Assembly (NCBI GenBank): GCA_021234155.1
Contig: JAJEKV010000110.1
Location: forward strand, 436,187-500,186
From: Isoetes taiwanensis
Lineage: Eukaryota > Streptophyta > Lycopodiopsida > Isoetales > Isoetaceae
DNA: 64,000 nucleotides
Direction: 5' to 3'
Positions 1-64,000 of the stretch are shown in pieces; the first letter of the stretch is position 1, and each line of letters begins with the position of its first letter. Under the pieces are notes generated by a model. It saw only the letters and a program-made list of their open reading frames with translations, had not been told where the DNA came from and did not search any database. A program made the position numbers and the translations under genes.

Positions 1-365
1 TAAAATCAACAAAGGCGGCTTTTTTTTTTTTTTTTTAAGGTCCCCTTCAACGTGTCTATCTTGTTTTCAATACCAATATATGGTCTAAAAGTAGAGCGGC
101 CAAAGTCTAAAACCAGCTTGTACCTCGGACCTCTTGTTATTAGTCTCAGCCAAAGTACTTATTTTCATTTCCAAAATTGTCGCAAGAAGTTTTGGTAGCA
201 AGCCTCTTGACTAGAATAGTCCACTGTAATTATTAATATTGCTAGCAACCCACCTTTATGAAGTGGCACTACTCGATTAGCTTGCCATGATATGGGAAAT
301 CCACATTGCAAGTGCTTTTTGTGAATAAATCAGCCAAGATTGGACATAATTTTGGCCTGACCCAT

Positions 366-1402
366 TTAAGATGTTCGGCATAATCCTTGAATATCTTCGG
401 CTTTCCCATTTGCTAATGATTGATACCTTCGATACTTCCTCATGATGAATGCATAATCAATCCTTATGCTTTTTCTACTCCTTGCGGTATTTGGATGGTG
501 ATATAAATCATACACATGCTTCCATAAAATGTTATTTTGAGAGGGAAAATCATTTTGGCGAGCTTTCGAAGCATATTCCAAAGCTTTTGGAGTCGATATG
601 TATTTTACGGCTTTAGATCTTCCATTAAATAAATGGATATATTGTCTTTTCTTACTGTCTCACTATTTTTCTATATTCTTTTCTACATTTTTCTTTGGAG
701 GTCCATGACTAGTCCTCACTTTCTCTTAGCCTCTCTACAAATCAGATCATACCGGGGATTTGCATGGGGCCCTTTCCCAAGCGTTTGAGGGTAAAAACCT
801 CTTTAGGCGCATTAGATAACAAACGCATTCAAGCTGGCGGCTAGATGTAGATAATATGCATCCCGGCTGATATCACCAAATCGATTCTATCTTAGCTTGA
901 TAGCAATTGCATGAAACTAGCCCCTCATATGATATCCCTGATAAGCATGAGATTTTGGGGAGAAACTTACATTACTGGCATGCAGTCTAATCACCAATGG
1001 GCAATGATATGACTCTAGTTGTTCTTCCCCCACTTGGAAATCGATCAGCTGGTCCAAAGCATTAGCCGCCATAATCACATAATCAATTGTACTTCTGGAT
1101 CTACATGTATTACTTTTAGCTTTTGGAAATCTGCACAAACCATTGCATATGATCATGTTCGTACTACAGCATAAAGTGAGCAATTGTCTCCCTGATTTTG
1201 TGATTATTTTGTCTGAAGAATGCCTATCCCAACCTTCACCTATCAACTCATCCATATCCATTTGTTCCAACCAAAGGGGATCCTCCAAATTTGTGTATAT
1301 GGATGCTTGTCTATCTCCTGTTCTACTATTAAAGTCACCTGCAAGAATTACTTCGCCTTTGCTTTGAAAATACATTATGTCTTGTTCTAGTGCAAAAAAC
1401 AA
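366..1402 (-). mobile_element. LINE ORF2 fragment, endonuclease (EEP) domain
   Basis: The minus strand of 917-1402 encodes the C-terminal half of an exonuclease-endonuclease-phosphatase fold of the kind LINE retrotransposons use to nick target DNA. The visible motifs are VILAGDFNSRTGD, then STIDYVI, then SYHCPLVI. The usual SDH is changed to SYH, so the catalytic histidine remains but its aspartate partner is lost. Further along the same strand (581-366) a basic segment with MRKYRRYQ resembles the linker that precedes the LINE reverse transcriptase. No RT domain is seen before the window edge, and the stretch between the two ORFs is closed. This is a dead fragment. A host EEP nuclease is possible but less likely given the linker. 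Confidence 0.7.
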
Positions 1403-1429
1403 ATCATCCTGGCAAGCATCTGTTTCTAC

Positions 1430-2111
1430 ATAAGTCTTCTTATGTCTAGGCCAGTAATATCTGACTAAATAATACGATCACGTGATCCAAGTATTTCAAT
1501 CCACATAAAGCGCCCATTTTATGCGCTTTGACTCCTTTCATGGGATCTTTGTGTGATGGTGCGACATAGCAAAACAAGTCCACGTTTCAATATCCATATC
1601 TTTAAATCTTTTATTTTTTTTGAGGAGATATAACAATTCAAACCGGTTATCTACGGTAATGCATAAAATTCATGTTCTTTAGTTTCAACAAAGCAAATTA
1701 CATCTATTATTAGTCAAGAGTTTCTGTATTGCCACCACTTTGTCAATTTGTTAATCTATTAATATTCAGTTACAATTTTAATGCCTCCCAAGAATTCCTA
1801 TTGCAGTCACAACAACTTTTCCCTTTTGACCATTTTACATTCTGGTTCTTCTCTTTTTGCCTCTTTAAATTTCTGAATTTCTTTTTCTTCTCTTGGATCG
1901 TTCTTTTGTGAGATCGTCATTTACCCGGATGAATTTCCCTTTAAAAGTGAACCTACGCTTCCACGACCTATGTCTTTGCCTCCCTAGAAGGAAACTTGAG
2001 CAAAATGTTTCCCGAGTTCAGATCCTTTTTCAATCTAAATGCATCTAGGATTTCAACTTTGGCTACTGCATGTCTTCCTTCAAAAATTTTTTCCCTTTGT
2101 TTCTCACGAGG
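1430..2111. other. AT-rich spacer, nothing recognised
   Basis: This stretch contains only short, phenylalanine-rich chance ORFs. It has no domain, no repeat and no terminal structure that I can recognise. It lies between the LINE fragment and the left edge of the tandem duplication. Confidence 0.5.
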
Positions 2112-2243
2112 TATTCTCATTATCTGTTGGCGGGTAGACCCACTAACCGAAGGTTTAGAGCTCGCTGATTTCGTTCACGAGTTTCAAACATAGTTATCAA
2201 AAGGCGACCATGAGAATAGAGATCTCATCCATTCTTGATTCTC

Positions 2244-2244
<1 letters not shown>

Positions 2245-2306
<62 letters not shown>
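2245..2306. repeat. (GA)n microsatellite
   Basis: About 60 bases of GA dinucleotide repeat with one 'aa' interruption. The homologous tract in copy B (6390-6544) is about 2.5 times longer. Confidence 0.97.
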
Positions 2307-2310
<4 letters not shown>

Positions 2311-2450
2311 CACTTTTGCCTCAAATCCATTTTTGAGCATATGCACATGATCTCGAGGTCCCATTTAGACTTGCGAGGAGCACAACAAAATCTTATAGAC
2401 ATAATGATTCAAAAATTGTTTCTTTGGTTTTCTTCACAGTTCATTGGTAT

Positions 2451-3672
2451 AATATGCCCACCTAGACTCCAATATGCCAAGGTGGCTCAAGCATACCACC
2501 TAGGCTCCAACATGCCACCTAGGCTCCAAACATGCCAAGGTGGCTCAAACATCTCTAGTGGGCTCCAACATGCCACATAGGCTCCAACATGCCAAGGTGG
2601 CTCCAAATGCCATGTGGGCTAAAACATGCCACCAAGTCTCCAACATGCCAAGGTGGCTCAAACATGTCATCGCGGGCTCCAACATGCCAAGGTGGCTTCA
2701 ACATTCCAACATGTCAAAGGTGGCTCAAACATGCCATCTAGACCTAGGCTAAAACATGCCAAGGTGGCTCAAACATGCCATGGCTCAACATGCCACCTAG
2801 GAACCGCCAGGTGGCTCAAACATACCCACTTGTGACTCCGGCATGCTACTTGGGCTCCAACATGCCAAGGCTGGCTCAAATATGCCCACTAGGCTCCAAC
2901 ATGGCAAAGGTGGTTGAAACATGCCATGCGAGGGCTAGGCATGTCACACAGGGCTCCAACATGCCAGGTGGCTCAGGCAATACCACCCTAGGCTCAAACG
3001 TGCCAAGGTGGCTCGATCATGCCATGCAAGCTCCAACATGCCACTTAGGCTCAAATATGCCAGCTAGGCTCCAACAAGTCCGTGGGCTCCAGCGTGCCAC
3101 CTGAGCTCAATGCCAAGGTGGTTTAAACATGCTAAGGGGCTCCAACATACCAACTAAGCTCTAACATGCCAAGGTGGCTCAAACATGCCCGCGTAGACTC
3201 CAACATGCTACCTAGGCTCAAGCGTGCCAAGGTGGCTCCAACATCTATCATCGGGCTCCAACATGTCACCTAGGCTCCAAACATGGCAAGGTGGCTCCAA
3301 CATCACCACACCAGCTCCAACATGCCACCAAGGTGGCTCCAACGCATGGGGTGTCCAACATGCCACCACCGGACCTAACATGCCCTTGACTCAAATATGC
3401 TACTAGGCAAAAAACGCCAAAGGTGGCTCCAAACATGCCACATGGGCTCCAACATGCGACCCTAGGCTCCGCAAGCCAAGGTGGCTCAAACATGCCAAGG
3501 TGGCTCAAAACATGCCAGCTGGGCTCCAGCATGCCAAGGTGGCTCAAACATCAACAGGTGGCTCAAACATGCACCCCGTGGTTCCAACATGCCACACAGG
3601 CTCCAACATGCCATGTGGGCTCAAACATGCCATGTGGGTTCTATCATGGAGCCTAGGCTCAAACATGCCAAA
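2451..3672. repeat. 19-bp degenerate minisatellite, copy A
   Basis: More than 1.2 kb of tandem units of about 19 bp alternating between two flavours, 'ctcaaacatgccaaggtgg' and 'ctccaacatgccacctagg'. The word 'acatgcca' recurs throughout. Units are often expanded or shortened by a few bases. The long ORFs with MPRWLKHA/PPRLQHAKVAQ text are translations of this repeat, not proteins. The array lies upstream of the U-box exons, in what would be intron or promoter. Confidence 0.95.
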
Positions 3673-5459
3673 GGTGGATCCAAGTCATTGTAAGAAGTTG
3701 AAAATTTAGCATGTCATTTTCTTAGAGGTTTTGTAGATGGTTCATTATTTTAGATTGAATCATAATGACTAAAATTCCTAGTGGGCTGGCCCTTCCCTCA
3801 TCCACTATGTATGCTTTAGTTTTGGAGGAGATATATCCTTTAAATTAGAACCTAGAATTGCTAATGCATATATTCCATGAATCGAACATTAGGATAATTC
3901 AAAGGTGATCAATTTTGTAACGTGTGGTGTGTAGCAAGTTAAAGTTAGTTTGTTTTCGCGATAGCGAAGTGCTTGGTAATATTAATGCCTATATTGATCT
4001 GTAGTTGACGATTATGGATCATGGAAATGAAATAAAGCTAGGCAACAAGCTATTATCACTCGATTCTGGCGAGGCAGTCGCGGCATTGATGACGGTCCAT
4101 ACTTGAAGATATAAGCTATTGTGGATAAAGCGTATGAGCGGTCATTTTGTTAAAATGCATTGTTTTTTAGACTTATTCTATTCGTTGTGTTTTTTGTTTT
4201 AGGTTTCGATGTGCTTCCTTTTGAGGCTATGCATTGCCTTAGGTGAGGAAGTGTCGAGAGATGACTACACCATTTTTATTTTGTTTTTTGTTTTTTGGTG
4301 CTCCTTGTGCTCTTGTCCCCATTATGATCCTTAAACATTAAGTTTTGTAAAATATAGGTTATTTAATTTTGAAGGACATATATGTTATATTGTATCTAAT
4401 TTCGAGGTTCAATTTGACAAGCATAGACCTCGGGTATGTCATGCCTACTGGAATTGTCCAACTTCAATTCCCATGGAGGGCACTTTAATTCAGTTGCAAT
4501 CTACTATATGATTGCATGCTTCCATTGGTTGTTATACATTGATTGCAAGTATGTTCAGGTCAAGTTTCAATAACAAATTCCATGAGATATATTATTTTTT
4601 GTCCAACGTGTTTTATGCAAAGTTAGCCATTGTGTATAATTCGCCTATATTTGTGAACCATAGAACATTTGTTTGACCATTGTATATTTCTTGCAAATTC
4701 CTCTGTATTTTCCAACCATAGAGTATATGTTGTAAAAAAAAATTCATTTGGGACCTCGTATTCATACCTCCATGTATTCAAATTTCATTTATACACGTAT
4801 CTAAGGCCAACATGATGCATATTTCATTTTTCCTATGAAACCTATGTATTTTTAGACTTGGTATTTCAAAATTAGAGATCTCAAGGGAATGGTCCAGATT
4901 GCTTGATTCTCAACATATCCTAGGTGATTCCCTTGACCAGCAGTTAGGATAACCATAAAGCATGATGATCCCATAATGTCGTTTAGCCATAAAGCGATTA
5001 ATGGGGTGTGCGTGTCTCTAATCATTCATTGAAATACTATTCCATTCTATCTAGTTTAGGCATATTGTTTATGATGGGTTTCGACAAACTATTCCTCCTA
5101 CTAGTTTGTTGTTAACATACATTGTTTAACTTCCTCCTTAATGCCAATATCTACTCTCATGTTTCTTCCGCTCTTGTTGATAAAGGTGATTTACTTCTCT
5201 TGTTTAAAGCTCCTAAAAGTTATATCTTACAAAAATTTATCGTGACCAAGGCATGCAGTCTCTGCAACTCATAGCAAAGTAGATTTTTTGTATCAAGTAA
5301 AAAGGATCTGACTATGGGCTTGCAAAATAGGGCTTAAACCCCATCATGGATCAATAGCATTCATTATGAGAACTTTTACTTGCAAAAAAAGTGGTAGCCA
5401 TCTCTACAATAGCGCTTGTTATCTCATTTCCTAGCTTGCAAAGGGTCACAGCTTATCTC
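3673..5459. other. AT-rich block, non-coding, duplicated at 7978-9775
   Basis: About 1.8 kb with no convincing ORF. It is closely repeated in the second copy of the duplication and probably represents upstream or intronic sequence of the U-box gene. I see no transposon ends or known domain in it. Confidence 0.5.
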
Positions 5460-5479
5460 ATTATCATCTCCGTATAAAT

Positions 5480-6252
5480 GATGCGCGAGCGGATCCCTTG
5501 AAAGCGAGGAGTGCAAATGGATCTGTGATTCTGATGATTTCCATTGTCAATATCCTTGGGTAATGAAGGGATCCCTGTGATTGTTTTTAGGTCGGTGAAT
5601 ACTATCAAAATAGCTGTGGTAATTACTTTGGAGCGTGAAGAACATCGAGAAGCAAAAGAGCGAGAAAAGTTGCTTAGTTGCTTAGTACTATATCTTGCAC
5701 TTATCCATGCACGGTTGGCTAAGCCCATACGAGATCCATTATGAGAGGGAAAAAAGTGAGTAGCTCAGGCCATGAATGTGATTAGAATGTTTCTTATTTG
5801 CAATTCATGTTTCTGTTCTTGGAATTAATCACAGGCTATACAATTTTTTCTATGCAGACATATGAAAGATCGTGCATCCAAAGGTGGATTGATGCAGGAC
5901 ATAAGACATGCCCTAAAACTCAACAGGTTTTGCCACATTTAGTCTTGACACCTAATTATGTTCTTAAATGGCCAATAGATTAGTGTCCGATTAGTGTGAG
6001 GTCCATGGTATAGAGTTGCCTAAAAAGACGGGTACAAACAAATGTGGCACCTCAGAAATATCTCCAAGAGACCGGCTTACTGTGGACATTTTACTGCAAA
6101 ATCTAATGAATGATCAGGTCGAAGTGCAGAGAGAAGCTGCAGCAGAACTCCGTCAACTAGCAAAAAGAAGCGTTGAAAATAGAATCTGTATTGCAGAGGC
6201 TGGTGGTATTCCCCTCTTGGTTGAACTTTTACGCACAGATGACCTACGGACC
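5480..6252 (+). pseudogene. U-box/ARM E3 ubiquitin ligase, copy A (truncated)
   Basis: Three coding blocks of a plant U-box (PUB) E3 ligase are visible. 5480-5600 matches the first half of the U-box but has indels and a stop. 5858-5983 encodes the second half, [20 protein letters not shown] followed by TQQ, behind an intact intron acceptor (tatgcag at 5851-5857). 6025-6252 encodes the linker ELPKKTGTNKCG and the first ARM repeat (VQREAAAELRQLAKRSVENR). The gene stops at 6252 at the duplication breakpoint, so most ARM repeats are missing. The intron donor after the first block is destroyed, whereas copy B retains it. The family ubiquitinates substrates through the U-box and binds partners through ARM repeats; this copy cannot make such a protein. 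Confidence 0.8.
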
Positions 6253-6386
6253 CGTATTCTCATTATCCTGTTCAGTAGACCCACTATTCAAGGTTTAGAG
6301 CTCACGATTTCGCTCCCCGAAGTTTCAACATAGTTAATAAAGGCGCCTCACAGAATAGAGATCTCATCCATCAGCCGACATTCTAA

Positions 6387-6548
<162 letters not shown>

Positions 6549-6689
6549 CACTTTGCCTCAAATCCATTTTTTGAGCATATGCACATGATCTCAGGTCCCA
6601 TTTAGACTTGCAGGAGCACAACAAAAATCTTATAGACATAATGATTCAAAAAATTGTTTGCTGGTTTTTTCTTACAGTTCATTGACTGT

Positions 6690-7977
6690 AATATGCCACC
6701 TAGACTCCAATATGCCAAGGTGGCTCAAGCATGCCACCTAGGCTCCAACATGCCACCTAGGCTCAAACATGCCAAGGTGGCTCAAACATGCCACGCGGGC
6801 TCCAACATGCCACATAGGCTCCAACATGCCAAGGTGGCTCAAATATGCCATGTGGGCTAAAACATGCCACCCGAGTCTCCAACATGCCAAGGTGGCTCAA
6901 ACATATCATCGCGGGCTCCAACTTGTGCAAGGTGGCTTCAACATTCCAACATGTCAGAGGTGGCTCAAACTATGCCATCTAGACCTAGGCTAAAACATGC
7001 CAAGGTGGCTCAAACATGCCACCCCGGCTCCAATGCCACCTAGGAACCGCCAAGGTGAAGCCAGAAACATGCTGGGCTCCGGCATGCTACTTAGGCTCCA
7101 ACATGCCAAGGCAAAAATGCCACTGGGCCCAACATGGCAAGGTGGTTGAAACATGCCATCTTGAGGGCTCAGGCATGTCACTGGGCTCCAACATGCCAAG
7201 GTGGCTCAAACATGCCACCTAGTCAAAACATGCCAAGGTGGCTCGATCATGCCATGCAAGCTCCACATATGCCACTTAGGCTCCAAATATGCCAGCAAGC
7301 TCCAACAAGTCAACGTGGGCTCCAGCGTGCCACCCTGGGCTCAATGCCAGGTGGTTTAAACATCTTACTACGGGCTCCAACTTATACCAACTAAGCTCTA
7401 ACATGCCAGGGTGGCTCAAGCATGCCCACGTCGACTCAACATGCTACCTAGGCTCAAAGCGTGCCAAGGTGAAACCAACATACCATCGCAGGGCTCAACA
7501 TGTCACCTAGGCTCCAAACATGGCAAGGTGGCTCCAACATGCCACCCGGCTCCAACATGCCACCAAGGTGGCTCCAACATGCCAGGGTGGCTCCGACATA
7601 CCACCCAACATGCCAGGACCCTAACATGCCCATCACCGCTCCGAGGCTCAAATATGCTACCTAGGCTCAAACACGCCAAGGTGGCTCAAACATGCCACAT
7701 GGGCTCCAACATGCGACCTGGTTTAAACATCTTCTGTGGGCTCCGGCAAGCCAAGGTGGCTCAAACATGCCAAGGTGGCTCAAACATGCCCTTCCAGGCT
7801 CCAACATGCCAAGGTGGCTCAAACCTAACATACCCGCGAGGCTCAAATATGCAAGGTGGCTCAAACATGCCACGTGGTTCCAACATGCCACCTAGGCTCC
7901 AACATGCCATGTGGGCTCAAACATGCCATGTGGGTTCTATCATGCGACCTAGGCTCAAACATGCCAAGGTGGATCCA
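6690..7977. repeat. 19-bp degenerate minisatellite, copy B
   Basis: The same 19-bp family as at 2451-3672, with many unit-level differences, so the array has rearranged since the duplication. Confidence 0.95.
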
Positions 7978-9775
7978 AGTCATTGTAGAAGTTGAAAATT
8001 TAGCATGTCATTTCTTAGAGGTTTTGTAGATGGTTCATTATTTTAGATTGAATCATAATGACTAAAATTCCCTAGTGGAGCTGGCCCTTCCCCTCATCCA
8101 CTATGTATGCTTTAGTTTGGAGGAGATATATCCTTTAAATTAGAACCTAGAATTGCTAATGCATATATTCCATGAATCGAACATTAGGATAATTCAAGCT
8201 GATCAATTTTGTAACATTGACGGACTGTGTAGCAAGTTAAGTTCGTTTGTTTTGCAGCCAACAGAAGTGCTTGGTAATATTAATGCCTATATTGATCTGT
8301 AGTTGACGATTATGGATCATGGAAATCGTAAGCCGGCAACAAGAAGCTATTATCACTCGGTCTGCTGAGCAGGGTCACGGCATTGATGACCAGTCATAAC
8401 GAAGATATAAGCTATTGTGGATAAACTGTATGAACGGTCATTTTGTTAAAATGCATTGTTTTTTAGACTTATTCTATTCGTTGTGTTTTTTGTTTTAGGT
8501 TTCGATGTGCTTCCTTTTGAGGCTATGCATTGCCTTAGGTGAGGAAGTGTCGAGAGATGACTACACCATTTTTATTTTGTTTTTTGTTTTTTGGTGCTCC
8601 TTGTGCTCTTGTCCCCATTATGATCCTTAAACATTAAGTTTTGTAAAATATAGGTTATTTAATTTTGAAGGGACATATGTTATATTTGTATCTAATTTCC
8701 AGGTTCAATTTGACAAGCATAGACCTCAGGTATGTCATGCCTACTGGAATTGTCCAACTTCAATTCCCATGGAGGGCACTTTAATTCAGTTGCAATCTAC
8801 TATATGATTGCATGCTTCCATTGGTTGTTATACATTGATTGCAAGTATGTTTAGGTCAAGTTTCAATAACAAATTCCATGAGATATATTATTTTTTGTCC
8901 AACGTGTTTTATGCAAAGTTAACCAATGTGTATAATTCGCCTATATTTGTGAACCATAGAACATTTGTTTGACCATTGTATATTTCTTGCAAATTCCTCT
9001 GTATTTTCCAACCATAGAGTATATGTTGTAAAAAAAAATTCATTTGGGACCTCGTATTCATACCTCCATGTATTCAAATTTCATTTATACACGTATCTAA
9101 GGCCAACATGATGCATATTTCATTTTTCCTATGAAACCTATGTATTTTTAGACTTGGTATTTCAAAATTAGAGATCTCAAGGGAATGGTCCAGATTGCTT
9201 GATTCTCAACATATCCTAGGTGATTCCCTTGACCAACGGTTAGGATAACCATAAAGCATGATGATCAGCATAATCTGATTTAGCCATAAAGCAACGTTAA
9301 TGGGGTGTGCGTGTCTCTAATCTCATTCATTGCCGAAATACTATTCCATTCTATCTAGTTTAGGCATATTGTTTATGATCAGTTTCCAACAAACTATTCC
9401 TCCTACTAGTTTTGTTATTGCCGCACGACTGTTTAACTTCCTCCTTAATGCCAATATCTACTCTCATGTTTCTTCTCTCGCTCTTGTTGATAAAGGTGAT
9501 TTACTTCTCTTGTTTAAGCTCCTAAAGTTATATCTTACAAGAAATTTATCGCGGCGGCCAAGGCCGCCGCGAACATTTCTCTTACCCAACTCATGGCAAA
9601 GTAGATTTTTGTATCAAGTAAAAAAGGATCTCAGCTATGGGCTTGCAAAATAGGGCTTAAACCCCATCATGGATCAATAGCATTCATTAACAGAACTTTT
9701 TTACTTGCAAAAAGGAAGTGGTAGCCATCTCTACAATAACTGCTTGTTATCTCATTTCTAGCTTGCAAGGGTCTA
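7978..9775. other. AT-rich block, copy of 3673-5459
   Basis: Non-coding counterpart of the copy A block. A 107-codon ORF at 9330-9653 is open only in this copy; the corresponding frame in copy A is broken, so I do not treat it as a gene. A short GC-rich palindrome (gcggcggccaaggccgccgc, about 9551-9570) is present only here. Confidence 0.5.
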
Positions 9776-9800
9776 GCTTATCTCTGTATCATCTCTGTAT

Positions 9801-11335
9801 AAATGATGCACTTGAGAACGGATCCCTTGAAACGAGTGCAAATGGATCTGTGATTCCTGATGATTTCCATTGTCCAATATCCTTGGAAGTAATGAAGGAT
9901 CCTGTGATTGTTGCAACTGGTCAGGTACTATCAAAGTAACTGTGGTAATTACTTTGGGCGTGAAGAACATCCCAGAAAGCAAAGAACAGAAAGTTGCTTA
10001 GTTGCTTAGTACTATATCTTGCACTTATCCATGCCTGTTGAAAACTCGCCCTTCTGAATCCATTATGAGAGGGAAAAAAAGTGAGTAGCTCAGGCCATGA
10101 ATGTGATTAGAATGTTTCTTATTTGCAATTCATGTTTCTGTTCTTGGAATTAATCAGGCTATACAATTTTTTCTATGCACACATATGAAAGATCGTGCAT
10201 CCAAAGGTGGATTGATGCAGGACATAAGACATGCCCTAAAACTCAACAGGTTTTGCCACATTTAGTCTTGACACCTAATTGTGTTCTTCGTAGCCGATTA
10301 GTCAGTGGTGTGAGGTCCATGGTATAGAGTTGCCTAAAAAGACGGGTACAAACAAATGTGGCACCTCAGAAATATCTCCAAGAGGCCAAACTACTGTGGA
10401 CATTTTTACGCAAAATCTAATGAATGATCAGTCGAAGTCTGAGAGAGAAGGCTATGATGAGAACTCAAGATCAACTAGCAAAAGAAGTTGAAAATAGAAT
10501 CACGTATTCGCGAGGTATATTCCCCTCTTGGTTGAACTTTTACGCCCCACGGATGACCCTCTGGACCCGGGAACATCTTTATCCGCGGCCCTTTTGAATC
10601 TTTCTATCCATGAACAGAACAAAGGGCAGATTGTTCTATCTGGAGCTATAAATCCCATAGTTGAAGTGCTGAAACATGGCAGCATGGAAGCAAGAGAAAA
10701 TGCCTGACTACACTTTTCAGCCTCTCTGTAGTAGATGAGAATAAAGTGACAATTGGTGCAACAGGGGCAATTCCAGCTTTAGTTGATTTGCTCCGAGATG
10801 GTGCTTCTAGAGGTAAAAAAGATGCTGCAACTGCACTTTTTAACTTGTCCATTTATCAAGGGAACAAAGCTAGGGCGGTGAAAGCTGGAGTTGTTCCACC
10901 ACTAATGCAACTACTTGCGGACCCAAACCTTGGTTCGGGAAATTTTCTAGGCTTAATCAGCACCATTCCGACAGTCCCATACCCATCCCGTCAAGCTCCA
11001 ACACAGAGGCCTCAGTTCATCCGGAAATACCAAGAAAACCTCTAATTTTCAGCCGGATCTTGCAATTTTGGCAATTCTAGCAACCCATCATGAAGGCCGA
11101 GTTGCTATTGGTCAGGCATCTCCTATTCCAGTATTAGTGGAGTTAATTACTGCAGGTTCACCTAGAAACAAAGAGAATGCTGCAGCAGTTATGCTCTGCT
11201 GCAGCTCATAAACTAGGGGCCTTCGTACCATTGACAGAACTTGCTAGAAGTTGGACGAGTAGGGCAAGAAGAAAAGCAAACTCGATCTTAGAGCAAATGT
11301 TCCAAATGCAACTATCGCCGTAGGTTTCCTGAATA
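9801..11335 (+). pseudogene. U-box/ARM E3 ubiquitin ligase, copy B (nearly full 3' part, broken)
   Basis: 9801-9923 encodes the end of the N-terminal region and the first half of the U-box ([20 protein letters not shown], then TGQ) followed by a good donor (cag|gtacta). The second half, [18 protein letters not shown], starts at 10181, but the acceptor AG seen in copy A is AC here. Downstream, 10330-11330 carries the ELPKKTGTNKCG linker and successive ARM repeats ([75 protein letters not shown]), ending in LTELARSWTSRARRKANSIL. Frameshifts occur near 10440-10500, and about 115 bp of foreign or rearranged sequence interrupts the ARM region at 10937-11055. The order matches PUB12/13/14-type ligases. 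It reads as a pseudogene unless the indels are sequence errors. Confidence 0.8.
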
Positions 11336-11339
11336 ATGG

Positions 11340-13320
11340 GTTTTGGGGCTCTTGCGGTTTGGGGCTCGCCGGTAGCCCCCTCAAAGTCTTGGGGCTTCCA
11401 TCCCGTCAAAGTTCTTGCCATAAGCCCACACCCGGTCGACTAAATAAAAGCGTGGCGGGTAAATCTTGTGATTAGATTCTTGGCGAGGAAAAATTCATAA
11501 GGGACAAAAACAATGAAAAATTAGAAACTGCTTTATATATGTCTTTATATGTTGTTAGTGTTCATTGTGCTAAGCAACCATTGCAAGCATGTTAATGTGA
11601 TGCATGATCCATAAAAATTTTGTTGCATTATCGCACTCTAATATTTGGTTGCGATTGGGCAAGTTGATGATAAGGTGATCAAATACAAAGGTAAGGTATA
11701 CGCCTAAATGCCTATGGTGTTTAACTATATATATATATGTGATTCACTCCACTTCAATATTTGTTGAGAACAATGTCCACCGAGCCATATTTCTTGATGA
11801 GACTCCAGAAAGCTCAGGATTGCCGTCCACTTGGATATAGGATGAAGACTTTTACTTTCTTGAGGCAGCATCTTGTCCAGCACCCCAAACAATTAGAAAT
11901 TCCAACACGACCATCACATTCCTATTCATTACCATCATGTAATACATGTATACCAACATATTGAAGGCCTCATTCATGCATTTGTTTATTCAACAAATGA
12001 TCAGACTTACATCCATTTCTCCTACCAGACAGTGTAAGACAGTCGCATACCAGTCATCTCATGTACATGCTACTTCTGGGCATTTGAGCATTCCGAATAT
12101 TGGGGTGCATTATGTAGATTGCTCTCTTGGTACAGGGCAGAAATACCAAGCTGATGGTTGAGGCCTGAGATGGCAGCCTATAGTCGAAACCATCCACTGC
12201 TTCATGCTTTTCTAAACTGACCATCCACTTGCCTTTTCCCGTCTCTACCAGCTCTAGTTCAATGTTTTACTCCAGTTGCATATATAATCTCGAATTTGCT
12301 TTTTCTGCAAAGTGGGAATGTTTCCTTTGAATTAACCTGCATTTATAGTTTCGTTTTAAATTATGACATATTGCATTTAGGGAGTTCCCTTACACAAAAC
12401 AAACCGTAAATCCAAATGACTTCTATTCCCTGAATAAAGAAGAAATATTGGGAGACCGGCCTTATAAATAAAGAGTACTCTGTTAATTCATGAAGAGTAA
12501 ATTCTGTGGTAACATTTATATTGTACAGTATAATCAAGCTCTTAAAGTAAAGTATGTATTAAATGAATTATCAAAGGGACCTGGAAGGTGCATTTCACAA
12601 ACAAGATGAAGTGATGTTGCTGAGTCTTGCCAAAGCTTCATAATACCACAAAACCAGTCTGTTGTTTCATCTGCATTAGAAACAGATCCAGGTGAGCATC
12701 TGTATGCTGGATCATTAAATGCCAGACACGCATAATTATGGTATAAAGAAGAGAATCACCAGATTACAAAGCAATGATAAAATTAAAACATTTGTTACAA
12801 GAACACATGCAAACTCTACTTGCAAAATCAAATCCTTAAAACCTCTTAAGAATAAGCATCCAGGCTACAAAACTTGGTGCAAAGGTAACACTACATACAC
12901 AACGTAAACATTCACACTTCGCATATATGTCAAAAGAAAAATGCAAATTCAGGAAGAAATCAAACTGATCTATAAAATATAATGTCAGCAAACCTGGTTC
13001 CTATTTTACTTACCAGTCAATTCCCGGGAGCTGTTTTCTCATCCCAGATTTGGTATATATTTTCTCTGTACAAATACCATCTGCCATCTGAAACATTGCA
13101 TGATCCAAACTTCTTGAATCATTGCTGGATAGCATCTTCCTCATATGTGTTGCCCGTATCTTGTTAGTGTCAGCTTGTCAATACAATTGATAACAATAAA
13201 TAATGTAGTCCATGCATTCCTTCTGCGAGGATTCCATAACCCTCCCACAACAAGATAACAAAAAATAAATTCTTCGCACATCAAGCCCTGAAAAAGAATA
13301 TGAGATGAAGGAAGGCCACC
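11340..13320. other. Intergenic, nothing recognised
   Basis: About 2 kb without a supported gene. A 71-codon ORF around 11946-12161 and short open stretches from 11761 lack recognisable motifs. An (at)n run lies at about 11728-11740. The right end is probably 3' UTR of the convergent trihelix gene. Confidence 0.5.
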
Positions 13321-13326
13321 TTGTCC

Positions 13327-14930
13327 TCAACCTGCTTCTGATGGCCTTCCCACAATGGCGGTAAGCTCTGCAAAATAATGGCTCTCTCCTTGCTCTCTTT
13401 TTCCATCTGTAACATCCTTATACTCTGCCATTAACTTGTCCCATTTCTCTCGACACTGCTTCCCATCTCGTTTGATCCCTTGGGCCATCAGCAACTCTGC
13501 GAGCTCATCCCATAATGCTGCCCTTCTTGTACTTTTGGCAAACTTGCCTTCCATCTCACCTCTCAACTTAATCAACTGAAGGACCTCTGTTCTCTTCCAG
13601 TTTTTGCTTCGTTTTTTTGGTCCCTGAGCACCCATATCAGGACTTCCAGGTGCAACAGGAACCAAACCCCCTGAAGGAGCCCCCATCCGCTCACCCACAA
13701 GCCTCTGAGTAAGTACTATCATAGCATTGTTAAAAGCACCTCTATGAGCCCTTTCTTCTGCCCTCCATTTTTCCTCCCTTTCTTGCCTAATCTGTTCTCT
13801 TATTTGCTCTTTTCTCTCCATTGTCTCCAACAGGTCTCTGAAGAAACGCTGTTGCTTGGAAATCACAGTCTCCAAAAGGCTCTGGACAGCTGCGAGGTCT
13901 GTCACAGCGATATACTTAGGTATTCTCCGCCTCTTCTTGGGAGGAGTCTTAGTTTCCATCTCTTCATCGTCCTCATCCTTCACAGCTCCCATCCCTTTGT
14001 CATGGTTTCTTGGTGCCACATCCATCTCCTTGCTTGAATACTCCAGAAATGTTCCTTCACCAGTGCCTGCCACAGTTGCTGCCCTTTTAAGCGATTTCCC
14101 AGACAACAAAGGATGTAGTTCGTCATAAAAAGGGTTGTCTTCCCTATCCTTCAACCCATCTCGAACTTCCTTATAACCTGCCGTTAATTTTTCCCATTTG
14201 TCCCGGCACTGTTGAGCATCCCTGCTTATCATTTCCTTCTGCAGAGCCTCGGCAATCTCATCCCAAAGCTCCGTTTTCCTTCCGCTTCTGGCAAACCTAG
14301 GCTCAAGCTCTGTCCTCAATCTTATTAGCTTCAGCGTCTCGGGCCTAGTCCAGTTCTTTGACCTTTTCTTGTGTTCTCTTTCCCTTTTTTTCTCCTCTTC
14401 GTCCCCCTCAGTGGTTACAACCCCATTTGCGATAACCACTTTTCCATAAGGCGAAGATATCTCATTTCCAACTACTTCATCAGAAATAAATGCCCTAAAA
14501 TGCCCATCTTGATGATGCTCCTCTACTGCCGGACATGGTGATTTTTCATTTAAAGGTTTGGGTGCAAGTAAAGCCCCTTGCAGAGGCTGACCCATTCCCA
14601 GATTTGCAGCAGGCAAAGGAATAGGTCTGTATACGCATTCCTCTTCTCCTTCATCTGGAGCCCCTGTCTGCTGGCTTGATGTTTCCACACAAGGAAGAGG
14701 TGTTTGTGAACTATACACTACCATGGCTCTCTGGCCTCCTTCCATGCTTCTCAACACTGATCTCCTGCTCCAAAAAACACAAAATACAAGGCTCTAATAT
14801 ATTACATAGCTGCCGCTCTGGCTTGTCTTGTTTCTTACTTAAGCTCTCCAATTCACCATGTCCTTCAGAACACAACCCTAAACTATCAGCTTTTCATTAA
14901 TTCCTCCTCCTATTTTACTTACCGAATCAT
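13327..14930 (-). CDS. Trihelix (GT-2-like) transcription factor
   Basis: From the ATG at 14745 the ORF runs 472 codons to 13327 without interruption. It has two trihelix DNA-binding domains, residues about 131-215 and 379-465, each with the family's spaced tryptophans (NW, LWDE, KWEK/KWDK). Between them lie a basic nuclear signal (PPKKRRR, about 268-274) and a long charged helix (about 285-350) like the central helix of GT-2 proteins. This two-domain layout is that of DNA-binding regulators such as GT-2/DF1/GTL1. A candidate intron lies at 14922-14765 (donor cg|gtaagta, acceptor gcag|gag). Splicing it joins an upstream ATG at 14930 in frame and adds nine residues (MIRRSVLRS). Codon use is clean and there are no lesions. 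Orthology to a named gene cannot be decided by eye. Confidence 0.93.
14765..14922 (-). other. Putative first intron of the trihelix gene
   Basis: On the minus strand the sequence atgattcg|gtaagtaaaa gives a consensus 5' splice site at 14923/14922, and ttttttggagcag|gaga gives a 3' splice site at 14765/14764. The resulting exon junction keeps the trihelix reading frame open. Splicing is inferred and unproved. Confidence 0.6.
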
Positions 14931-15923
14931 GGCATAAGGTCCCGTCTGCCTTATAAAACCACCTCCGGCAAGGACCCAAGCAGATAAAATGGAGTTCTGA
15001 ACCTCAATAACGATAATGCTCCAATTAGCCCAGCAAAAATGAGCAAAAGATAGAAACAATTCATTTGAAGAAGTGCGCAAAAAGCCATATCGAAGAAGCC
15101 ATGACAGCGTCGTTTTTCTGGTGTGTTTCTTTGTAAAATTGGGCACAGAGACGGCGGCCACAAGACCGGCTATGGCCAGCAATGGCGCAGAGGGGAAATA
15201 AGCAAACAAAGCACATTAGGATTGTTGTACAGATCGAGCTATCGCGTCGCCGGAATCAAGCGAAACAAAAGTTTGTTCCTTATTTTTCTGTAAATACAAG
15301 CAAAATAGAAACACACACAAGACACAACTAGTAAGGAACCCACGAGCAAGCAAGCTCCCTTGCATACGCAACAATGCCGATACGCCACCCAGTAGTATGT
15401 AGCCACGTCAAGCCCTAGACACACGGACTAAATCGACCGATACGAGGCCTTGAGAGTAAATCTGGGCCGTCGTTGGTTTGGAAGTGCGTGTCTCGAGAGG
15501 AGCCGTTGCTGTTGATGTAGACCTTACCCAATCACTCAATGACACTACTAATGCTTCGGATTGTTGACGTGGCTAGACGGCCCGACCGTTAACAGATGCT
15601 TTTCCTTTTATCACGCTCTCTTAATTAATTATGTTTAGGGCATATCTTGCTTGGACTTATTGAAGGCCTACATATTCCTTATAACTCTAGGTCAACTTGA
15701 TACTGCTACTCATTCTTCCAATTACACAGGTGGAATTAGATAGGGCTTGGTCCTTTGAGAAACTTGTTGTCCAAGGATATGTTATGGGACGTGTAGTAAT
15801 AACACTCTATAAAAGGATAGTATTAGTGATTCTAACCAGAGTGCATTATAGTAGTCTTGATTTCTTGATGTTGAACTAATGTCTTTTGAACAACTCTGTA
15901 AAACCATAAATAAGGTGTAGATA
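14931..15923. other. Trihelix upstream region, no gene
   Basis: Sequence beyond the first exon of the minus-strand trihelix gene. It probably contains its 5' UTR and promoter, but I cannot place a TATA box or start site with confidence. No ORF here looks coding. Confidence 0.45.
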
Positions 15924-15951
15924 ATGCCCTGGCCCAAGGGTGTTATTGAAA
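15924..15951 (+). repeat. 27-bp dispersed direct repeat, copy 1
   Basis: The phrase 'ccctggcccaagggtgttat' and its flanks recur with one substitution at 17028-17055, about 1.1 kb away in the same orientation. The two could mark ends of an old insertion; nothing else supports that. Confidence 0.6.
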
Positions 15952-16768
15952 CAAGGTGCTGCGCACGGAGGGTTGCCCTCGGTGGACCGAGAATGTGTTT
16001 TCATATTTTTTGTTTGGTCATTTTGTGTGTCAGGCCTTATTAATGGTATAAACATGGGATTCGCTGTGCGTGCGTGCGTGTGTTCAAGCCCGAGGCCAAG
16101 CATGACAACGTGGAGGTTTGCTACGATGTTTTTTTAGTGGAAAAACTTATGAGCCTTATGTGCAAAACAAGTTACTAAGTTTCAATTATCATGTGTATAA
16201 ACTACATTGAATTGCCAAGCTCAAGCTATGGAAGAATCCTCCAATGCTACTCCCTGGGGGTCTCACCTAGGCTAATGGGGATACCTCATGTGCGTGCAAG
16301 GGGTCACCAGAAAACCCCTGTATACGACTGTTTGTAGGTGGAAAATGCCTACGTATGTAAATAGGAAATGCCAATTTCCCTGCCCCTTACCATAGATGTA
16401 CTTACGGACTATCTTACATTTTATATACCCCTACCGAATCTTATTAATGGTCATTCCTTCTTTGATAGTCTTATTCCTAGATTACATTTTTATATTTTCA
16501 TGAAAATATACGGATTTCATTCAAAGAACAAGATGCCAACTATATCCACCCTGGTTTTTATACCAGGCCACTAATCTTACAAAATCTCTCTACTCTTACT
16601 TTGTACATTCTATATTTACGTATTACAATCATATTCTATTGTTATCATGTACATTTAAACATCATTTTAAGTCTATATTTCAGAACCTTTGGTATTTCCA
16701 GTAGACTCCATTCTTGTCTCAATATTAGCTAAACTCCTTTATATATTATCCTAAATCCTAGTAAATGT

Positions 16769-16785
16769 GTGCCCGGCATTGCCGG
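16769..16785. repeat. Short perfect palindrome gcccggcattgccgggc
   Basis: An 8-bp stem with a one-base centre, followed at about 16860-16885 by a related 'catatgcccggcattgtcgcgcatatg' arrangement. Function unknown. Confidence 0.6.
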
Positions 16786-17027
16786 GCTAATGTCCTGGCA
16801 TGTGTTTTTACTCGGGCATTTAACGTCCATATGTATGTTAACATTCTTTACTCGCCCTACATATGCCCGGCATTGTCGCGCATATGTAGGGCATATATCG
16901 GCCTCTTAGTTCCACCATGGATGGTCTTCTCTCTGATCCACATGTGTTGACCGGCATTGGTCAGGTGTTGTCCAGCTAGATGTGCGAGGGTTATAAAGGA
17001 GAGTGATAATTTGTGCGAGGGTGGTGT

Positions 17028-17055
17028 TGCCCTGGCCCGAGGGTGTTATTGAAAA
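17028..17055 (+). repeat. 27-bp dispersed direct repeat, copy 2
   Basis: Partner of 15924-15951. The intervening 1.1 kb holds no recognisable coding sequence. Confidence 0.6.
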
Positions 17056-17303
17056 AAAATTTGAGGGCCATCAAAATGGCGAGGGTGTGCGCGCCCTTAA
17101 CACTCTGCCCCGAGAGTTTTGGGCCATCCGATTACCATCAAAATTGATCTAAATCCTCCATTTTCATTACAGTCTAGGGTGTTATGAAGCAGCAGTGTGT
17201 TATGGCTCCAGTAAGTCACTGATCAAGGTTGATCTCAATCATTGGATCAATATAAACTTGATCGGCGGTGTGTTAAGGGTGAAGAATTGCTTTTGGTAAT
17301 GAT

Positions 17304-17880
17304 ATGACAAGCAGATATGCAAGCAATGCAAGTGTCCAATTTCCCAAATTAAATAGACAGCTCCTAGTGGAGTATGAGAATCTTTTTTCAGAGAAGATTT
17401 GTCACTATACCCATGAGCACTGGGGAAGTATGAATTTTACAACATCACTCCTGCAAACATCTAGACAGCATGCACAAATACTGGTAGTAGTGGAGTGTCT
17501 TACCAAGTTTGCAAAATTTCTGGCAGTACGGGGTGATGCTACAGGTAGCCACGGAATATATTGAGTCGATCTTTAGACTTCCATTGTTTATCTAAGCAAT
17601 AGGATTTCAAATTCACTAGTTTGAAAAGCTTTTATGAGATGTATTGGAATCCAACTCTGAATAAGTAGTAGTAATCACCCTCAGACAAATGGACAAGGGA
17701 AATATATCAACACGATCTTAGGATTATCTTTCATACGCGAAACTTGCTTACAAAAATAATTATCACGCTGGAATTAAGATGAGCCCATTCATGATAGATT
17801 ATAATCTACGTACTCACCAGATCACTTACCAGTTATTAAAAACCTGAAGCAACTATCCACATATTAGAAGATAGGAGAGC
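17304..17880 (+). pseudogene. Ty3/gypsy integrase relic
   Basis: 17420-17540 encodes HEHWGSMNFTTSLLQ and ILVVVECLTKFAKF, matching the start of the Ty3 integrase catalytic core (W-G-S-I-x-M-D-F ... V-V-V-D-x-L-T-K-x-A). Both catalytic-region aspartates are altered (MDF to MNF, VVD to VVE). Further on, broken frames keep echoes of the HPQT-x-GQ motif (about 17680) and of the MSPF motif (about 17780). No LTR or other pol domain lies next to it, so it is an isolated remnant. Confidence 0.7.
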
Positions 17881-18649
17881 ATATTACAATGATGTAGAGT
17901 TAGCTTGCTTAAAGCCTGGGATCGAGCTCAGACTAGAAGGAACCCGTTCTTCTATACAAGGCCGAAGTCTAGGGTCCAATGATGTCTCTTGCTACTTGGA
18001 ATGACTTGGAGCAAGTGCAAAAAACCTTCTTGTCACGGGCATTGGAGTGAAATCCACAGTCCCACATCAAAACCTGCTGCATGAGACATGTTTCTTGCCT
18101 CTTCAGAGAGCAGCAAGGATAGGGTCAAAGTTGCATACGTTAAATATGAAAAAAGTATGAAATATATGAAATTCCCCCCTTTTTTGCAAAAATATGCATT
18201 TATACTTTGAAAAAAAAAGGCCGGTAGAAAGCCATCGGAAAGTGATGCAGGAGCGCAAGTTCAGTGATGAGGCCGCGTATAAATCATAACGTCTGCGTTT
18301 TTTGCTTATGCGGATGTGCCGCCTGCAAAGTCAGTGTTTCTGCTTGTTCGTGAATGCCTTCTGGATGTGGCATCCACAGAAACTACAGATGCGGCCGCAG
18401 GACGTTGCGGCCGTGGGTTGCAGGACTTTGCGGCTGCGTGTTGCAGGTTGCATGCACTGCACGAAAGCGGTCGCGAGATGCGCGCTCAGGGCCACAAAAA
18501 AATTTACGCGGTCGTGCTTTGCAATCAATGCAGATGCCTCAGAGTTGTTGCGCCCGCTTGCTGCACAATCGTGGCCACAAGGATGGGACTTTTCGATATG
18601 GGAGGTGGACAATGGAGTTTTTCGATGAACGTGAAGAAGCTACTACAAA

Positions 18650-18982
18650 ATGGCATTTGGGTTGATCCAACAATCAATTGAGTGCATTTGGACTGCGGCA
18701 TTGATTGATGATCAACCATTTGAGAGACACTTGAAAGCGATGATGGACAACGAGTGCACTATGCCCCGGAACTGCAACGAGTGGATTACTGCGAAGATGA
18801 ACGCTCTGGACCTCTGGAAACTGTGGAACCGCGGCATTTCCATGGACGGATGGTGTGCCGGAATGGCTGAACACCCGGATCCCCTGACCAACCCCATAGA
18901 AGTGGTCATTCACCTGCGCTGGGACCACGAGCAGTGCCTCTACCACATCCTCTATGTGACCTGTGCTCCGAACCTGGAGTAG
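18650..18982 (+). CDS. Unrecognised 110-codon ORF, possible antisense ORF of the Ty3 element
   Basis: An intact ORF with a protein-like composition (WTAALIDDQPFERHLKAMMD, LDLWKLWNRGISMDGWCAG, WDHEQCLYHILYVTC), rich in tryptophan and cysteine. It lies just beyond the integrase end of the minus-strand Ty3 element and points the opposite way. Elements of the Tat lineage are known to carry an antisense ORF in this position, and the neighbouring element is of that general clade. I do not recognise a domain. It could equally be a fragment of a host gene or a chance ORF. A preceding GC-rich stretch (18380-18480) is low in complexity. Confidence 0.4.
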   Translation: MAFGLIQQSIECIWTAALIDDQPFERHLKAMMDNECTMPRNCNEWITAKMNALDLWKLWNRGISMDGWCAGMAEHPDPLTNPIEVVIHLRWDHEQCLYHILYVTCAPNLE

Positions 18983-19090
18983 GGGTCCCCTTTAATGTAG
19001 GATTTTGTATATAGGGCTCAGCCCATAGCGAAAATATATGGGCAATGCCCAAATTTTGTTTTTCTCGTGATATCTAATATAAATAGTCTT

Positions 19091-20000
19091 CTACTCACTG
19101 TGTTCCGAATCTGAATGAGCATCCTGGTTGTCTGAATGAACTGTTTTTTCATTGGTGTAAAACTGTTTGAGGCGAAAGCTATTAACTAGAGTAGGTAATG
19201 GTGTGCCATCTAACTCAGCGAGTTTGAAAACACTTGGTTGCACAACTTGAAGAATCTGATAAGGACCAAGCCACCGAAACTTTAATTTGCCCGGAAAAGT
19301 TTTGTATCTGGAGTCATAAAGTAGAACCAACTCACCTTCTTTAAAAGTTTTTGCTTTGAGATGTTTATCATGCCAGGATTTTCTCAATTGCTACCCAGTA
19401 AGGACGCGAAGATAAGCATCTCTGCGAAGTTTATCTAACTTTTCTAGTTGATAAACTCGTTCTTGGAGTGCTACAGGTGGATTATGCATTGTGGCCAATT
19501 GGAAACGAAGAGCTGGAAGAACATATTCAAAAGGCATGAGAGCCTCTTGGCCATATACCAGCCTGAAAGGAGTGTGGCCAGTAGCGATTTTAAAGCTTGT
19601 GTTGTAAGCCCAGAGAACGGTAGGTAGTTTGTCTTGCCAATCCGTGCGAGAAGCATCGCAAATTTTCTTCAGAATAGTAATGAGAGTCTTAGTAGTGCTT
19701 TCAGCCAAACCATTCCCTTGAGGATAGTAAGGTGTGCTTTTCCTGCGATGAATATGTAAATAATCCGTCAACTCCTTGATGGTGTAATTGACAAAATGAA
19801 CTCCACGATCACTGACTAGTTCCGTGGGACAACCAAAACGCGTGATGACATGCGTAAAGGACTTTAGCCGTACTGACAGCAGTGTTGTCAGGAAGTGCAC
19901 AGGCCTTCGCCCACTTCATGGTATAATCCGTGAGAACCAAAACATAGCGGGCACGGGTGTGCCTCACAGGAGGATCCATGGGCCCTACAAAATCCATACC
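19091..20000 (-). pseudogene. Ty3 integrase (catalytic core and C-terminus)
   Basis: Minus-strand frames 19997-19809, 19900-19391 and 19387-19091 together encode the catalytic core with MDFVGP, VSDRGVHF and GLAESTTKT, the three DDE acids in expected spacing. VLWAYNTSFKIATGHTPF follows, and then the GPY/F C-terminal module and a serine/aspartate-rich tail. The frames are separated by small frameshifts. The HHCC zinc finger lies at the end of the upstream RT-RNase H ORF (CDVCQRVG near 20070). The enzyme would join element cDNA to chromosomal DNA. Confidence 0.9.
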
Positions 20001-21971
20001 CTACTTGCTGAAGGGTAGCGGGGTGGCTACTAGAGTCAAAGGTAGAGCGTCACGGGCCGTGGGCCGACCCACACGCTGGCAGACATCACACGTGCGGGCG
20101 TGAGCGTGGACATCCGTGAAGAGCGTGGGCCAAAAGTAGCCTGCAAGAAGAATTTTGCGTGCCGTGGTGTCACCACTGAAATGGCCACCACCCAGGCCTT
20201 CGTGGGCTTGTCGAACAATGTCTGGTACTTCATGAGGGAGAACCCAGCGACGCAAAACCATATCTTTACCTCGTTTGTAGAGATGGCCCGCAACCATGGT
20301 ATAGTCACGGACCTCACGGAGGAATTGACGACGGCGTGAATGAAGTTTTTCTGGAGGGAGCGTGGGATCCTCAGACGGAAGGGCTCCAGAGAGGAGGTAC
20401 TGCTGATAGTCATGAAAGCAATGTGGTGTGGCTGTGACCAAGAACAGTTGGGCGTCTGGAAAAACATCAGAAACACCCGTGGACGGATCATCTGTGTGGA
20501 TGCGTGAGAGATAATCGGGCAAAACATGAGATTTTCCTGCCTTGTGAATGATTTCAAAGGGAGCGAACTCTTGCAAAAGCAGGACCCAACGAGCAATGCG
20601 ACCCGTGGGCGTGGCTTTGTTGATCAAATAGAGAAGAGCTTGATGATCGACAAAGAACTTGATCTTGCTTCCCAACAAATAATGACGGAAGCATTGGACA
20701 TAGAAAACTAAGCCCAGTGCTTCCCGCTCCGTGGCAGAATAATTTCGCTCCACAGGATTGAGTTTCCGACTGGCATAGCGGATGGGTTTATCCGTGTGCT
20801 TATCATATGCTTGAGAGAGAACAACACCAATAGCAAAAGCTGAGACATCCACATGAACATGAAAAGGCTTGTCCCATTGAGGGGGAACAAGTACCGGTGC
20901 CTGAGTAAGCAAAAGCTTCAGCTTCTGGAAGGCTGCCTCCGCCTGGGGATTCCAAGCCCAAGAGGATTTGTCACTCGTGAGTTTATGAATGGGATCAGTA
21001 ATGGCAGCGAGTCCAGGAATGAAGGTGGCATAGTAATTGACCTTACCCAGGAAGGAGCATGTCTCTTTAATGTTGGATGGTGCATGTGCCTTCAGCACGC
21101 AACTAATTTTGGCAGGATCCATGATGAAGCCTTCTTGACTAACCACATGACCCAGAAGAACACATGAGGTGATACAGAAGGTGCATTTTTCTGGATTGGG
21201 ACTGATACCAGACTCATCACATTTTTGAAAAACTAGCTCTAACTTCTCCAGGTGATCATCCATGGACCTATAGCCTGATAAATCATCTTGAAAGATTTGG
21301 AGAAAGGGACTATCTTTCATATAGTCTTGAAAGACAGAAAGCATGATGCGCTGAAATATAGATGGAGAGTTTGATAACCCAAAGGGAACCACTTCGTGAT
21401 GAAAGTGGTTTAGAGTTGATCTTCCTGTTTGATTGAGATTTGATTGTACCCTGAAAAACCATCCATGAAGGAGTACATCTCATGACCAACGACCTCTTCT
21501 AGAACCTGGTCTATGAAGGGTAGCGGGAAATGATCCCGTTCTGTGGCCTGATTTAATTTCCTGTAGTCCAGACACACGAATTTTTCCATTGTGCTTGAGA
21601 GCAATGACAATGGGGCTCACCTACTCTGAATGTTTGACCTCATAAATTAAGCTAGCAGCCAGGAGCTTGTCAATTTCGGTTTTGACGCAGTCACGATAGT
21701 TGGGGTTGAGCCGGTACTGTCATTGCTAGATTGGGCGGGCATCAGGTTTGGTGGGAATGTTCAGTTCCCCTAACTCTTTTTTGATGCCCCGAAGGTCTTT
21801 ATAGCTCCAGGCAAAGATGTGTTTGAACTTTTTGAACAATGTGATAGCACGAGCTTTGTAAGTTGGCGAAACGATTGGCAGCCAAGCAGACTGGTTGATT
21901 TTCACCCAAATCCACAACTTCCACAACAGGAGTTTGAATGTGTGGGACAACCTCCATGTTCTTAACAACAT
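20001..21971 (-). pseudogene. Ty3 reverse transcriptase and RNase H
   Basis: 21971-21726 holds the pre-RT segment (FKHIFAWSYKDLRGI). 21610-21410 holds CLDYRKLNQ and FMDGFSGYNQ. 21392-20001 holds VPFGLSNSPSIFQRIM, the polymerase active site as IFQDDL (usually YxDD), FLGKVNYYATFIPG, and an RNase H with VHVDVSAFAIG, ATEREALGL and FFVDHQALLYL, then the integrase zinc finger. Stops and frameshifts separate the parts. Glutamine inside the YxDD box is unusual and may reflect decay. Confidence 0.92.
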
Positions 21972-22012
21972 GAGCAGGTGGTTGGAGCATCACCGAAGGG
22001 GCAGCATTTTGT

Positions 22013-22027
22013 GTAGTAAAGAATAAA
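22013..22027. repeat. Target-site duplication, left copy
   Basis: gtagtaaagaataaa here is repeated exactly at 23044-23058 on the other side of the LINE insertion. Confidence 0.9.
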
Positions 22028-23043
22028 TTAAATTAAATTAAATTAAACTCACGCCGTGAGACCCTCAGGTCCATGGGCGAAACAATACAATCAAAGTGTT
22101 TTTAGGCACATTGTGCCTTCAATTCCTCTACTATCTGATAGAGCTCAAATAACTCCTTCCTGGACTTCCAATAGTCATAAAGATATGACCCAAGAGTACT
22201 GGAAGGCATGTCTAAAAGAGCTGAAAAGGATCGAGCGACAATGCTATGGATATCTCTGACGTCCTCAAAAGCCGAAGACACAAGCAAAGCATGATGCTCA
22301 TCTTCCACCAGTGCCTCTTTGCAACAACGGCGAAGCATAATTCACTAGGATTTCCTTAGTCCGCGTCAATCTCAATCTCAATCTATGTGAACTAAAGGCG
22401 TAGGCTGAGCAATTATCTGTCTTTTCTTTTATTTGGGTTCTTGAAGGTATGATTGCTCCTCGTTACATCACCATAATAACAACACCCTCTATACAATTCT
22501 ACGCTTCACCCCAGGTTAAGCCTATTGGCCACATCTTTTTGAAGTGCTTTTTCAGTTACTAAAGCTCTTATCCCAATCTCGATGCCCAGGAAGATCGTCT
22601 ATCCCGAATCCCCCATTTGTCATTAGCGCCAAAGTTGCTTATACCAACCATCATGAAGTTGTTCCGCGACTCATATAAAGCTTGAAATTTGGCGTAGCCG
22701 CGGCTCATTCATGTTGCTCACCGCATAAAATAAAGAAGCGTCACGGGCCAAAGCTTCCACCTCAAAGGGAAACATACATTTTCCAGCGAGCAACATTTCA
22801 TAAGGTGTTTGGGGCTTAGAGCCTAATTCTTCAAAAAGAAATCTTTTTGTACTTGTTCAATCTCTTTCCACATTTTTTTGTGCCAATCCACGGTGCCCAA
22901 AATTTTGGGCACCATACAACACCAACTTGTGCGTACCATGACTTTAAACATCAGTTTACGAAGTGCCCATATGGGTTTGCCTCCATATACTATAAGCATG
23001 ATATAAAGCCCTCAATCCTCCTGAAACCCGTTTGGCTACCCCA
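22028..23043 (-). mobile_element. 5'-truncated LINE inserted in the Ty3 element
   Basis: This 1-kb segment is flanked by the perfect 15-bp duplication gtagtaaagaataaa. On the minus strand it ends in a (TTTAA)n tail (22028-22047 on plus), as expected of a target-primed retrotransposon. Minus-strand 22338-22102 encodes EALVEDEHHALLVSSAFEDVRDIHS, the zinc-binding region at the C-terminus of LINE reverse transcriptases. Removing the insert and one duplication copy makes the Ty3 protease frame continue straight into the pre-RT segment, so the insertion boundaries are right. The LINE keeps only the last part of ORF2. Confidence 0.9.
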
Positions 23044-23058
23044 GTAGTAAAGAATAAA
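23044..23058. repeat. Target-site duplication, right copy
   Basis: Second exact copy of gtagtaaagaataaa, paired with 22013-22027. Confidence 0.9.
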
Positions 23059-24266
23059 GGCTGCTGAGTGTCATCGAGCAAGGGTTGCTTCATGACAGCA
23101 TTAACATCCATGACCGCAGGAGGAGCATCCATGTCAGAAAAATGATCAACTCGTTGAATGCGATTGCAAGGAGCCAGGTAAGGGTCAAACAGAGCTGCCA
23201 CAACCTGGTCTTGATCAAGGGTCATCTCACCCCAAGGATTTGCATACTCAGGGTAGGAAGAGAGAGGAAGACTCGCAGGTGGAGCTTGGACCTGATAAAT
23301 GTTTTGAGCGTCTTCAGAATCACTATTGGAAAGCGAGGGTTCTTTATGTTCAACAGAAATTAGCTTGCCTGTTTCCAAATCCATAGTGGCATTAAGAGTG
23401 CCATCAGTGATGACCAGTTGATCCTTGGCCCAATAATGAATGCTCTTTGCCTGGCGGAGAAAGGGGCGTCCAACCAGTATTTCATAGTCACCCGGATCTT
23501 CACCAGCTTTCCAAACACCAAATTCCAAGGGGAATTTGAGATCACAAATGCTGATGTGGAGAAGAGGAGTGATGCCTTGAGGGCGCGTGATATGGCCGTT
23601 AGCCAACTTGATGTCATAGGGTGCATGATAGAGTTGCTTGATGCCCAATTGTTTCTGAAGCATGTCTGTAATGAGGTTGACAGTATTACCTCCATCAATT
23701 TGGATGTGATTAATCTGTTGATTGCCCACCGTGGCATGCACCGTAGGGGTTGAAGTAGCCACCGCTCCTACCAAAACAGTGAGTGGGGTAGGGGCAACTG
23801 TTCTTTGAGAGCAAGACAGAGCTTGAGAATAGTGGCAAGGCTCAAGGGATTTGGCGAGCTCTTCTTGGAGTTCCAAGGGAACATGAGAAAACGGATCAGC
23901 GGGATCCAAAGGGGCCAGAGTCTGAGGCAAGGAAGCCGAAACCTCCTTGAGAAGCTCAACCTCTGCAGCAATATTGGGATGCGGCTGAGAGCGTGGGCTT
24001 TTGGACGAGAAAGGTGTCTCCTCACGCTGCAGAGCATGGATGGTGGCATGGACATTTGCAAGCGTGCGGCCTTCGGCAGCTTGCATGAGCTTTAGAATAC
24101 TTTGCCGTACCTTGGGCATGACATGGGGCATGAGTTTATCCAGATCGGGCGCGAAATGGACCTTTTTTGTGTCTTCACTTGGAATTGTGTCGACAGCAAA
24201 TGCAGGTTGCGTGTCGTGAGGTATGATCGTCAAGGGACGGGAGGCCTTGGTCTGGCGAGAAACCAA
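23059..24266 (-). pseudogene. Ty3 aspartic protease region
   Basis: The minus-strand frame from 24266 is open for about 400 codons. Its middle carries HIQIDGGNTVNLITDMLQK, a retroviral-type protease site in the DGG(S/N) variant seen in plant Ty3 elements, followed by the conserved YEILVGRPFL. The N-terminal 150 residues are a proline/serine-rich linker from gag. The frame was interrupted at 23043 by the LINE. The protease would mature the Gag-Pol polyprotein. Confidence 0.85.
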
Positions 24267-24400
24267 ACCAACCCAGTTGGACTGCTGTACCGGAGGATTG
24301 AGAGCCTGATAAATTTCTTCTTGAGCTTGTTGATCCAGAGGAGTAGAGGAGGACGCTGCTTGCTGAGGGCGCTGTTGTTGAGGTGGCCGTGGTGGCTTTC

Positions 24401-26024
24401 TCAGAACAGGGCGGGGGCCTTGTTTGCCATTGACAACCTATAATTGATAAGCCATGAGTCGGACTGAGGCAGTCTGATTCGTACCTGGAAGTTGAACTTG
24501 GACTTGAGGAAGCTGAGGACATGCCGTGGTGGTATAACCACATTCTGTGCAGTGATAGCACTGAGCCTTGGAAGGATCAAAAGGCTGATGGGGGCCTTGA
24601 CCCCTAGATTGCTGAGGTTGCTGAGCTTGTTGATATTGCTGAGGCGGATACGATTGTTGCTACTGTGGCGTGGTTTGCACCTGGAAAACCATTTTCTGTC
24701 TGAAAGGTGTGGGATATGAATGAGTACACTCTTCAGTGGCATGATTGCACATGTTGCATCGTTTACAATGAGGAGGACCATTGGTGGAGTTGCACTCATT
24801 GGCAAGAAGACCTTGATATTTACAGATGTGACACCAAATCTGAGTGCATTGAGGGTAGATTGTTGAGGCTGAACCGCATTCTGAGGAACCAGGACGGGAG
24901 GCATGAAAGGAAGTTCCGCGATGCCAACACCTCGCGAGGAGATGTTGACTGAGTGGTTGACTAATTCGATAGCCTGCTCCAAGATCTTGGGACAAAGGTA
25001 TCGGTCATGAGACGAATGGCAGGAGGAAGACCTTGCAGAAACCAGACAAGAATCTGGCTTTGCGTGGGGTACTCCTGGAGCTTGCTGATCAGAATGTGAA
25101 GGCGATCCGCGAAATCACACGCAGACTCCTTGGGCTGTTGCTGAAGATCATTGAGTTGCTTCAGATGTAACTGATCATCATCCGTGGTGCCATAATGGGA
25201 GAGAAACACAGTCTTCATCTCTTGCCAGTTTTGTTTCCAATGGCTTTTGTTGGCCATGAGCCACTGATGAGGGGCGCCTCGTAGCGTGGTGGAAAAGATG
25301 TGGAACTTGAGTTGAGGTTGAGCGTGGCCATTGAGGATAGTGCACTTTGATCCAGAGGCTTACCTTTAGTATTTTCGAAGGTGGGATACGTCAGCTTAAG
25401 ATTTTGAACAGGAGATGGAGGCGGACCTTGCGCAAAGACAGGTGGAGCATAAGCAGGAATATAGCTTTGTGGCACAGCCATGGGCTGGGAACAGGGCGGC
25501 ATAGAAACAGAAAAACCCGGAGGGCCAGAGAGAGGAGCATCCTGTGGCAAAGGACCATGGGAGCTCTCCTCATTAAGCTTGAGATCAGTAAGGTTGTAGA
25601 CAAGGAGGGCATGCTGAAAAGATGGGGAGGTCTGATATTCATGGACATGGGGAGGGCCGAAAGAGACATGAGAATAGCCCATCCCGGCAGGAGGAGAGGA
25701 AGGTTGCGAAGGCAGAGGGGTGTGACCCGAGGGGATATGAATGTAGGTGCTTTCCGGAGTTTGGAAATAATGAGGAGTGGGCTGGACTGGTGTATGATGT
25801 GGTGACCTGGGTTGGGAGCAATGTTTACATGCAGGGAGGGACCCTGGGCGAGAATGAACACGAGGGGTAGGCAGTGTCGACTGAGCTCTTGAGCGGACAC
25901 GGCCTCCCTCAATATCATAATCAGTGTCGTACATGTCTTTAGCAGCTTCTCTACACTGATGGCGCTCCAAGCGAGCCGCCATTTGGCAGAGGAGTTCTTC
26001 CGGGGTGAAAGCACGAGCAGACAT
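24401..26024 (-). pseudogene. Ty3 gag with zinc-knuckle region
   Basis: The likely start is MSARAFTPEELLCQMAARLE at 26024 (an in-frame ATG also exists at 26099). A proline-rich linker leads to the retrotransposon gag core, which crosses a frameshift near 25240 (HWKQNWQEMKTVFLSHYG, PKESACDFADRLHILISKL, FLQGLPPAIRLM). Three consecutive cysteine clusters follow at about 24850-24530. CKRCNMCNHATEEC is a true CX2CX4HX4C knuckle, while CHICKYQGLLANEC and CYHCTECGYTTTAC lack the histidine. The protein would package element RNA. Confidence 0.85.
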
Positions 26025-26113
26025 AATGAAAAGAAAGAAGGAAGAAAGATCAGACCCAGCAGCGGCGACAGTGTTTAGGGTCTGGGTTCGGGATCTCATG
26101 TAAGATAGCCCTC

Positions 26114-26632
26114 TGTCAGGACCCTTGCATCAAACCGGAGAATCCGGGCTGAGTGTCATGCGAGATTTTGCAAAAGAACAGAAAGAATGGAACAGAAATG
26201 AACAAACAACAAACAGTGAGAGAAAATAAGACTTCCTTGGTATCACTGAGTGTACATGAGCTCTTGAAAATAGAGAGGAAAAACTAGAGACAAGGACTAA
26301 GCTCATCTAAAAACATGAGTTCTAACTCTACTCATATATATAGTACAATGGCCTTGGGCCCAAAATAGGTATTTGGCATACCTCGCTACCAACTCCTGGA
26401 TCAAAACCTGATTTTCTGGAAGTCTGGCGGTGCCTTCTTTATGTGCCTGGAATCACGCTAGTTCTGGACTGTACTTCTGCAGGGCCATCATTTATCTGTT
26501 CTTTGTCTCTTCGTGGTCTTTGGCGTGGTCTTTGGCGGGGGTCTACTTCCTGATGGTTGACCTGGTGCTTTATTCCTGGCCTGATCCGTGATCTTCATGA
26601 TTAGTCCTGTACCTGGACGTACAGGACTAACA
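26114..26632 (-). mobile_element. Candidate 5' LTR of the minus-strand Ty3 element
   Basis: The 519-bp segment upstream of gag starts (minus strand) TGTTAGTCCTGTACG and ends TCCTGACA, so it has TG..CA ends. It contains a TATA-like run (tatatata, 26333-26340) about mid-way. Neither a primer-binding site nor the matching 3' LTR was found, so the boundaries are tentative. Confidence 0.4.
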
Positions 26633-28160
26633 GTTGCTCTTTAGACTTCTTAAGTAAAGCAAGAGAACTTTGCAAATCCTAATAACATTTTACATAACAT
26701 CATGTTCCTACAAATAACCATACAGAATGCTACAGACATTCCAAGAGACTAAATCCATTTAAACACCAGCAAATCTCTTATAAATATCATATATGGGCGG
26801 ATGGGATGGAGTTCAGTGTACATTAGTCAGAGATAAAAAGGTTGAAAGCAAAGCACCCTGGCGCAATCTTGACATGGATCCTTGGCCAGATATTTCAATC
26901 TCGATATAGATGCCTGGCCGATTAAACAATCAAATTTGGGTTTAAACAGAAGAAGTCAGCTCAAATTTGGGTTTAAATCTAGACTTTGTCACTCAATCAA
27001 AACTATTTGAAGACAGATATTGACAAAAAGAACAGCGGAAGTAATAGATTGATTTGGTTAGAAATTCTGCCCACCGCAGATACATTATATAGTTACGAAG
27101 AGACACAGACACCAAAGCTAATAAACATAACTCTGTACAGAGAGACACAACTTTTTGGAATGGTCACACCCTTTGGGCCACATCACTGATCTGCCTACGT
27201 CAGCAAGATCGTCGCTGTGCATATCGGGGACATATTCTAAACAGACATCGAGTCTAAAATCTGGCATTAATGCGAGTACAACAACCAGCTTTCTATCCAT
27301 CTAATATGCAAGTTCACCTTTAATGCCGTGCCGCTGGTGGCGGTAACAGCTGAAGTCGAACCACAACAGACTACTGGAGCATTTGAGACCTCTGCGTTTC
27401 ACAGAAGGTATGAAGTCGAACCCCAAAAATATCCACAAAGCATTTTCAGCTTCCATTTCCAAGGGTGAACCCGATGAGCAGGATCATCCAGAAGAGAAGA
27501 TATTATAGAAATTCAAATCGCCTTGAAAATGGCAATTTTTTGCAGCAGTTTACAGGAAAAAATTTGGAGGTTTCCATTTGGAAAATTCCCATTTTGCCCA
27601 GCAAATAACATAACAGATACAATTCCTCTAAAATTTTTGCATGGCAGAGATTGCAGGATGCATTCTGCTTGTCAAATGCTAAGCAATACTCTGTTTTGGA
27701 GGCAAATATTTCGTGCCCACAAGAGAAAAGACATACCATAGGTTTTGAGGGAGTATCCTTCATGCATGCATTCGATAAAAAGGGACATCTAGTTTGTTAT
27801 AATGTATTTGGATCTTTTGAAGACAAACATCTGTATAAAGAAGCATTTGGGGACCAATCTAGGACACAGGAATTTCTAGTTTGGAGGAGTTAAAAGCTCC
27901 CCCAAGCATGTTAGATCTTCAAAATTCAAAGTGCTGCCTCGGTTTCTACTGTTCTTGCACCAAAATATGCACCAAAATCTTGTTTTCTGCATTTTCTTTT
28001 TCTTTCTCTCTTTCTGGAATGAATATGAAATACAAAAATCTGTTCCGATATCGGAACACAAATATTCTCTGTTTTTTCTTGGTTCTTAAAACAAAAAAAT
28101 CGTCAATTCTGACCAATTTGGCTCGTCCTTGGCTACTTCTGTACGAACCTTGGCTGGAAT
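26633..28160. other. Intergenic, no gene recognised
   Basis: Short chance ORFs only. No transposon signature is visible. Confidence 0.45.
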
Positions 28161-28167
28161 TATAGAG

Positions 28168-28263
28168 GGGGTAATGGCCAAGAGTAGGTCATTTCGGTTT
28201 ATAATGGCTTGGCGGTAGGCCAGGTCATGACCTGGCGAAATAGCCTACTCTCGGCCATTACCC
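28168..28263. repeat. Fold-back hairpin, 96 bp
   Basis: The arms 'ggtaatggccaagagtaggt' (from 28170) and 'cctactctcggccattacc' (to 28262) are inverted copies with a few mismatches. The centre contains the perfect 16-bp palindrome ccaggtcatgacctgg (28220-28235). The arm sequence gtaatggcca..gtaggt also forms the ends of the element at 40692-41171, suggesting one fold-back family. Confidence 0.8.
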
Positions 28264-29173
28264 GACGTAAAGGTCCAGACCATGCAATTTCGTCCGCCAC
28301 ATGTGCGATGATGTGGCGGAGGTATAAAACATTTTTTTCATGTTAGTAACCCCTTTTTTGCGTTATCCTCGAACTCCGGCGATGGCGCTCTGTGTTTTGC
28401 TAACTTCAGCTATGGCGCCCGTTGCTTTTTGGCTGGCGCTGGGCTTCAATCTAGTGTTGCTACTCGCTGACAGAAGAATTTGGCGAATTTGCAAAGTTTC
28501 TTGAGAGGTTTTCTGATTTTTTGATCTCCGGCTATGGTGCTTGTTGCTTTCTTGTCAGGTGATGCGTTCTAATCTTCTGCTGCTGCTTCATTACGAAGTT
28601 TGGCGTCTGTAGAGAGGTCTTCTTGATAAAAGTTGTTGCATGCAAGTTTTAACTTGCTTTTTCCTTATTTGGCATCTTTAACAAGTGTTTGGAGGCATGG
28701 ATCTTCATTCATGTTCATGTTGTAATGTATGGATTATTTTTTCAAGATTCTAACATTGTTATGTCTTTTTCTTGCAGGTTTCCATGGAGAGGGTTTTCTT
28801 GTAGTTTTTTCGTGCAGGTTTTTCTTGCAGGTTTCCATGGAGATTGTGTTGATCTAAAAGATATGAATACTGTGCTCGAAGGTCTTAAGAAAAAATGTTG
28901 AAGACTTGATCCTTTTTTTATTTTGATTTCTGGAATGAATATCATTGATCTCGATCTCTTGTACTTCAGGGCTTTTTAATGCAATGGAAATTAGTTTTTT
29001 CAAAAACTTGTATTACTATGGAAAAATTTGTATTGTCTAAGGAAAAACTTGTATGGAAAAACTTGTATTGTCTAAGGAAAAACTTGTATTATTTAAAGAA
29101 AAGGCTAAGCCATTATGGTTTATAATGGCAGTCTGAAAAACAATGAAATTGCATGATTTTGACCTTTACGGCC
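28264..29173. repeat. Region bounded by inverted repeats, possible small DNA element
   Basis: 'cgtaaaggtccagaccatgc' and neighbouring bases at about 28266-28290 are mirrored by 'gcatgattttgacctttacg' at about 29154-29173. Inside are two copies of 'caggtttccatgga' (about 28777 and 28828) and a short tandem repeat of 'ggaaaaacttgtattgtcta' (29019-29090). No transposase is seen. It could be a non-autonomous transposon or two unrelated insertions. Confidence 0.4.
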
Positions 29174-30246
29174 CAGCAAAAGGCTACATGCTTCAGTTTA
29201 CCCTGAGAATGAATTGGACTCCAGATCAAAATATGTTAACTCTGTTAACGAGTGGGGATACATGAGATTATTTTTTTTTAAATAATCTAAGCGGCCTAAT
29301 CATGGTTAGATGTGTACCAAGGCTGTAGGATGTTGCCTCCAGAATCTGCCTGAATTTGTCTGTGGCAAGGTAAGCCTAGCGCCAATGCAACAGAAATTTT
29401 AGCGCTTCAAATGCCTGAATTAGTGTTAAGGGCTGGAGCAGTATACTTTTCAGAGCCACACAAAAGGATTGGCGCTAAAGCTGAAGGCAAGCAAGCAGCA
29501 GAGGAACCACAACACAAATGGGTGTCGTCTGAAAAACCATAGACGCCGGAAAAAGTATCTGCAATTCAAAAAATGCTAATTTTAACTTCATGCTGGAAAG
29601 TTGGATATCTATAATTTCAAAAAGGCAGCTAGTAATCATATATATGGGAAGATAAGGCACACCATATAAAAAAGTCTGTGTCGAACCAAGGAAATAGTAT
29701 TAAGACAGACGAATGTTTTTGTCTCTATTTTTGTGTTGGCAAAGGGAAATCTAGATAATGTAATAGACCTTTATTTCTAGGTGGCATGACCTTTACAATT
29801 TCTAGGCATTGCTAGCATTGGCAGAACCTTTTAGCCGACAAGACGAACATCGCATTGTCAGTTTACCATCTCTGGTTCGTTAAGACATGATCTTGCATGT
29901 TTGAAGACTTTATCTCGAGACATGGTCTTGCATGGTCGCAATGATTAAGGAACATTGACTAAATGTAATATGCACTTTTAAATCTAATAATATTCTCTTA
30001 GTTAGTACTTAGCAGTTTTAAGAAGTCAATTGAGTAATTTTGTATGTTGCCATAATGCTTGATTCTTCTGACACAATTTTATAACAAAAAAGACTAAGAT
30101 CTAAATTTCGTTGAGCATAGCAACTTCAACAAGACTCTCTTTTGTATTAACGAACTCGGGCATGAAGACATAGAAAGGAGAGGGGAAAAAAATTATGAGA
30201 AGCAGATTAGAGAAAGTAGAAGTTTAGAAGGAAAAAAGAGAGTTTG
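29174..30246. other. Intergenic, nothing recognised
   Basis: AT-rich sequence with only short ORFs, ending at the LTR. Confidence 0.45.
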
Positions 30247-31749
30247 TGTGATGTTCCAAGAATCTACACGATGCTCCCATCGTAGAAATACAGGGAATTC
30301 CCCTCCCGTGGCGACTACATTACCATGGAAAGGCCCTCCGTCTAACTCGGACCACTTGGGATGGCCAAGTGTCTGGGTGAGGAACACGGAGATGTCATTC
30401 GTCCCACGTCCTCTATGGGAGTCCTATACAGCAGAAGTGTACATACATGTTAGCACATATCAATCATGTTCAAAATAATATACCACCATGAAGGGTAGTC
30501 CAGGCATCATCATATAAATAGCAATACAAATACAAGATAATAGAGGCAATATACCACCAATAAGGGGTCTACCCTGGGCTCAGACTCTAGGGGGTTGACT
30601 GGCGGTCAAGGCCTCAAGATGACAGCAGACAAAGATATAACATGGCATTGGCTAGCATAGGACAATGGCTAAAGTAGTTCATTCCATCCGCCCCTCCTGT
30701 GCACACTTTGAAAATAGGCTGAAACATGCTATGGCGTGATTTTAGCCTTCTGAAGACACAATCTCATGGAGTCACCCTATGAGACTACTCCCGGTTACAT
30801 CTCCCCGGTCCGATGAGGCAGGTCAGGGGGGCATCCCCTCCATGGGCGTGACAGATCCCTGGGTGTGCTAGAGAACACGTGCCACATCAGTGAGCCCCAC
30901 ATCCGTACCCGACTTACTCCCCTAAATCTAAAGGCCAGTTCACCTGCCCATTCGAGCCCCAAGACATCCATACAGGCACTCAACCCTAGGACCCAAGGAG
31001 TGTCAGACCCATATCCGGCCCTCTTCAGTGACCGACTATAAGCCAAGAGTCATGTAGTCACGCTAGGCAAGACTTCACCCCCATTTCACCATCATACCCG
31101 TTATCTGGTGCTGAATCACAGCATGACATCCACAACCAGGTGAGCTCTTGTGCACAAATCGCATTTACTGTGTCTTAAGGGTTCTAGCTAGAGAGATATC
31201 TACTAGCAGGAAGCTTTTAGGTCTCTACCCACCCTTAACCCCAACACACTAGAGAAACAGAAAGTGAGAACATAATCATAAACAAAGTATCCATCATCAT
31301 CTTAACAGTACATAATAGAGAAATTAACCATCCACGCATACAAGGGTTAGCTAAACCACAAGCTAACTAGGGACTAACCGGTCTCTTGGCTAGAATCGTT
31401 ATCACGAAAGGCCTCTCTTCTGGTCTGATTGCAGTGCTGGTAGCTCCTCCTTCCTCCAACTCTTCCGAAATCGATTTGGCGCAGAATTGGGGTTAGGGAC
31501 CCAATTTGAACCCCAATATTAGCAAGTTCCACCTAGCCAATTGATTTGGGCTAGGTGGCTCTCCCTAATTAGTTAACTTTTACTAATTAATCTAATTAGG
31601 TTATTTAACTTACTAACAATTCAGCATAGCTAACAAAAGCCTTTTAGGTCAATCCAAGTTAACCCCTAGTGACCCATAAGGATCTACTATACCCTAATGA
31701 CGTGTCATGGTATGTATGCATATATTGTATACATGCGGGGAATGTCATA
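30247..31749 (-). mobile_element. 3' LTR of a second Ty3 chromovirus-type element
   Basis: Read on the minus strand this 1.5-kb segment starts TATGACATTCC and ends GGAACATCACA. It is homologous along most of its length to the LTRs at 47912-49405 and 61442-62843; shared stretches include 'cagcaccagataacg', 'gatttaggggagtaagtcgg', 'aaatcacgccatagcatgtt' and 'gatgggagcatcgt'. A polypurine tract (aaggggggagaa on minus, 31750-31761) lies directly before its start, as expected for a 3' LTR. The first 300 bp have diverged from the other LTRs. Confidence 0.88.
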
Positions 31750-31761
31750 TTCTCCCCCCTT
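31750..31761 (-). other. Polypurine tract
   Basis: Minus-strand aaggggggagaa adjacent to the LTR start, the site where plus-strand DNA synthesis is primed in LTR retrotransposons. Confidence 0.75.
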
Positions 31762-31785
31762 GGAATAATATTGTCCTTAGCATTG

Positions 31786-32526
31786 GGGTTATTTTAATAA
31801 GAAACAAATGAAGTCGAAGAAAATAAATTTATTTCATGAGGTAATATAGTATTACAAAATTGAAAGTTGTTTTCAGACCGTAGTCCAATCATAGCAGATA
31901 ATAAACACGATATCACAAAATTACATAGAAGCACACATGCAGAGCACACTTGAATAAGAGATGGCCCCAGACTGAGGCCTTAAATCTTCTGGAGGTACTA
32001 CAACATGCGCTACTGGCCTGCAGAATTACAGTACATCAGTACTTATAAAGTAATTATTATAATAATATTATTAATCTTGCCTCGGGTCGACCCTTAGGGT
32101 CATGAGGCATCATTTACAATGAGATGTTCTCCAGTTTCAATATAAGAGCTCGATGCCTTTCAACATCTAGCATAAATTTACCCAATTGATTTGGGCCCCT
32201 TTGTAACAGATCATAAAAGGAAGTCTCAGTTATACCATGTCTCTGTCTTATGCTCCTGTATTGGCTACAAAAAAGGAATGTATGTGATTCGTCTTCCACC
32301 TGGTCTTCATCGCAGCACTTACAAATGCGCTCTTCTCTTGGAATTTGGTTCCACCTACCTGTCTCCACATTTAGTCTATGAGAGCTCGTGCGATATCTAG
32401 CAATTACCCTCCTTATCCACATTGCTTTTGATTTTTGCAGATAATCCTGCTCCGTGTAAATTATCATTGGATTGATTTCAGCCCTATAAAAATCAAGACG
32501 TGTGCTATGCTTTTGGCACATCCTCT
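31786..32526 (-). mobile_element. LINE 3' fragment inside the element's 3' untranslated region
   Basis: Minus-strand 32521-32114 encodes 135 residues with the LINE RT C-terminal zinc-binding signature (ICKCCDEDQVEDESHTFLFC). The sequences on both sides (32527-32652 and 31762-31785) match consecutive parts of the 3' region of the element at 47912-62843 (60976-61120 and 61405-61430), so the LINE landed in, and replaced about 300 bp of, that region. Confidence 0.8.
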
Positions 32527-32765
<239 letters not shown>

Positions 32766-34870
32766 CCAAACTGGTGAGAGTGGAAATCGCATTACAATGC
32801 GTTCGGGTTACCAATGGATGTCTGGACAGTGCATCGGCAACAACATTATGCTTGTCTGGCTTATAGAGTACTTCAAAGTTATATTCCTCCAGAAATTCCA
32901 TCCATCGCCATTGTCTAAGGTTGAGGTGGGGTTACATGAAATGTATTGGAGACTTTGGTGATCCCTATCCAATTGGAATTGTCTCTCAAATAAGTAATGC
33001 CTCATATACGCAAGGCATGCACGACTATAGGTAATTCTTGGTCATGCATGGGATATCACTGCTCTGCATCATTCATCTTTCTAGAATCATATGCAATTAC
33101 CCTACCTTCTTGCATTAATACTCCGCCTGTGGCGATTTTACAGGCGTCTGTGGCAACCCACTTATCTTTCTGAGGATCTAGCAAGATAAGAACTGGAGCG
33201 GTTGCCAAGGCATCCTTCAAGGACTGAAATTTGGCCTGGACCTTCTCCTTCCAGTGCGCCATCCAATCCCTAACCTTCTCATATTTTGTAAGATCTGTAA
33301 GAGGCGCTGCAAGCTTAGCGAAGTCCTTAATAAATTTGCGGTAATAACCCGCCAATCCTAGAAATATTCGTTGGGATCGGCCAATCTTTTACCGCCTCAA
33401 TCTTGGCTGGATCTTTTGCTATCCCTTCAGCAAACACAATGTATCCCAAATAATCGACCTTGGTGGTCACAAATCTACACTTGGAAAACTTGGCATAAAG
33501 TTGATGGCGTCTCAACTTCTGCAGAGCCAACCGAAGATGACACTCATGGTCTTCTAAGGGTTTATTGTATACGAGGATATCATCAAAGAAAATGATGACA
33601 AAGTCATCAAGATATTTGCGAAAGACATCATTCATTAATCTCATGAATGTAGCAGGGGCATTAGTTAGCCCAAATGGCATAACAGTGAATTCATAGTGCC
33701 CATAACGTGTCTGAAAGGCGGATTTATAGATGTCATCCTCTTTAATTCTTATCTGGTGATATCCTGAGCGAAGATCAATCTTTGCAAAATAATTGCCCCC
33801 TTGCAATTGATCCATTAAGTCATCGGCACGCGGTAGAACATATCGATTCTTGATTGTGTGCGTATTCAATTGTATGTAGTGCACATGCGCAAGGTACCAT
33901 GCTTTTTCTTCACAAACAAAATAGGGGCACCAAAAGGTGATATACTTGGCATAATGAATTCCAACTTAAGAAGCTCTTACAACTGCTTCTTAAGCTCTGC
34001 CAATTCTAGTGTACTAATTCGGTATGGAGCCTTACTCGTAGGTTTAGTACCTGTCTCCAATATGATTTCACATTCCATGCCTCGGAAAGTTGGTAACTTT
34101 TGAATCTCATGCGGAAAAAGGTTGTGGAATTCATGAAGTACGGCAGCAATTGCTTGGGGCAAGCTGTCAATGACTTCTTCCTATTTGGACTTGGCCTCTA
34201 TTGATGCAAGTCTAACAATGCAAGCAACCTGATATCTCTTGATGGCTTTATCCAACTGATGCAATGAAATACACTGCATAATTGACATAACTGGTTTACC
34301 TGCTATAGTTACACGACCTCCATTAGTTGCGTTAAAGGTGATTTCTCGCTTTTCACAATCAATGTTTGCCTTTGCAGCAGCCAAGAACTCCATACCCACA
34401 ATGAGATCATATCAGCCGATGTTCTTAATCTCGGCTTCTAGAGCAACGGGTGCTCCTGGTAGCTGAATGTTCAAATTGATATGTCAGCCTTGAGTATGAT
34501 GCATGGCTCCACTAGCCAGCGTAATTAGACGTGGGTTTGATTTCAAAGGAGTAAGCTGTAAGACTTCCGCCATTCTAGGTGAGGCAAAATTGTGCATAGT
34601 ACCCGTGTCCATAAGGATGACAAAAGGTTTACAGTCTACTTGGCCAACCGTCGATATGACAGAAGGTTGACGATTTGCTTGATTTGTTTCAATAGCGGCA
34701 TAAATATGAGACTCACCTTATATATAGTCTGGGGCCTCATCGTTTAGCAATGGTTGGAGGTTCGTATGGGGCTATGACATCATGTCCCAATACACTTTGG
34801 CAAGAGCAGCTTGCGCAGCTTTAGTGACATAGGGGCAATCCTGCATATGGTGTCCTGGTCAAAAACATTG
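32766..34870 (-). pseudogene. Second Ty3 element: protease, RT, RNase H (no integrase)
   Basis: Minus-strand order. A zinc-knuckle tail and protease with LMDTGTMHNFASP (about 34625) are followed by YDLIVGMEFLAAAKANIDCE (34410-34350). The RT pieces come next: [15 protein letters not shown] (34000), [17 protein letters not shown] and [11 protein letters not shown] (33850-33760), [13 protein letters not shown], and [10 protein letters not shown] (33590). Then come [21 protein letters not shown] and an RNase H core (VATDACKIATGGVL, DRDHQSLQY). Several frameshifts and stops are present. Sequence and order closely follow the element at 47912-62843. The 5' end is lost at about 34870 and the integrase is deleted. 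Confidence 0.9.
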
Positions 34871-34937
34871 AAAACAGACCTCACAAAGCAGACACAAGAA
34901 GAAAGCAAAGCAGATAATCATACAAGCATACCAGTGT

Positions 34938-36528
34938 CTAGTTGTTGTTCATAACAGCATTGTGGCGCCTGGCCAAAGTGTCAATTCGCCGCAATTCCCT
35001 GATAAGAAGAGCCCTTGCCAGATTCATATGCGCCCACATATGCTGGCGCTCATCTGTAGTCACCTCCACCTCTTCCCACTCCATGTGGGAAACGACCTCT
35101 TCAATCTTTGCAAGCGGCGGCCAAGGCGCATCTAAACAATCGGCGAGGCGCCCGCCGGACTTCGGCAAGAGTATTAATACTAACAATGCTTGAGACAACT
35201 TCCATAGCAACCTGCACACGATCCCTGTTCAGAGAGAATGCAACAGGAGAGGGCATTGCATTATGAATTACATCATGGATACTTGGCCCCGGAGCAGCAG
35301 GCCTGTGAGGAGGGGAAGATGGGGCCTCTTCATCACTGTCAATGTTAATCCGCCATCCCCACGGTTGGCCTCATCGGACAACTCCAGCGGGGCTCTTTGG
35401 TAGCGGCGGCCCCATTCCCAATCTCCATCCATACAATCCCATTACCCGCGTTCCATCTCTAGTCGGGCATAAAGAAATAGCGCAAACAAAGATGCAAAAT
35501 CAAAACAAAGAGAAACATATGTACAAAAACACGGGGCAGCCCCCTACAAGCCTGGTCACCCAATTGCCATTGTGTAATCCGTGGTGTCAAGAGGTATGAA
35601 ATCAGTCCCGGGCATGTCCACGGCGGCTGGGGCTGAAATCATCATCCTCCCCTTCCACGAAGTTCTCATCCATATCTCGAGTGCGTGGCCCTCATCCCAA
35701 TATCGTTTTCTACCCTTCACAATCCATTTGAATGGGTTCCATCCCAAGGGATGCCATCACGAAGACACACCTCACATCACTTGGCAAAGCGACTTTGGGT
35801 TTAGTGTCAGGTGCCAGGCGGCCTTCACTCTATGCTCAGATATAAAAGCAGTGTTAGATGGAAGGATCCAGCTAGTAGACAATACGAATTTACCGGTTCT
35901 AAGCATCCTAGTGATTGTGTATACAAGGCTAGAACTCAGCCGCCTTCCCCCATGATAGTTCACAAAATGAAGGGCTCTTCCCAAGAGGTTCCTGTTATCC
36001 AAAACTACCACATGCTTGATGTCCCCTGTACCATAGAGCAGGTACAGGTCCTTGCCCATCTCCAACTGGCGCTCAGAAACATTCTTTGTGTGCAACTTGA
36101 AGTGGGGCTTCCCCATATCCTTCATGCAATACCCTATTAGCCCCTCGAAACAATGGAGCCTGCTATTCTTTTAACGCCTTACAAACAAGAACAACCCCCA
36201 CAGGCTTCTTACCTCCCCACCCAAACCTCCGCTTCATGGCCAAATTCACAACTCTAGGGGACTTGAGAGCAAGCCTAAAGACACACTGGTAATGCAGGTG
36301 ATCTAAGTCACTGCCCCTCTCTGCTGCAACAACACCTGAAACACAGTCCTTCTCACAGAAATTAATGAGCACGTCATAGAACTCTGGGGGTGCATCCATG
36401 CCTGCCACACCCAGTGTCACACTCACGTCTATGAGGCCTATGCCTTCATCCTCAACACCATTTCTGCATGCCTCCACACCAGACCTCCCAGAAGAAGAGT
36501 CTGGCTGCCCGCCCTGCTCTTCTAGCAT
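34938..36528 (-). pseudogene. HUH-endonuclease (Rep-like) transposon protein, frameshifted
   Basis: Minus-strand 36528-36163 encodes IDVSVTLGVAGMD and GVVAAERGSDLDHLHYQCVF, whose HLH is a good HUH metal-binding motif after an ERG turn. One base out of frame, 36170-35772 continues CFEGLIGYCMKDMGKPHFKL, whose YCMKD fits the catalytic tyrosine motif of Rep/relaxase-type HUH nucleases. The remaining C-terminal parts (35747-35556, 35340-34938) are open but unrecognised. HUH nucleases nick single strands and drive rolling-circle-like transposition; eukaryotic transposons with a lone HUH nuclease (Replitron type) or a helicase fusion (Helitrons) are known. No helicase is seen, so a Helitron is unlikely. 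The frame break may be a single indel, and introns downstream cannot be excluded. Confidence 0.6.
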
Positions 36529-37103
36529 CCCTCCTCATGGAAACAAAACAAACACAACAGGGAAAAACACAAGGAAAACACAAGGAAATCTGAAGCTCAC
36601 ATGGTTAGGTACGCAGGCCGGCTCCAAGCTCAGGATTTATAGACTGTAAGAGGGCCGGATTCCCCATCTTATCCACTTCCAGCTTGCCAGGAACAGAAAG
36701 AGGCACCTTCCAAACATAGCGCCTGCATCAAACCATGCACCCGACATGCTTGCCCACATCCGGCTGACTCCACAAATACAGCGACACAATTTGCCCTATT
36801 TCCATACTAAATTTCATACACTACATAACTTTAACCTTTAAAACCATATGTCATAAACATACGGTTTCACAAACTGGGCCAGCTTATTGCGAAGTAACCC
36901 AATCATGCCACGTAAAGTTCGGAGGGAGGATATTTCGCCATATTTCAGGCCCATCTTAAAACAGATAATCGCTTCCTCTCCTCCGATGTTGGCTTCATCT
37001 CCTCCGATGCTGGCTGATAACGGAGTAATCAAACTTTTGTGGCTACGATGGCGCCATGTGGCAAGAAATATCCTCCCCCCCTTAACTTTACCGTGAGAAA
37101 ATA
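36529..37103. other. Intergenic spacer, nothing firm
   Basis: Spacer between the divergently placed HUH gene and rpL10. A 13-base tandem duplication (tcctccgatg..ggct) occurs at about 36977-37017. No promoter element can be placed with confidence. Confidence 0.45.
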
Positions 37104-37193
37104 TTCGCCCGCAGGCCCTTACGCGGGGTGCGGACCAGGCTCGCCCTGCCGGGCTCGCCAGGTCCTTACCCCGCGTAAGGGCCTGCGGGCGAA
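37104..37193. repeat. 90-bp GC-rich inverted repeat upstream of rpL10
   Basis: The 25-bp arms are perfect: 37104-37128 begins ttcgcccgcaggcccttacg and 37169-37193 ends taagggcctgcgggcgaa. The loop is itself partly self-complementary (ggaccaggc / gccaggtcc). It lies about 150 bp before the rpL10 start codon. It could be a tiny fold-back element, a small-RNA source or an upstream regulatory cruciform. It seems too far upstream of the probable TATA box to be transcribed with rpL10. Confidence 0.9.
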
Positions 37194-37255
37194 ACCTTAA
37201 TGCATTCCAAAAAGCGTTTTCATTCTAGTCTGCGTGGTCCACTTATTAAAATAAC

Positions 37256-37262
37256 TTATATA
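37256..37262 (+). promoter_or_regulatory. Possible TATA box of rpL10
   Basis: ttatata in an AT-rich setting 82 bp before the chosen ATG. A start about 30 bp downstream would make the ATG at 37344 the first in the message and exclude the in-frame ATG at 37200. Confidence 0.4.
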
Positions 37263-37343
37263 CGTGCCAAGACAAGATTGAGAGGGGCAGAATTACAAGG
37301 GGTCCTTGGCAGAATCTCAAAGGTCTTATCCACGAAGGAGGCC

Positions 37344-38039
37344 ATGGCTATGCAGGCACAAGCGTCGGCCCTGCCAGCTCGTGATGGGATTCCACGTTCT
37401 TCTCTCTGGGGCTGTAGATTGGCCTCTTCTACTAGCTCCGAGCTTTGCCCATGGATTAATGTCTCTCGAAAGCCAATCCCAGTTCGGATGGCCATTAGCA
37501 GAAAGACAAAGGAAGAAACAGTGGAGAAGATTAAACAGGAGCTTGAAGGTTGCACTTTGATGGCAAGTATCCGCTACACAGGTCTTACTGTTAAGCAAAT
37601 GCAGGAGCTTCGGAAGGTTTTGCCTGAAACTACCAAGCTTATTGTTGCGAAGAATAGACTTGTGAACAAAGCTGTGCAGGGAACCGAATGGGAGGCAATT
37701 GCACCTGCTCTTAAAGGTATGAATGCTTGGTTGTTTGTGCACACTGAAGAAATTCCAGCAGCATTGAAGCCTTATAGAACCTTTCAGAAGGAGGCCAAAG
37801 TGGATACTAATGATTTTTCTGGTGGGGTTTTTGAGGGCAAATTCTATCCGCCCGAGGAGTTTAAGAGCTTGGAAACCATGCCAACTCGTGCAGAAATTTT
37901 TTCCAAACTTCTGGGGTCTTTAAAAGCTCCTTCATCAAGTGTTGTTAGTGTTTTGCAAGGGCCTTCAAGGAACTTGGTTATGACTCTGAAGGCCTATGTG
38001 CAAAAATTAGAAGAGCAACAATCTGGGTCTGCAAGTTGA
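37344..38039 (+). CDS. RPL10: Plastid 50S ribosomal protein L10 (uL10c), nuclear gene
   Basis: 231 residues, intact, no intron. Residues 1 to about 50 are rich in Ser, Ala and Arg with few acids, typical of a chloroplast transit peptide. The mature part begins near AISRKTKEETVEKIKQELEG and shows the L10 core (MASIRYTGLTVKQMQELRKV, KLIVAKNRLVNKAV, MNAWLFVHTEE) and a C-terminal helix (LVMTLKAYVQKLEEQ) of the kind that anchors L7/L12 dimers in the ribosomal stalk. The length matches land-plant plastid L10 precursors. I chose the ATG at 37344 because its context is gccATGGc and it gives the right leader; an upstream in-frame ATG at 37200 would add 48 unlikely residues. Bacterial-type L10 rules out cytosolic P0. 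A mitochondrial form is possible but less likely. Confidence 0.93.
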   Translation: MAMQAQASALPARDGIPRSSLWGCRLASSTSSELCPWINVSRKPIPVRMAISRKTKEETVEKIKQELEGCTLMASIRYTGLTVKQMQELRKVLPETTKLIVAKNRLVNKAVQGTEWEAIAPALKGMNAWLFVHTEEIPAALKPYRTFQKEAKVDTNDFSGGVFEGKFYPPEEFKSLETMPTRAEIFSKLLGSLKAPSSSVVSVLQGPSRNLVMTLKAYVQKLEEQQSGSAS

Positions 38040-40560
38040 TAATGCATGTTCACACAATGTGCTTGCAAATGGAGGATTAGGGACAAGGTGGTTAATCTAT
38101 GATTCAATGTCACTAGTCTTTTAGATCTCGTGTTTGTGATTCCTTAAGTTTGTGTATCTGTATTTCAAATCAGCATGTGTCTAACCTTCTTGCATGGCAA
38201 TGAAGTGTTAGGATTAGAAATTGCCAAGGGCTGAACATTCCCTGCTTTTCCTTTTTGTATTGCTCTCACAGAATCAATAATGGCCTGCTTTGCCTTTATT
38301 ATGCCGCAAATCAGATTTGACCCCAGAGCGGGACTTTCGGGGGGGCTGTAGATAGTCACACTAGCTAGAATAGAAATTTACTCGTTATTTCCATTATAGA
38401 ATGTGGAAAGACTAGCATTTGCAGCATACACATTTTAATGCATGCCTCTACTTTTCTACATTGAATTGGGAAATAATTAGATTTTAGAATATTTATGGCT
38501 CACTCGTTAATTTCCTCTGGATTTCCACTGGTTCCAGAAGATCTTTTCAGCAATTTAAGAACATTTGGAGGATTTGAAATGCCTCTAGGTTTTATTTCTA
38601 CTGAATATATGTTGGTTGTTTGCTGAGCATCTTGGAAATTAGCTTCACATGATAGTAAAGCACAGCCTTTGGTAAGCTTCGCATCAGTTGTAGCTTCTCT
38701 AGTCAAATAGGTAGGCTCCTTAAGTTGATTGCCCCCAAATGTTATGGGAGGCAACCTCGGTTAAACCGTAAATTGATTAGAGCTGTTTTGCATGTGTACC
38801 ATCATTTGAAACATTTATAAACAGCTTATTGAAGCCTTGACATAGCATTTCTTGCAGGTTCTTTGTCCAGATGATGTGCCATTTTAGTTCATCGTATTAG
38901 TGACGAATTGCTTGGTATACTGCAGCAGGGCGATCTTTATTGTTTGTAATGCCCCAGAAGGTTATGATTATGGCGTTAGAAATGTCCTATGAAAGTCATT
39001 AAGGTGACCAAGTTTCTAATTGCCAAGTTTGCTTCTAAAGAAGAGTGCTGCCACTTAGGCTTCAGACAGACACTGACAAAGCAGATAAGAAATTGAGGAA
39101 CTATTTCATGCAGAAGACTGGTGTTTTGAGGCACCAATAAGCATTGTAAAAGCTGAACTGGAAAGATACAAGAAAGACTAAATAATTTTTTTGCTCTTAA
39201 CTAAAATGATCTCTGACCATACATATTCATTGTCATTCACTTGTTTGTCTTGAGGCAAAATTCAAGTACTTACAGGTTTAAGCACACATCTGTTCAGATT
39301 TAATCCATAAGAGATGGAAATATAAGAAACGATGTTCATGGCACTGGATTGGATTTTACAAAATTTGCTATAAATGTCTTTCTCTGCACTCATGGAAGTT
39401 TCAGAAGGCAGATTGCATATATAATCGACACAAGTCTGAAATTGCTTAACTATGTTGGTGCTCCAAGCACTCTGCCATACTTTTACAAAAGCTCCAAGGA
39501 TCGAAATTTTCCTATTTCTTGCTTCTGTTATGAGCTCATCACAGGCCAGTACATCCACGTATAGCAGTTTCTACCTATTTGGAGGCCTCTTGTTTGGCGA
39601 ACTTAATATGCTATCATTGCTGGACCTATTCATGTATGGTCTACTGCCATACTACTTGAATCAATGGGGCAGTAAACATATTGACTTTGTGGAAGGTGGA
39701 TGAGACCATTCTACCACAAGGAGAGCTTCAAAGGAGCAGTTGTTCCAATATCTCTGCTGTATTTCATGCTGATAGACTGACGTTGGGAGTCCAAAACATC
39801 CAGTGCACAATTCTTGCAGCTCATAGAGATTAGTATCATAATGCAGTCTTATATCACGATTTCTCGGTAAGGGGTATACAGAGAAGTGATTATAGTCCAT
39901 CATGCATGTCATTGTCTTGAAAGAGCATGGCTCCTATGATTTTATAATGCTGTAGTCTTAAATCTTTTCTGTCATATTAGTAAAACATTTTTCTGATCCT
40001 TGGAAGCAAAGGCAACTACTGGACATTTTTATTTTAAAGAAGAAGAAGAGTAAATTGCAAATGAAGTTGACAAGCTATATCATAGCAGGCTTCCAGCGCT
40101 TGTGAAGTAAATGCCAAACGGATGTGAAGTAAACGGAATCAAGGGGAGCCAACGATTGTGTGACATGGTTACTACATGAATGTATATTCTAGTAGGGATT
40201 TCATGTTCATGTAAGAGGTATTGTGGTTGTAAGAATGCCAAGTGCTAATTGTTACTTATTCATTTGTACTATTATGGCACTTCAAAAAACACGTTGAGTT
40301 AATTTTTTTTATCAATAGCACATGATCTATTTTGTTCAATATTATTATGTTTGTGTTAGGCCAAATGCATTTCACGGCTAGGCACTTTACAGCATATTTT
40401 GACTCCCTTCGTGCATTTAACAACTCCTATGGTCTTTGTTACAAGATTATTGTTAGCAAAGATTTATAGCTTCGTCACGCTTGAAGATTGTTTGATCTTT
40501 GAATTAAAAAATTGCCATGTTATTGATTCATCAATCATCCCATACGTACTAGGTAATTGC
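38040..40560. other. rpL10 3' region and intergenic DNA
   Basis: The first 200-300 bp are presumably 3' UTR. A short open stretch at about 39090-39180 (ELFHAEDWCFEAP, KAELERYKKD) looks protein-like but has no start, splice context or known family. Nothing else is supported. Confidence 0.45.
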
Positions 40561-40586
40561 CATGAGGAGGGGCATTCGGTGAGGAG

Positions 40587-40670
40587 GGGCATTCTGCCTT
40601 GTGAAGGGAGCCGCGAGTGCGCCACCTCGTTTGGCGGCGCCGCCGAAGACCTTCACAAGCAGAATGGCCC
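40587..40670. repeat. Fold-back hairpin, 84 bp
   Basis: Arms gggcattctgccttgtgaag (40587-40606) and cttcacaagcagaatggccc (40651-40670) are inverted copies with two small indels. The loop contains the palindrome ggcggcgccgcc (40633-40644). Confidence 0.75.
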
Positions 40671-40691
40671 GAATCACGACAATTACCGGAC

Positions 40692-41171
40692 GTAATGGCC
40701 AGTAGGTTTAAATTTCCAACCCTCTGCTTTGTGCCGGCAAATCCTTCCAAAGTTGAAAATTGAAGCCTTCAGTGCTTCCGCTCTGTCATTAGTTTGCAGA
40801 AATCGTCAAACTCCAGCATACATTTGAAGATCGTGTGCTCCAGCTTCTGCGGAAAGAGTGCAACATCTTGCCATTCTTGCCTTGTTTTAAACTTGTTCAA
40901 ATAAAAACTTTAGTCTCTCGATATCGCCCTCGCCTCGGCTCCGTAAAGCGCTCCTCGGCTCATTGGCGCTCCAAAAGAACTCTCTCAGAGAAAGGGCAAG
41001 CGGTGACAAAAAAAAAACCTCCAAAAAGAACTCTGTAGAAAGGGCAAGCGGTGACAAAAAAAAAAAACCTCCGTAGAAATGGTACGACGCCACTCCGCAA
41101 AACCCGGAAACACAATTACGCCATATAATTTCAACACAATAATGGCATAATTTAAACCTACTGGTCATTAC
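40692..41171. mobile_element. 480-bp element with 23-bp terminal inverted repeats (MITE-like)
   Basis: The left end gtaatggccagtaggtttaa (40692-40711) and right end ttaaacctactggtcattac (41152-41171) are inverted copies with one mismatch, extending about three bases further in. No ORF for a transposase is present. No target duplication is evident. Inside, a unit of about 45 bp containing 'aagggcaagcggtgacaaaa' is tandemly duplicated (about 40992-41072). The ends resemble the hairpin arms at 28168-28263. Confidence 0.7.
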
Positions 41172-41295
41172 TTTAAAATTTTTACCTACCTACCTATCTT
41201 TCTTTGCTATTTGTATTTGTGATGTAATATTTATATTGGGTTTCAATCTCTTGTTGTGGACTTTAATATTGTTTATCACATATATTAAGCAAAAC

Positions 41296-41794
41296 GGGAA
41301 TGTAACTTAATAACCGACATGCCCTTAACCAACTGGGCAAAACCGTCTAGACATTTATGAATAGTCGCTTCTACCCATTTATGCCAGTGTCTCAGGAACG
41401 CCCCACATGCACATTCAAGATTCGAATACTCGAGCGGTCTACCATGGGCCCGTTACAGTCTCTCCCACTAGAACTATGCTCGTCCTCGAGCATCCAAGGC
41501 TATACCATGTCATGATTACCAAGGCATCCAAGGCTATACCATGTCACAATGATTACCAAGTCTTTACAAATTACCCATGCATATATAGGCACCCATGGGG
41601 ACTCGAACTCGAGACCTGCTCTGATACCAACTGTGACGTTCCTAACCGACATGCCCTTAACCAACTGGGCAAAACCGTCTAGACGTTTATGAGTAGTTGC
41701 TTCTACCCATTTATGTCAGTGTCTCGGGAACGCCCCACAGACACATTCAAGGTTCGAATACTCGAGCGGTCTACCATGGGCCCGTTACAGGGAA
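41296..41794 (-). mobile_element. TRIM element (miniature LTR retrotransposon), complete
   Basis: 489 bp (41301-41789) flanked by the 5-bp duplication gggaa (41296-41300, 41790-41794). Two direct repeats of about 157 bp form LTRs (41301-41457 and 41632-41789) with TG..CA ends. Next to the right LTR the minus strand reads tggtatcagagc (41618-41629), the primer-binding site for initiator methionine tRNA. Next to the left LTR the minus strand has the purine tract tagtgggagaga (41459-41470). There is no coding capacity, as expected of TRIMs, which move with enzymes of larger elements. The LTRs differ at a small number of sites. Confidence 0.93.
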
Positions 41795-44540
41795 GATGTA
41801 AGAAACATTTTTTCTCTCCCTCTTTTGAGTTGCAACGTCTTTAATTCGCATAAAACCATAGAGGATTTCAGTTTCTTGCTAGTGCATTGCACATTAGGCT
41901 CCAGTTTTATCCATCCTTGCAAAATGCACTTACTTTATTGCCTTAATTGAAGGTATTCCTTGGATTTCATGTAACCACTTGCACCTTTCCATGATTCATA
42001 TTAAAAATGCGACATTTTCAGTGCCATAAAAATGTATGTTTGCTTTCGGAAATAAAATTGCCTCTATGTTTTCTACTGCATTTGGCTTTCTTATCCCCCC
42101 TAGCTAAGGCATATTGATATACTTGCATCTCACTTGAAAATCATTTTTTAAGGTGTCGTTCTTTCCACTTCACATTCAAGTGCTTTAGTATTGCATGGGG
42201 GCAGCACAATCCCCTCTTCATGACAAATTCAACTTCGTGCCCATTATGGTTGAAAAGATTTCTAGATTGCTTCGACCTCGATGTCATTCTCAAGTTGTTC
42301 TCATAAACATATAAATAAAACACTTGAATGCTACCTCATCCGTTGGCATAATACGAATTAACATTTATCAGCAACATAACCATTCAAACCTCTTATTACA
42401 ATCCAGCAATGTCATGCTTTCTGGCATAATAATTTCAACTGTAAATGAGTTCTAGCTTTTCCGTTGCTTAGATTTATTAAGTAGTTTATATTCAACGATG
42501 TTGTCTATGTATACCTCCATGTAAGCTAAAGGCAATCAAATTGGGCGACTGCTAGAGAAATAAAAGTCTAGCCTCATAAATGTTCAGTCCTGAAAAGATT
42601 AAGAAGTTTGGAAAAGCCTAATTATCTATAAGGAGAGGCATGGTAAAATGAATTTACAGTCTGATGAACATCCATAATGAGCTTCAAGAAACATTGTTCT
42701 AAAATTGCATGAAAATTGAATATTCTGACCTTCTAAACTGCTGTCCAACTTGCTTATAGTATCCATCAGTTAAATATTCATAGAAGAGAAGAGAATTGCC
42801 TAAGACCACAAATTACCTTTTTCTCTTCAATGGGATCTTTAAGTTGTCTAGCCAGAGGAAGCGCCTTCCATATTAAGACATCATATATCGCTCTGGCCCT
42901 AAGATTAACGTAATTTGTGAGAGAGATGGGAAAACATTAGCTTATTCTAGTCAAGTTTTGCCTCATAAAAATACAATTTGTCTTTCTGATATGAAGAGAC
43001 TCTAAAATATCAGTTAAATCCAGCCATTGAGCACCAAATAATAACATTTGAAATGTACTTGACTTTAAAGCTAACACGACATCAATGTCCATGGAAACTT
43101 TACTGTTATTTTCATGTATCTAGCATTTTTATAACCTTGCAAAATGTCAAGCTGGTGACAAAAGATTCTTTTGAAGGCTGTGTTGCACTTTAGAAATAAA
43201 ATCAAGTAGTATATATGTCATAGACAGCTAAAATGTATTCATACATTATTGAAGCCAATAATTAATATATGTGAGAACCTATTCAGGTATTAGTCTTAGA
43301 CATATGATTATAGGCGTGCAATAAAAGGTATTTTTGAGGATTGCAAAGGATACAAATGCATAAATAGAAAAGCATGCAACAAAATGAAGTCCAAAAGCCT
43401 TTATACCATTGGAAAAACCAATTGCTCTACGTTTGCAAAAAATTACAATTTTGGAAGCACCTTCCAACAAAAAATGTAAGGTTATATGCACATTAATACC
43501 TATCTAAGTGAGTCAAATAATATAATTCCTACTAAATTTGAAAAATTTGTACATCAAAATCAATAATTGCTATATTAGACAGCTGGAAAGAGGATTTATC
43601 TTCACACGTTAATTTTTTACATGGAAGATTTACACAGGCTATGTCTTAATTAGCTACCAAGAAATAGACAACAAATAATGTGGAAATTTATCCTAGATAT
43701 ATGCAAAAATCAGAAGATGACACTTACAGTATATGTTTAAGAATCCTCGGCATATCTTGCATGTTTTGAGAAATCCAAGGTAAAATAAGAGTGTAAAAGT
43801 TTTTTTATAAAACACAATTAGCCATGGAAAAGCTCTTTCCATAAAAACCCATGGCTGTTGGAATGTGCAGTAGTCTTAGGACGAGATTTTTGCATTCATT
43901 GGTGGAAATGTTGATTGCCCGTACAAAGTTAAGTTAGGATGGCCGCTCATGATGGTATTAAGATCCTATAAGCTCGTATGTTTGCATGAATCAAAACTTT
44001 TATTTGGATTAATGCATGGTTCTACTATGTTTACTTGATTTGATTGGTGCCCAGGGAACCAAAGTAGCAGTAGGAGATGAGCTCGAGGATACTGGGCTCA
44101 TTCATTGCACTGAATGGAGAAGGGATATACAAGGACCACATTGATACAAGTTATTCAACAAGATTCCTTGTTGATGAGTCCGATGGAAGAAGCAAAGACC
44201 CTTGGAGAGGCGTCGGGATCTGTGATACAATGACAACTGAAAGCAAATGATTTTCGTCTCATTTGGGCTCCGACAATTGGAAAGGGTTTTACTATAAATT
44301 CATATGTGCTATAAATTCCAAGTTCAGGATTTTAAACCTATTTTTGAATACTCTAAGTAGAAGGGTAGATACTCCTCCTTGTTATATATTTATGGGTGAT
44401 AAGGTGGGTTTTTCTTTTCTTGCTATAGCCTTTGAAACCAAAACTTGGTTTAATGAGAAATGACTTCAAGGTTTCTATCGAATTTCCTATTCATTCTTTA
44501 TTGGCTTCCTTCTACGACAAACATTTCTAGATTATAGATT
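41795..44540. other. AT-rich intergenic DNA
   Basis: About 2.7 kb without a recognisable gene. 44045-44250 has an open, protein-like reading (VAVGDELEDTGLIHCTEWRR, then DESDGRSKDPWRGVGICDT after a break), which could be an exon relic of an unidentified gene. Nothing else is supported. Confidence 0.4.
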
Positions 44541-44768
44541 GCGTCTGGGCGTTTGGTCTAGTGGTAACACACTAGTTCCTTAGCAATGTGGTCTCGAGTT
44601 CGAGACCACCCAGAATCGCACTCGGTACTGTTGGGGGTCAAATCCTAACAGACGCAATGTAAGGTGGTTGGGGGCAGGGCCCAACCGAGCAATGTAGTGT
44701 GGTGTGTGATCATATGTCCAGTTGGATGCTGCCTAGTGGCGTGACGTTAAAATACTATCTATCTATCT
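44541..44768 (+). mobile_element. tRNA-derived SINE
   Basis: An RNA polymerase III A box (tggtctagtgg, 44554-44564) is followed 33 bp later by a B box (gttcgagac, 44598-44606, within ggtctcgagttcgagacc). This is the internal promoter arrangement of tRNA genes. There is no tRNA fold beyond that, but a tRNA-unrelated body and a (TATC)n tail (about 44753-44768) follow. Target duplications were not found. The ends are approximate. Confidence 0.7.
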
Positions 44769-45176
44769 AAAACACTCTTGTTAATGCAAAGATATGGCAA
44801 ATGAGCCGTAGCCAGTGTTCAATCACCCCCCTTAATCTACAACACATAAATCGGCTGCTTCAACCCGATACATGAACTTATGTTTAATCATTGCAAAATT
44901 GCCTGAATGTATTTCTTTTGTGAGAGTGCAAGTTTACCCGACTTTCTATTCTGTTTGACTTCAATCTGTCTTCCAGGAGGAGATTGATGTGGATGCTACC
45001 ATAAATGCTATCATTCTACCAAGACATCATGGGAGAGTTTCAAGCCAAGATAGCCCTTCATTAGTAGAATTTCCCCTTCCCTATACATAGGGTACTTTGC
45101 ACCTAGAACAACTCTTCGCGCCACACTGAGCGATGTTCCAAACATCGACAAGTACTTAGAAAATAGAGCTGCTCGC

Positions 45177-47911
45177 ATGCCTGATTATATGACCATATCT
45201 ATAAACAGGAAGAGATACTTCTCATCAACTGCTGCTGTAGCCATCTTCTTGTCCTATAGAGCCCAAACTCAAATAGAAGAACCCTCTCTTCAGCCAGTGG
45301 ACGAAGGATCAGAACAGGAGGGGGAGGAAGAAGGCGGACGAGGCCATGGCGTCGAAGACCTCGTCGACGTCGACCCTATCCAACAATGGCAGCAAGCAGA
45401 ACAAGATCTTCAGAGCTTCGACGAAGGCTTGAGGGTGACGAGGACAGCTCCCCCCTCGGGTTAGGCATCACCAGCCTAACCCCAGTCATCATCGAAGACC
45501 AAGAGTACCTGATGATGCACGACATAAAGAACCTTCTAGAGTGCAGAGACAGGGTACAGAATTGACGAGCTCCTACACCTCCTGCGCCAACAGCCCGATC
45601 TCGATGACTTCATCGACCGAAAAATGAAAGACTTCCCTATCAGCATCAGGGAAGCCCACACCTATACCGGGCAGTGATCATTCGACATCGAAGCCTATAA
45701 TAATATTCAGCAGAAGATGACATCTCAGAGGAAGAATTCATCGCCATCCAAGAATGAATGGGCATTAGGGGCAATACAACGAGCGCACTCCTGCCCAGCT
45801 CCTCATCAGCAGTGCCAATCGGGGTCGAAAGAGGCGGGATCAACTTGACCTCCTCCAGGTGGACATGTTTGCAAATTACATGGACCTGACAGTATAGTAC
45901 CGGTGGATGAATACTCCGGGAGGTACAGAGCTGGCATCAGAACCGAAGAAGAGGCAGGAGAGGGAGGACGTGACAAGGCCCTCGAGTTCTATCTTCTGCT
46001 CCTCACCAACGGAAGGATAATAGTGATACATCGACAGTTCATCCCATGGAGAGAAGAAGGGGTGTTCATGCTCATTGCCCTCTCAGGATTTGGTAGACAT
46101 GCTCGGATGCCTCCAAACATCGACCATGTCATACTGGTGAAGAGGACAAAAGCCCTGAGGATCTTCGACTTCGCAGTCCCATACAGACGTCAGGGCAGAT
46201 TAGCCGTCACTGTGGCCTATATGTTAGACCGAAGAGTAGAAGATTTGATAATGGCATTGCAAGGTGGTACGCCCACCAATATTCTCAGGAACTTGGGACA
46301 TACGGTTGGTACATCCTAAGTGAAGAAATTCTTGGAAGACAACCTAGTATATCGAAGATTTCAAAAATAGTCTAAACTTTTCTCTCTATTAATCATTGTA
46401 ATAATATTATATCTTATGAATATATTTGTTGGGATTATGAATGTTCTTTGATATATTTTGTTCCCACAATTATATCATCAAACAACCAATGCAACAACAA
46501 ACAAAAGCTAATCATAAGAGTGCAATCTAATGTGTATGCAGCTAGAGCAACCAGGAACGTAGAGCAAAATCGACACCCTCAGGAAGAGAAACCCCCCTCC
46601 CCAAAGACGATTTCAACTAAGGAACCTATACCAAGAGTTCGAGGCACCAATCCTAGAAGAGGAGATATTCCAGATGAGATCGGATATCCAGGATATAAGA
46701 GCTTTACTTGAAGGAAGGGCAGCAATTCCACCAGACCAGAATGCCCAGCTACCTCAAACACCTGCTGACAAAACAGAAAAGGCAAGGAAGAGAAACTGGA
46801 GAAGGAGATCCCCCAGCACGGATTCCTCCAACACCAGTTCCAACTCCGACTCAGAATTGGAAGAGTAGGATAACGATCGGCAAGATCGCCGGGAAGGTCC
46901 AAACCGTGATAAAGGCAGGAACGGGGCCGACTATCAGAAGAAAGTGACTCGGCACTGTGGAAGTTAGAACAGTTCTCAGGAGATAACAGGTTAGGGATGG
47001 AAGCTGAAGCTTGGTTGGACGAGATGAAAGAGTATGGGAATGCTTATAGCATGAAAGGTAAGGACAAGGCAGAGTAGCGGCAGCCAACCTCAAGGGAGCG
47101 GCCAGAATTTGGTGGAAAGGCTATGCCAAGGCCCATGGGTTAAGCAGGGATAGCTACAGATTCAAGAAGTTCTCCAAGGCATTTAAGCGTCATTACGTGC
47201 CAAGGGAAGACGCGTGCCATGTGATGCAACCGTTTTATAGGTTGGAGCAGGGCAATAAGATGGTGCAGAAACCGAAGAATTTACGAGGTTAAGGCTCTAT
47301 GTGCCAAAGTGGAGCGAAAGACATGCAGTAGAGGGGTATGTTGAAGGCTTAAACGAGGAGATCAGTAGGAAGCTTATGAGAGCTATCAACCCCAGAAAAA
47401 GTATCAGAAGCAAAGTCCAAGGCCGTGAGCTTATAAGAAATAGGTCCCCCAAAGCAGTGGACAAAAGCAATCAGGATAAGGGGAAAGCTACTGGAAGCTA
47501 TAGTCCAAGAGCAACAAGCCCAGTAATTGCTAGACCTCAGTACAATGCAAACCATGGAAAGCAAGGAAATGCAAATTTTGGAAGCAGGACAAGAAGCAGG
47601 TCAGTTTCAGGGACAAAGAGCAAGGGGGTGTTTCAAACTACTCCAACGCAGTGAAGCAATTCTTGCAGTCCATCCTGAAGTAGAAGAGACAAGAATGTAT
47701 AAAAAAGAAGTCGTGCTTCAGGTGCTTCCAACCGGGACATCGCACGCACAACTGTCTTTTTGTGATGAACGCGGCACTAGCAGAGCTAGAAGAATGGGAG
47801 ACACGCCCGATAACGACTTGCAACACATCCAAGGTGAGTGCCACATCTTTGCTGCCATTGACTCCGAGAATGCAGAGAATCAATATCAGGTCATCTCGAC
47901 AATAAAGAAAG
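45177..47911 (+). mobile_element. Ty3 element D, 5' part: pre-gag module and gag
   Basis: A relative of the element that follows. 45177-46319 holds broken frames homologous to the other element's 54219-55601 ORF: IIEDQEYLMMHDIK parallels LHNNQEYLLLDDIL, LDDFIDRKMKDFP parallels the matching DDFID stretch, and ALSGFGRHARMPPNIDHVIL parallels ALSAMAGHRKLPSNLHAVVI in the H2A-like part. Gag follows (about 46955-47300: KLEQFSGDNRLGMEAEAWLD, ARIWWKGYAKAHG), with a CX2CX4HX4C knuckle CFRCFQPGHRTHNC at about 47715. The frame ends abruptly at 47911, where the LTR of the next element begins, and pol resumes at 62844. Multiple frameshifts show it is dead. Confidence 0.8.
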
Positions 47912-49405
47912 TGTGACGCCCATGTAAGTATACGGTATACGTATACCACACCTGACACGTCACCAAGGTATTGGGAACATTGAGGATTAACATAAGAGGG
48001 ATTATTGGCATTAAACTAACCTAAGTACACTAACTAATGGTATTAGTTAGCCAAGTAGAGCTAGAATGTGCCACTTGGCCTCACTCGATTGGCCAAGGGC
48101 AGTTGCCATCTTTGAGTGGCAAAATGAGCTTCCCATCCTAGTTTTGCCCAAATTCGAGTTTGGGAAGAGCAGAGGAAGGAGGGAGCTGTTACAACCTAAT
48201 ACCTGACCAGTTCTATGGATGTTCTTCGAGACAATGGGTCCAGCCAGGACACAGGTCAGTCTTTAGGTAGTTGTATGCTATTCTAACCCTTGTTTGAGGT
48301 AGATGGTGGTTAGATTCTATGTTATGATCTATTTATGATGATTATGGACGTTGCATCTGATTCTGTTCTCTCTTTCTATTCCTCTTGTGATGTATGTGTT
48401 TAAGGGGGATAGAGACCTGAAAGCTATTTAGATTTAGTGATGTTCCTAGCTAGAACATCTTAAATCCCAGTAAATGCGGCCTGTGCACAAGAGCCCACCT
48501 GGCTGGGGATCCTATGATGTGATTCAGCACCAGATAACGAGTATGATGGTGAATCGGGGGTGAGGTCTTGCCTAGCGCAGCTACAGGACTCCTACAGTGT
48601 GCTAGGCTTATAGCTGGTCACGGAGAGGGCCGGGTATGGGTCTGACACTTCCTGGGTCGCAGGTGTCGAGCCAATATTCTTGGGCGCCCTGGGCTCGAAT
48701 GGGAAGGTGAGCCGGCCTTTAGATTTAGGGGAGTAAGTCGGGTACGAACGCGGGGGTCACTGAGGGGGCACGCATTCTCTAGCACACCCAGGGATCCATC
48801 ATGCTCGGGGAGGGGATGCCTCTCCGACCTGCCTCATCAGACCGGGGAGATGTAATCCGGAGTGGTTCCATAGGGTGATTCCATGGAATTGCATCTCCGG
48901 AAGGCTACAATCACGCCATAGCATGTTCCAACCTATCTGCAAAGTGTGCACAGGAGGGGCAGATGGAGTAGACTACCCTAGCCATTGTTCTATGCCAGCC
49001 AACACCATTGTTATGATTTTATCTGTTGTTATCCGGAGGCCTTGGCCGTCAGTTGATTTCCATGATCTGAGACGGGGTAGAGTCCTTATTTATGGTGCAT
49101 TTCCTTTATTATGATTGATGTTCTAGATGTCATGGGACTGATGATGATGGGCCACCTATCGTGATGGCATATTATTTGTTTGTATTGTTGCCAGGTGCGA
49201 ACCCTGTATATATGCTTCCGCTATCTAGGATTCCCATCGAAGGCGTGGGACGAATGACACCTCCATGTCCTTCACCCGGACACATGTCACCACACGTGGT
49301 CAGGGTTAGACAGAGGGCCTTTCTATAGTGGTATTATCGCCATGGAAGAGGGGATTTCCCGTATGTATATGATGGGAGCATCGTATAGATTCGCGGAGCG
49401 TCACA
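47912..49405 (+). mobile_element. 5' LTR of element C
   Basis: 1494 bp, starting TGTGACGCCC and ending GCGTCACA. It is followed after one base by a primer-binding site. Closely similar to 61442 onward and, more distantly, to the inverted LTR at 30247-31749. Confidence 0.93.
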
Positions 49406-49406
49406 A

Positions 49407-49418
49407 TGGTATCAGAGC
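49407..49418 (+). promoter_or_regulatory. Primer-binding site (initiator Met tRNA)
   Basis: tggtatcagagc, complementary to the 3' end of plant initiator methionine tRNA, one base after the LTR. It fixes the left boundary of the internal region. Confidence 0.92.
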
Positions 49419-50047
49419 ATGATTTTGGTGGACCAGATCATTGCACTGGCCATGTTCTAACCCGATAGAATGTTAAGCAATTGGGGACTCTAACATAGAA
49501 AAAATTCCTTAGCACATTGTAGTTAGTCTATTTGAGGCCCAAATTTGTGCTAACAGTGTAGTTGTGGAAAAAAAATTGGAGGTACAAAGGTAGAACTGTA
49601 TTGAGTTTAGAAGGAAATGGTCCTTCTTTTCCAGAGGCTATAACTTTCTTCAGAAAGCTTGGATTGGAAAAATTCTTATTCCATCGCGTCGGGGACCCTT
49701 AAATTAGCTTAGATCACCTTTCGGCCGACTCAAAAAGGTCAACATAAGAGAGAGAACCCTAAACCGGCGCAATCTGAGGGTTTTATTTTTGAATTCTAGA
49801 CGCTTAAAATGCAGAGTCCGCAAGTTTTGACCAAAGTTTGACTTTTTTTTTTAAAAAAAAAAATTTAGGGTATGAAGCGAACTCACGGACGTTGTAAGTT
49901 AGGGTTTTTTTATTGTTCTTTATGTTAGCCATGCCATCGCGACCTCCACTCGCCATAGCCACCGGAGTAACCAGTTCTGCCATACCTAGCCCTGCCTACT
50001 ATCCTGACGGACTCTGCCTGCTTGTGAGCATTCCACCTTGACTCGAG
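49419..50047 (+). other. Leader of element C
   Basis: About 630 bp of untranslated leader. No ORF of note. A t/a-rich run lies at 49844-49864. Confidence 0.6.
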
Positions 50048-51305
50048 ATGGCCCGCACTAAGGGAACAAGGAGTTATTCCAGCTGTAATGTCTTCCAACT
50101 CTTCGCCGAGCTTGGGTGCAACATCAGTGACACAATCGACGGTCCTAGGAGGGTCGAGCTCCTCCTCGAACAGTTAGTGCTCAGATTTATCGAGGGCGAC
50201 CGGATACCGTACCCCATGTTTCACCTTACAAGAGATATTCTTGCTGAAATTAAATGCTGAAGGGGAGACCTACACCTTGGTGGAGCAGGAAGACCAGGTT
50301 CTGGCCCCGGTTCGGTATTACCGCTCGGGCATGGCCCAAGACGCTGCTGATGCCAAAGCTCGTCGGGAAGCAGAGAGGATTATGTCGATGGCACAGGAGG
50401 AGGATGCCCGGCAAGCCGCAAACGGAGATCCGGCTATCAGAGGACAGGAATATGTGTATCTGGAAAGAGGAAGAGCCATAAGTCGGGGAAACAATTTTAT
50501 GATACCCCCATACTACTATGATGAGGACACCCAGATCTTCATATAGGAAGATATCTCGCCATCTTTTCCACAAGAGGATCTGCAGGCTGTCGAGCTTGAT
50601 ATGGCAGCCCGACATGATCGGTATATTGCCGAGATCCACAGAAGGACAGTGGTACGCCTGCTACGGGAGCAGCATGCCGAACAACAAGCAGCTCGGCTAG
50701 CTGAGGAGCAGGCCAGGAAGGAGGCCGAGGACGCTGCCAGACATGCAGAGGAAGCCGTTAACCCTGTTGAGGAGCCTGCCAATCGTGTCGAAGAGCCTGC
50801 TAACCGTACCATTCAACAAAAGCGGAAGACCACTAACCCGACGTGCTTGGGGCCCCAATATAAGACTCGGCTCCAAGCGATTGGGTGGGGGGAGGGGGTA
50901 GCAAAGCAGAGGGGGGACACTCGTCGGGAGACTTTAGTCGAGCGGGCCCGGCATCCAGCCACAGGGGGCAAAACTCTTCCCCTTGTTCCCCCACCTCGTC
51001 AGAGGAAGGCCCACCGGTTTAAACCAGGGACAGTGGCCTTGTGGGAAATCCGCAAGTATCAGAAGACGACGGAGCTCCTCTTGCGGAAGCTACCTTTTCA
51101 GCGGCTTGTCCGGGAGATTGCGCAGCAATTCAAGACAGATCTCAGGTTCCAGACCCATGCCATTCTTGCCTTGCAGGAAGCTGCCAAGGATTACCTCATT
51201 GCTCTCTTTGGCGATGCCAACCTTTGCGCAATACACGCTAAGCGCATGACTATTATGCCAAAGGATTTGGCCTTAGCACGTAGGATTCGCGGGGATCGAA
51301 ACTAG
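50048..51305 (+). pseudogene. Retroelement histone ORF: H4-like fold, coiled coil, H3 core
   Basis: Starts MARTKGTRS, echoing the H3 tip. Residues about 13-70 (NVFQLFAELGCNISDTIDGP, RRVELLLEQLVLRFIEGD, FHLTRDILAEIK) align with the H4 fold, including IS at helix 2, R-x-V and V-x-R inside it, and D-I-L-x-x-I-K against H4 DVVYALK. A frameshift (about 50240-50262) and one in-frame TAG (50544-50546) follow. A helical Glu/Ala/Arg-rich region spans 50601-50760. PATGG (50955-50969), as in H3 before its core, precedes an 11-residue insertion. 51006-51305 is then a complete H3 core ([56 protein letters not shown]) stopping where H3 normally stops. Histones wrap DNA; the role in the element is unknown. 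Confidence 0.88.
51006..51305 (+). other. Histone H3 fold domain within the retroelement ORF
   Basis: All H3 core helices are present without gaps, from the alpha-N helix to alpha 3. By eye, about 21 of 99 residues differ from canonical plant H3 as I remember it. The H3-H3' four-helix bundle residues (Cys and His of NLCAIHAKR, Asp of MPKD) are kept. Changes include Arg to Trp in VALWEI and Glu to Gly in LFGDAN. The modifiable N-terminal tail (K4, K9, K27 region) is absent here. Confidence 0.95.
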
Positions 51306-51319
51306 ATTTTCCATTTTTG

Positions 51320-54085
51320 TATTATAACTGTATCATTTTGTATATCAGTTTTGTAATTAATACAATATGGCATCTTAACAGCTATGTGTATCACTGTTTG
51401 ATCTTTCATGCAAACAACACACACAAAGCTCGGGCTCTATCATGGGGGAAACTAATCAACATTCTATTCTGGGAATTAAGTGCTACCAAACCTCTCAAGC
51501 TATCAACTTGTTGGGAATGCCTTTATCTTTGGACACAAATATTAAGGGTCTCTGGTCCCCTATCCTTTCTCGGATCAAAAGGAAATTAAATAATTATGGT
51601 AACTGCTTGTCCCTTGCTGGCAGATCCATCATTGCAATTTGTGATTGCAAGCTCTCATATCTACTTCTCCTCTGCCTTGCTTGCTCCAAAAAATATCTAT
51701 CTTCAGCTTGAGAGAATAATTAGAAATTTCCTTTGGGGAAAGAATCAATTGGTCAGCTGGAATCACATTACAAGATCTAAGTCTCATGGTGGTGTAGGTT
51801 GCCAAAAATTGTTTCTTCAAGGAATTGCCCCAGCTGGCAAACATGTTTGGAGGGCAATTTTTCATAAAGATAACCCATCCTCTGTATTTATTAAATATTG
51901 GTTTCAGAAATGTGGAATTACAGGGCATCCCTCTAACAGTCATCAACTTCCCTCCTCTATTTTCTTTGGTATCAATCCTGCTAAGAACATCTCCCCTCTC
52001 ATGAGGAATTTGGTTATAGCCTGGAACAAGATCTCTAAATTTTTGGCTCACAATAAGCCTGATCTTTTTCAGATGAGCACATCCATATTTTGAAACCCTT
52101 TCTTATCTAAGGAAAATGATATTCCTCTTGCTATCAATCATCTCAAGATCTATAAGAAATGGTCTCATTGTGGAATTACTTCAATTGGGGATCTTAGAAT
52201 AGATGACAGGTGGACCTCATGGACTGCTCTCAAAAGGAAAATTTATGGAACTTCTTCTGATAGGGGGTGTAAATTCTTTGGTGGTGTACAACTTTCCGCG
52301 ACAGCACTTAGCACATAAAGCACTTAGCTAATACAAAATTTGATATTACGAAATAATTATATTAGTTGGTACCTCATTTTTCCTACTTTAATGTTTTAAA
52401 GACACGTTTATTATTTGTAATACTCAATTTTCAAACACAATATGCATGTCAAATTCATGTTGGATGTGAGATTTTTAGCAGTTAAAGCACTTGTCTGGAC
52501 AGTGCTTTTTGACCACCAGTAAAGAATTTACACCCTAGGAGCCTTTTCAAGCATCTAAAAGCAAAATTATTTTTCCTGAACCTGAGTACCATGAACTCTC
52601 ATATTGACTGGTCTTGCAAGGGGAAATATAACTATAAAGTCTCTATGATTTATAAATTGTTAGCTTACAACAATACTCCTTCAAAAGCTAAAGTTTACTG
52701 GAACCTAAATGATGAAGAAGTTTATAAAGTTCACAAGAACACCTGGCTATCTTACTGCCTTCCAAAAGTTTCTTACTTCATTTGATTGCTGGCCAACAAG
52801 AGCTTATCTAATCTAGAGAGCACTATAATCCTACTAGATGGAAATTTGGCCTTAATCCTATTTCTAACAACTGCCCTCTTGGTTGCAATAGCATTGAGTC
52901 TATGGTCCATATTTTTAACTGTCCTAAATTAGAACCTCTTTGGACATGGTGTCAAAATGTTTTATTCATCAATAAGCCAAATAACTTGATTGATCTCTTG
53001 ATGAATAATGACAAGTTTGTTAATACCTTATTCTTCACTGTTTTATGGAATATATGGAAGCACAAGAACAGATGCATCCATGGGGGACATGCTATATCTA
53101 TTTATTGGATTAAGATTAATATCATGCATGACTTGCAAACATCTGCAACTGCTCACAGGGTTCAAAATGAAGAGAAGAACTATGATAATAGATGGAACTC
53201 TATTGGTTCTTTTTGTGGTCAATATAAACTGTTTAATTTACAGTGTTCTCAGACACATACTTCATGTTGATGCTAGAGTACCTGGAGTTTTGTAACCGAG
53301 TCTTGGACACAAGCTTTGACTGTTTCGAGGCTGAGAGAAATTTAAATCACTTTGACACATAGGTCAATGCCTTTGCTGACTATGATTGGAAATCCAAAAT
53401 ACCAGACAGATTGTTCCCAAAGCTTCATGAAATCCAGTCAGGGAGATTCAATGGGCATATGAGTTCTGTAAGAGCACCTATCAGTTGAATATCCTATTTT
53501 GGTTTCTGGAGATAAACCACATGTAGATGACAGATAGCCAGTTCGAGTTTTACAGAGAATGTTATTATTATCACAGGCAAAGCAGATGCATATGGAAATC
53601 TCATGCTTATCATGGCCATCTCTTGTGTCAATGATCTTCTGGAGGCTTTGGATTGGGGAAGTAATATCAACCACATTTTACAGCCTGCATTCATTGACCA
53701 CTTTTCCTATCTTGACCATTAAAACCAACTCATATCATAATTTTCCTGATTCTCTCACATTTTGACTCAATTTTGTCTACACAGGTTTTTATTCAGTTTG
53801 ATCATCTTATCTGATCAGTTAAAGGACAATCGAAGTTCTACAACTACTTATGCTGATGCTTCTTTCTATACTACTTTTCAAAGCATATATATGCTAAAAC
53901 TATTAAAACTGGTTTTGCCTTTAATTCTGGCTTTAATAGTTATTAAGCTTAGTATCTTCTATAAATCCTATAGCAACAACATGTTGCTCACAATGTACTT
54001 TTTGATCTTTAATTAATGGAAAAAATATCTCATTCTCTCAAAAAATAAAAATAAAAATAAAATAAAAAATAAATAAATAATATTA
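51320..54085 (+). mobile_element. LINE (RT C-terminal part to tail) inserted between the histone ORFs
   Basis: 51442-52090 encodes the palm-to-thumb end of a LINE reverse transcriptase (INLLGMPLSLDTNIKGLWSP, RIKRKLNNYGNCLSLAGRS, LERIIRNFLWGKNQLVSWN). 52540-53270 encodes the C-terminal zinc-binding region (CPLGCNSIESMVHIFNCPKL, VLWNIWKHKNRCIHGG). An A-rich tail with AAAAT units ends at about 54085, so the element lies in plus orientation and is 5'-truncated. The left boundary is not exact and I found no clear target duplication. A MITE interrupts it at 52265-52535. Confidence 0.88.
52261..52539. mobile_element. 271-bp MITE inserted in the LINE
   Basis: Terminal inverted repeats gggtgtaaattctttggtgg (52265-52284) and ccagtaaagaatttacaccc (52516-52535), with a short gap near the inner end, are flanked by the duplicated tagg (52261-52264 and 52536-52539). 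Taking out the MITE and one tagg restores the LINE reading frame across the site. No coding sequence. The superfamily is undetermined. Confidence 0.85.
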
Positions 54086-54218
54086 ATGATAAAGTAACAG
54101 ACCTTATAGAATATTCCCTAATAAAAGCCCCATCCTTTAAAACGTGCCCCTACTTTTTAGGGTTTCATTGTTATTTAGCCTCCTCTATTTTTGCTCCTCC
54201 TCCTTCCAGCAAGCTGCC
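54086..54218 (+). other. Leader before the H2A-like ORF, possible splice acceptor
   Basis: Element C sequence right of the LINE tail. A pyrimidine-rich tract ending ctccttccag (54200-54209), ten bases before the ATG, looks like a 3' splice site, so the downstream histone ORF may be expressed from a spliced message. This is inference. Confidence 0.35.
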
Positions 54219-55601
54219 ATGGATTATGCCAAGCGCCAGCAGTGGTACCAAGATGGGAAACACTGGGATTATGACGTCCCATTTGAACTTTTCCACCCTT
54301 ATCTTGTACAACAGGTGGACATCATAACAAATATGGAGGCTCACCCGGATTATGCCGATTTCTTGGAGTTCTACACCTAAGAAATGGTGCCCCAATACTG
54401 ACCTTATGGCAATCCCCCATAGCTCTATCTTCACATGGACATACTCATGCAGATGCTTGGGGATGACCGCCATGCTGAAGATACTCTTCGAATCCAGCGC
54501 TGTGCCAAACATGCCCCCATTCTCCGATTCGGCCGTCAGCATACCTATTTTGAGGTCTGCTTTGCTTTGGCCATTCTTATGGACCAACATGCGGAAGCTG
54601 ACTCCACTCCATTGGAAAAGGGGAAGGTACCTATTCCTGACGACCCCGAAGAAGATGAGCGCATAAGTCATATCGACTTCGCCCATTGGAAGCAGCTCGC
54701 CACCGACCAGCCCGTGTCCCGAACTCAGGGCCACAAACTCGCTGAATTAGATGGACTTCCTACAGTCCTTCACAATAATCAAGAGTACCTACTGCTTGAT
54801 GATATTTTGTGGGCGTACCATGTAATCGCCGACTCCCGGGCTATGCGCAAAGACCTTGTTTTGTATGAGCTTGCAGAATATTGTCAGGATGATTTTATTG
54901 ACTTTTCACCTCCTGAATATCCTCCATAGATCCAGCAGTTGCTTAGGTTCCACCCCGAGGATCTAGATCCTGTTGAAACTTTGCTGCAGCTGAGGCATCT
55001 GATGCTCCAAGATCCTCCTTCTTTCCCGTCTGAAGACGCTTTTGCCACTATAATGGGGCCACACGTCCCTAACATTAATGATGTGGCCATACCGATGGAA
55101 GAGGACGAAGAGGGGGAAGATCTTTACGACAACAAGGAGCATCTCAAAGAGGAGAATAAAGAGGCCTATGAGGAGCAGATAACCGTGAACCTTGAGGCAG
55201 AAGTGGCGACCTCCACAGATCCAGAGATAGCAGCCTTGAAGAACCATCTCACAAGGTTCTTCCTCTCAGCTTTTCGCCAAGTTCAGCTCTTATTCTTTGT
55301 TAGAGCACTCGCTCCAGAGGCCGAGGCATATTTTTGGGCACTAAAGGCCTTGTCCGCTATGGCCGGACATAGAAAGCTTCCTTCCAACCTTCATGCTGTG
55401 GTGATTATAAATCGCGATTTAGCACTTGCTGCTTTAGGCCAGGACATCGCCACCTGGATGAGCATGAAGATGCTAGTAGCCGCACCATTGGCTACAGCCT
55501 TCCCTGCCGCCATTGCCTCAGCATCCGCCCTCATGATCAGCCCCGGTGTTGCTTTGCTCCGCCAACGACAACCACCAGAACCTCCTACAGATATGGACTA
55601 G
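54219..55601 (+). pseudogene. Retroelement ORF with C-terminal H2A-like fold
   Basis: One frame of 461 codons from ATG 54219, broken by four stops (54378, two more before 54423, and 54927). The N-terminal two thirds are unrecognised but have a counterpart in element D (NNQEYLLLDDIL). A very acidic linker (EEDEEGEDLYDNKEHLKEEN, about 55100-55160) precedes a domain at about 55236-55464 resembling H2A. FVRALAP aligns with H2A RVGAGAP. AMAG matches the end of helix 2. IINRDLALA-x-x-x-x-D aligns with H2A IIPRHLQLA-x-x-x-D. A hydrophobic alanine-rich tail follows. Acidic stretches next to histone folds are common in histone chaperones. Cellular role unknown; H2A identity is inferred by eye. Confidence 0.6.
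55236..55464 (+). other. H2A-like histone-fold domain
   Basis: Spacing of the V-x-A-x-A-P loop-1 motif, the helix-2 end (AG) and the II-x-R-x-L-x-L-A helix-3 motif all follow H2A, with a few residues' difference in length between helices 2 and 3. Divergence is much greater than in the H3 domain. Confidence 0.55.
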
Positions 55602-55755
55602 GATGCAGGACCTAGTTCCTGAGTATCATTTTTTTGGGGTCTTATTGTTTGGCCTTTGGCTATCCTTGTATGTATTACTCATATAGGCAATTTTGTGCCG
55701 ATTAATTAATAAAAACTATAGTTTCCTTGTATTGATTGTCCTTTTTCCCTGCTAA

Positions 55756-56151
55756 TCATTTATACGTAGCACCTTGAATTATCAATTAAGTATTGCTACA
55801 CCACCTGTTAGAGGGATAGCCTTGCCACAACACTCCGCCAACGTGTGGGAAATTGTCATGCTCCTTCAGGACAAGGTCGTCCGCAACTTACAATGCAAGA
55901 TGCAGAGGGGTTGGGACTATTCGGAGACCATTAGTGTGGATGCTTTCCACGATATTGACGATAATCTCTGGCAACTTTACGGAGCGATGAATGACTTATT
56001 TAATCTTTTAATTATAAATCCAATCCTAATGTATCAGGACATCATCATCGAAGCGTGGCATAAATATAACTTAGTAAACTCAGTGAGGGAGGACTTTATT
56101 GATTATATACTGTATCCCTTTGGGGAACCAATGTATAATCGTCAAGTATAA
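55756..56151 (+). pseudogene. Short ORF with H2B-like fold
   Basis: Open from 55756 to the stop at 56149-56151, about 131 codons. The first ATG (55858) lies inside the fold, so the ORF probably starts by splicing (a candidate acceptor cgtag lies near 55769) or from a fusion. ANVWEIVMLLQDKVV could be helix 1. ISVDAFHDIDDNLWQLYGAM parallels H2B ISSKAMGIMNSF. NPILMYQDIIIEAW parallels PTITSREIQTAV. LVNSVREDFIDYILYPF has the pattern of the H2B-specific C-terminal helix. Similarity is weak. An H4-type fold or an unrelated helical protein are alternatives. Its place right after the H2A-like ORF supports the reading. Confidence 0.42.
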
Positions 56152-56299
56152 CCATTTTCTATAGGATATAATTTCAATTCGGTTCATCCTTTGGGACTTC
56201 TTTTGAATGTAAATTTTCATCCTCTTTAATGATAAATCTTTTCTTTTACATTACGAGCAATGTGTGCATGTTGTGCTCATTTTCTTTTTATTGATATTT

Positions 56300-57440
56300 T
56301 AGATGGTGCACGTCCCCTTCCGTGTGTGATGCCCATGGAACCAGGCCGCCTTATGCCTGAGCAAGAACTGCTTATCATTAAGCGACACATGGCGTAACTT
56401 CAACAATACGTCCTCCAAAGGCCTATAGGCCCTGTCATGGCAGAAGAGGGGCCAGAAGTGCCGGTCACCGAGGTGGCCCCACCCACACCAACACGATCTA
56501 AACGTCGCCGCCATTCTTCTTCTTCGAACAGTAGTTCTGACTCATCAGATTCTGATGATTCTTCTGATTCCGCCAGTACTAGCATCTAGAAAAATCGCAG
56601 ACTTGCTCGGTTCTCCGGCATTAACCGTTCTGGTGTAGATGTAGAGTCCTGGCTCGATGAGATGCCCAAATTCGGTAAATCTTATGGTATGACAGACAAA
56701 GATATTGGTAAGGTTGCCACCACCAACCTCACTAAGTCCGCAAGAATCTAGTGGAAGGGGTATGCACGTTCGCATGTGCTTAATAGGGGGCATTGCAAGT
56801 TCAAAACCTTTGCCAAGGCCTTCAAGACCCATTATGTTCCTCGGCACATCGCTGCAAACAGATACAGACATTTTATCGTTTGGAGTAGTGCGGCATGAGT
56901 ACAGGCCTATACCAATGAATTCATACGCCTCAGACTTTATGTCCCAGGGAGTCGAAGGTTACGTCGAGGGGTTATCACCCACATTAAGGAAGACGGTCCG
57001 TGCCATTGATCCCAAGACAGTAGCAGAGGCTGAAGCAAAAGCCCTGAGTTTGGAGGAAGACACACCAAAAGCACCTTACCAACAACCTCCAACTGCAACC
57101 CAGATCAAGCCATATATTCCTTATAAGGCCCGTTCTCCTAGTCCAGGATCCCCTCAACAACCTCCTTATCAAAAATCAAAAAAGAAAGTCACCTTCAATG
57201 TTCCTGATAAGTTGGGTGCCCCGGATGCTGCAGTGCAGCAGCTCCTCCAGTCTCTGCCACAAAATGCTCGGGATCAGCTCCGACGTGACAAGGCCTGTTT
57301 CCGTTGCTTCCGTCCAGGTCACCGCATGCAGGAATGTCCCTATATCAATCAGACAACACAGGCAGCCCTGACTGAAGTTGATTGGGACAAGCTGACACCT
57401 TTTTGTGATCTCCCACCTTTGGCGGACGAGGAGCCGACTG
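56300..57440 (+). pseudogene. Gag of element C (capsid and zinc knuckle)
   Basis: The N-terminus (MPEQELLIIKRHMA) has a stop, then a Ser/Asp-rich patch (SSSSNSSSDSSDSDDSSDS). The retrotransposon gag core spans 56595-56990 (RFSGINRSGVDVESWLDEMP, WKGYARSHVLNRG, FAKAFKTHYVPR, YTNEFIRLRLYVP), with stops and at least two frameshifts. A proline-rich linker leads to the zinc knuckle CFRCFRPGHRMQEC (CX2CX4HX4C, about 57297-57338). Gag forms the virus-like particle and binds element RNA. A strong splice-acceptor-like tract (gatattttag) precedes it at about 56294-56303. Confidence 0.9.
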
Positions 57441-57499
57441 ACTATATACAAAGTGAGTCCCACATTTTTGCTGCTATTGAGACCAGTCAGGCCGAGTCT

Positions 57500-57909
57500 C
57501 AACCTAGTGTCATCTCTACAGTGGGCCAAATTGATAGCAAACCCTTCATTATCCTTATGGACACGGGTAGTACGCATAATTTTGCATCCCCTAGGTTGGC
57601 GAAACTCTGCAGTTAACCTCTTTGAAATCTAAGACCAGACCAGTCACATTGGCTAGTGGAGCTGTTCACCACACCCAAGGCCGTCGTGTTACCCTGAGCA
57701 TCCAGTTACCAGGCGCACCTGTCACTTTGGGAGCTGAGCTCATGAATCTTGGGAAATATGACTTGATTGTGGGAATGGAATTTCTCGCAGCAGCAAAAGC
57801 AAATATAGATTGTGAGAAGCGTGTTGTCACCTTCAATGCAGCGAATGGGGCCCGCATCATGATCACAGGTAATGCAGCACATCCTATTATGCAGTGCATC
57901 TCCTTTTGA
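57500..57909 (+). pseudogene. Protease of element C
   Basis: IILMDTGSTHNFASPRLAKL (about 57550-57610) has the canonical DTGS catalytic site of retropepsins. After a frameshift at about 57612 the fold continues with VTLASGAVHHTQGRRV and YDLIVGMEFLAAAKANIDCE. The frame meets a stop at 57907-57909 before the RT. Confidence 0.92.
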
Positions 57910-57912
57910 CAA

Positions 57913-59395
57913 TTGGATAAGGCCATTCGACATAGACAGGTGGCTTGTATTGCTAAGCTTGCATCCTTTGAAGCCTGGCAAGCGGAAAGCATTCAAGGCT
58001 TGACTCTGATTATAGCCAGCCTTATTCACGAGTTCCAGGATCTCTTTCCAGATGAGATTCACAAGTTGCCACCTTTTAGGGGGGTAGAGTGTGAAATTGC
58101 ACTCCAACCAGGTACCAAGCCTACCAGTAAGGTCCCTTACCGCATGAGTACACCTGAGTTAGCAGAGCTTAAGAAGCAGTTACAGGAACTTTTGAAATTA
58201 GGATTCATTCAGCCCGATGTGTCACATTTTGGAGCCCCTATCTTGTTTGTTAAAAAGAAGGATGGGACTTTGCATATGTTTATCGATTACCGCCAGCTCA
58301 ATAAGCATATTATTAAAAATCGATATGCGTTACCAAGGGCCGATGACCTTATGGATCAGCTACAAGGAGCTAAGTATTTTTCCAAGGTAGATCTTCGCTC
58401 TGGCTACCATCAAATACAAATTAAGGAGGAGGACATTCATAAGTCCGCATTCGGTACCCGTTATGGACATTATGAGTTCACAGTTATGCCTTTTGGACTC
58501 ACTAATGCACCAGCAACCTTCATGTGTCTCATGAACGATGTCTTCAGAGACTATTTAGACGCGTTTATCATTATTTTCTTTGATGACATTCTCATCTACA
58601 GTAAGATCCTGGAGGATCATGAAGGTCATCTTAAACTGGCACTCCAGAAGTTGCGGCGCCACCAATTGTTTGCTAAGTTCTCCAAATGCAAATTTGCGAC
58701 CAGTGGGTCGAGTATTTGGGACATATTGTTACGGATCCAGCAAAAATTGAGGCAGTTAAAGACTGGCCGGCTCCTACCAATGTCTCAAAAGTCAGAAGTT
58801 TTCTGGGATTGGCAGGCTACTATGGTAAACTCGTTAAGGATTTTGCTAAGATTGCAGCACCCCTTATTGACCTAACCAAGCATGAGAGGGTCAAGGATTA
58901 GGCAATACATTGGAAAAGCAAGGTTCAATCAGGGTTCCAATAGTTGAAGGATGCCTTATCGTCGGCACCCGTCCTTACTTTACCTGATCCTCTCAAAAAT
59001 AAGCTGGTTGCCACCGATGCCAATAAGATAGCCACAGGCGCTGTTTTGATGCAAGAGGGACGAGTCATAGCCTATGACTCTAAGAAAATGAATGACGTTG
59101 AACATAGATATCCCACTCATGACTAGGAGTTGCTTGGGGTCGTCCGTGCCTTGCGCATCTGGCGACATTATCTTCTTGGACGGCAATTCCAACTAGACAC
59201 AGATCACGAAAGTCTGCAATATATCTTCACACAAGCGAATCTCAATCTTCATCAACGGAGGTATATAGAAGTTTTGGAGGAATATGACTTTGGGGTTCTG
59301 TACAAACCTGGCAAACACAATGTCGTTGCAGATGCCTTATCTCGGCATCCGTACCACACGTACCCATTGCAATGCTATTTCCACTCTTGCAAGTG
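57913..59395 (+). pseudogene. Reverse transcriptase and RNase H of element C
   Basis: The RT motifs are in order: [46 protein letters not shown], and the active site [12 protein letters not shown] frameshift at about 58690 leads to [19 protein letters not shown] and [20 protein letters not shown]. RNase H (58944-59395) has VATDANKIATGAVL, ELLGVVRALRIWRHYL after an in-frame stop (59124-59126), and DTDHESLQYI. It ends with the ADALSRHP connection. The FFDD form of the polymerase box is shared with the inverted element at 33590. Confidence 0.95.
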
Positions 59396-59479
59396 AATTT
59401 AGGAAGACTGCTGAACAATCTCTTCCAACGGATCCTGAGTTCAACGAAGTGTGGGCCAGCCTTTCAAAAGAGGCCAAGA

Positions 59480-60809
59480 CAGATAAGGAGAGGTAATCTT
59501 TTATATTACCGCGACAAGTTATGTGTACCCGACTCATCAGGAGTTAGACGACTTATTCTCCATGACACGCATAACAGTCCTATTGCGGGTCATGGCGGCT
59601 TCATGAAAACATATTTCAAGATAAGATCCAGTTACTTTGGCCTGGTATGAAGAAGCATATTGCGCGCTACATCAAACAGTGCCAACTCTGCCAGCAGACA
59701 AAGGCAAAACAGCTAAGAACACCATGTACACTGGAGCCTTTGGATATCCCCAATGCAAAATAGGAAGTCATTACCATGGACTTCATTATGGGTCTCCCAC
59801 GCACACTTCGCGGATTTGACGCCTTGATGGTGGTAGTTGACAAGCTTTCCAAGATGCCACATTTCTTGCCATGTCGTACCACCGACACTGCCTTGGATAT
59901 GACACTTTTATTCTCCAAGGAGATTTTTTGGTTCCATGGGATGCCACGCACCATTATCTCCGATCGTGATCCAAAATTTGTTAGTGCTTTCTGGAAGGAC
60001 TTTTTCCACACTATACAGACCAAATTTGTCATGAGTACCGCCTATCACCCTCAGATAGATGGGCAGTCAGAACGTACCAATAGAATTATTGAGGATATGC
60101 TACGGAATTATGTCTGGAATAAGCAATTTCAATGGGCAGATTACATTCACTTGGTAGAATTTGCCTTAATAGTACTAAACAGGAGTCCTCAAGGATGTCT
60201 CCCTTTATGATCACTTATGGTTATCAATGTCTTACTCCAGATACGTGGCATAACCCAGTTTCCAAAGTGGCAGTTTCACAACAGTTGCTTACAGATATGC
60301 AAGCGGTTGAGGAGGTACGAGGATATCTCTTGGCTGCACGAAGTCGCCAAAAGAGTTTAACGGATAGACACCGTACCCCGCGTGAGTTCCAGGTTGGTGA
60401 ATCGGTGTGGTTGAAGATTAAGGTTAAGCAGGCCAAGCTTAAAATTGGGAATTGCAAGAAGCTAGCACCACGATGGGCAGGACCATTTCAGATCATGGAA
60501 TGGATAGGTCCTCAAGCATATAAGTTAAATTTACCTGCTCATCTAAAAGTACACGAAGTCTTCCATGTAAGCCTTCTGAAGAAGCATACCCCGGATCCTC
60601 ATGAGATTCTTGATACACCAACTCTTCTGGAGATGACGGACGAACAATTGGAAATTGTTCCAGAGGCTCTTCTTGACAGAGCATATAAGCAAACCAGAAG
60701 AACCCAGATATTGCAATATTTGGTTAAGTAGAAACACTTACCCACTGAGGATGCTACCTGGGTGCTTAAACAGGAGCTTGACAAGGCTTACCCTGACTTC
60801 ATGCAATAA
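59480..60809 (+). pseudogene. Integrase of element C with C-terminal chromodomain
   Basis: The zinc finger HDTHNSPIAGHGGFMKT ... CQLCQQTKA (59570-59710) precedes the catalytic triad: D in TMDFIMGLP (59779), D in ISDRDPKF (about 59960) and E in GQSERTNR (about 60070). The GPY/F module (WAGPFQIMEWIGPQAYKLNL, about 60475-60535) is followed by EALLDRAYKQTRRTQILQYL-VK, then KHLPTEDATWVLKQELDKAY and PDF. This is a chromodomain of the chromovirus type (60660-60809), with its tryptophan codon now a TAG (60729-60731). Stops and two frameshifts occur. Chromodomains direct integration to chromatin with particular histone marks. Confidence 0.93.
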
Positions 60810-61441
60810 TGTCAGGGGCGGACCATCCACGATGCTATCGACTCTGACTCCAATGGTATGTCATTGTGCAGTAGATCCGATAGGGGTCATACAGGGGGAT
60901 TGGGGTAGACGCATCCTAGGATTGGGGGTTGGGGAGGGGGGACTGCATTTGAGCATCTTAGGCCGCAACTGTCTCTGGCTAAAATAGGAACAATGCCATT
61001 CCTTATGCCGCGACGACTTGCAAGCCCTAACTAGGCATTATAGGATTCTCTTCATTCCAGTTTCTCTTTATTTATTTATTTTTTTTTACTAAGGGGGTGG
61101 TCCCTTCAACCACAACTTTCTATAATTAATTTGACTGCTGACGTACTATCATTCTACAGGTGTGTAGTGCACACAGCAGCATCTGCAGTTTGGATGTCTC
61201 ACTTTCGGAGTCATGATATGTTGTTTTATCTGTGTCTTTATGGCCACTAAGGGCCTTGTTGTCATGCATAATCAGTGTGTTAAGTTATGGTGTGAAAGGA
61301 ATCCGATCCGCAACTTTGACCGTTCATGATCGTTTTGTAATCTCCTATATTTTATAAAAAAGTATCTACTCTCCTTTTCTTTTACTAATGATTCTCTCTC
61401 CCATCCTTAATGCCGAGGACAACATTATTCTGAGGGTAGAA
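60810..61441 (+). other. 3' untranslated region and polypurine tract of element C
   Basis: Non-coding; part of it (60976-61120) is shared with the inverted element at 32527-32652. The purine-rich ctgagggtagaa (61429-61440) directly before the LTR is the likely polypurine tract. Confidence 0.7.
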
Positions 61442-62843
61442 TGTGACGTTCTATATAAGTATACGGTATATGTATACCACACCTGACACGTCACCAAGGT
61501 ATTGGGAACATTGGGGATTAACATAAGAGGGATTATTGGCATTAAACTAACCTAAGTACACTAACTAATGGTATTAGTTAGCCAAGTAGGCTAGCTAGAA
61601 TGTGCCACTTGGCCTCACTCGATTGGCCAAGGGTAGGTTGCCATCTTTGGGTGGCAAAATAAGCTTCCCATCCTAGTTCTGCCCAAATTCGAGTTTGGGA
61701 AGAGCAGAGGAAGGAGGGAGCTGTTACAACCTAACACCTGACTAGTTCTATGGATGTTCTTCAAGACAATGGGTCCAGCCAGGATACAGATCAGTCTTTA
61801 GGTAGTTGTATGCTATCATAACCCTTATTTGAGGTAGGTGGATGGTTAGATTCTATGTTATGATCTATTTATGATGATTATGATGCTGTATCTGATTCTG
61901 TTCTCTCTTTCTGTTCCTCCTGTGATGTATGGGTTTAAGGGGAGTAGAGACCTGAAAGCTATTTAGATTTAGTGATGTTCCTAGCTAGAACCTCTTAAAT
62001 CCCAGTAAACGCGGCCTGTGCACAAGAGCCCACCTGGCTAGGATGCTATGATGCGATTCCATTAGGGTTTTTTTGAGATTAAAAAAAGGCCTTCAAAACA
62101 TGCCAACTAAGCCAAATGAAGATAAATGAACTACCAATCAGAAATCAGAGCCTGACAGGTCCAGTCAGCAAAACTGTTATAACTAACTCACTGGATCACA
62201 TTTTCTAGTATAACTATTGATAGAAAAGTCCAAATGAGCTCTCGTTTTCTTTCCAACCTTAGGTGCTTTGCACATATTTTAACCACTTATAATTGTCAAA
62301 ACTCCAAAAAATATAGTTTTTACCATTTTTTACTATCCTACGGGGTTAAAAAATATGCAAACCACCCAAGGTTGGAAAGATCTCAATGAGATATATCTAT
62401 TGCACCAAACAAAAGCTCATTTGGACTTTTCTATCAACAATTATGCTAAAAAATGTGATCCAGTGACTTAGTTATAACTGTTTTGCTGACTGGATTACCA
62501 GTTCTATTTTCTGATTGGTAGTTCATATAGCTTAGTCAGCAGTTCTTAGAAGGCCCTTTTATGATCTCAAAAAATCCCTAATGAGCACCAGATAACGAGT
62601 ATGATGGTGAATCGGAGGTGGGGTCTTGCCTAGCGCGGCTACAGGACTCCTACAGTATGCTAGGCTTATAGCCGGTCACGGAGAGGGCCGGGTATATATG
62701 GGTCTGACACTTCCTGGGTCGCAGGAGTCGAGCCAATATTTTTGGATGCCCTGGGCTCGAACAGGCAGGTGAGCCAGTCTTTAGATTTAGGGGAGTAAGT
62801 CAAGTACGAACGCGGGGGTCACTAAGGGGGCACGCGTTCTCTT
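61442..62843 (+). mobile_element. 3' LTR of element C, interrupted and truncated
   Basis: Starts TGTGACGTTC and follows the 5' LTR closely up to 62060. It is interrupted by a 523-bp fold-back MITE, resumes at 62584 (agcaccagataacgagtatg) and stops at about 62843 inside the sequence equivalent to 48775. The last 630 bp of the LTR, including the end, are missing, and element D sequence begins immediately. Confidence 0.92.
62061..62583. mobile_element. Fold-back MITE inside the 3' LTR
   Basis: Ends cattagggtttttttgagat (62061-62080) and atctcaaaaaatccctaatg (62564-62583) are inverted copies. The inverted similarity continues inward for more than 200 bp on each side (actaccaatcagaaa / ttctgattggtagt; agtcagcaaaac / gttttgctgact; gatagaaaagtccaaatgagct / its inverse), so the transcript would form a long hairpin. 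The 5' LTR shows the uninterrupted site (gattcagcaccag). I see no target duplication. Confidence 0.9.
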
Positions 62844-63655
62844 AATTGATTGTGGGAAGCGAAAAGTCACCTTAGTGGCACCAAATGGCAAAGTCATTGA
62901 GATAACGGGTAAAAAAGTCATCCCAATCATGCAATTCATGTTTAGTAAGAAGTTACTTAGATGCATAAAGAAAGAGCAAGTGGCCTATGTCTTTAAGCAT
63001 GAAGTTGAGGAGCCAGAAACAGATGAAGACAAGGAGGCCAAAGTATTGAACAAGCTGCCGAAGCCAATAACGAAGCTAGTGAAGGAATTCCATGATTTGT
63101 TCTCGGTTGAGATCAAGCAACTTCCACCTTACAGTGGAGTCAAGGTGAAATAGCACTTGAACCAGGGGCTAAGCCAACAATTAAGGCACTTTATAGAATG
63201 TCACCTCAGGAGTTGACGGAATTGAAGAAGCAGTTGTAAGAGTTGCTAGACCTAGGGTTTATAAGACCTAGTGTGTCTCCATTTGCGGCGCCAATCCTAA
63301 TTGTCAAGAAGAAAGATGGAAGTCTCAGAATATGCATTGACTATCGTCAATTGAACAAGCACACCATCAAGAACAAGTATGCACTGCCTCGATCAGATGA
63401 TTTGATGGATTAACTGCAGGGAGCAAAAGTTTTCTCCAAGATAGACTTGAGATCAGGCTACCATCAGATCAGGATCAAGGAAGAAGACATTCATAAGACT
63501 GCATTCAGGACGAGATATGGCCACATTACGACTTCACAATGATGCCATTTGAGTTGCCCAACACCCCAGCAACATTCACGAGACTCATGAACGACATTCT
63601 CCCTGAGTTTCTAGACACGTTCATCATAGTTTTCTTTGATGACATTCTAATCTAC
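62844..63655 (+). pseudogene. Ty3 element D, 3' part: protease end and RT
   Basis: Begins IDCGKRKVTLVAPNGKVIEI, the counterpart of IDCEKRVVTFNAANG in element C. It continues with FHDLFSVEIKQLPPYSGVK and, in shifting frames, RT motifs ([50 protein letters not shown]). Three or more frameshifts and stops are present. With 45177-47911 it makes up element D, split by element C and lacking about 300 bp of the protease. It breaks off at about 63655. Confidence 0.85.
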
Positions 63656-64000
63656 AACCAGGGTAATAAAGAGTGGCTAAAATTCGCCAAATGGCGATTT
63701 TTTAGACCTTTAGTCAAATTTCATGGCTAAAGTTTATAAATGCAATTTTTTTAGAAAAAGCATAATTTAGCCACTCCAAAAGGGGGTAAATTCTGAACGC
63801 TTAAAGTTTAGCCGGTATTGTTTGTTGCATGGTGTACTGAATCGCCTTCTCTAAAGTTGATTAGGAGAACCTTGATCAATTCAAATAGCCATGCCAATTC
63901 TATTCAGGAACCTCTTTCATTTAGGAATTGCCATTAGCTACCTCAATCCTATTTTGAATTTGTATCTATAAGTTGTTTAGGTTAAATGCTATGAATAATG
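63656..64000. other. Window end, nothing recognised
   Basis: After the RT breaks off, the sequence is AT-rich and without recognisable coding content. The repeated words 'gtggctaaaattcgccaaat' and 'tttagccactccaaaa' hint at another inverted-repeat element cut by the window. Confidence 0.4.

What the first reader, a model, noticed from the sequence alone, without database searches (positions are those of the whole stretch)
47912..62843. A Ty3 chromovirus that appears to carry its own core histones
Directly seen: LTR, primer-binding site and all pol domains bracket an H3 core between primer-binding site and gag. Inferred by alignment: H4-like, H2A-like and H2B-like folds in the same pre-gag region, which would give all four core-histone types in one retrotransposon. 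Known parallels are histone doublets and sets of some giant DNA viruses; I know of no established LTR retrotransposon with such a set. Possible roles are packing cDNA, shaping chromatin on the new insertion, or escaping silencing by marks on host H3 tails. All of these are speculation.
Basis: partly seen in the sequence, partly recalled or inferred. Interest (0 to 1): 0.97.

Follow-up and report, generated by a model that had tools for sequence, protein, structure and literature searches.

The report
Retrotransposon family carrying histone H3
A family of jumping genes in a plant genome (probably a quillwort) carries its own copy of histone H3, the protein that packages and marks chromosomal DNA, and selection has conserved that histone, while the other three core histones that were suspected were not found.

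Summary
The window holds a decayed Ty3 chromovirus (LTRs, PBS, gag, RT, integrase, chromodomain) whose first frame after the PBS (ORF A, broken here) ends in an H3 core. H4, H2A and H2B were not found, with single sequences or with multi-copy profiles of the ORF A N-terminus, ORF B and ORF C. The host genome (1.658 Gb; by size very probably the lycophyte Isoetes taiwanensis) holds many related copies. In 20 of 20 loci fetched on H3 hits a 411-464 aa frame holds the H3 core (at its end in 19); ORF B, ORF C, gag and RT follow on the same strand in 19, 14, 16 and 11. Of 14 long frames chosen by the N-terminal domain, 14 hold H3. One copy with both LTRs has a perfect 5-bp TSD. The 18 element H3 cores tested form one clade. 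H3 is the most constrained part (dN/dS 0.03-0.06; RT 0.074) among undecayed copies. Most core contacts (recalled) are kept; the usual tail with K4 and K9 is replaced by a long extension. Most likely a working, tail-swapped H3 variant used with host H4; its exact role is inferred. My searches found no report of a retrotransposon-encoded histone.

The parts
47912..49405 (+). 5' LTR, 1494 bp, TGTGACG...CGTCACA
49407..49418 (+). primer-binding site TGGTATCAGAGC, exact
   Evidence: exact PBS also upstream of ORF A in 14 of 20 fetched copies
50048..50257 (+). ORF A, first piece (N-terminal domain), starts MARTKGTR; that start is not shared by the other copies read
   Evidence: aligns with residues 0-65 of ORF A of L028 and L017 (13-62 of L027)
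50220..50543 (+). ORF A, second piece, in another frame
   Evidence: aligns with residues 54-162 of ORF A of L028 and L017
50601..51305 (+). ORF A, third piece after a stop codon: linker and histone H3 core (core 51012-51299)
   Evidence: Pfam Histone 5.5e-38; PDB H3.3 1.5e-48; 77 of 96 residues equal to host H3
51410..54085 (.). foreign insertion of about 2.7 kb, LINE-like by eye (no Pfam hit for the piece tested), ending in an A-rich tract; boundaries approximate; not part of the element
   Evidence: GC drop
54219..55601 (+). ORF B, broken (4 stops in 460 codons), no known domain
   Evidence: conserved in other copies (alignment A3)
55774..56151 (+). ORF C, no known domain
   Evidence: conserved in other copies (alignment A4)
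56303..57613 (+). gag region with zinc knuckle and start of the protease, broken
57913..58875 (+). reverse transcriptase region
   Evidence: RVT_1 7.8e-34
59776..60731 (+). integrase core and C-terminal SH3-like domain in two overlapping frames
   Evidence: rve 2.8e-08, SH3_Tf2-1 1.3e-21
60600..60806 (+). chromodomain, interrupted by one stop
   Evidence: Pfam Chromo 8.6e-07 with X at the stop; no chromodomain hit for the two halves apart
61442..62842 (+). 3' LTR, truncated, with an inverted-repeat insertion (about 62060-62583)

Best explanation
SHOWN: this is a decayed copy of a Ty3/Gypsy chromovirus lineage that carries three extra reading frames between the PBS and gag. The first, ORF A, encodes a conserved N-terminal domain of about 190 aa of unknown fold, a variable linker, and a complete histone H3 core. 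The H3 has one origin in the sampled copies and is under strong purifying selection. INFERRED: after capture from a plant host (probably from spliced H3 mRNA), the protein acts as an H3 variant. It pairs with host H4, enters nucleosomes through the normal core contacts, and replaces the usual H3 tail (K4, K9, K14) by the element's own N-terminal extension. The most likely use is to put nucleosomes that cannot carry H3K9 methylation on the element's new DNA copy, while the N-terminal domain recruits or excludes other factors. Sub-confidence: H3-bearing chromovirus lineage 0.97; core works as a histone 0.7; role on the element's own DNA against silencing 0.3.
For: Architecture: 20 of 20 fetched loci (20 of the 36 H3 hits in open frames of at least 400 aa, my count) hold the H3 core in a 411-464 aa ORF A, at its end in 19; on the same strand ORF B is found in 19, ORF C in 14, gag in 16 and RT in 11 of 20 (the 9.9-kb stretches often end before RT); exact PBS in 14. 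Chosen by the N-terminal domain instead: 9 of 12 with H3 within 1.5 kb; 14 of 14 long frames hold the H3 core. Copies with both LTRs: L022 with K2P 0.0225 and TSD GTGGC; L023 with K2P 0.0513 and TSD 4 of 5. Selection, same loci, 9 to 20 copies a region, pairs with dS 0.05-1.5, median dN/dS: H3 core 0.031, RT 0.074, gag N 0.079, ORF C 0.085, ORF B 0.120, ORF A N-term 0.135, gag C 0.150; in the N-terminus-chosen long frames 0.060 against 0.127. Tree: 18 distinct element H3 cores on one side of a branch, 99/98. 65 of 96 core positions are invariant and equal to host H3 in 19 rows; of the residues that I recall as DNA, H3-H3' and ASF1 contacts most are kept (varying: R42, K53, K64, S86, Q125, A127, E133), while changes in at least 80% of rows are at 60, 86, 87, 89, 102, 105, 107, 124. 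No intron in the H3 core.
Against: No expression, protein or chromatin data. Loci chosen by H3 score bias H3 dN/dS downward; in N-terminus-chosen copies of any state it is 0.132 against 0.114 for the N-terminus (7 and 35 pairs), where two of the seven H3 copies hold stops. Constraint on the core does not tell what the protein does. Tail loss would also fit a role as competitor or tether. The window's own start MARTK looked like an H3 tail but is not shared by the other copies, so that idea was dropped. A lysine at about the K27 place survives in many copies, so not every silencing site is lost.
Confidence: 0.5

Rival explanations
1. Targeting: the H3 part is deposited in host chromatin and the N-terminal domain, or the element's own chromodomain binding that H3, tethers the integration complex there.
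For: The element has an integrase chromodomain, a type of domain that in chromoviruses reads histone H3 (recalled). ORF A keeps both a conserved N-terminal domain and the H3 core.
Against: No insertion-site data; hits lie on many contigs. No test of binding.
Confidence: 0.2
2. Decoy or competitor: ORF A protein sequesters H4, histone chaperones or silencing enzymes without being part of nucleosomes on the element.
For: Changes common to all or most element H3s include 86, 87 and 89, next to the H3.1/H3.3 chaperone-specificity patch (recalled), and 102, 105, 107.
Against: Most DNA-contact and H3-H3' residues that a pure decoy would not need are kept, and the core is more constrained than RT in the loci compared.
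Confidence: 0.15
3. Packaging: the H3 helps pack the cDNA or the pre-integration complex, with host H4, H2A and H2B.
For: Giant DNA viruses encode histones that form nucleosome-like particles (abstracts in the listing; passages of PMC9145170).
Against: Only H3 was found; no H4, H2A or H2B. Reverse transcription in particles precedes nuclear entry (recalled).
Confidence: 0.1
4. The element carries all four core histones.
For: By-eye resemblances; weak local matches of an ORF B piece to H4 (p 0.054) and of the outer element's ORF B piece to H2A (p 0.068), among 36 comparisons; three helices in a poor model of the N-terminal piece.
Against: No Pfam, PDB-profile or profile-profile support with alignments of 18, 13 and 9 copies; the best profile-profile probability with H4, H2A or H2B was 1.1% (ORF B with H4). 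One histone domain per ORF A in the 3 proteins tested.
Confidence: 0.03
5. Passenger: an H3 gene fragment picked up by chance (transduction) with no role.
For: Plant retroelements do capture host gene pieces (recalled).
Against: dN/dS 0.03-0.06 in the two sets of open frames, the lowest of the element regions compared, kept across subfamilies whose N-terminal domains are only 29-36% identical to that of L017.
Confidence: 0.02

Closest known systems
Ty3/Gypsy chromoviruses of plants
   Same: LTR ends TG...CA, PBS TGGTATCAGAGC, gag zinc knuckle, RT, integrase and C-terminal chromodomain in that order
   Different: Three extra frames (A, B, C) before gag, the first ending in a histone H3 core
Single captured histones of DNA viruses, e.g. 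bracovirus H4 (passages of PMC9145170 read)
   Same: One histone, 81-86 of 96 core residues equal to the host's, within the 73-89% range given there; thought to come from the host
   Different: Carried by a reverse-transcribing LTR element, fused behind a long N-terminal domain with most of the tail lost, and present in many genomic copies
Histone doublets and sets of giant viruses (Marseilleviridae, Medusavirus; search listing, passages)
   Same: A mobile or viral genome with its own histone
   Different: Those have H4-H3 and H2B-H2A pairs or all four; here only H3 was found, and it is close to plant H3
Bdelloid LTR retrotransposons with extra ORF3s (abstract of PMC5408684 read); Ogre-type elements with a pre-gag ORF (recalled)
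   Same: LTR elements with added ORFs, in Ogre also before gag
   Different: The abstract names env-like, esterase and exonuclease ORFs, no histone
Centromeric H3 (CENH3)
   Same: H3 core with a replaced N-terminal tail
   Different: No loop-1 lengthening; core close to canonical plant H3 (the CENH3 feature is recalled)

Membership tests
Ty3/Gypsy chromovirus | LTR pair with PBS; gag, RT, integrase in Ty3 order | tested here: met
   LTR pairs of L022 and L023
Ty3/Gypsy chromovirus | integrase C-terminal chromodomain | tested here: met
   Pfam Chromo 8.6e-07, 29.2 bits, cut-off 25.1, window copy with X at one stop
Ty3/Gypsy chromovirus | 5-bp target-site duplication | tested here: met
   GTGGC in L022, 4 of 5 in L023; not readable in the window because the 3' LTR is truncated; no LTR pair found in the 2.1 kb fetched for L012 and L027
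Histone H3 | complete H3 histone-fold core | tested here: met
Histone H3 | canonical N-terminal tail ARTKQTARKS... with K4 and K9 | tested here: not met
   alignment A1 of 19 ORF A copies; the seven host H3 loci translated have it
Histone H3 | incorporation in nucleosomes | not testable with these tools
   needs reconstitution or ChIP
Viral histone doublets / four-histone set | H4, H2A and H2B domains beside H3 | tested here: not met
   sequence and profile tests negative; by structure inconclusive
Single viral histone class | one histone 73-89% identical to the host's in the fold | tested here: met
   81-86 of 96 in 19 copies, 77 of 96 in the window; range from PMC9145170

The most novel reading that the evidence does not exclude
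A retrotransposon lineage that builds part of its own chromatin: it encodes a tail-swapped histone H3 that, with host H4, H2A and H2B, forms nucleosomes on newly made element DNA which the host cannot mark with H3K9 methylation, with a new N-terminal domain as effector. It would, as far as I know, be the first reverse-transcribing element known to supply a nucleosome component.
Probability: 0.3. Interest if true: 0.97.

Novelty: new variant of a known kind. Interest (0 to 1): 0.92.

Why it matters
Plants silence chromoviruses largely through marks on histone H3 (recalled). Here an element brings its own H3, under stronger constraint than its reverse transcriptase in the loci compared, with the usual tail replaced. 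This makes it possible to test directly whether a mobile element can write its own chromatin, and gives a natural experiment on what an H3 core can do without its tail. It also extends histone capture from DNA viruses to reverse-transcribing elements.

Tried and rejected

Not done for lack of an answer: whether H4, H2A or H2B also occur in repeated, fused frames in this genome (H4 query unanswered in 9 tries), and an ORF B count.
Full report
What is in the window. The element at 47912-62842 is a Ty3 chromovirus. Its 5' LTR is 47912-49405 and begins and ends TGTGACG...CGTCACA; one base further comes an exact TGGTATCAGAGC. Pfam finds a zinc knuckle (0.00078) and protease (0.0014), both below their cut-offs, RT (7.8e-34), integrase core (2.8e-08) and a Tf2-1-like SH3 domain (1.3e-21), and a chromodomain (8.6e-07) when one stop is read as X. 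The 3' LTR begins at 61442, carries an inverted-repeat insertion, and stops at 62842, 625 bp short of the 5' LTR's end, where an older Ty3 element resumes. The two LTRs differ by K2P 0.0596 over 867 sites. So this copy is old, damaged, and nested in another element.

The H3 is certain. ORF 50601-51302 matches Pfam Histone at 5.5e-38 and plant H3.3 in the PDB at 1.5e-48. The core is 51012-51299. In this copy ORF A lies in three pieces (50048-50257, 50220-50543, 50601-51305), split by a change of frame and one stop; they line up with residues 0-65, 54-162 and 181-410 of ORF A of L028.

Other copies. The genome search answered once for histones and once for the N-terminal domain. The window lies in an assembly of 1,658,258,908 bases in 1110 contigs. 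The Isoetes taiwanensis paper gives 1658.30 Mb in 204 scaffolds and 909 contigs (PMC8566536, passages read), so this lycophyte is very probably the host; that is inferred from size. One search had 8705 loose first-look candidates and scored 150, all over the cut-off. By my count of the table, 15 look like host H3 genes (profile from position 2; the seven loci that translated were canonical H3) and 36 of the other 135 lie in open frames of 400 aa or more without a stop. One search had 2772 first-look candidates and scored 150, all at E 1.5e-78 or better. The tool calls such counts lower bounds; I have no exact copy number.

I fetched 20 of those 36 (L009-L028). In 20 of 20 an ORF of 411-464 aa holds the H3 core, at its end in 19; in L014 the end of the frame differs. 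Downstream on the same strand, ORF B is found in 19, ORF C in 14, gag in 16 and RT in 11 of 20; an exact PBS lies upstream in 14. The stretches are 9.9 kb and often end before RT. By their N-termini 14 start MPRF-like, 5 start ME[ET].K, 1 starts MANTK; the window's copy is not clearly nearer to any of the three. To avoid choosing by H3, I took 12 loci by the N-terminal domain: 9 of 12 hold H3 within 1.5 kb. Of 14 more, chosen by the N-terminal domain and a long frame, 14 hold the H3 core at 88-96% identity to L017; in L048 the match ends after 72 residues, L046 loses the last few, and L047 has one stop. A long frame itself favours reaching the H3. For four loci I fetched the expected 3' LTR: L022 gave LTR K2P 0.0225 and TSD GTGGC; L023 gave 0.0513 and ACTGC/ACCGC; for L012 and L027 no pair was found in the 2.1 kb. 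About 2 kb between the two fetched stretches of L022 and of L023 was not read.

Selection. Nei-Gojobori dN/dS on 19 aligned ORF A copies, pairs with dS 0.05-1.5: H3 core 0.030 (79 pairs), N-terminal domain 0.131 (39), linker 0.205 (60). Between subfamilies dS is mostly saturated, but dN is 0.08-0.14 in the core against 0.70-0.78 in the N-terminal domain. On the same loci by one method, 9 to 20 copies a region: H3 core 0.031, RT 0.074, gag N 0.079, ORF C 0.085, ORF B 0.120, ORF A N-term 0.135, gag C 0.150. These loci were found by H3 score, which favours H3. In the N-terminus-chosen long frames the H3 core is still lower, 0.060 against 0.127. In N-terminus-chosen copies of any state it is 0.132 against 0.114, on 7 and 35 pairs, with stops in two of the seven H3 copies, as expected of decayed copies. 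I conclude that the H3 core is functional while the element is alive.

Origin. In a tree of 28 distinct H3 cores the 18 element rows (those that could be read without a stop by a simple motif) lie on one side of a branch with support 99/98, the host and other H3s on the other. In ORF A copies 81-86 of 96 core residues equal host H3, in the window 77. Most rows share E77, and all L90, with the host's H3. The core has no intron. This fits one capture of a plant H3, probably from mRNA; the donor lineage is not proven.

What changed. 65 of 96 positions are invariant and equal to host H3 in 19 rows. Of the positions that I recall as contacts with DNA, with the second H3 and with ASF1 most are kept; R42, K53, K64, S86, Q125, A127 and E133 vary. 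Changes in at least 80% of rows are at 60, 86, 87, 89, 102, 105, 107 and 124. The canonical tail is absent: upstream of the core stand only a remnant like RAKHPSTGGK and KPHR, then a variable linker with a basic stretch, then the N-terminal domain. An initial idea that the window's MARTK start is the H3 tail fell when the other copies were seen.

The other histones. The N-terminal domain (18 rows), ORF B (13 rows) and ORF C (9 rows) match no histone in Pfam or the PDB, and reach at most 1.1% probability in profile-profile comparison with H4, H2A, H2B and H3; the same comparison finds the H3 in ORF A at 100%. Each of three ORF A proteins has one histone domain. Among 36 shuffle comparisons of window pieces, the lowest outside the H3 ORF were p 0.054 (ORF B piece with H4) and 0.068 (outer ORF B piece with H2A).

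How it may work. What is shown is an H3 core kept as a histone by selection and attached to an element-specific domain. The rest is inference: with host H4 it should form tetramers and nucleosomes whose tail cannot be marked at K4 or K9. I think a role on the element's own new DNA, against H3-based silencing, most likely (0.3), before targeting (0.2), decoy (0.15) and packaging (0.1).

Literature. Of ten full-text searches of open-licence PMC papers, seven were aimed at such elements and three at Replitrons, viral histones and the host genome. None of the titles or shown abstracts describes a histone encoded by a retrotransposon; several lists were capped (15 of 123, 12 of 94). Six exact phrases for it gave no paper. 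Three papers hold Isoetes, retrotransposon and histone H3 together; I saw only the listing. In the main text of the viral-histone review PMC9145170 (passages read) the words retrotranspos and retrovir do not occur, and histone does not occur in that of the Isoetes genome paper. Subscription papers and preprints were not searched.

Noticed in passing
window 35775-36534, minus strand: Broken Replitron-like HUH endonuclease pieces (Pfam Replitron_HUH 2.1e-08 and, below the cut-off, 0.0005).
   Followed up: partly
window 45054-47911 and 62843-63660: An older Ty3 element into which the H3 element inserted; it has a diverged ORF B before gag (three collinear pieces). Its own ORF A region is not in view.
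   Followed up: partly
window 30247-34882, minus strand: A sister chromovirus: LTR 74% identical over 1412 alignment columns, RT pieces 66-81% identical to the H3 element.
   Followed up: partly
window 2244-10569: Two copies of about 4.1 kb, 88.8% identical, with many internal matches like tandem arrays.
   Followed up: no
window 62160-62494: Inverted repeat, 88-bp arms 91% complementary, inside the 3' LTR, like a small DNA transposon.
   Followed up: no
ORF C copies L010, L012, L017, L021, L022, L023, L026, L027, L028: A recurring GCAG or ACAG acceptor-like site about 130 bp upstream of the conserved ORF C core: perhaps spliced subgenomic RNAs.
   Followed up: partly
P0125: The highest RT identity among the 120 database hits listed is a 283-aa piece from a 1088-bp contig of the source 'jgi', 76% over 83%, so relatives may exist in environmental data.
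   Followed up: no
L038: An N-terminus-chosen copy whose H3 is only about 40% identical to the query: either heavy decay or a further H3 type.
   Followed up: no
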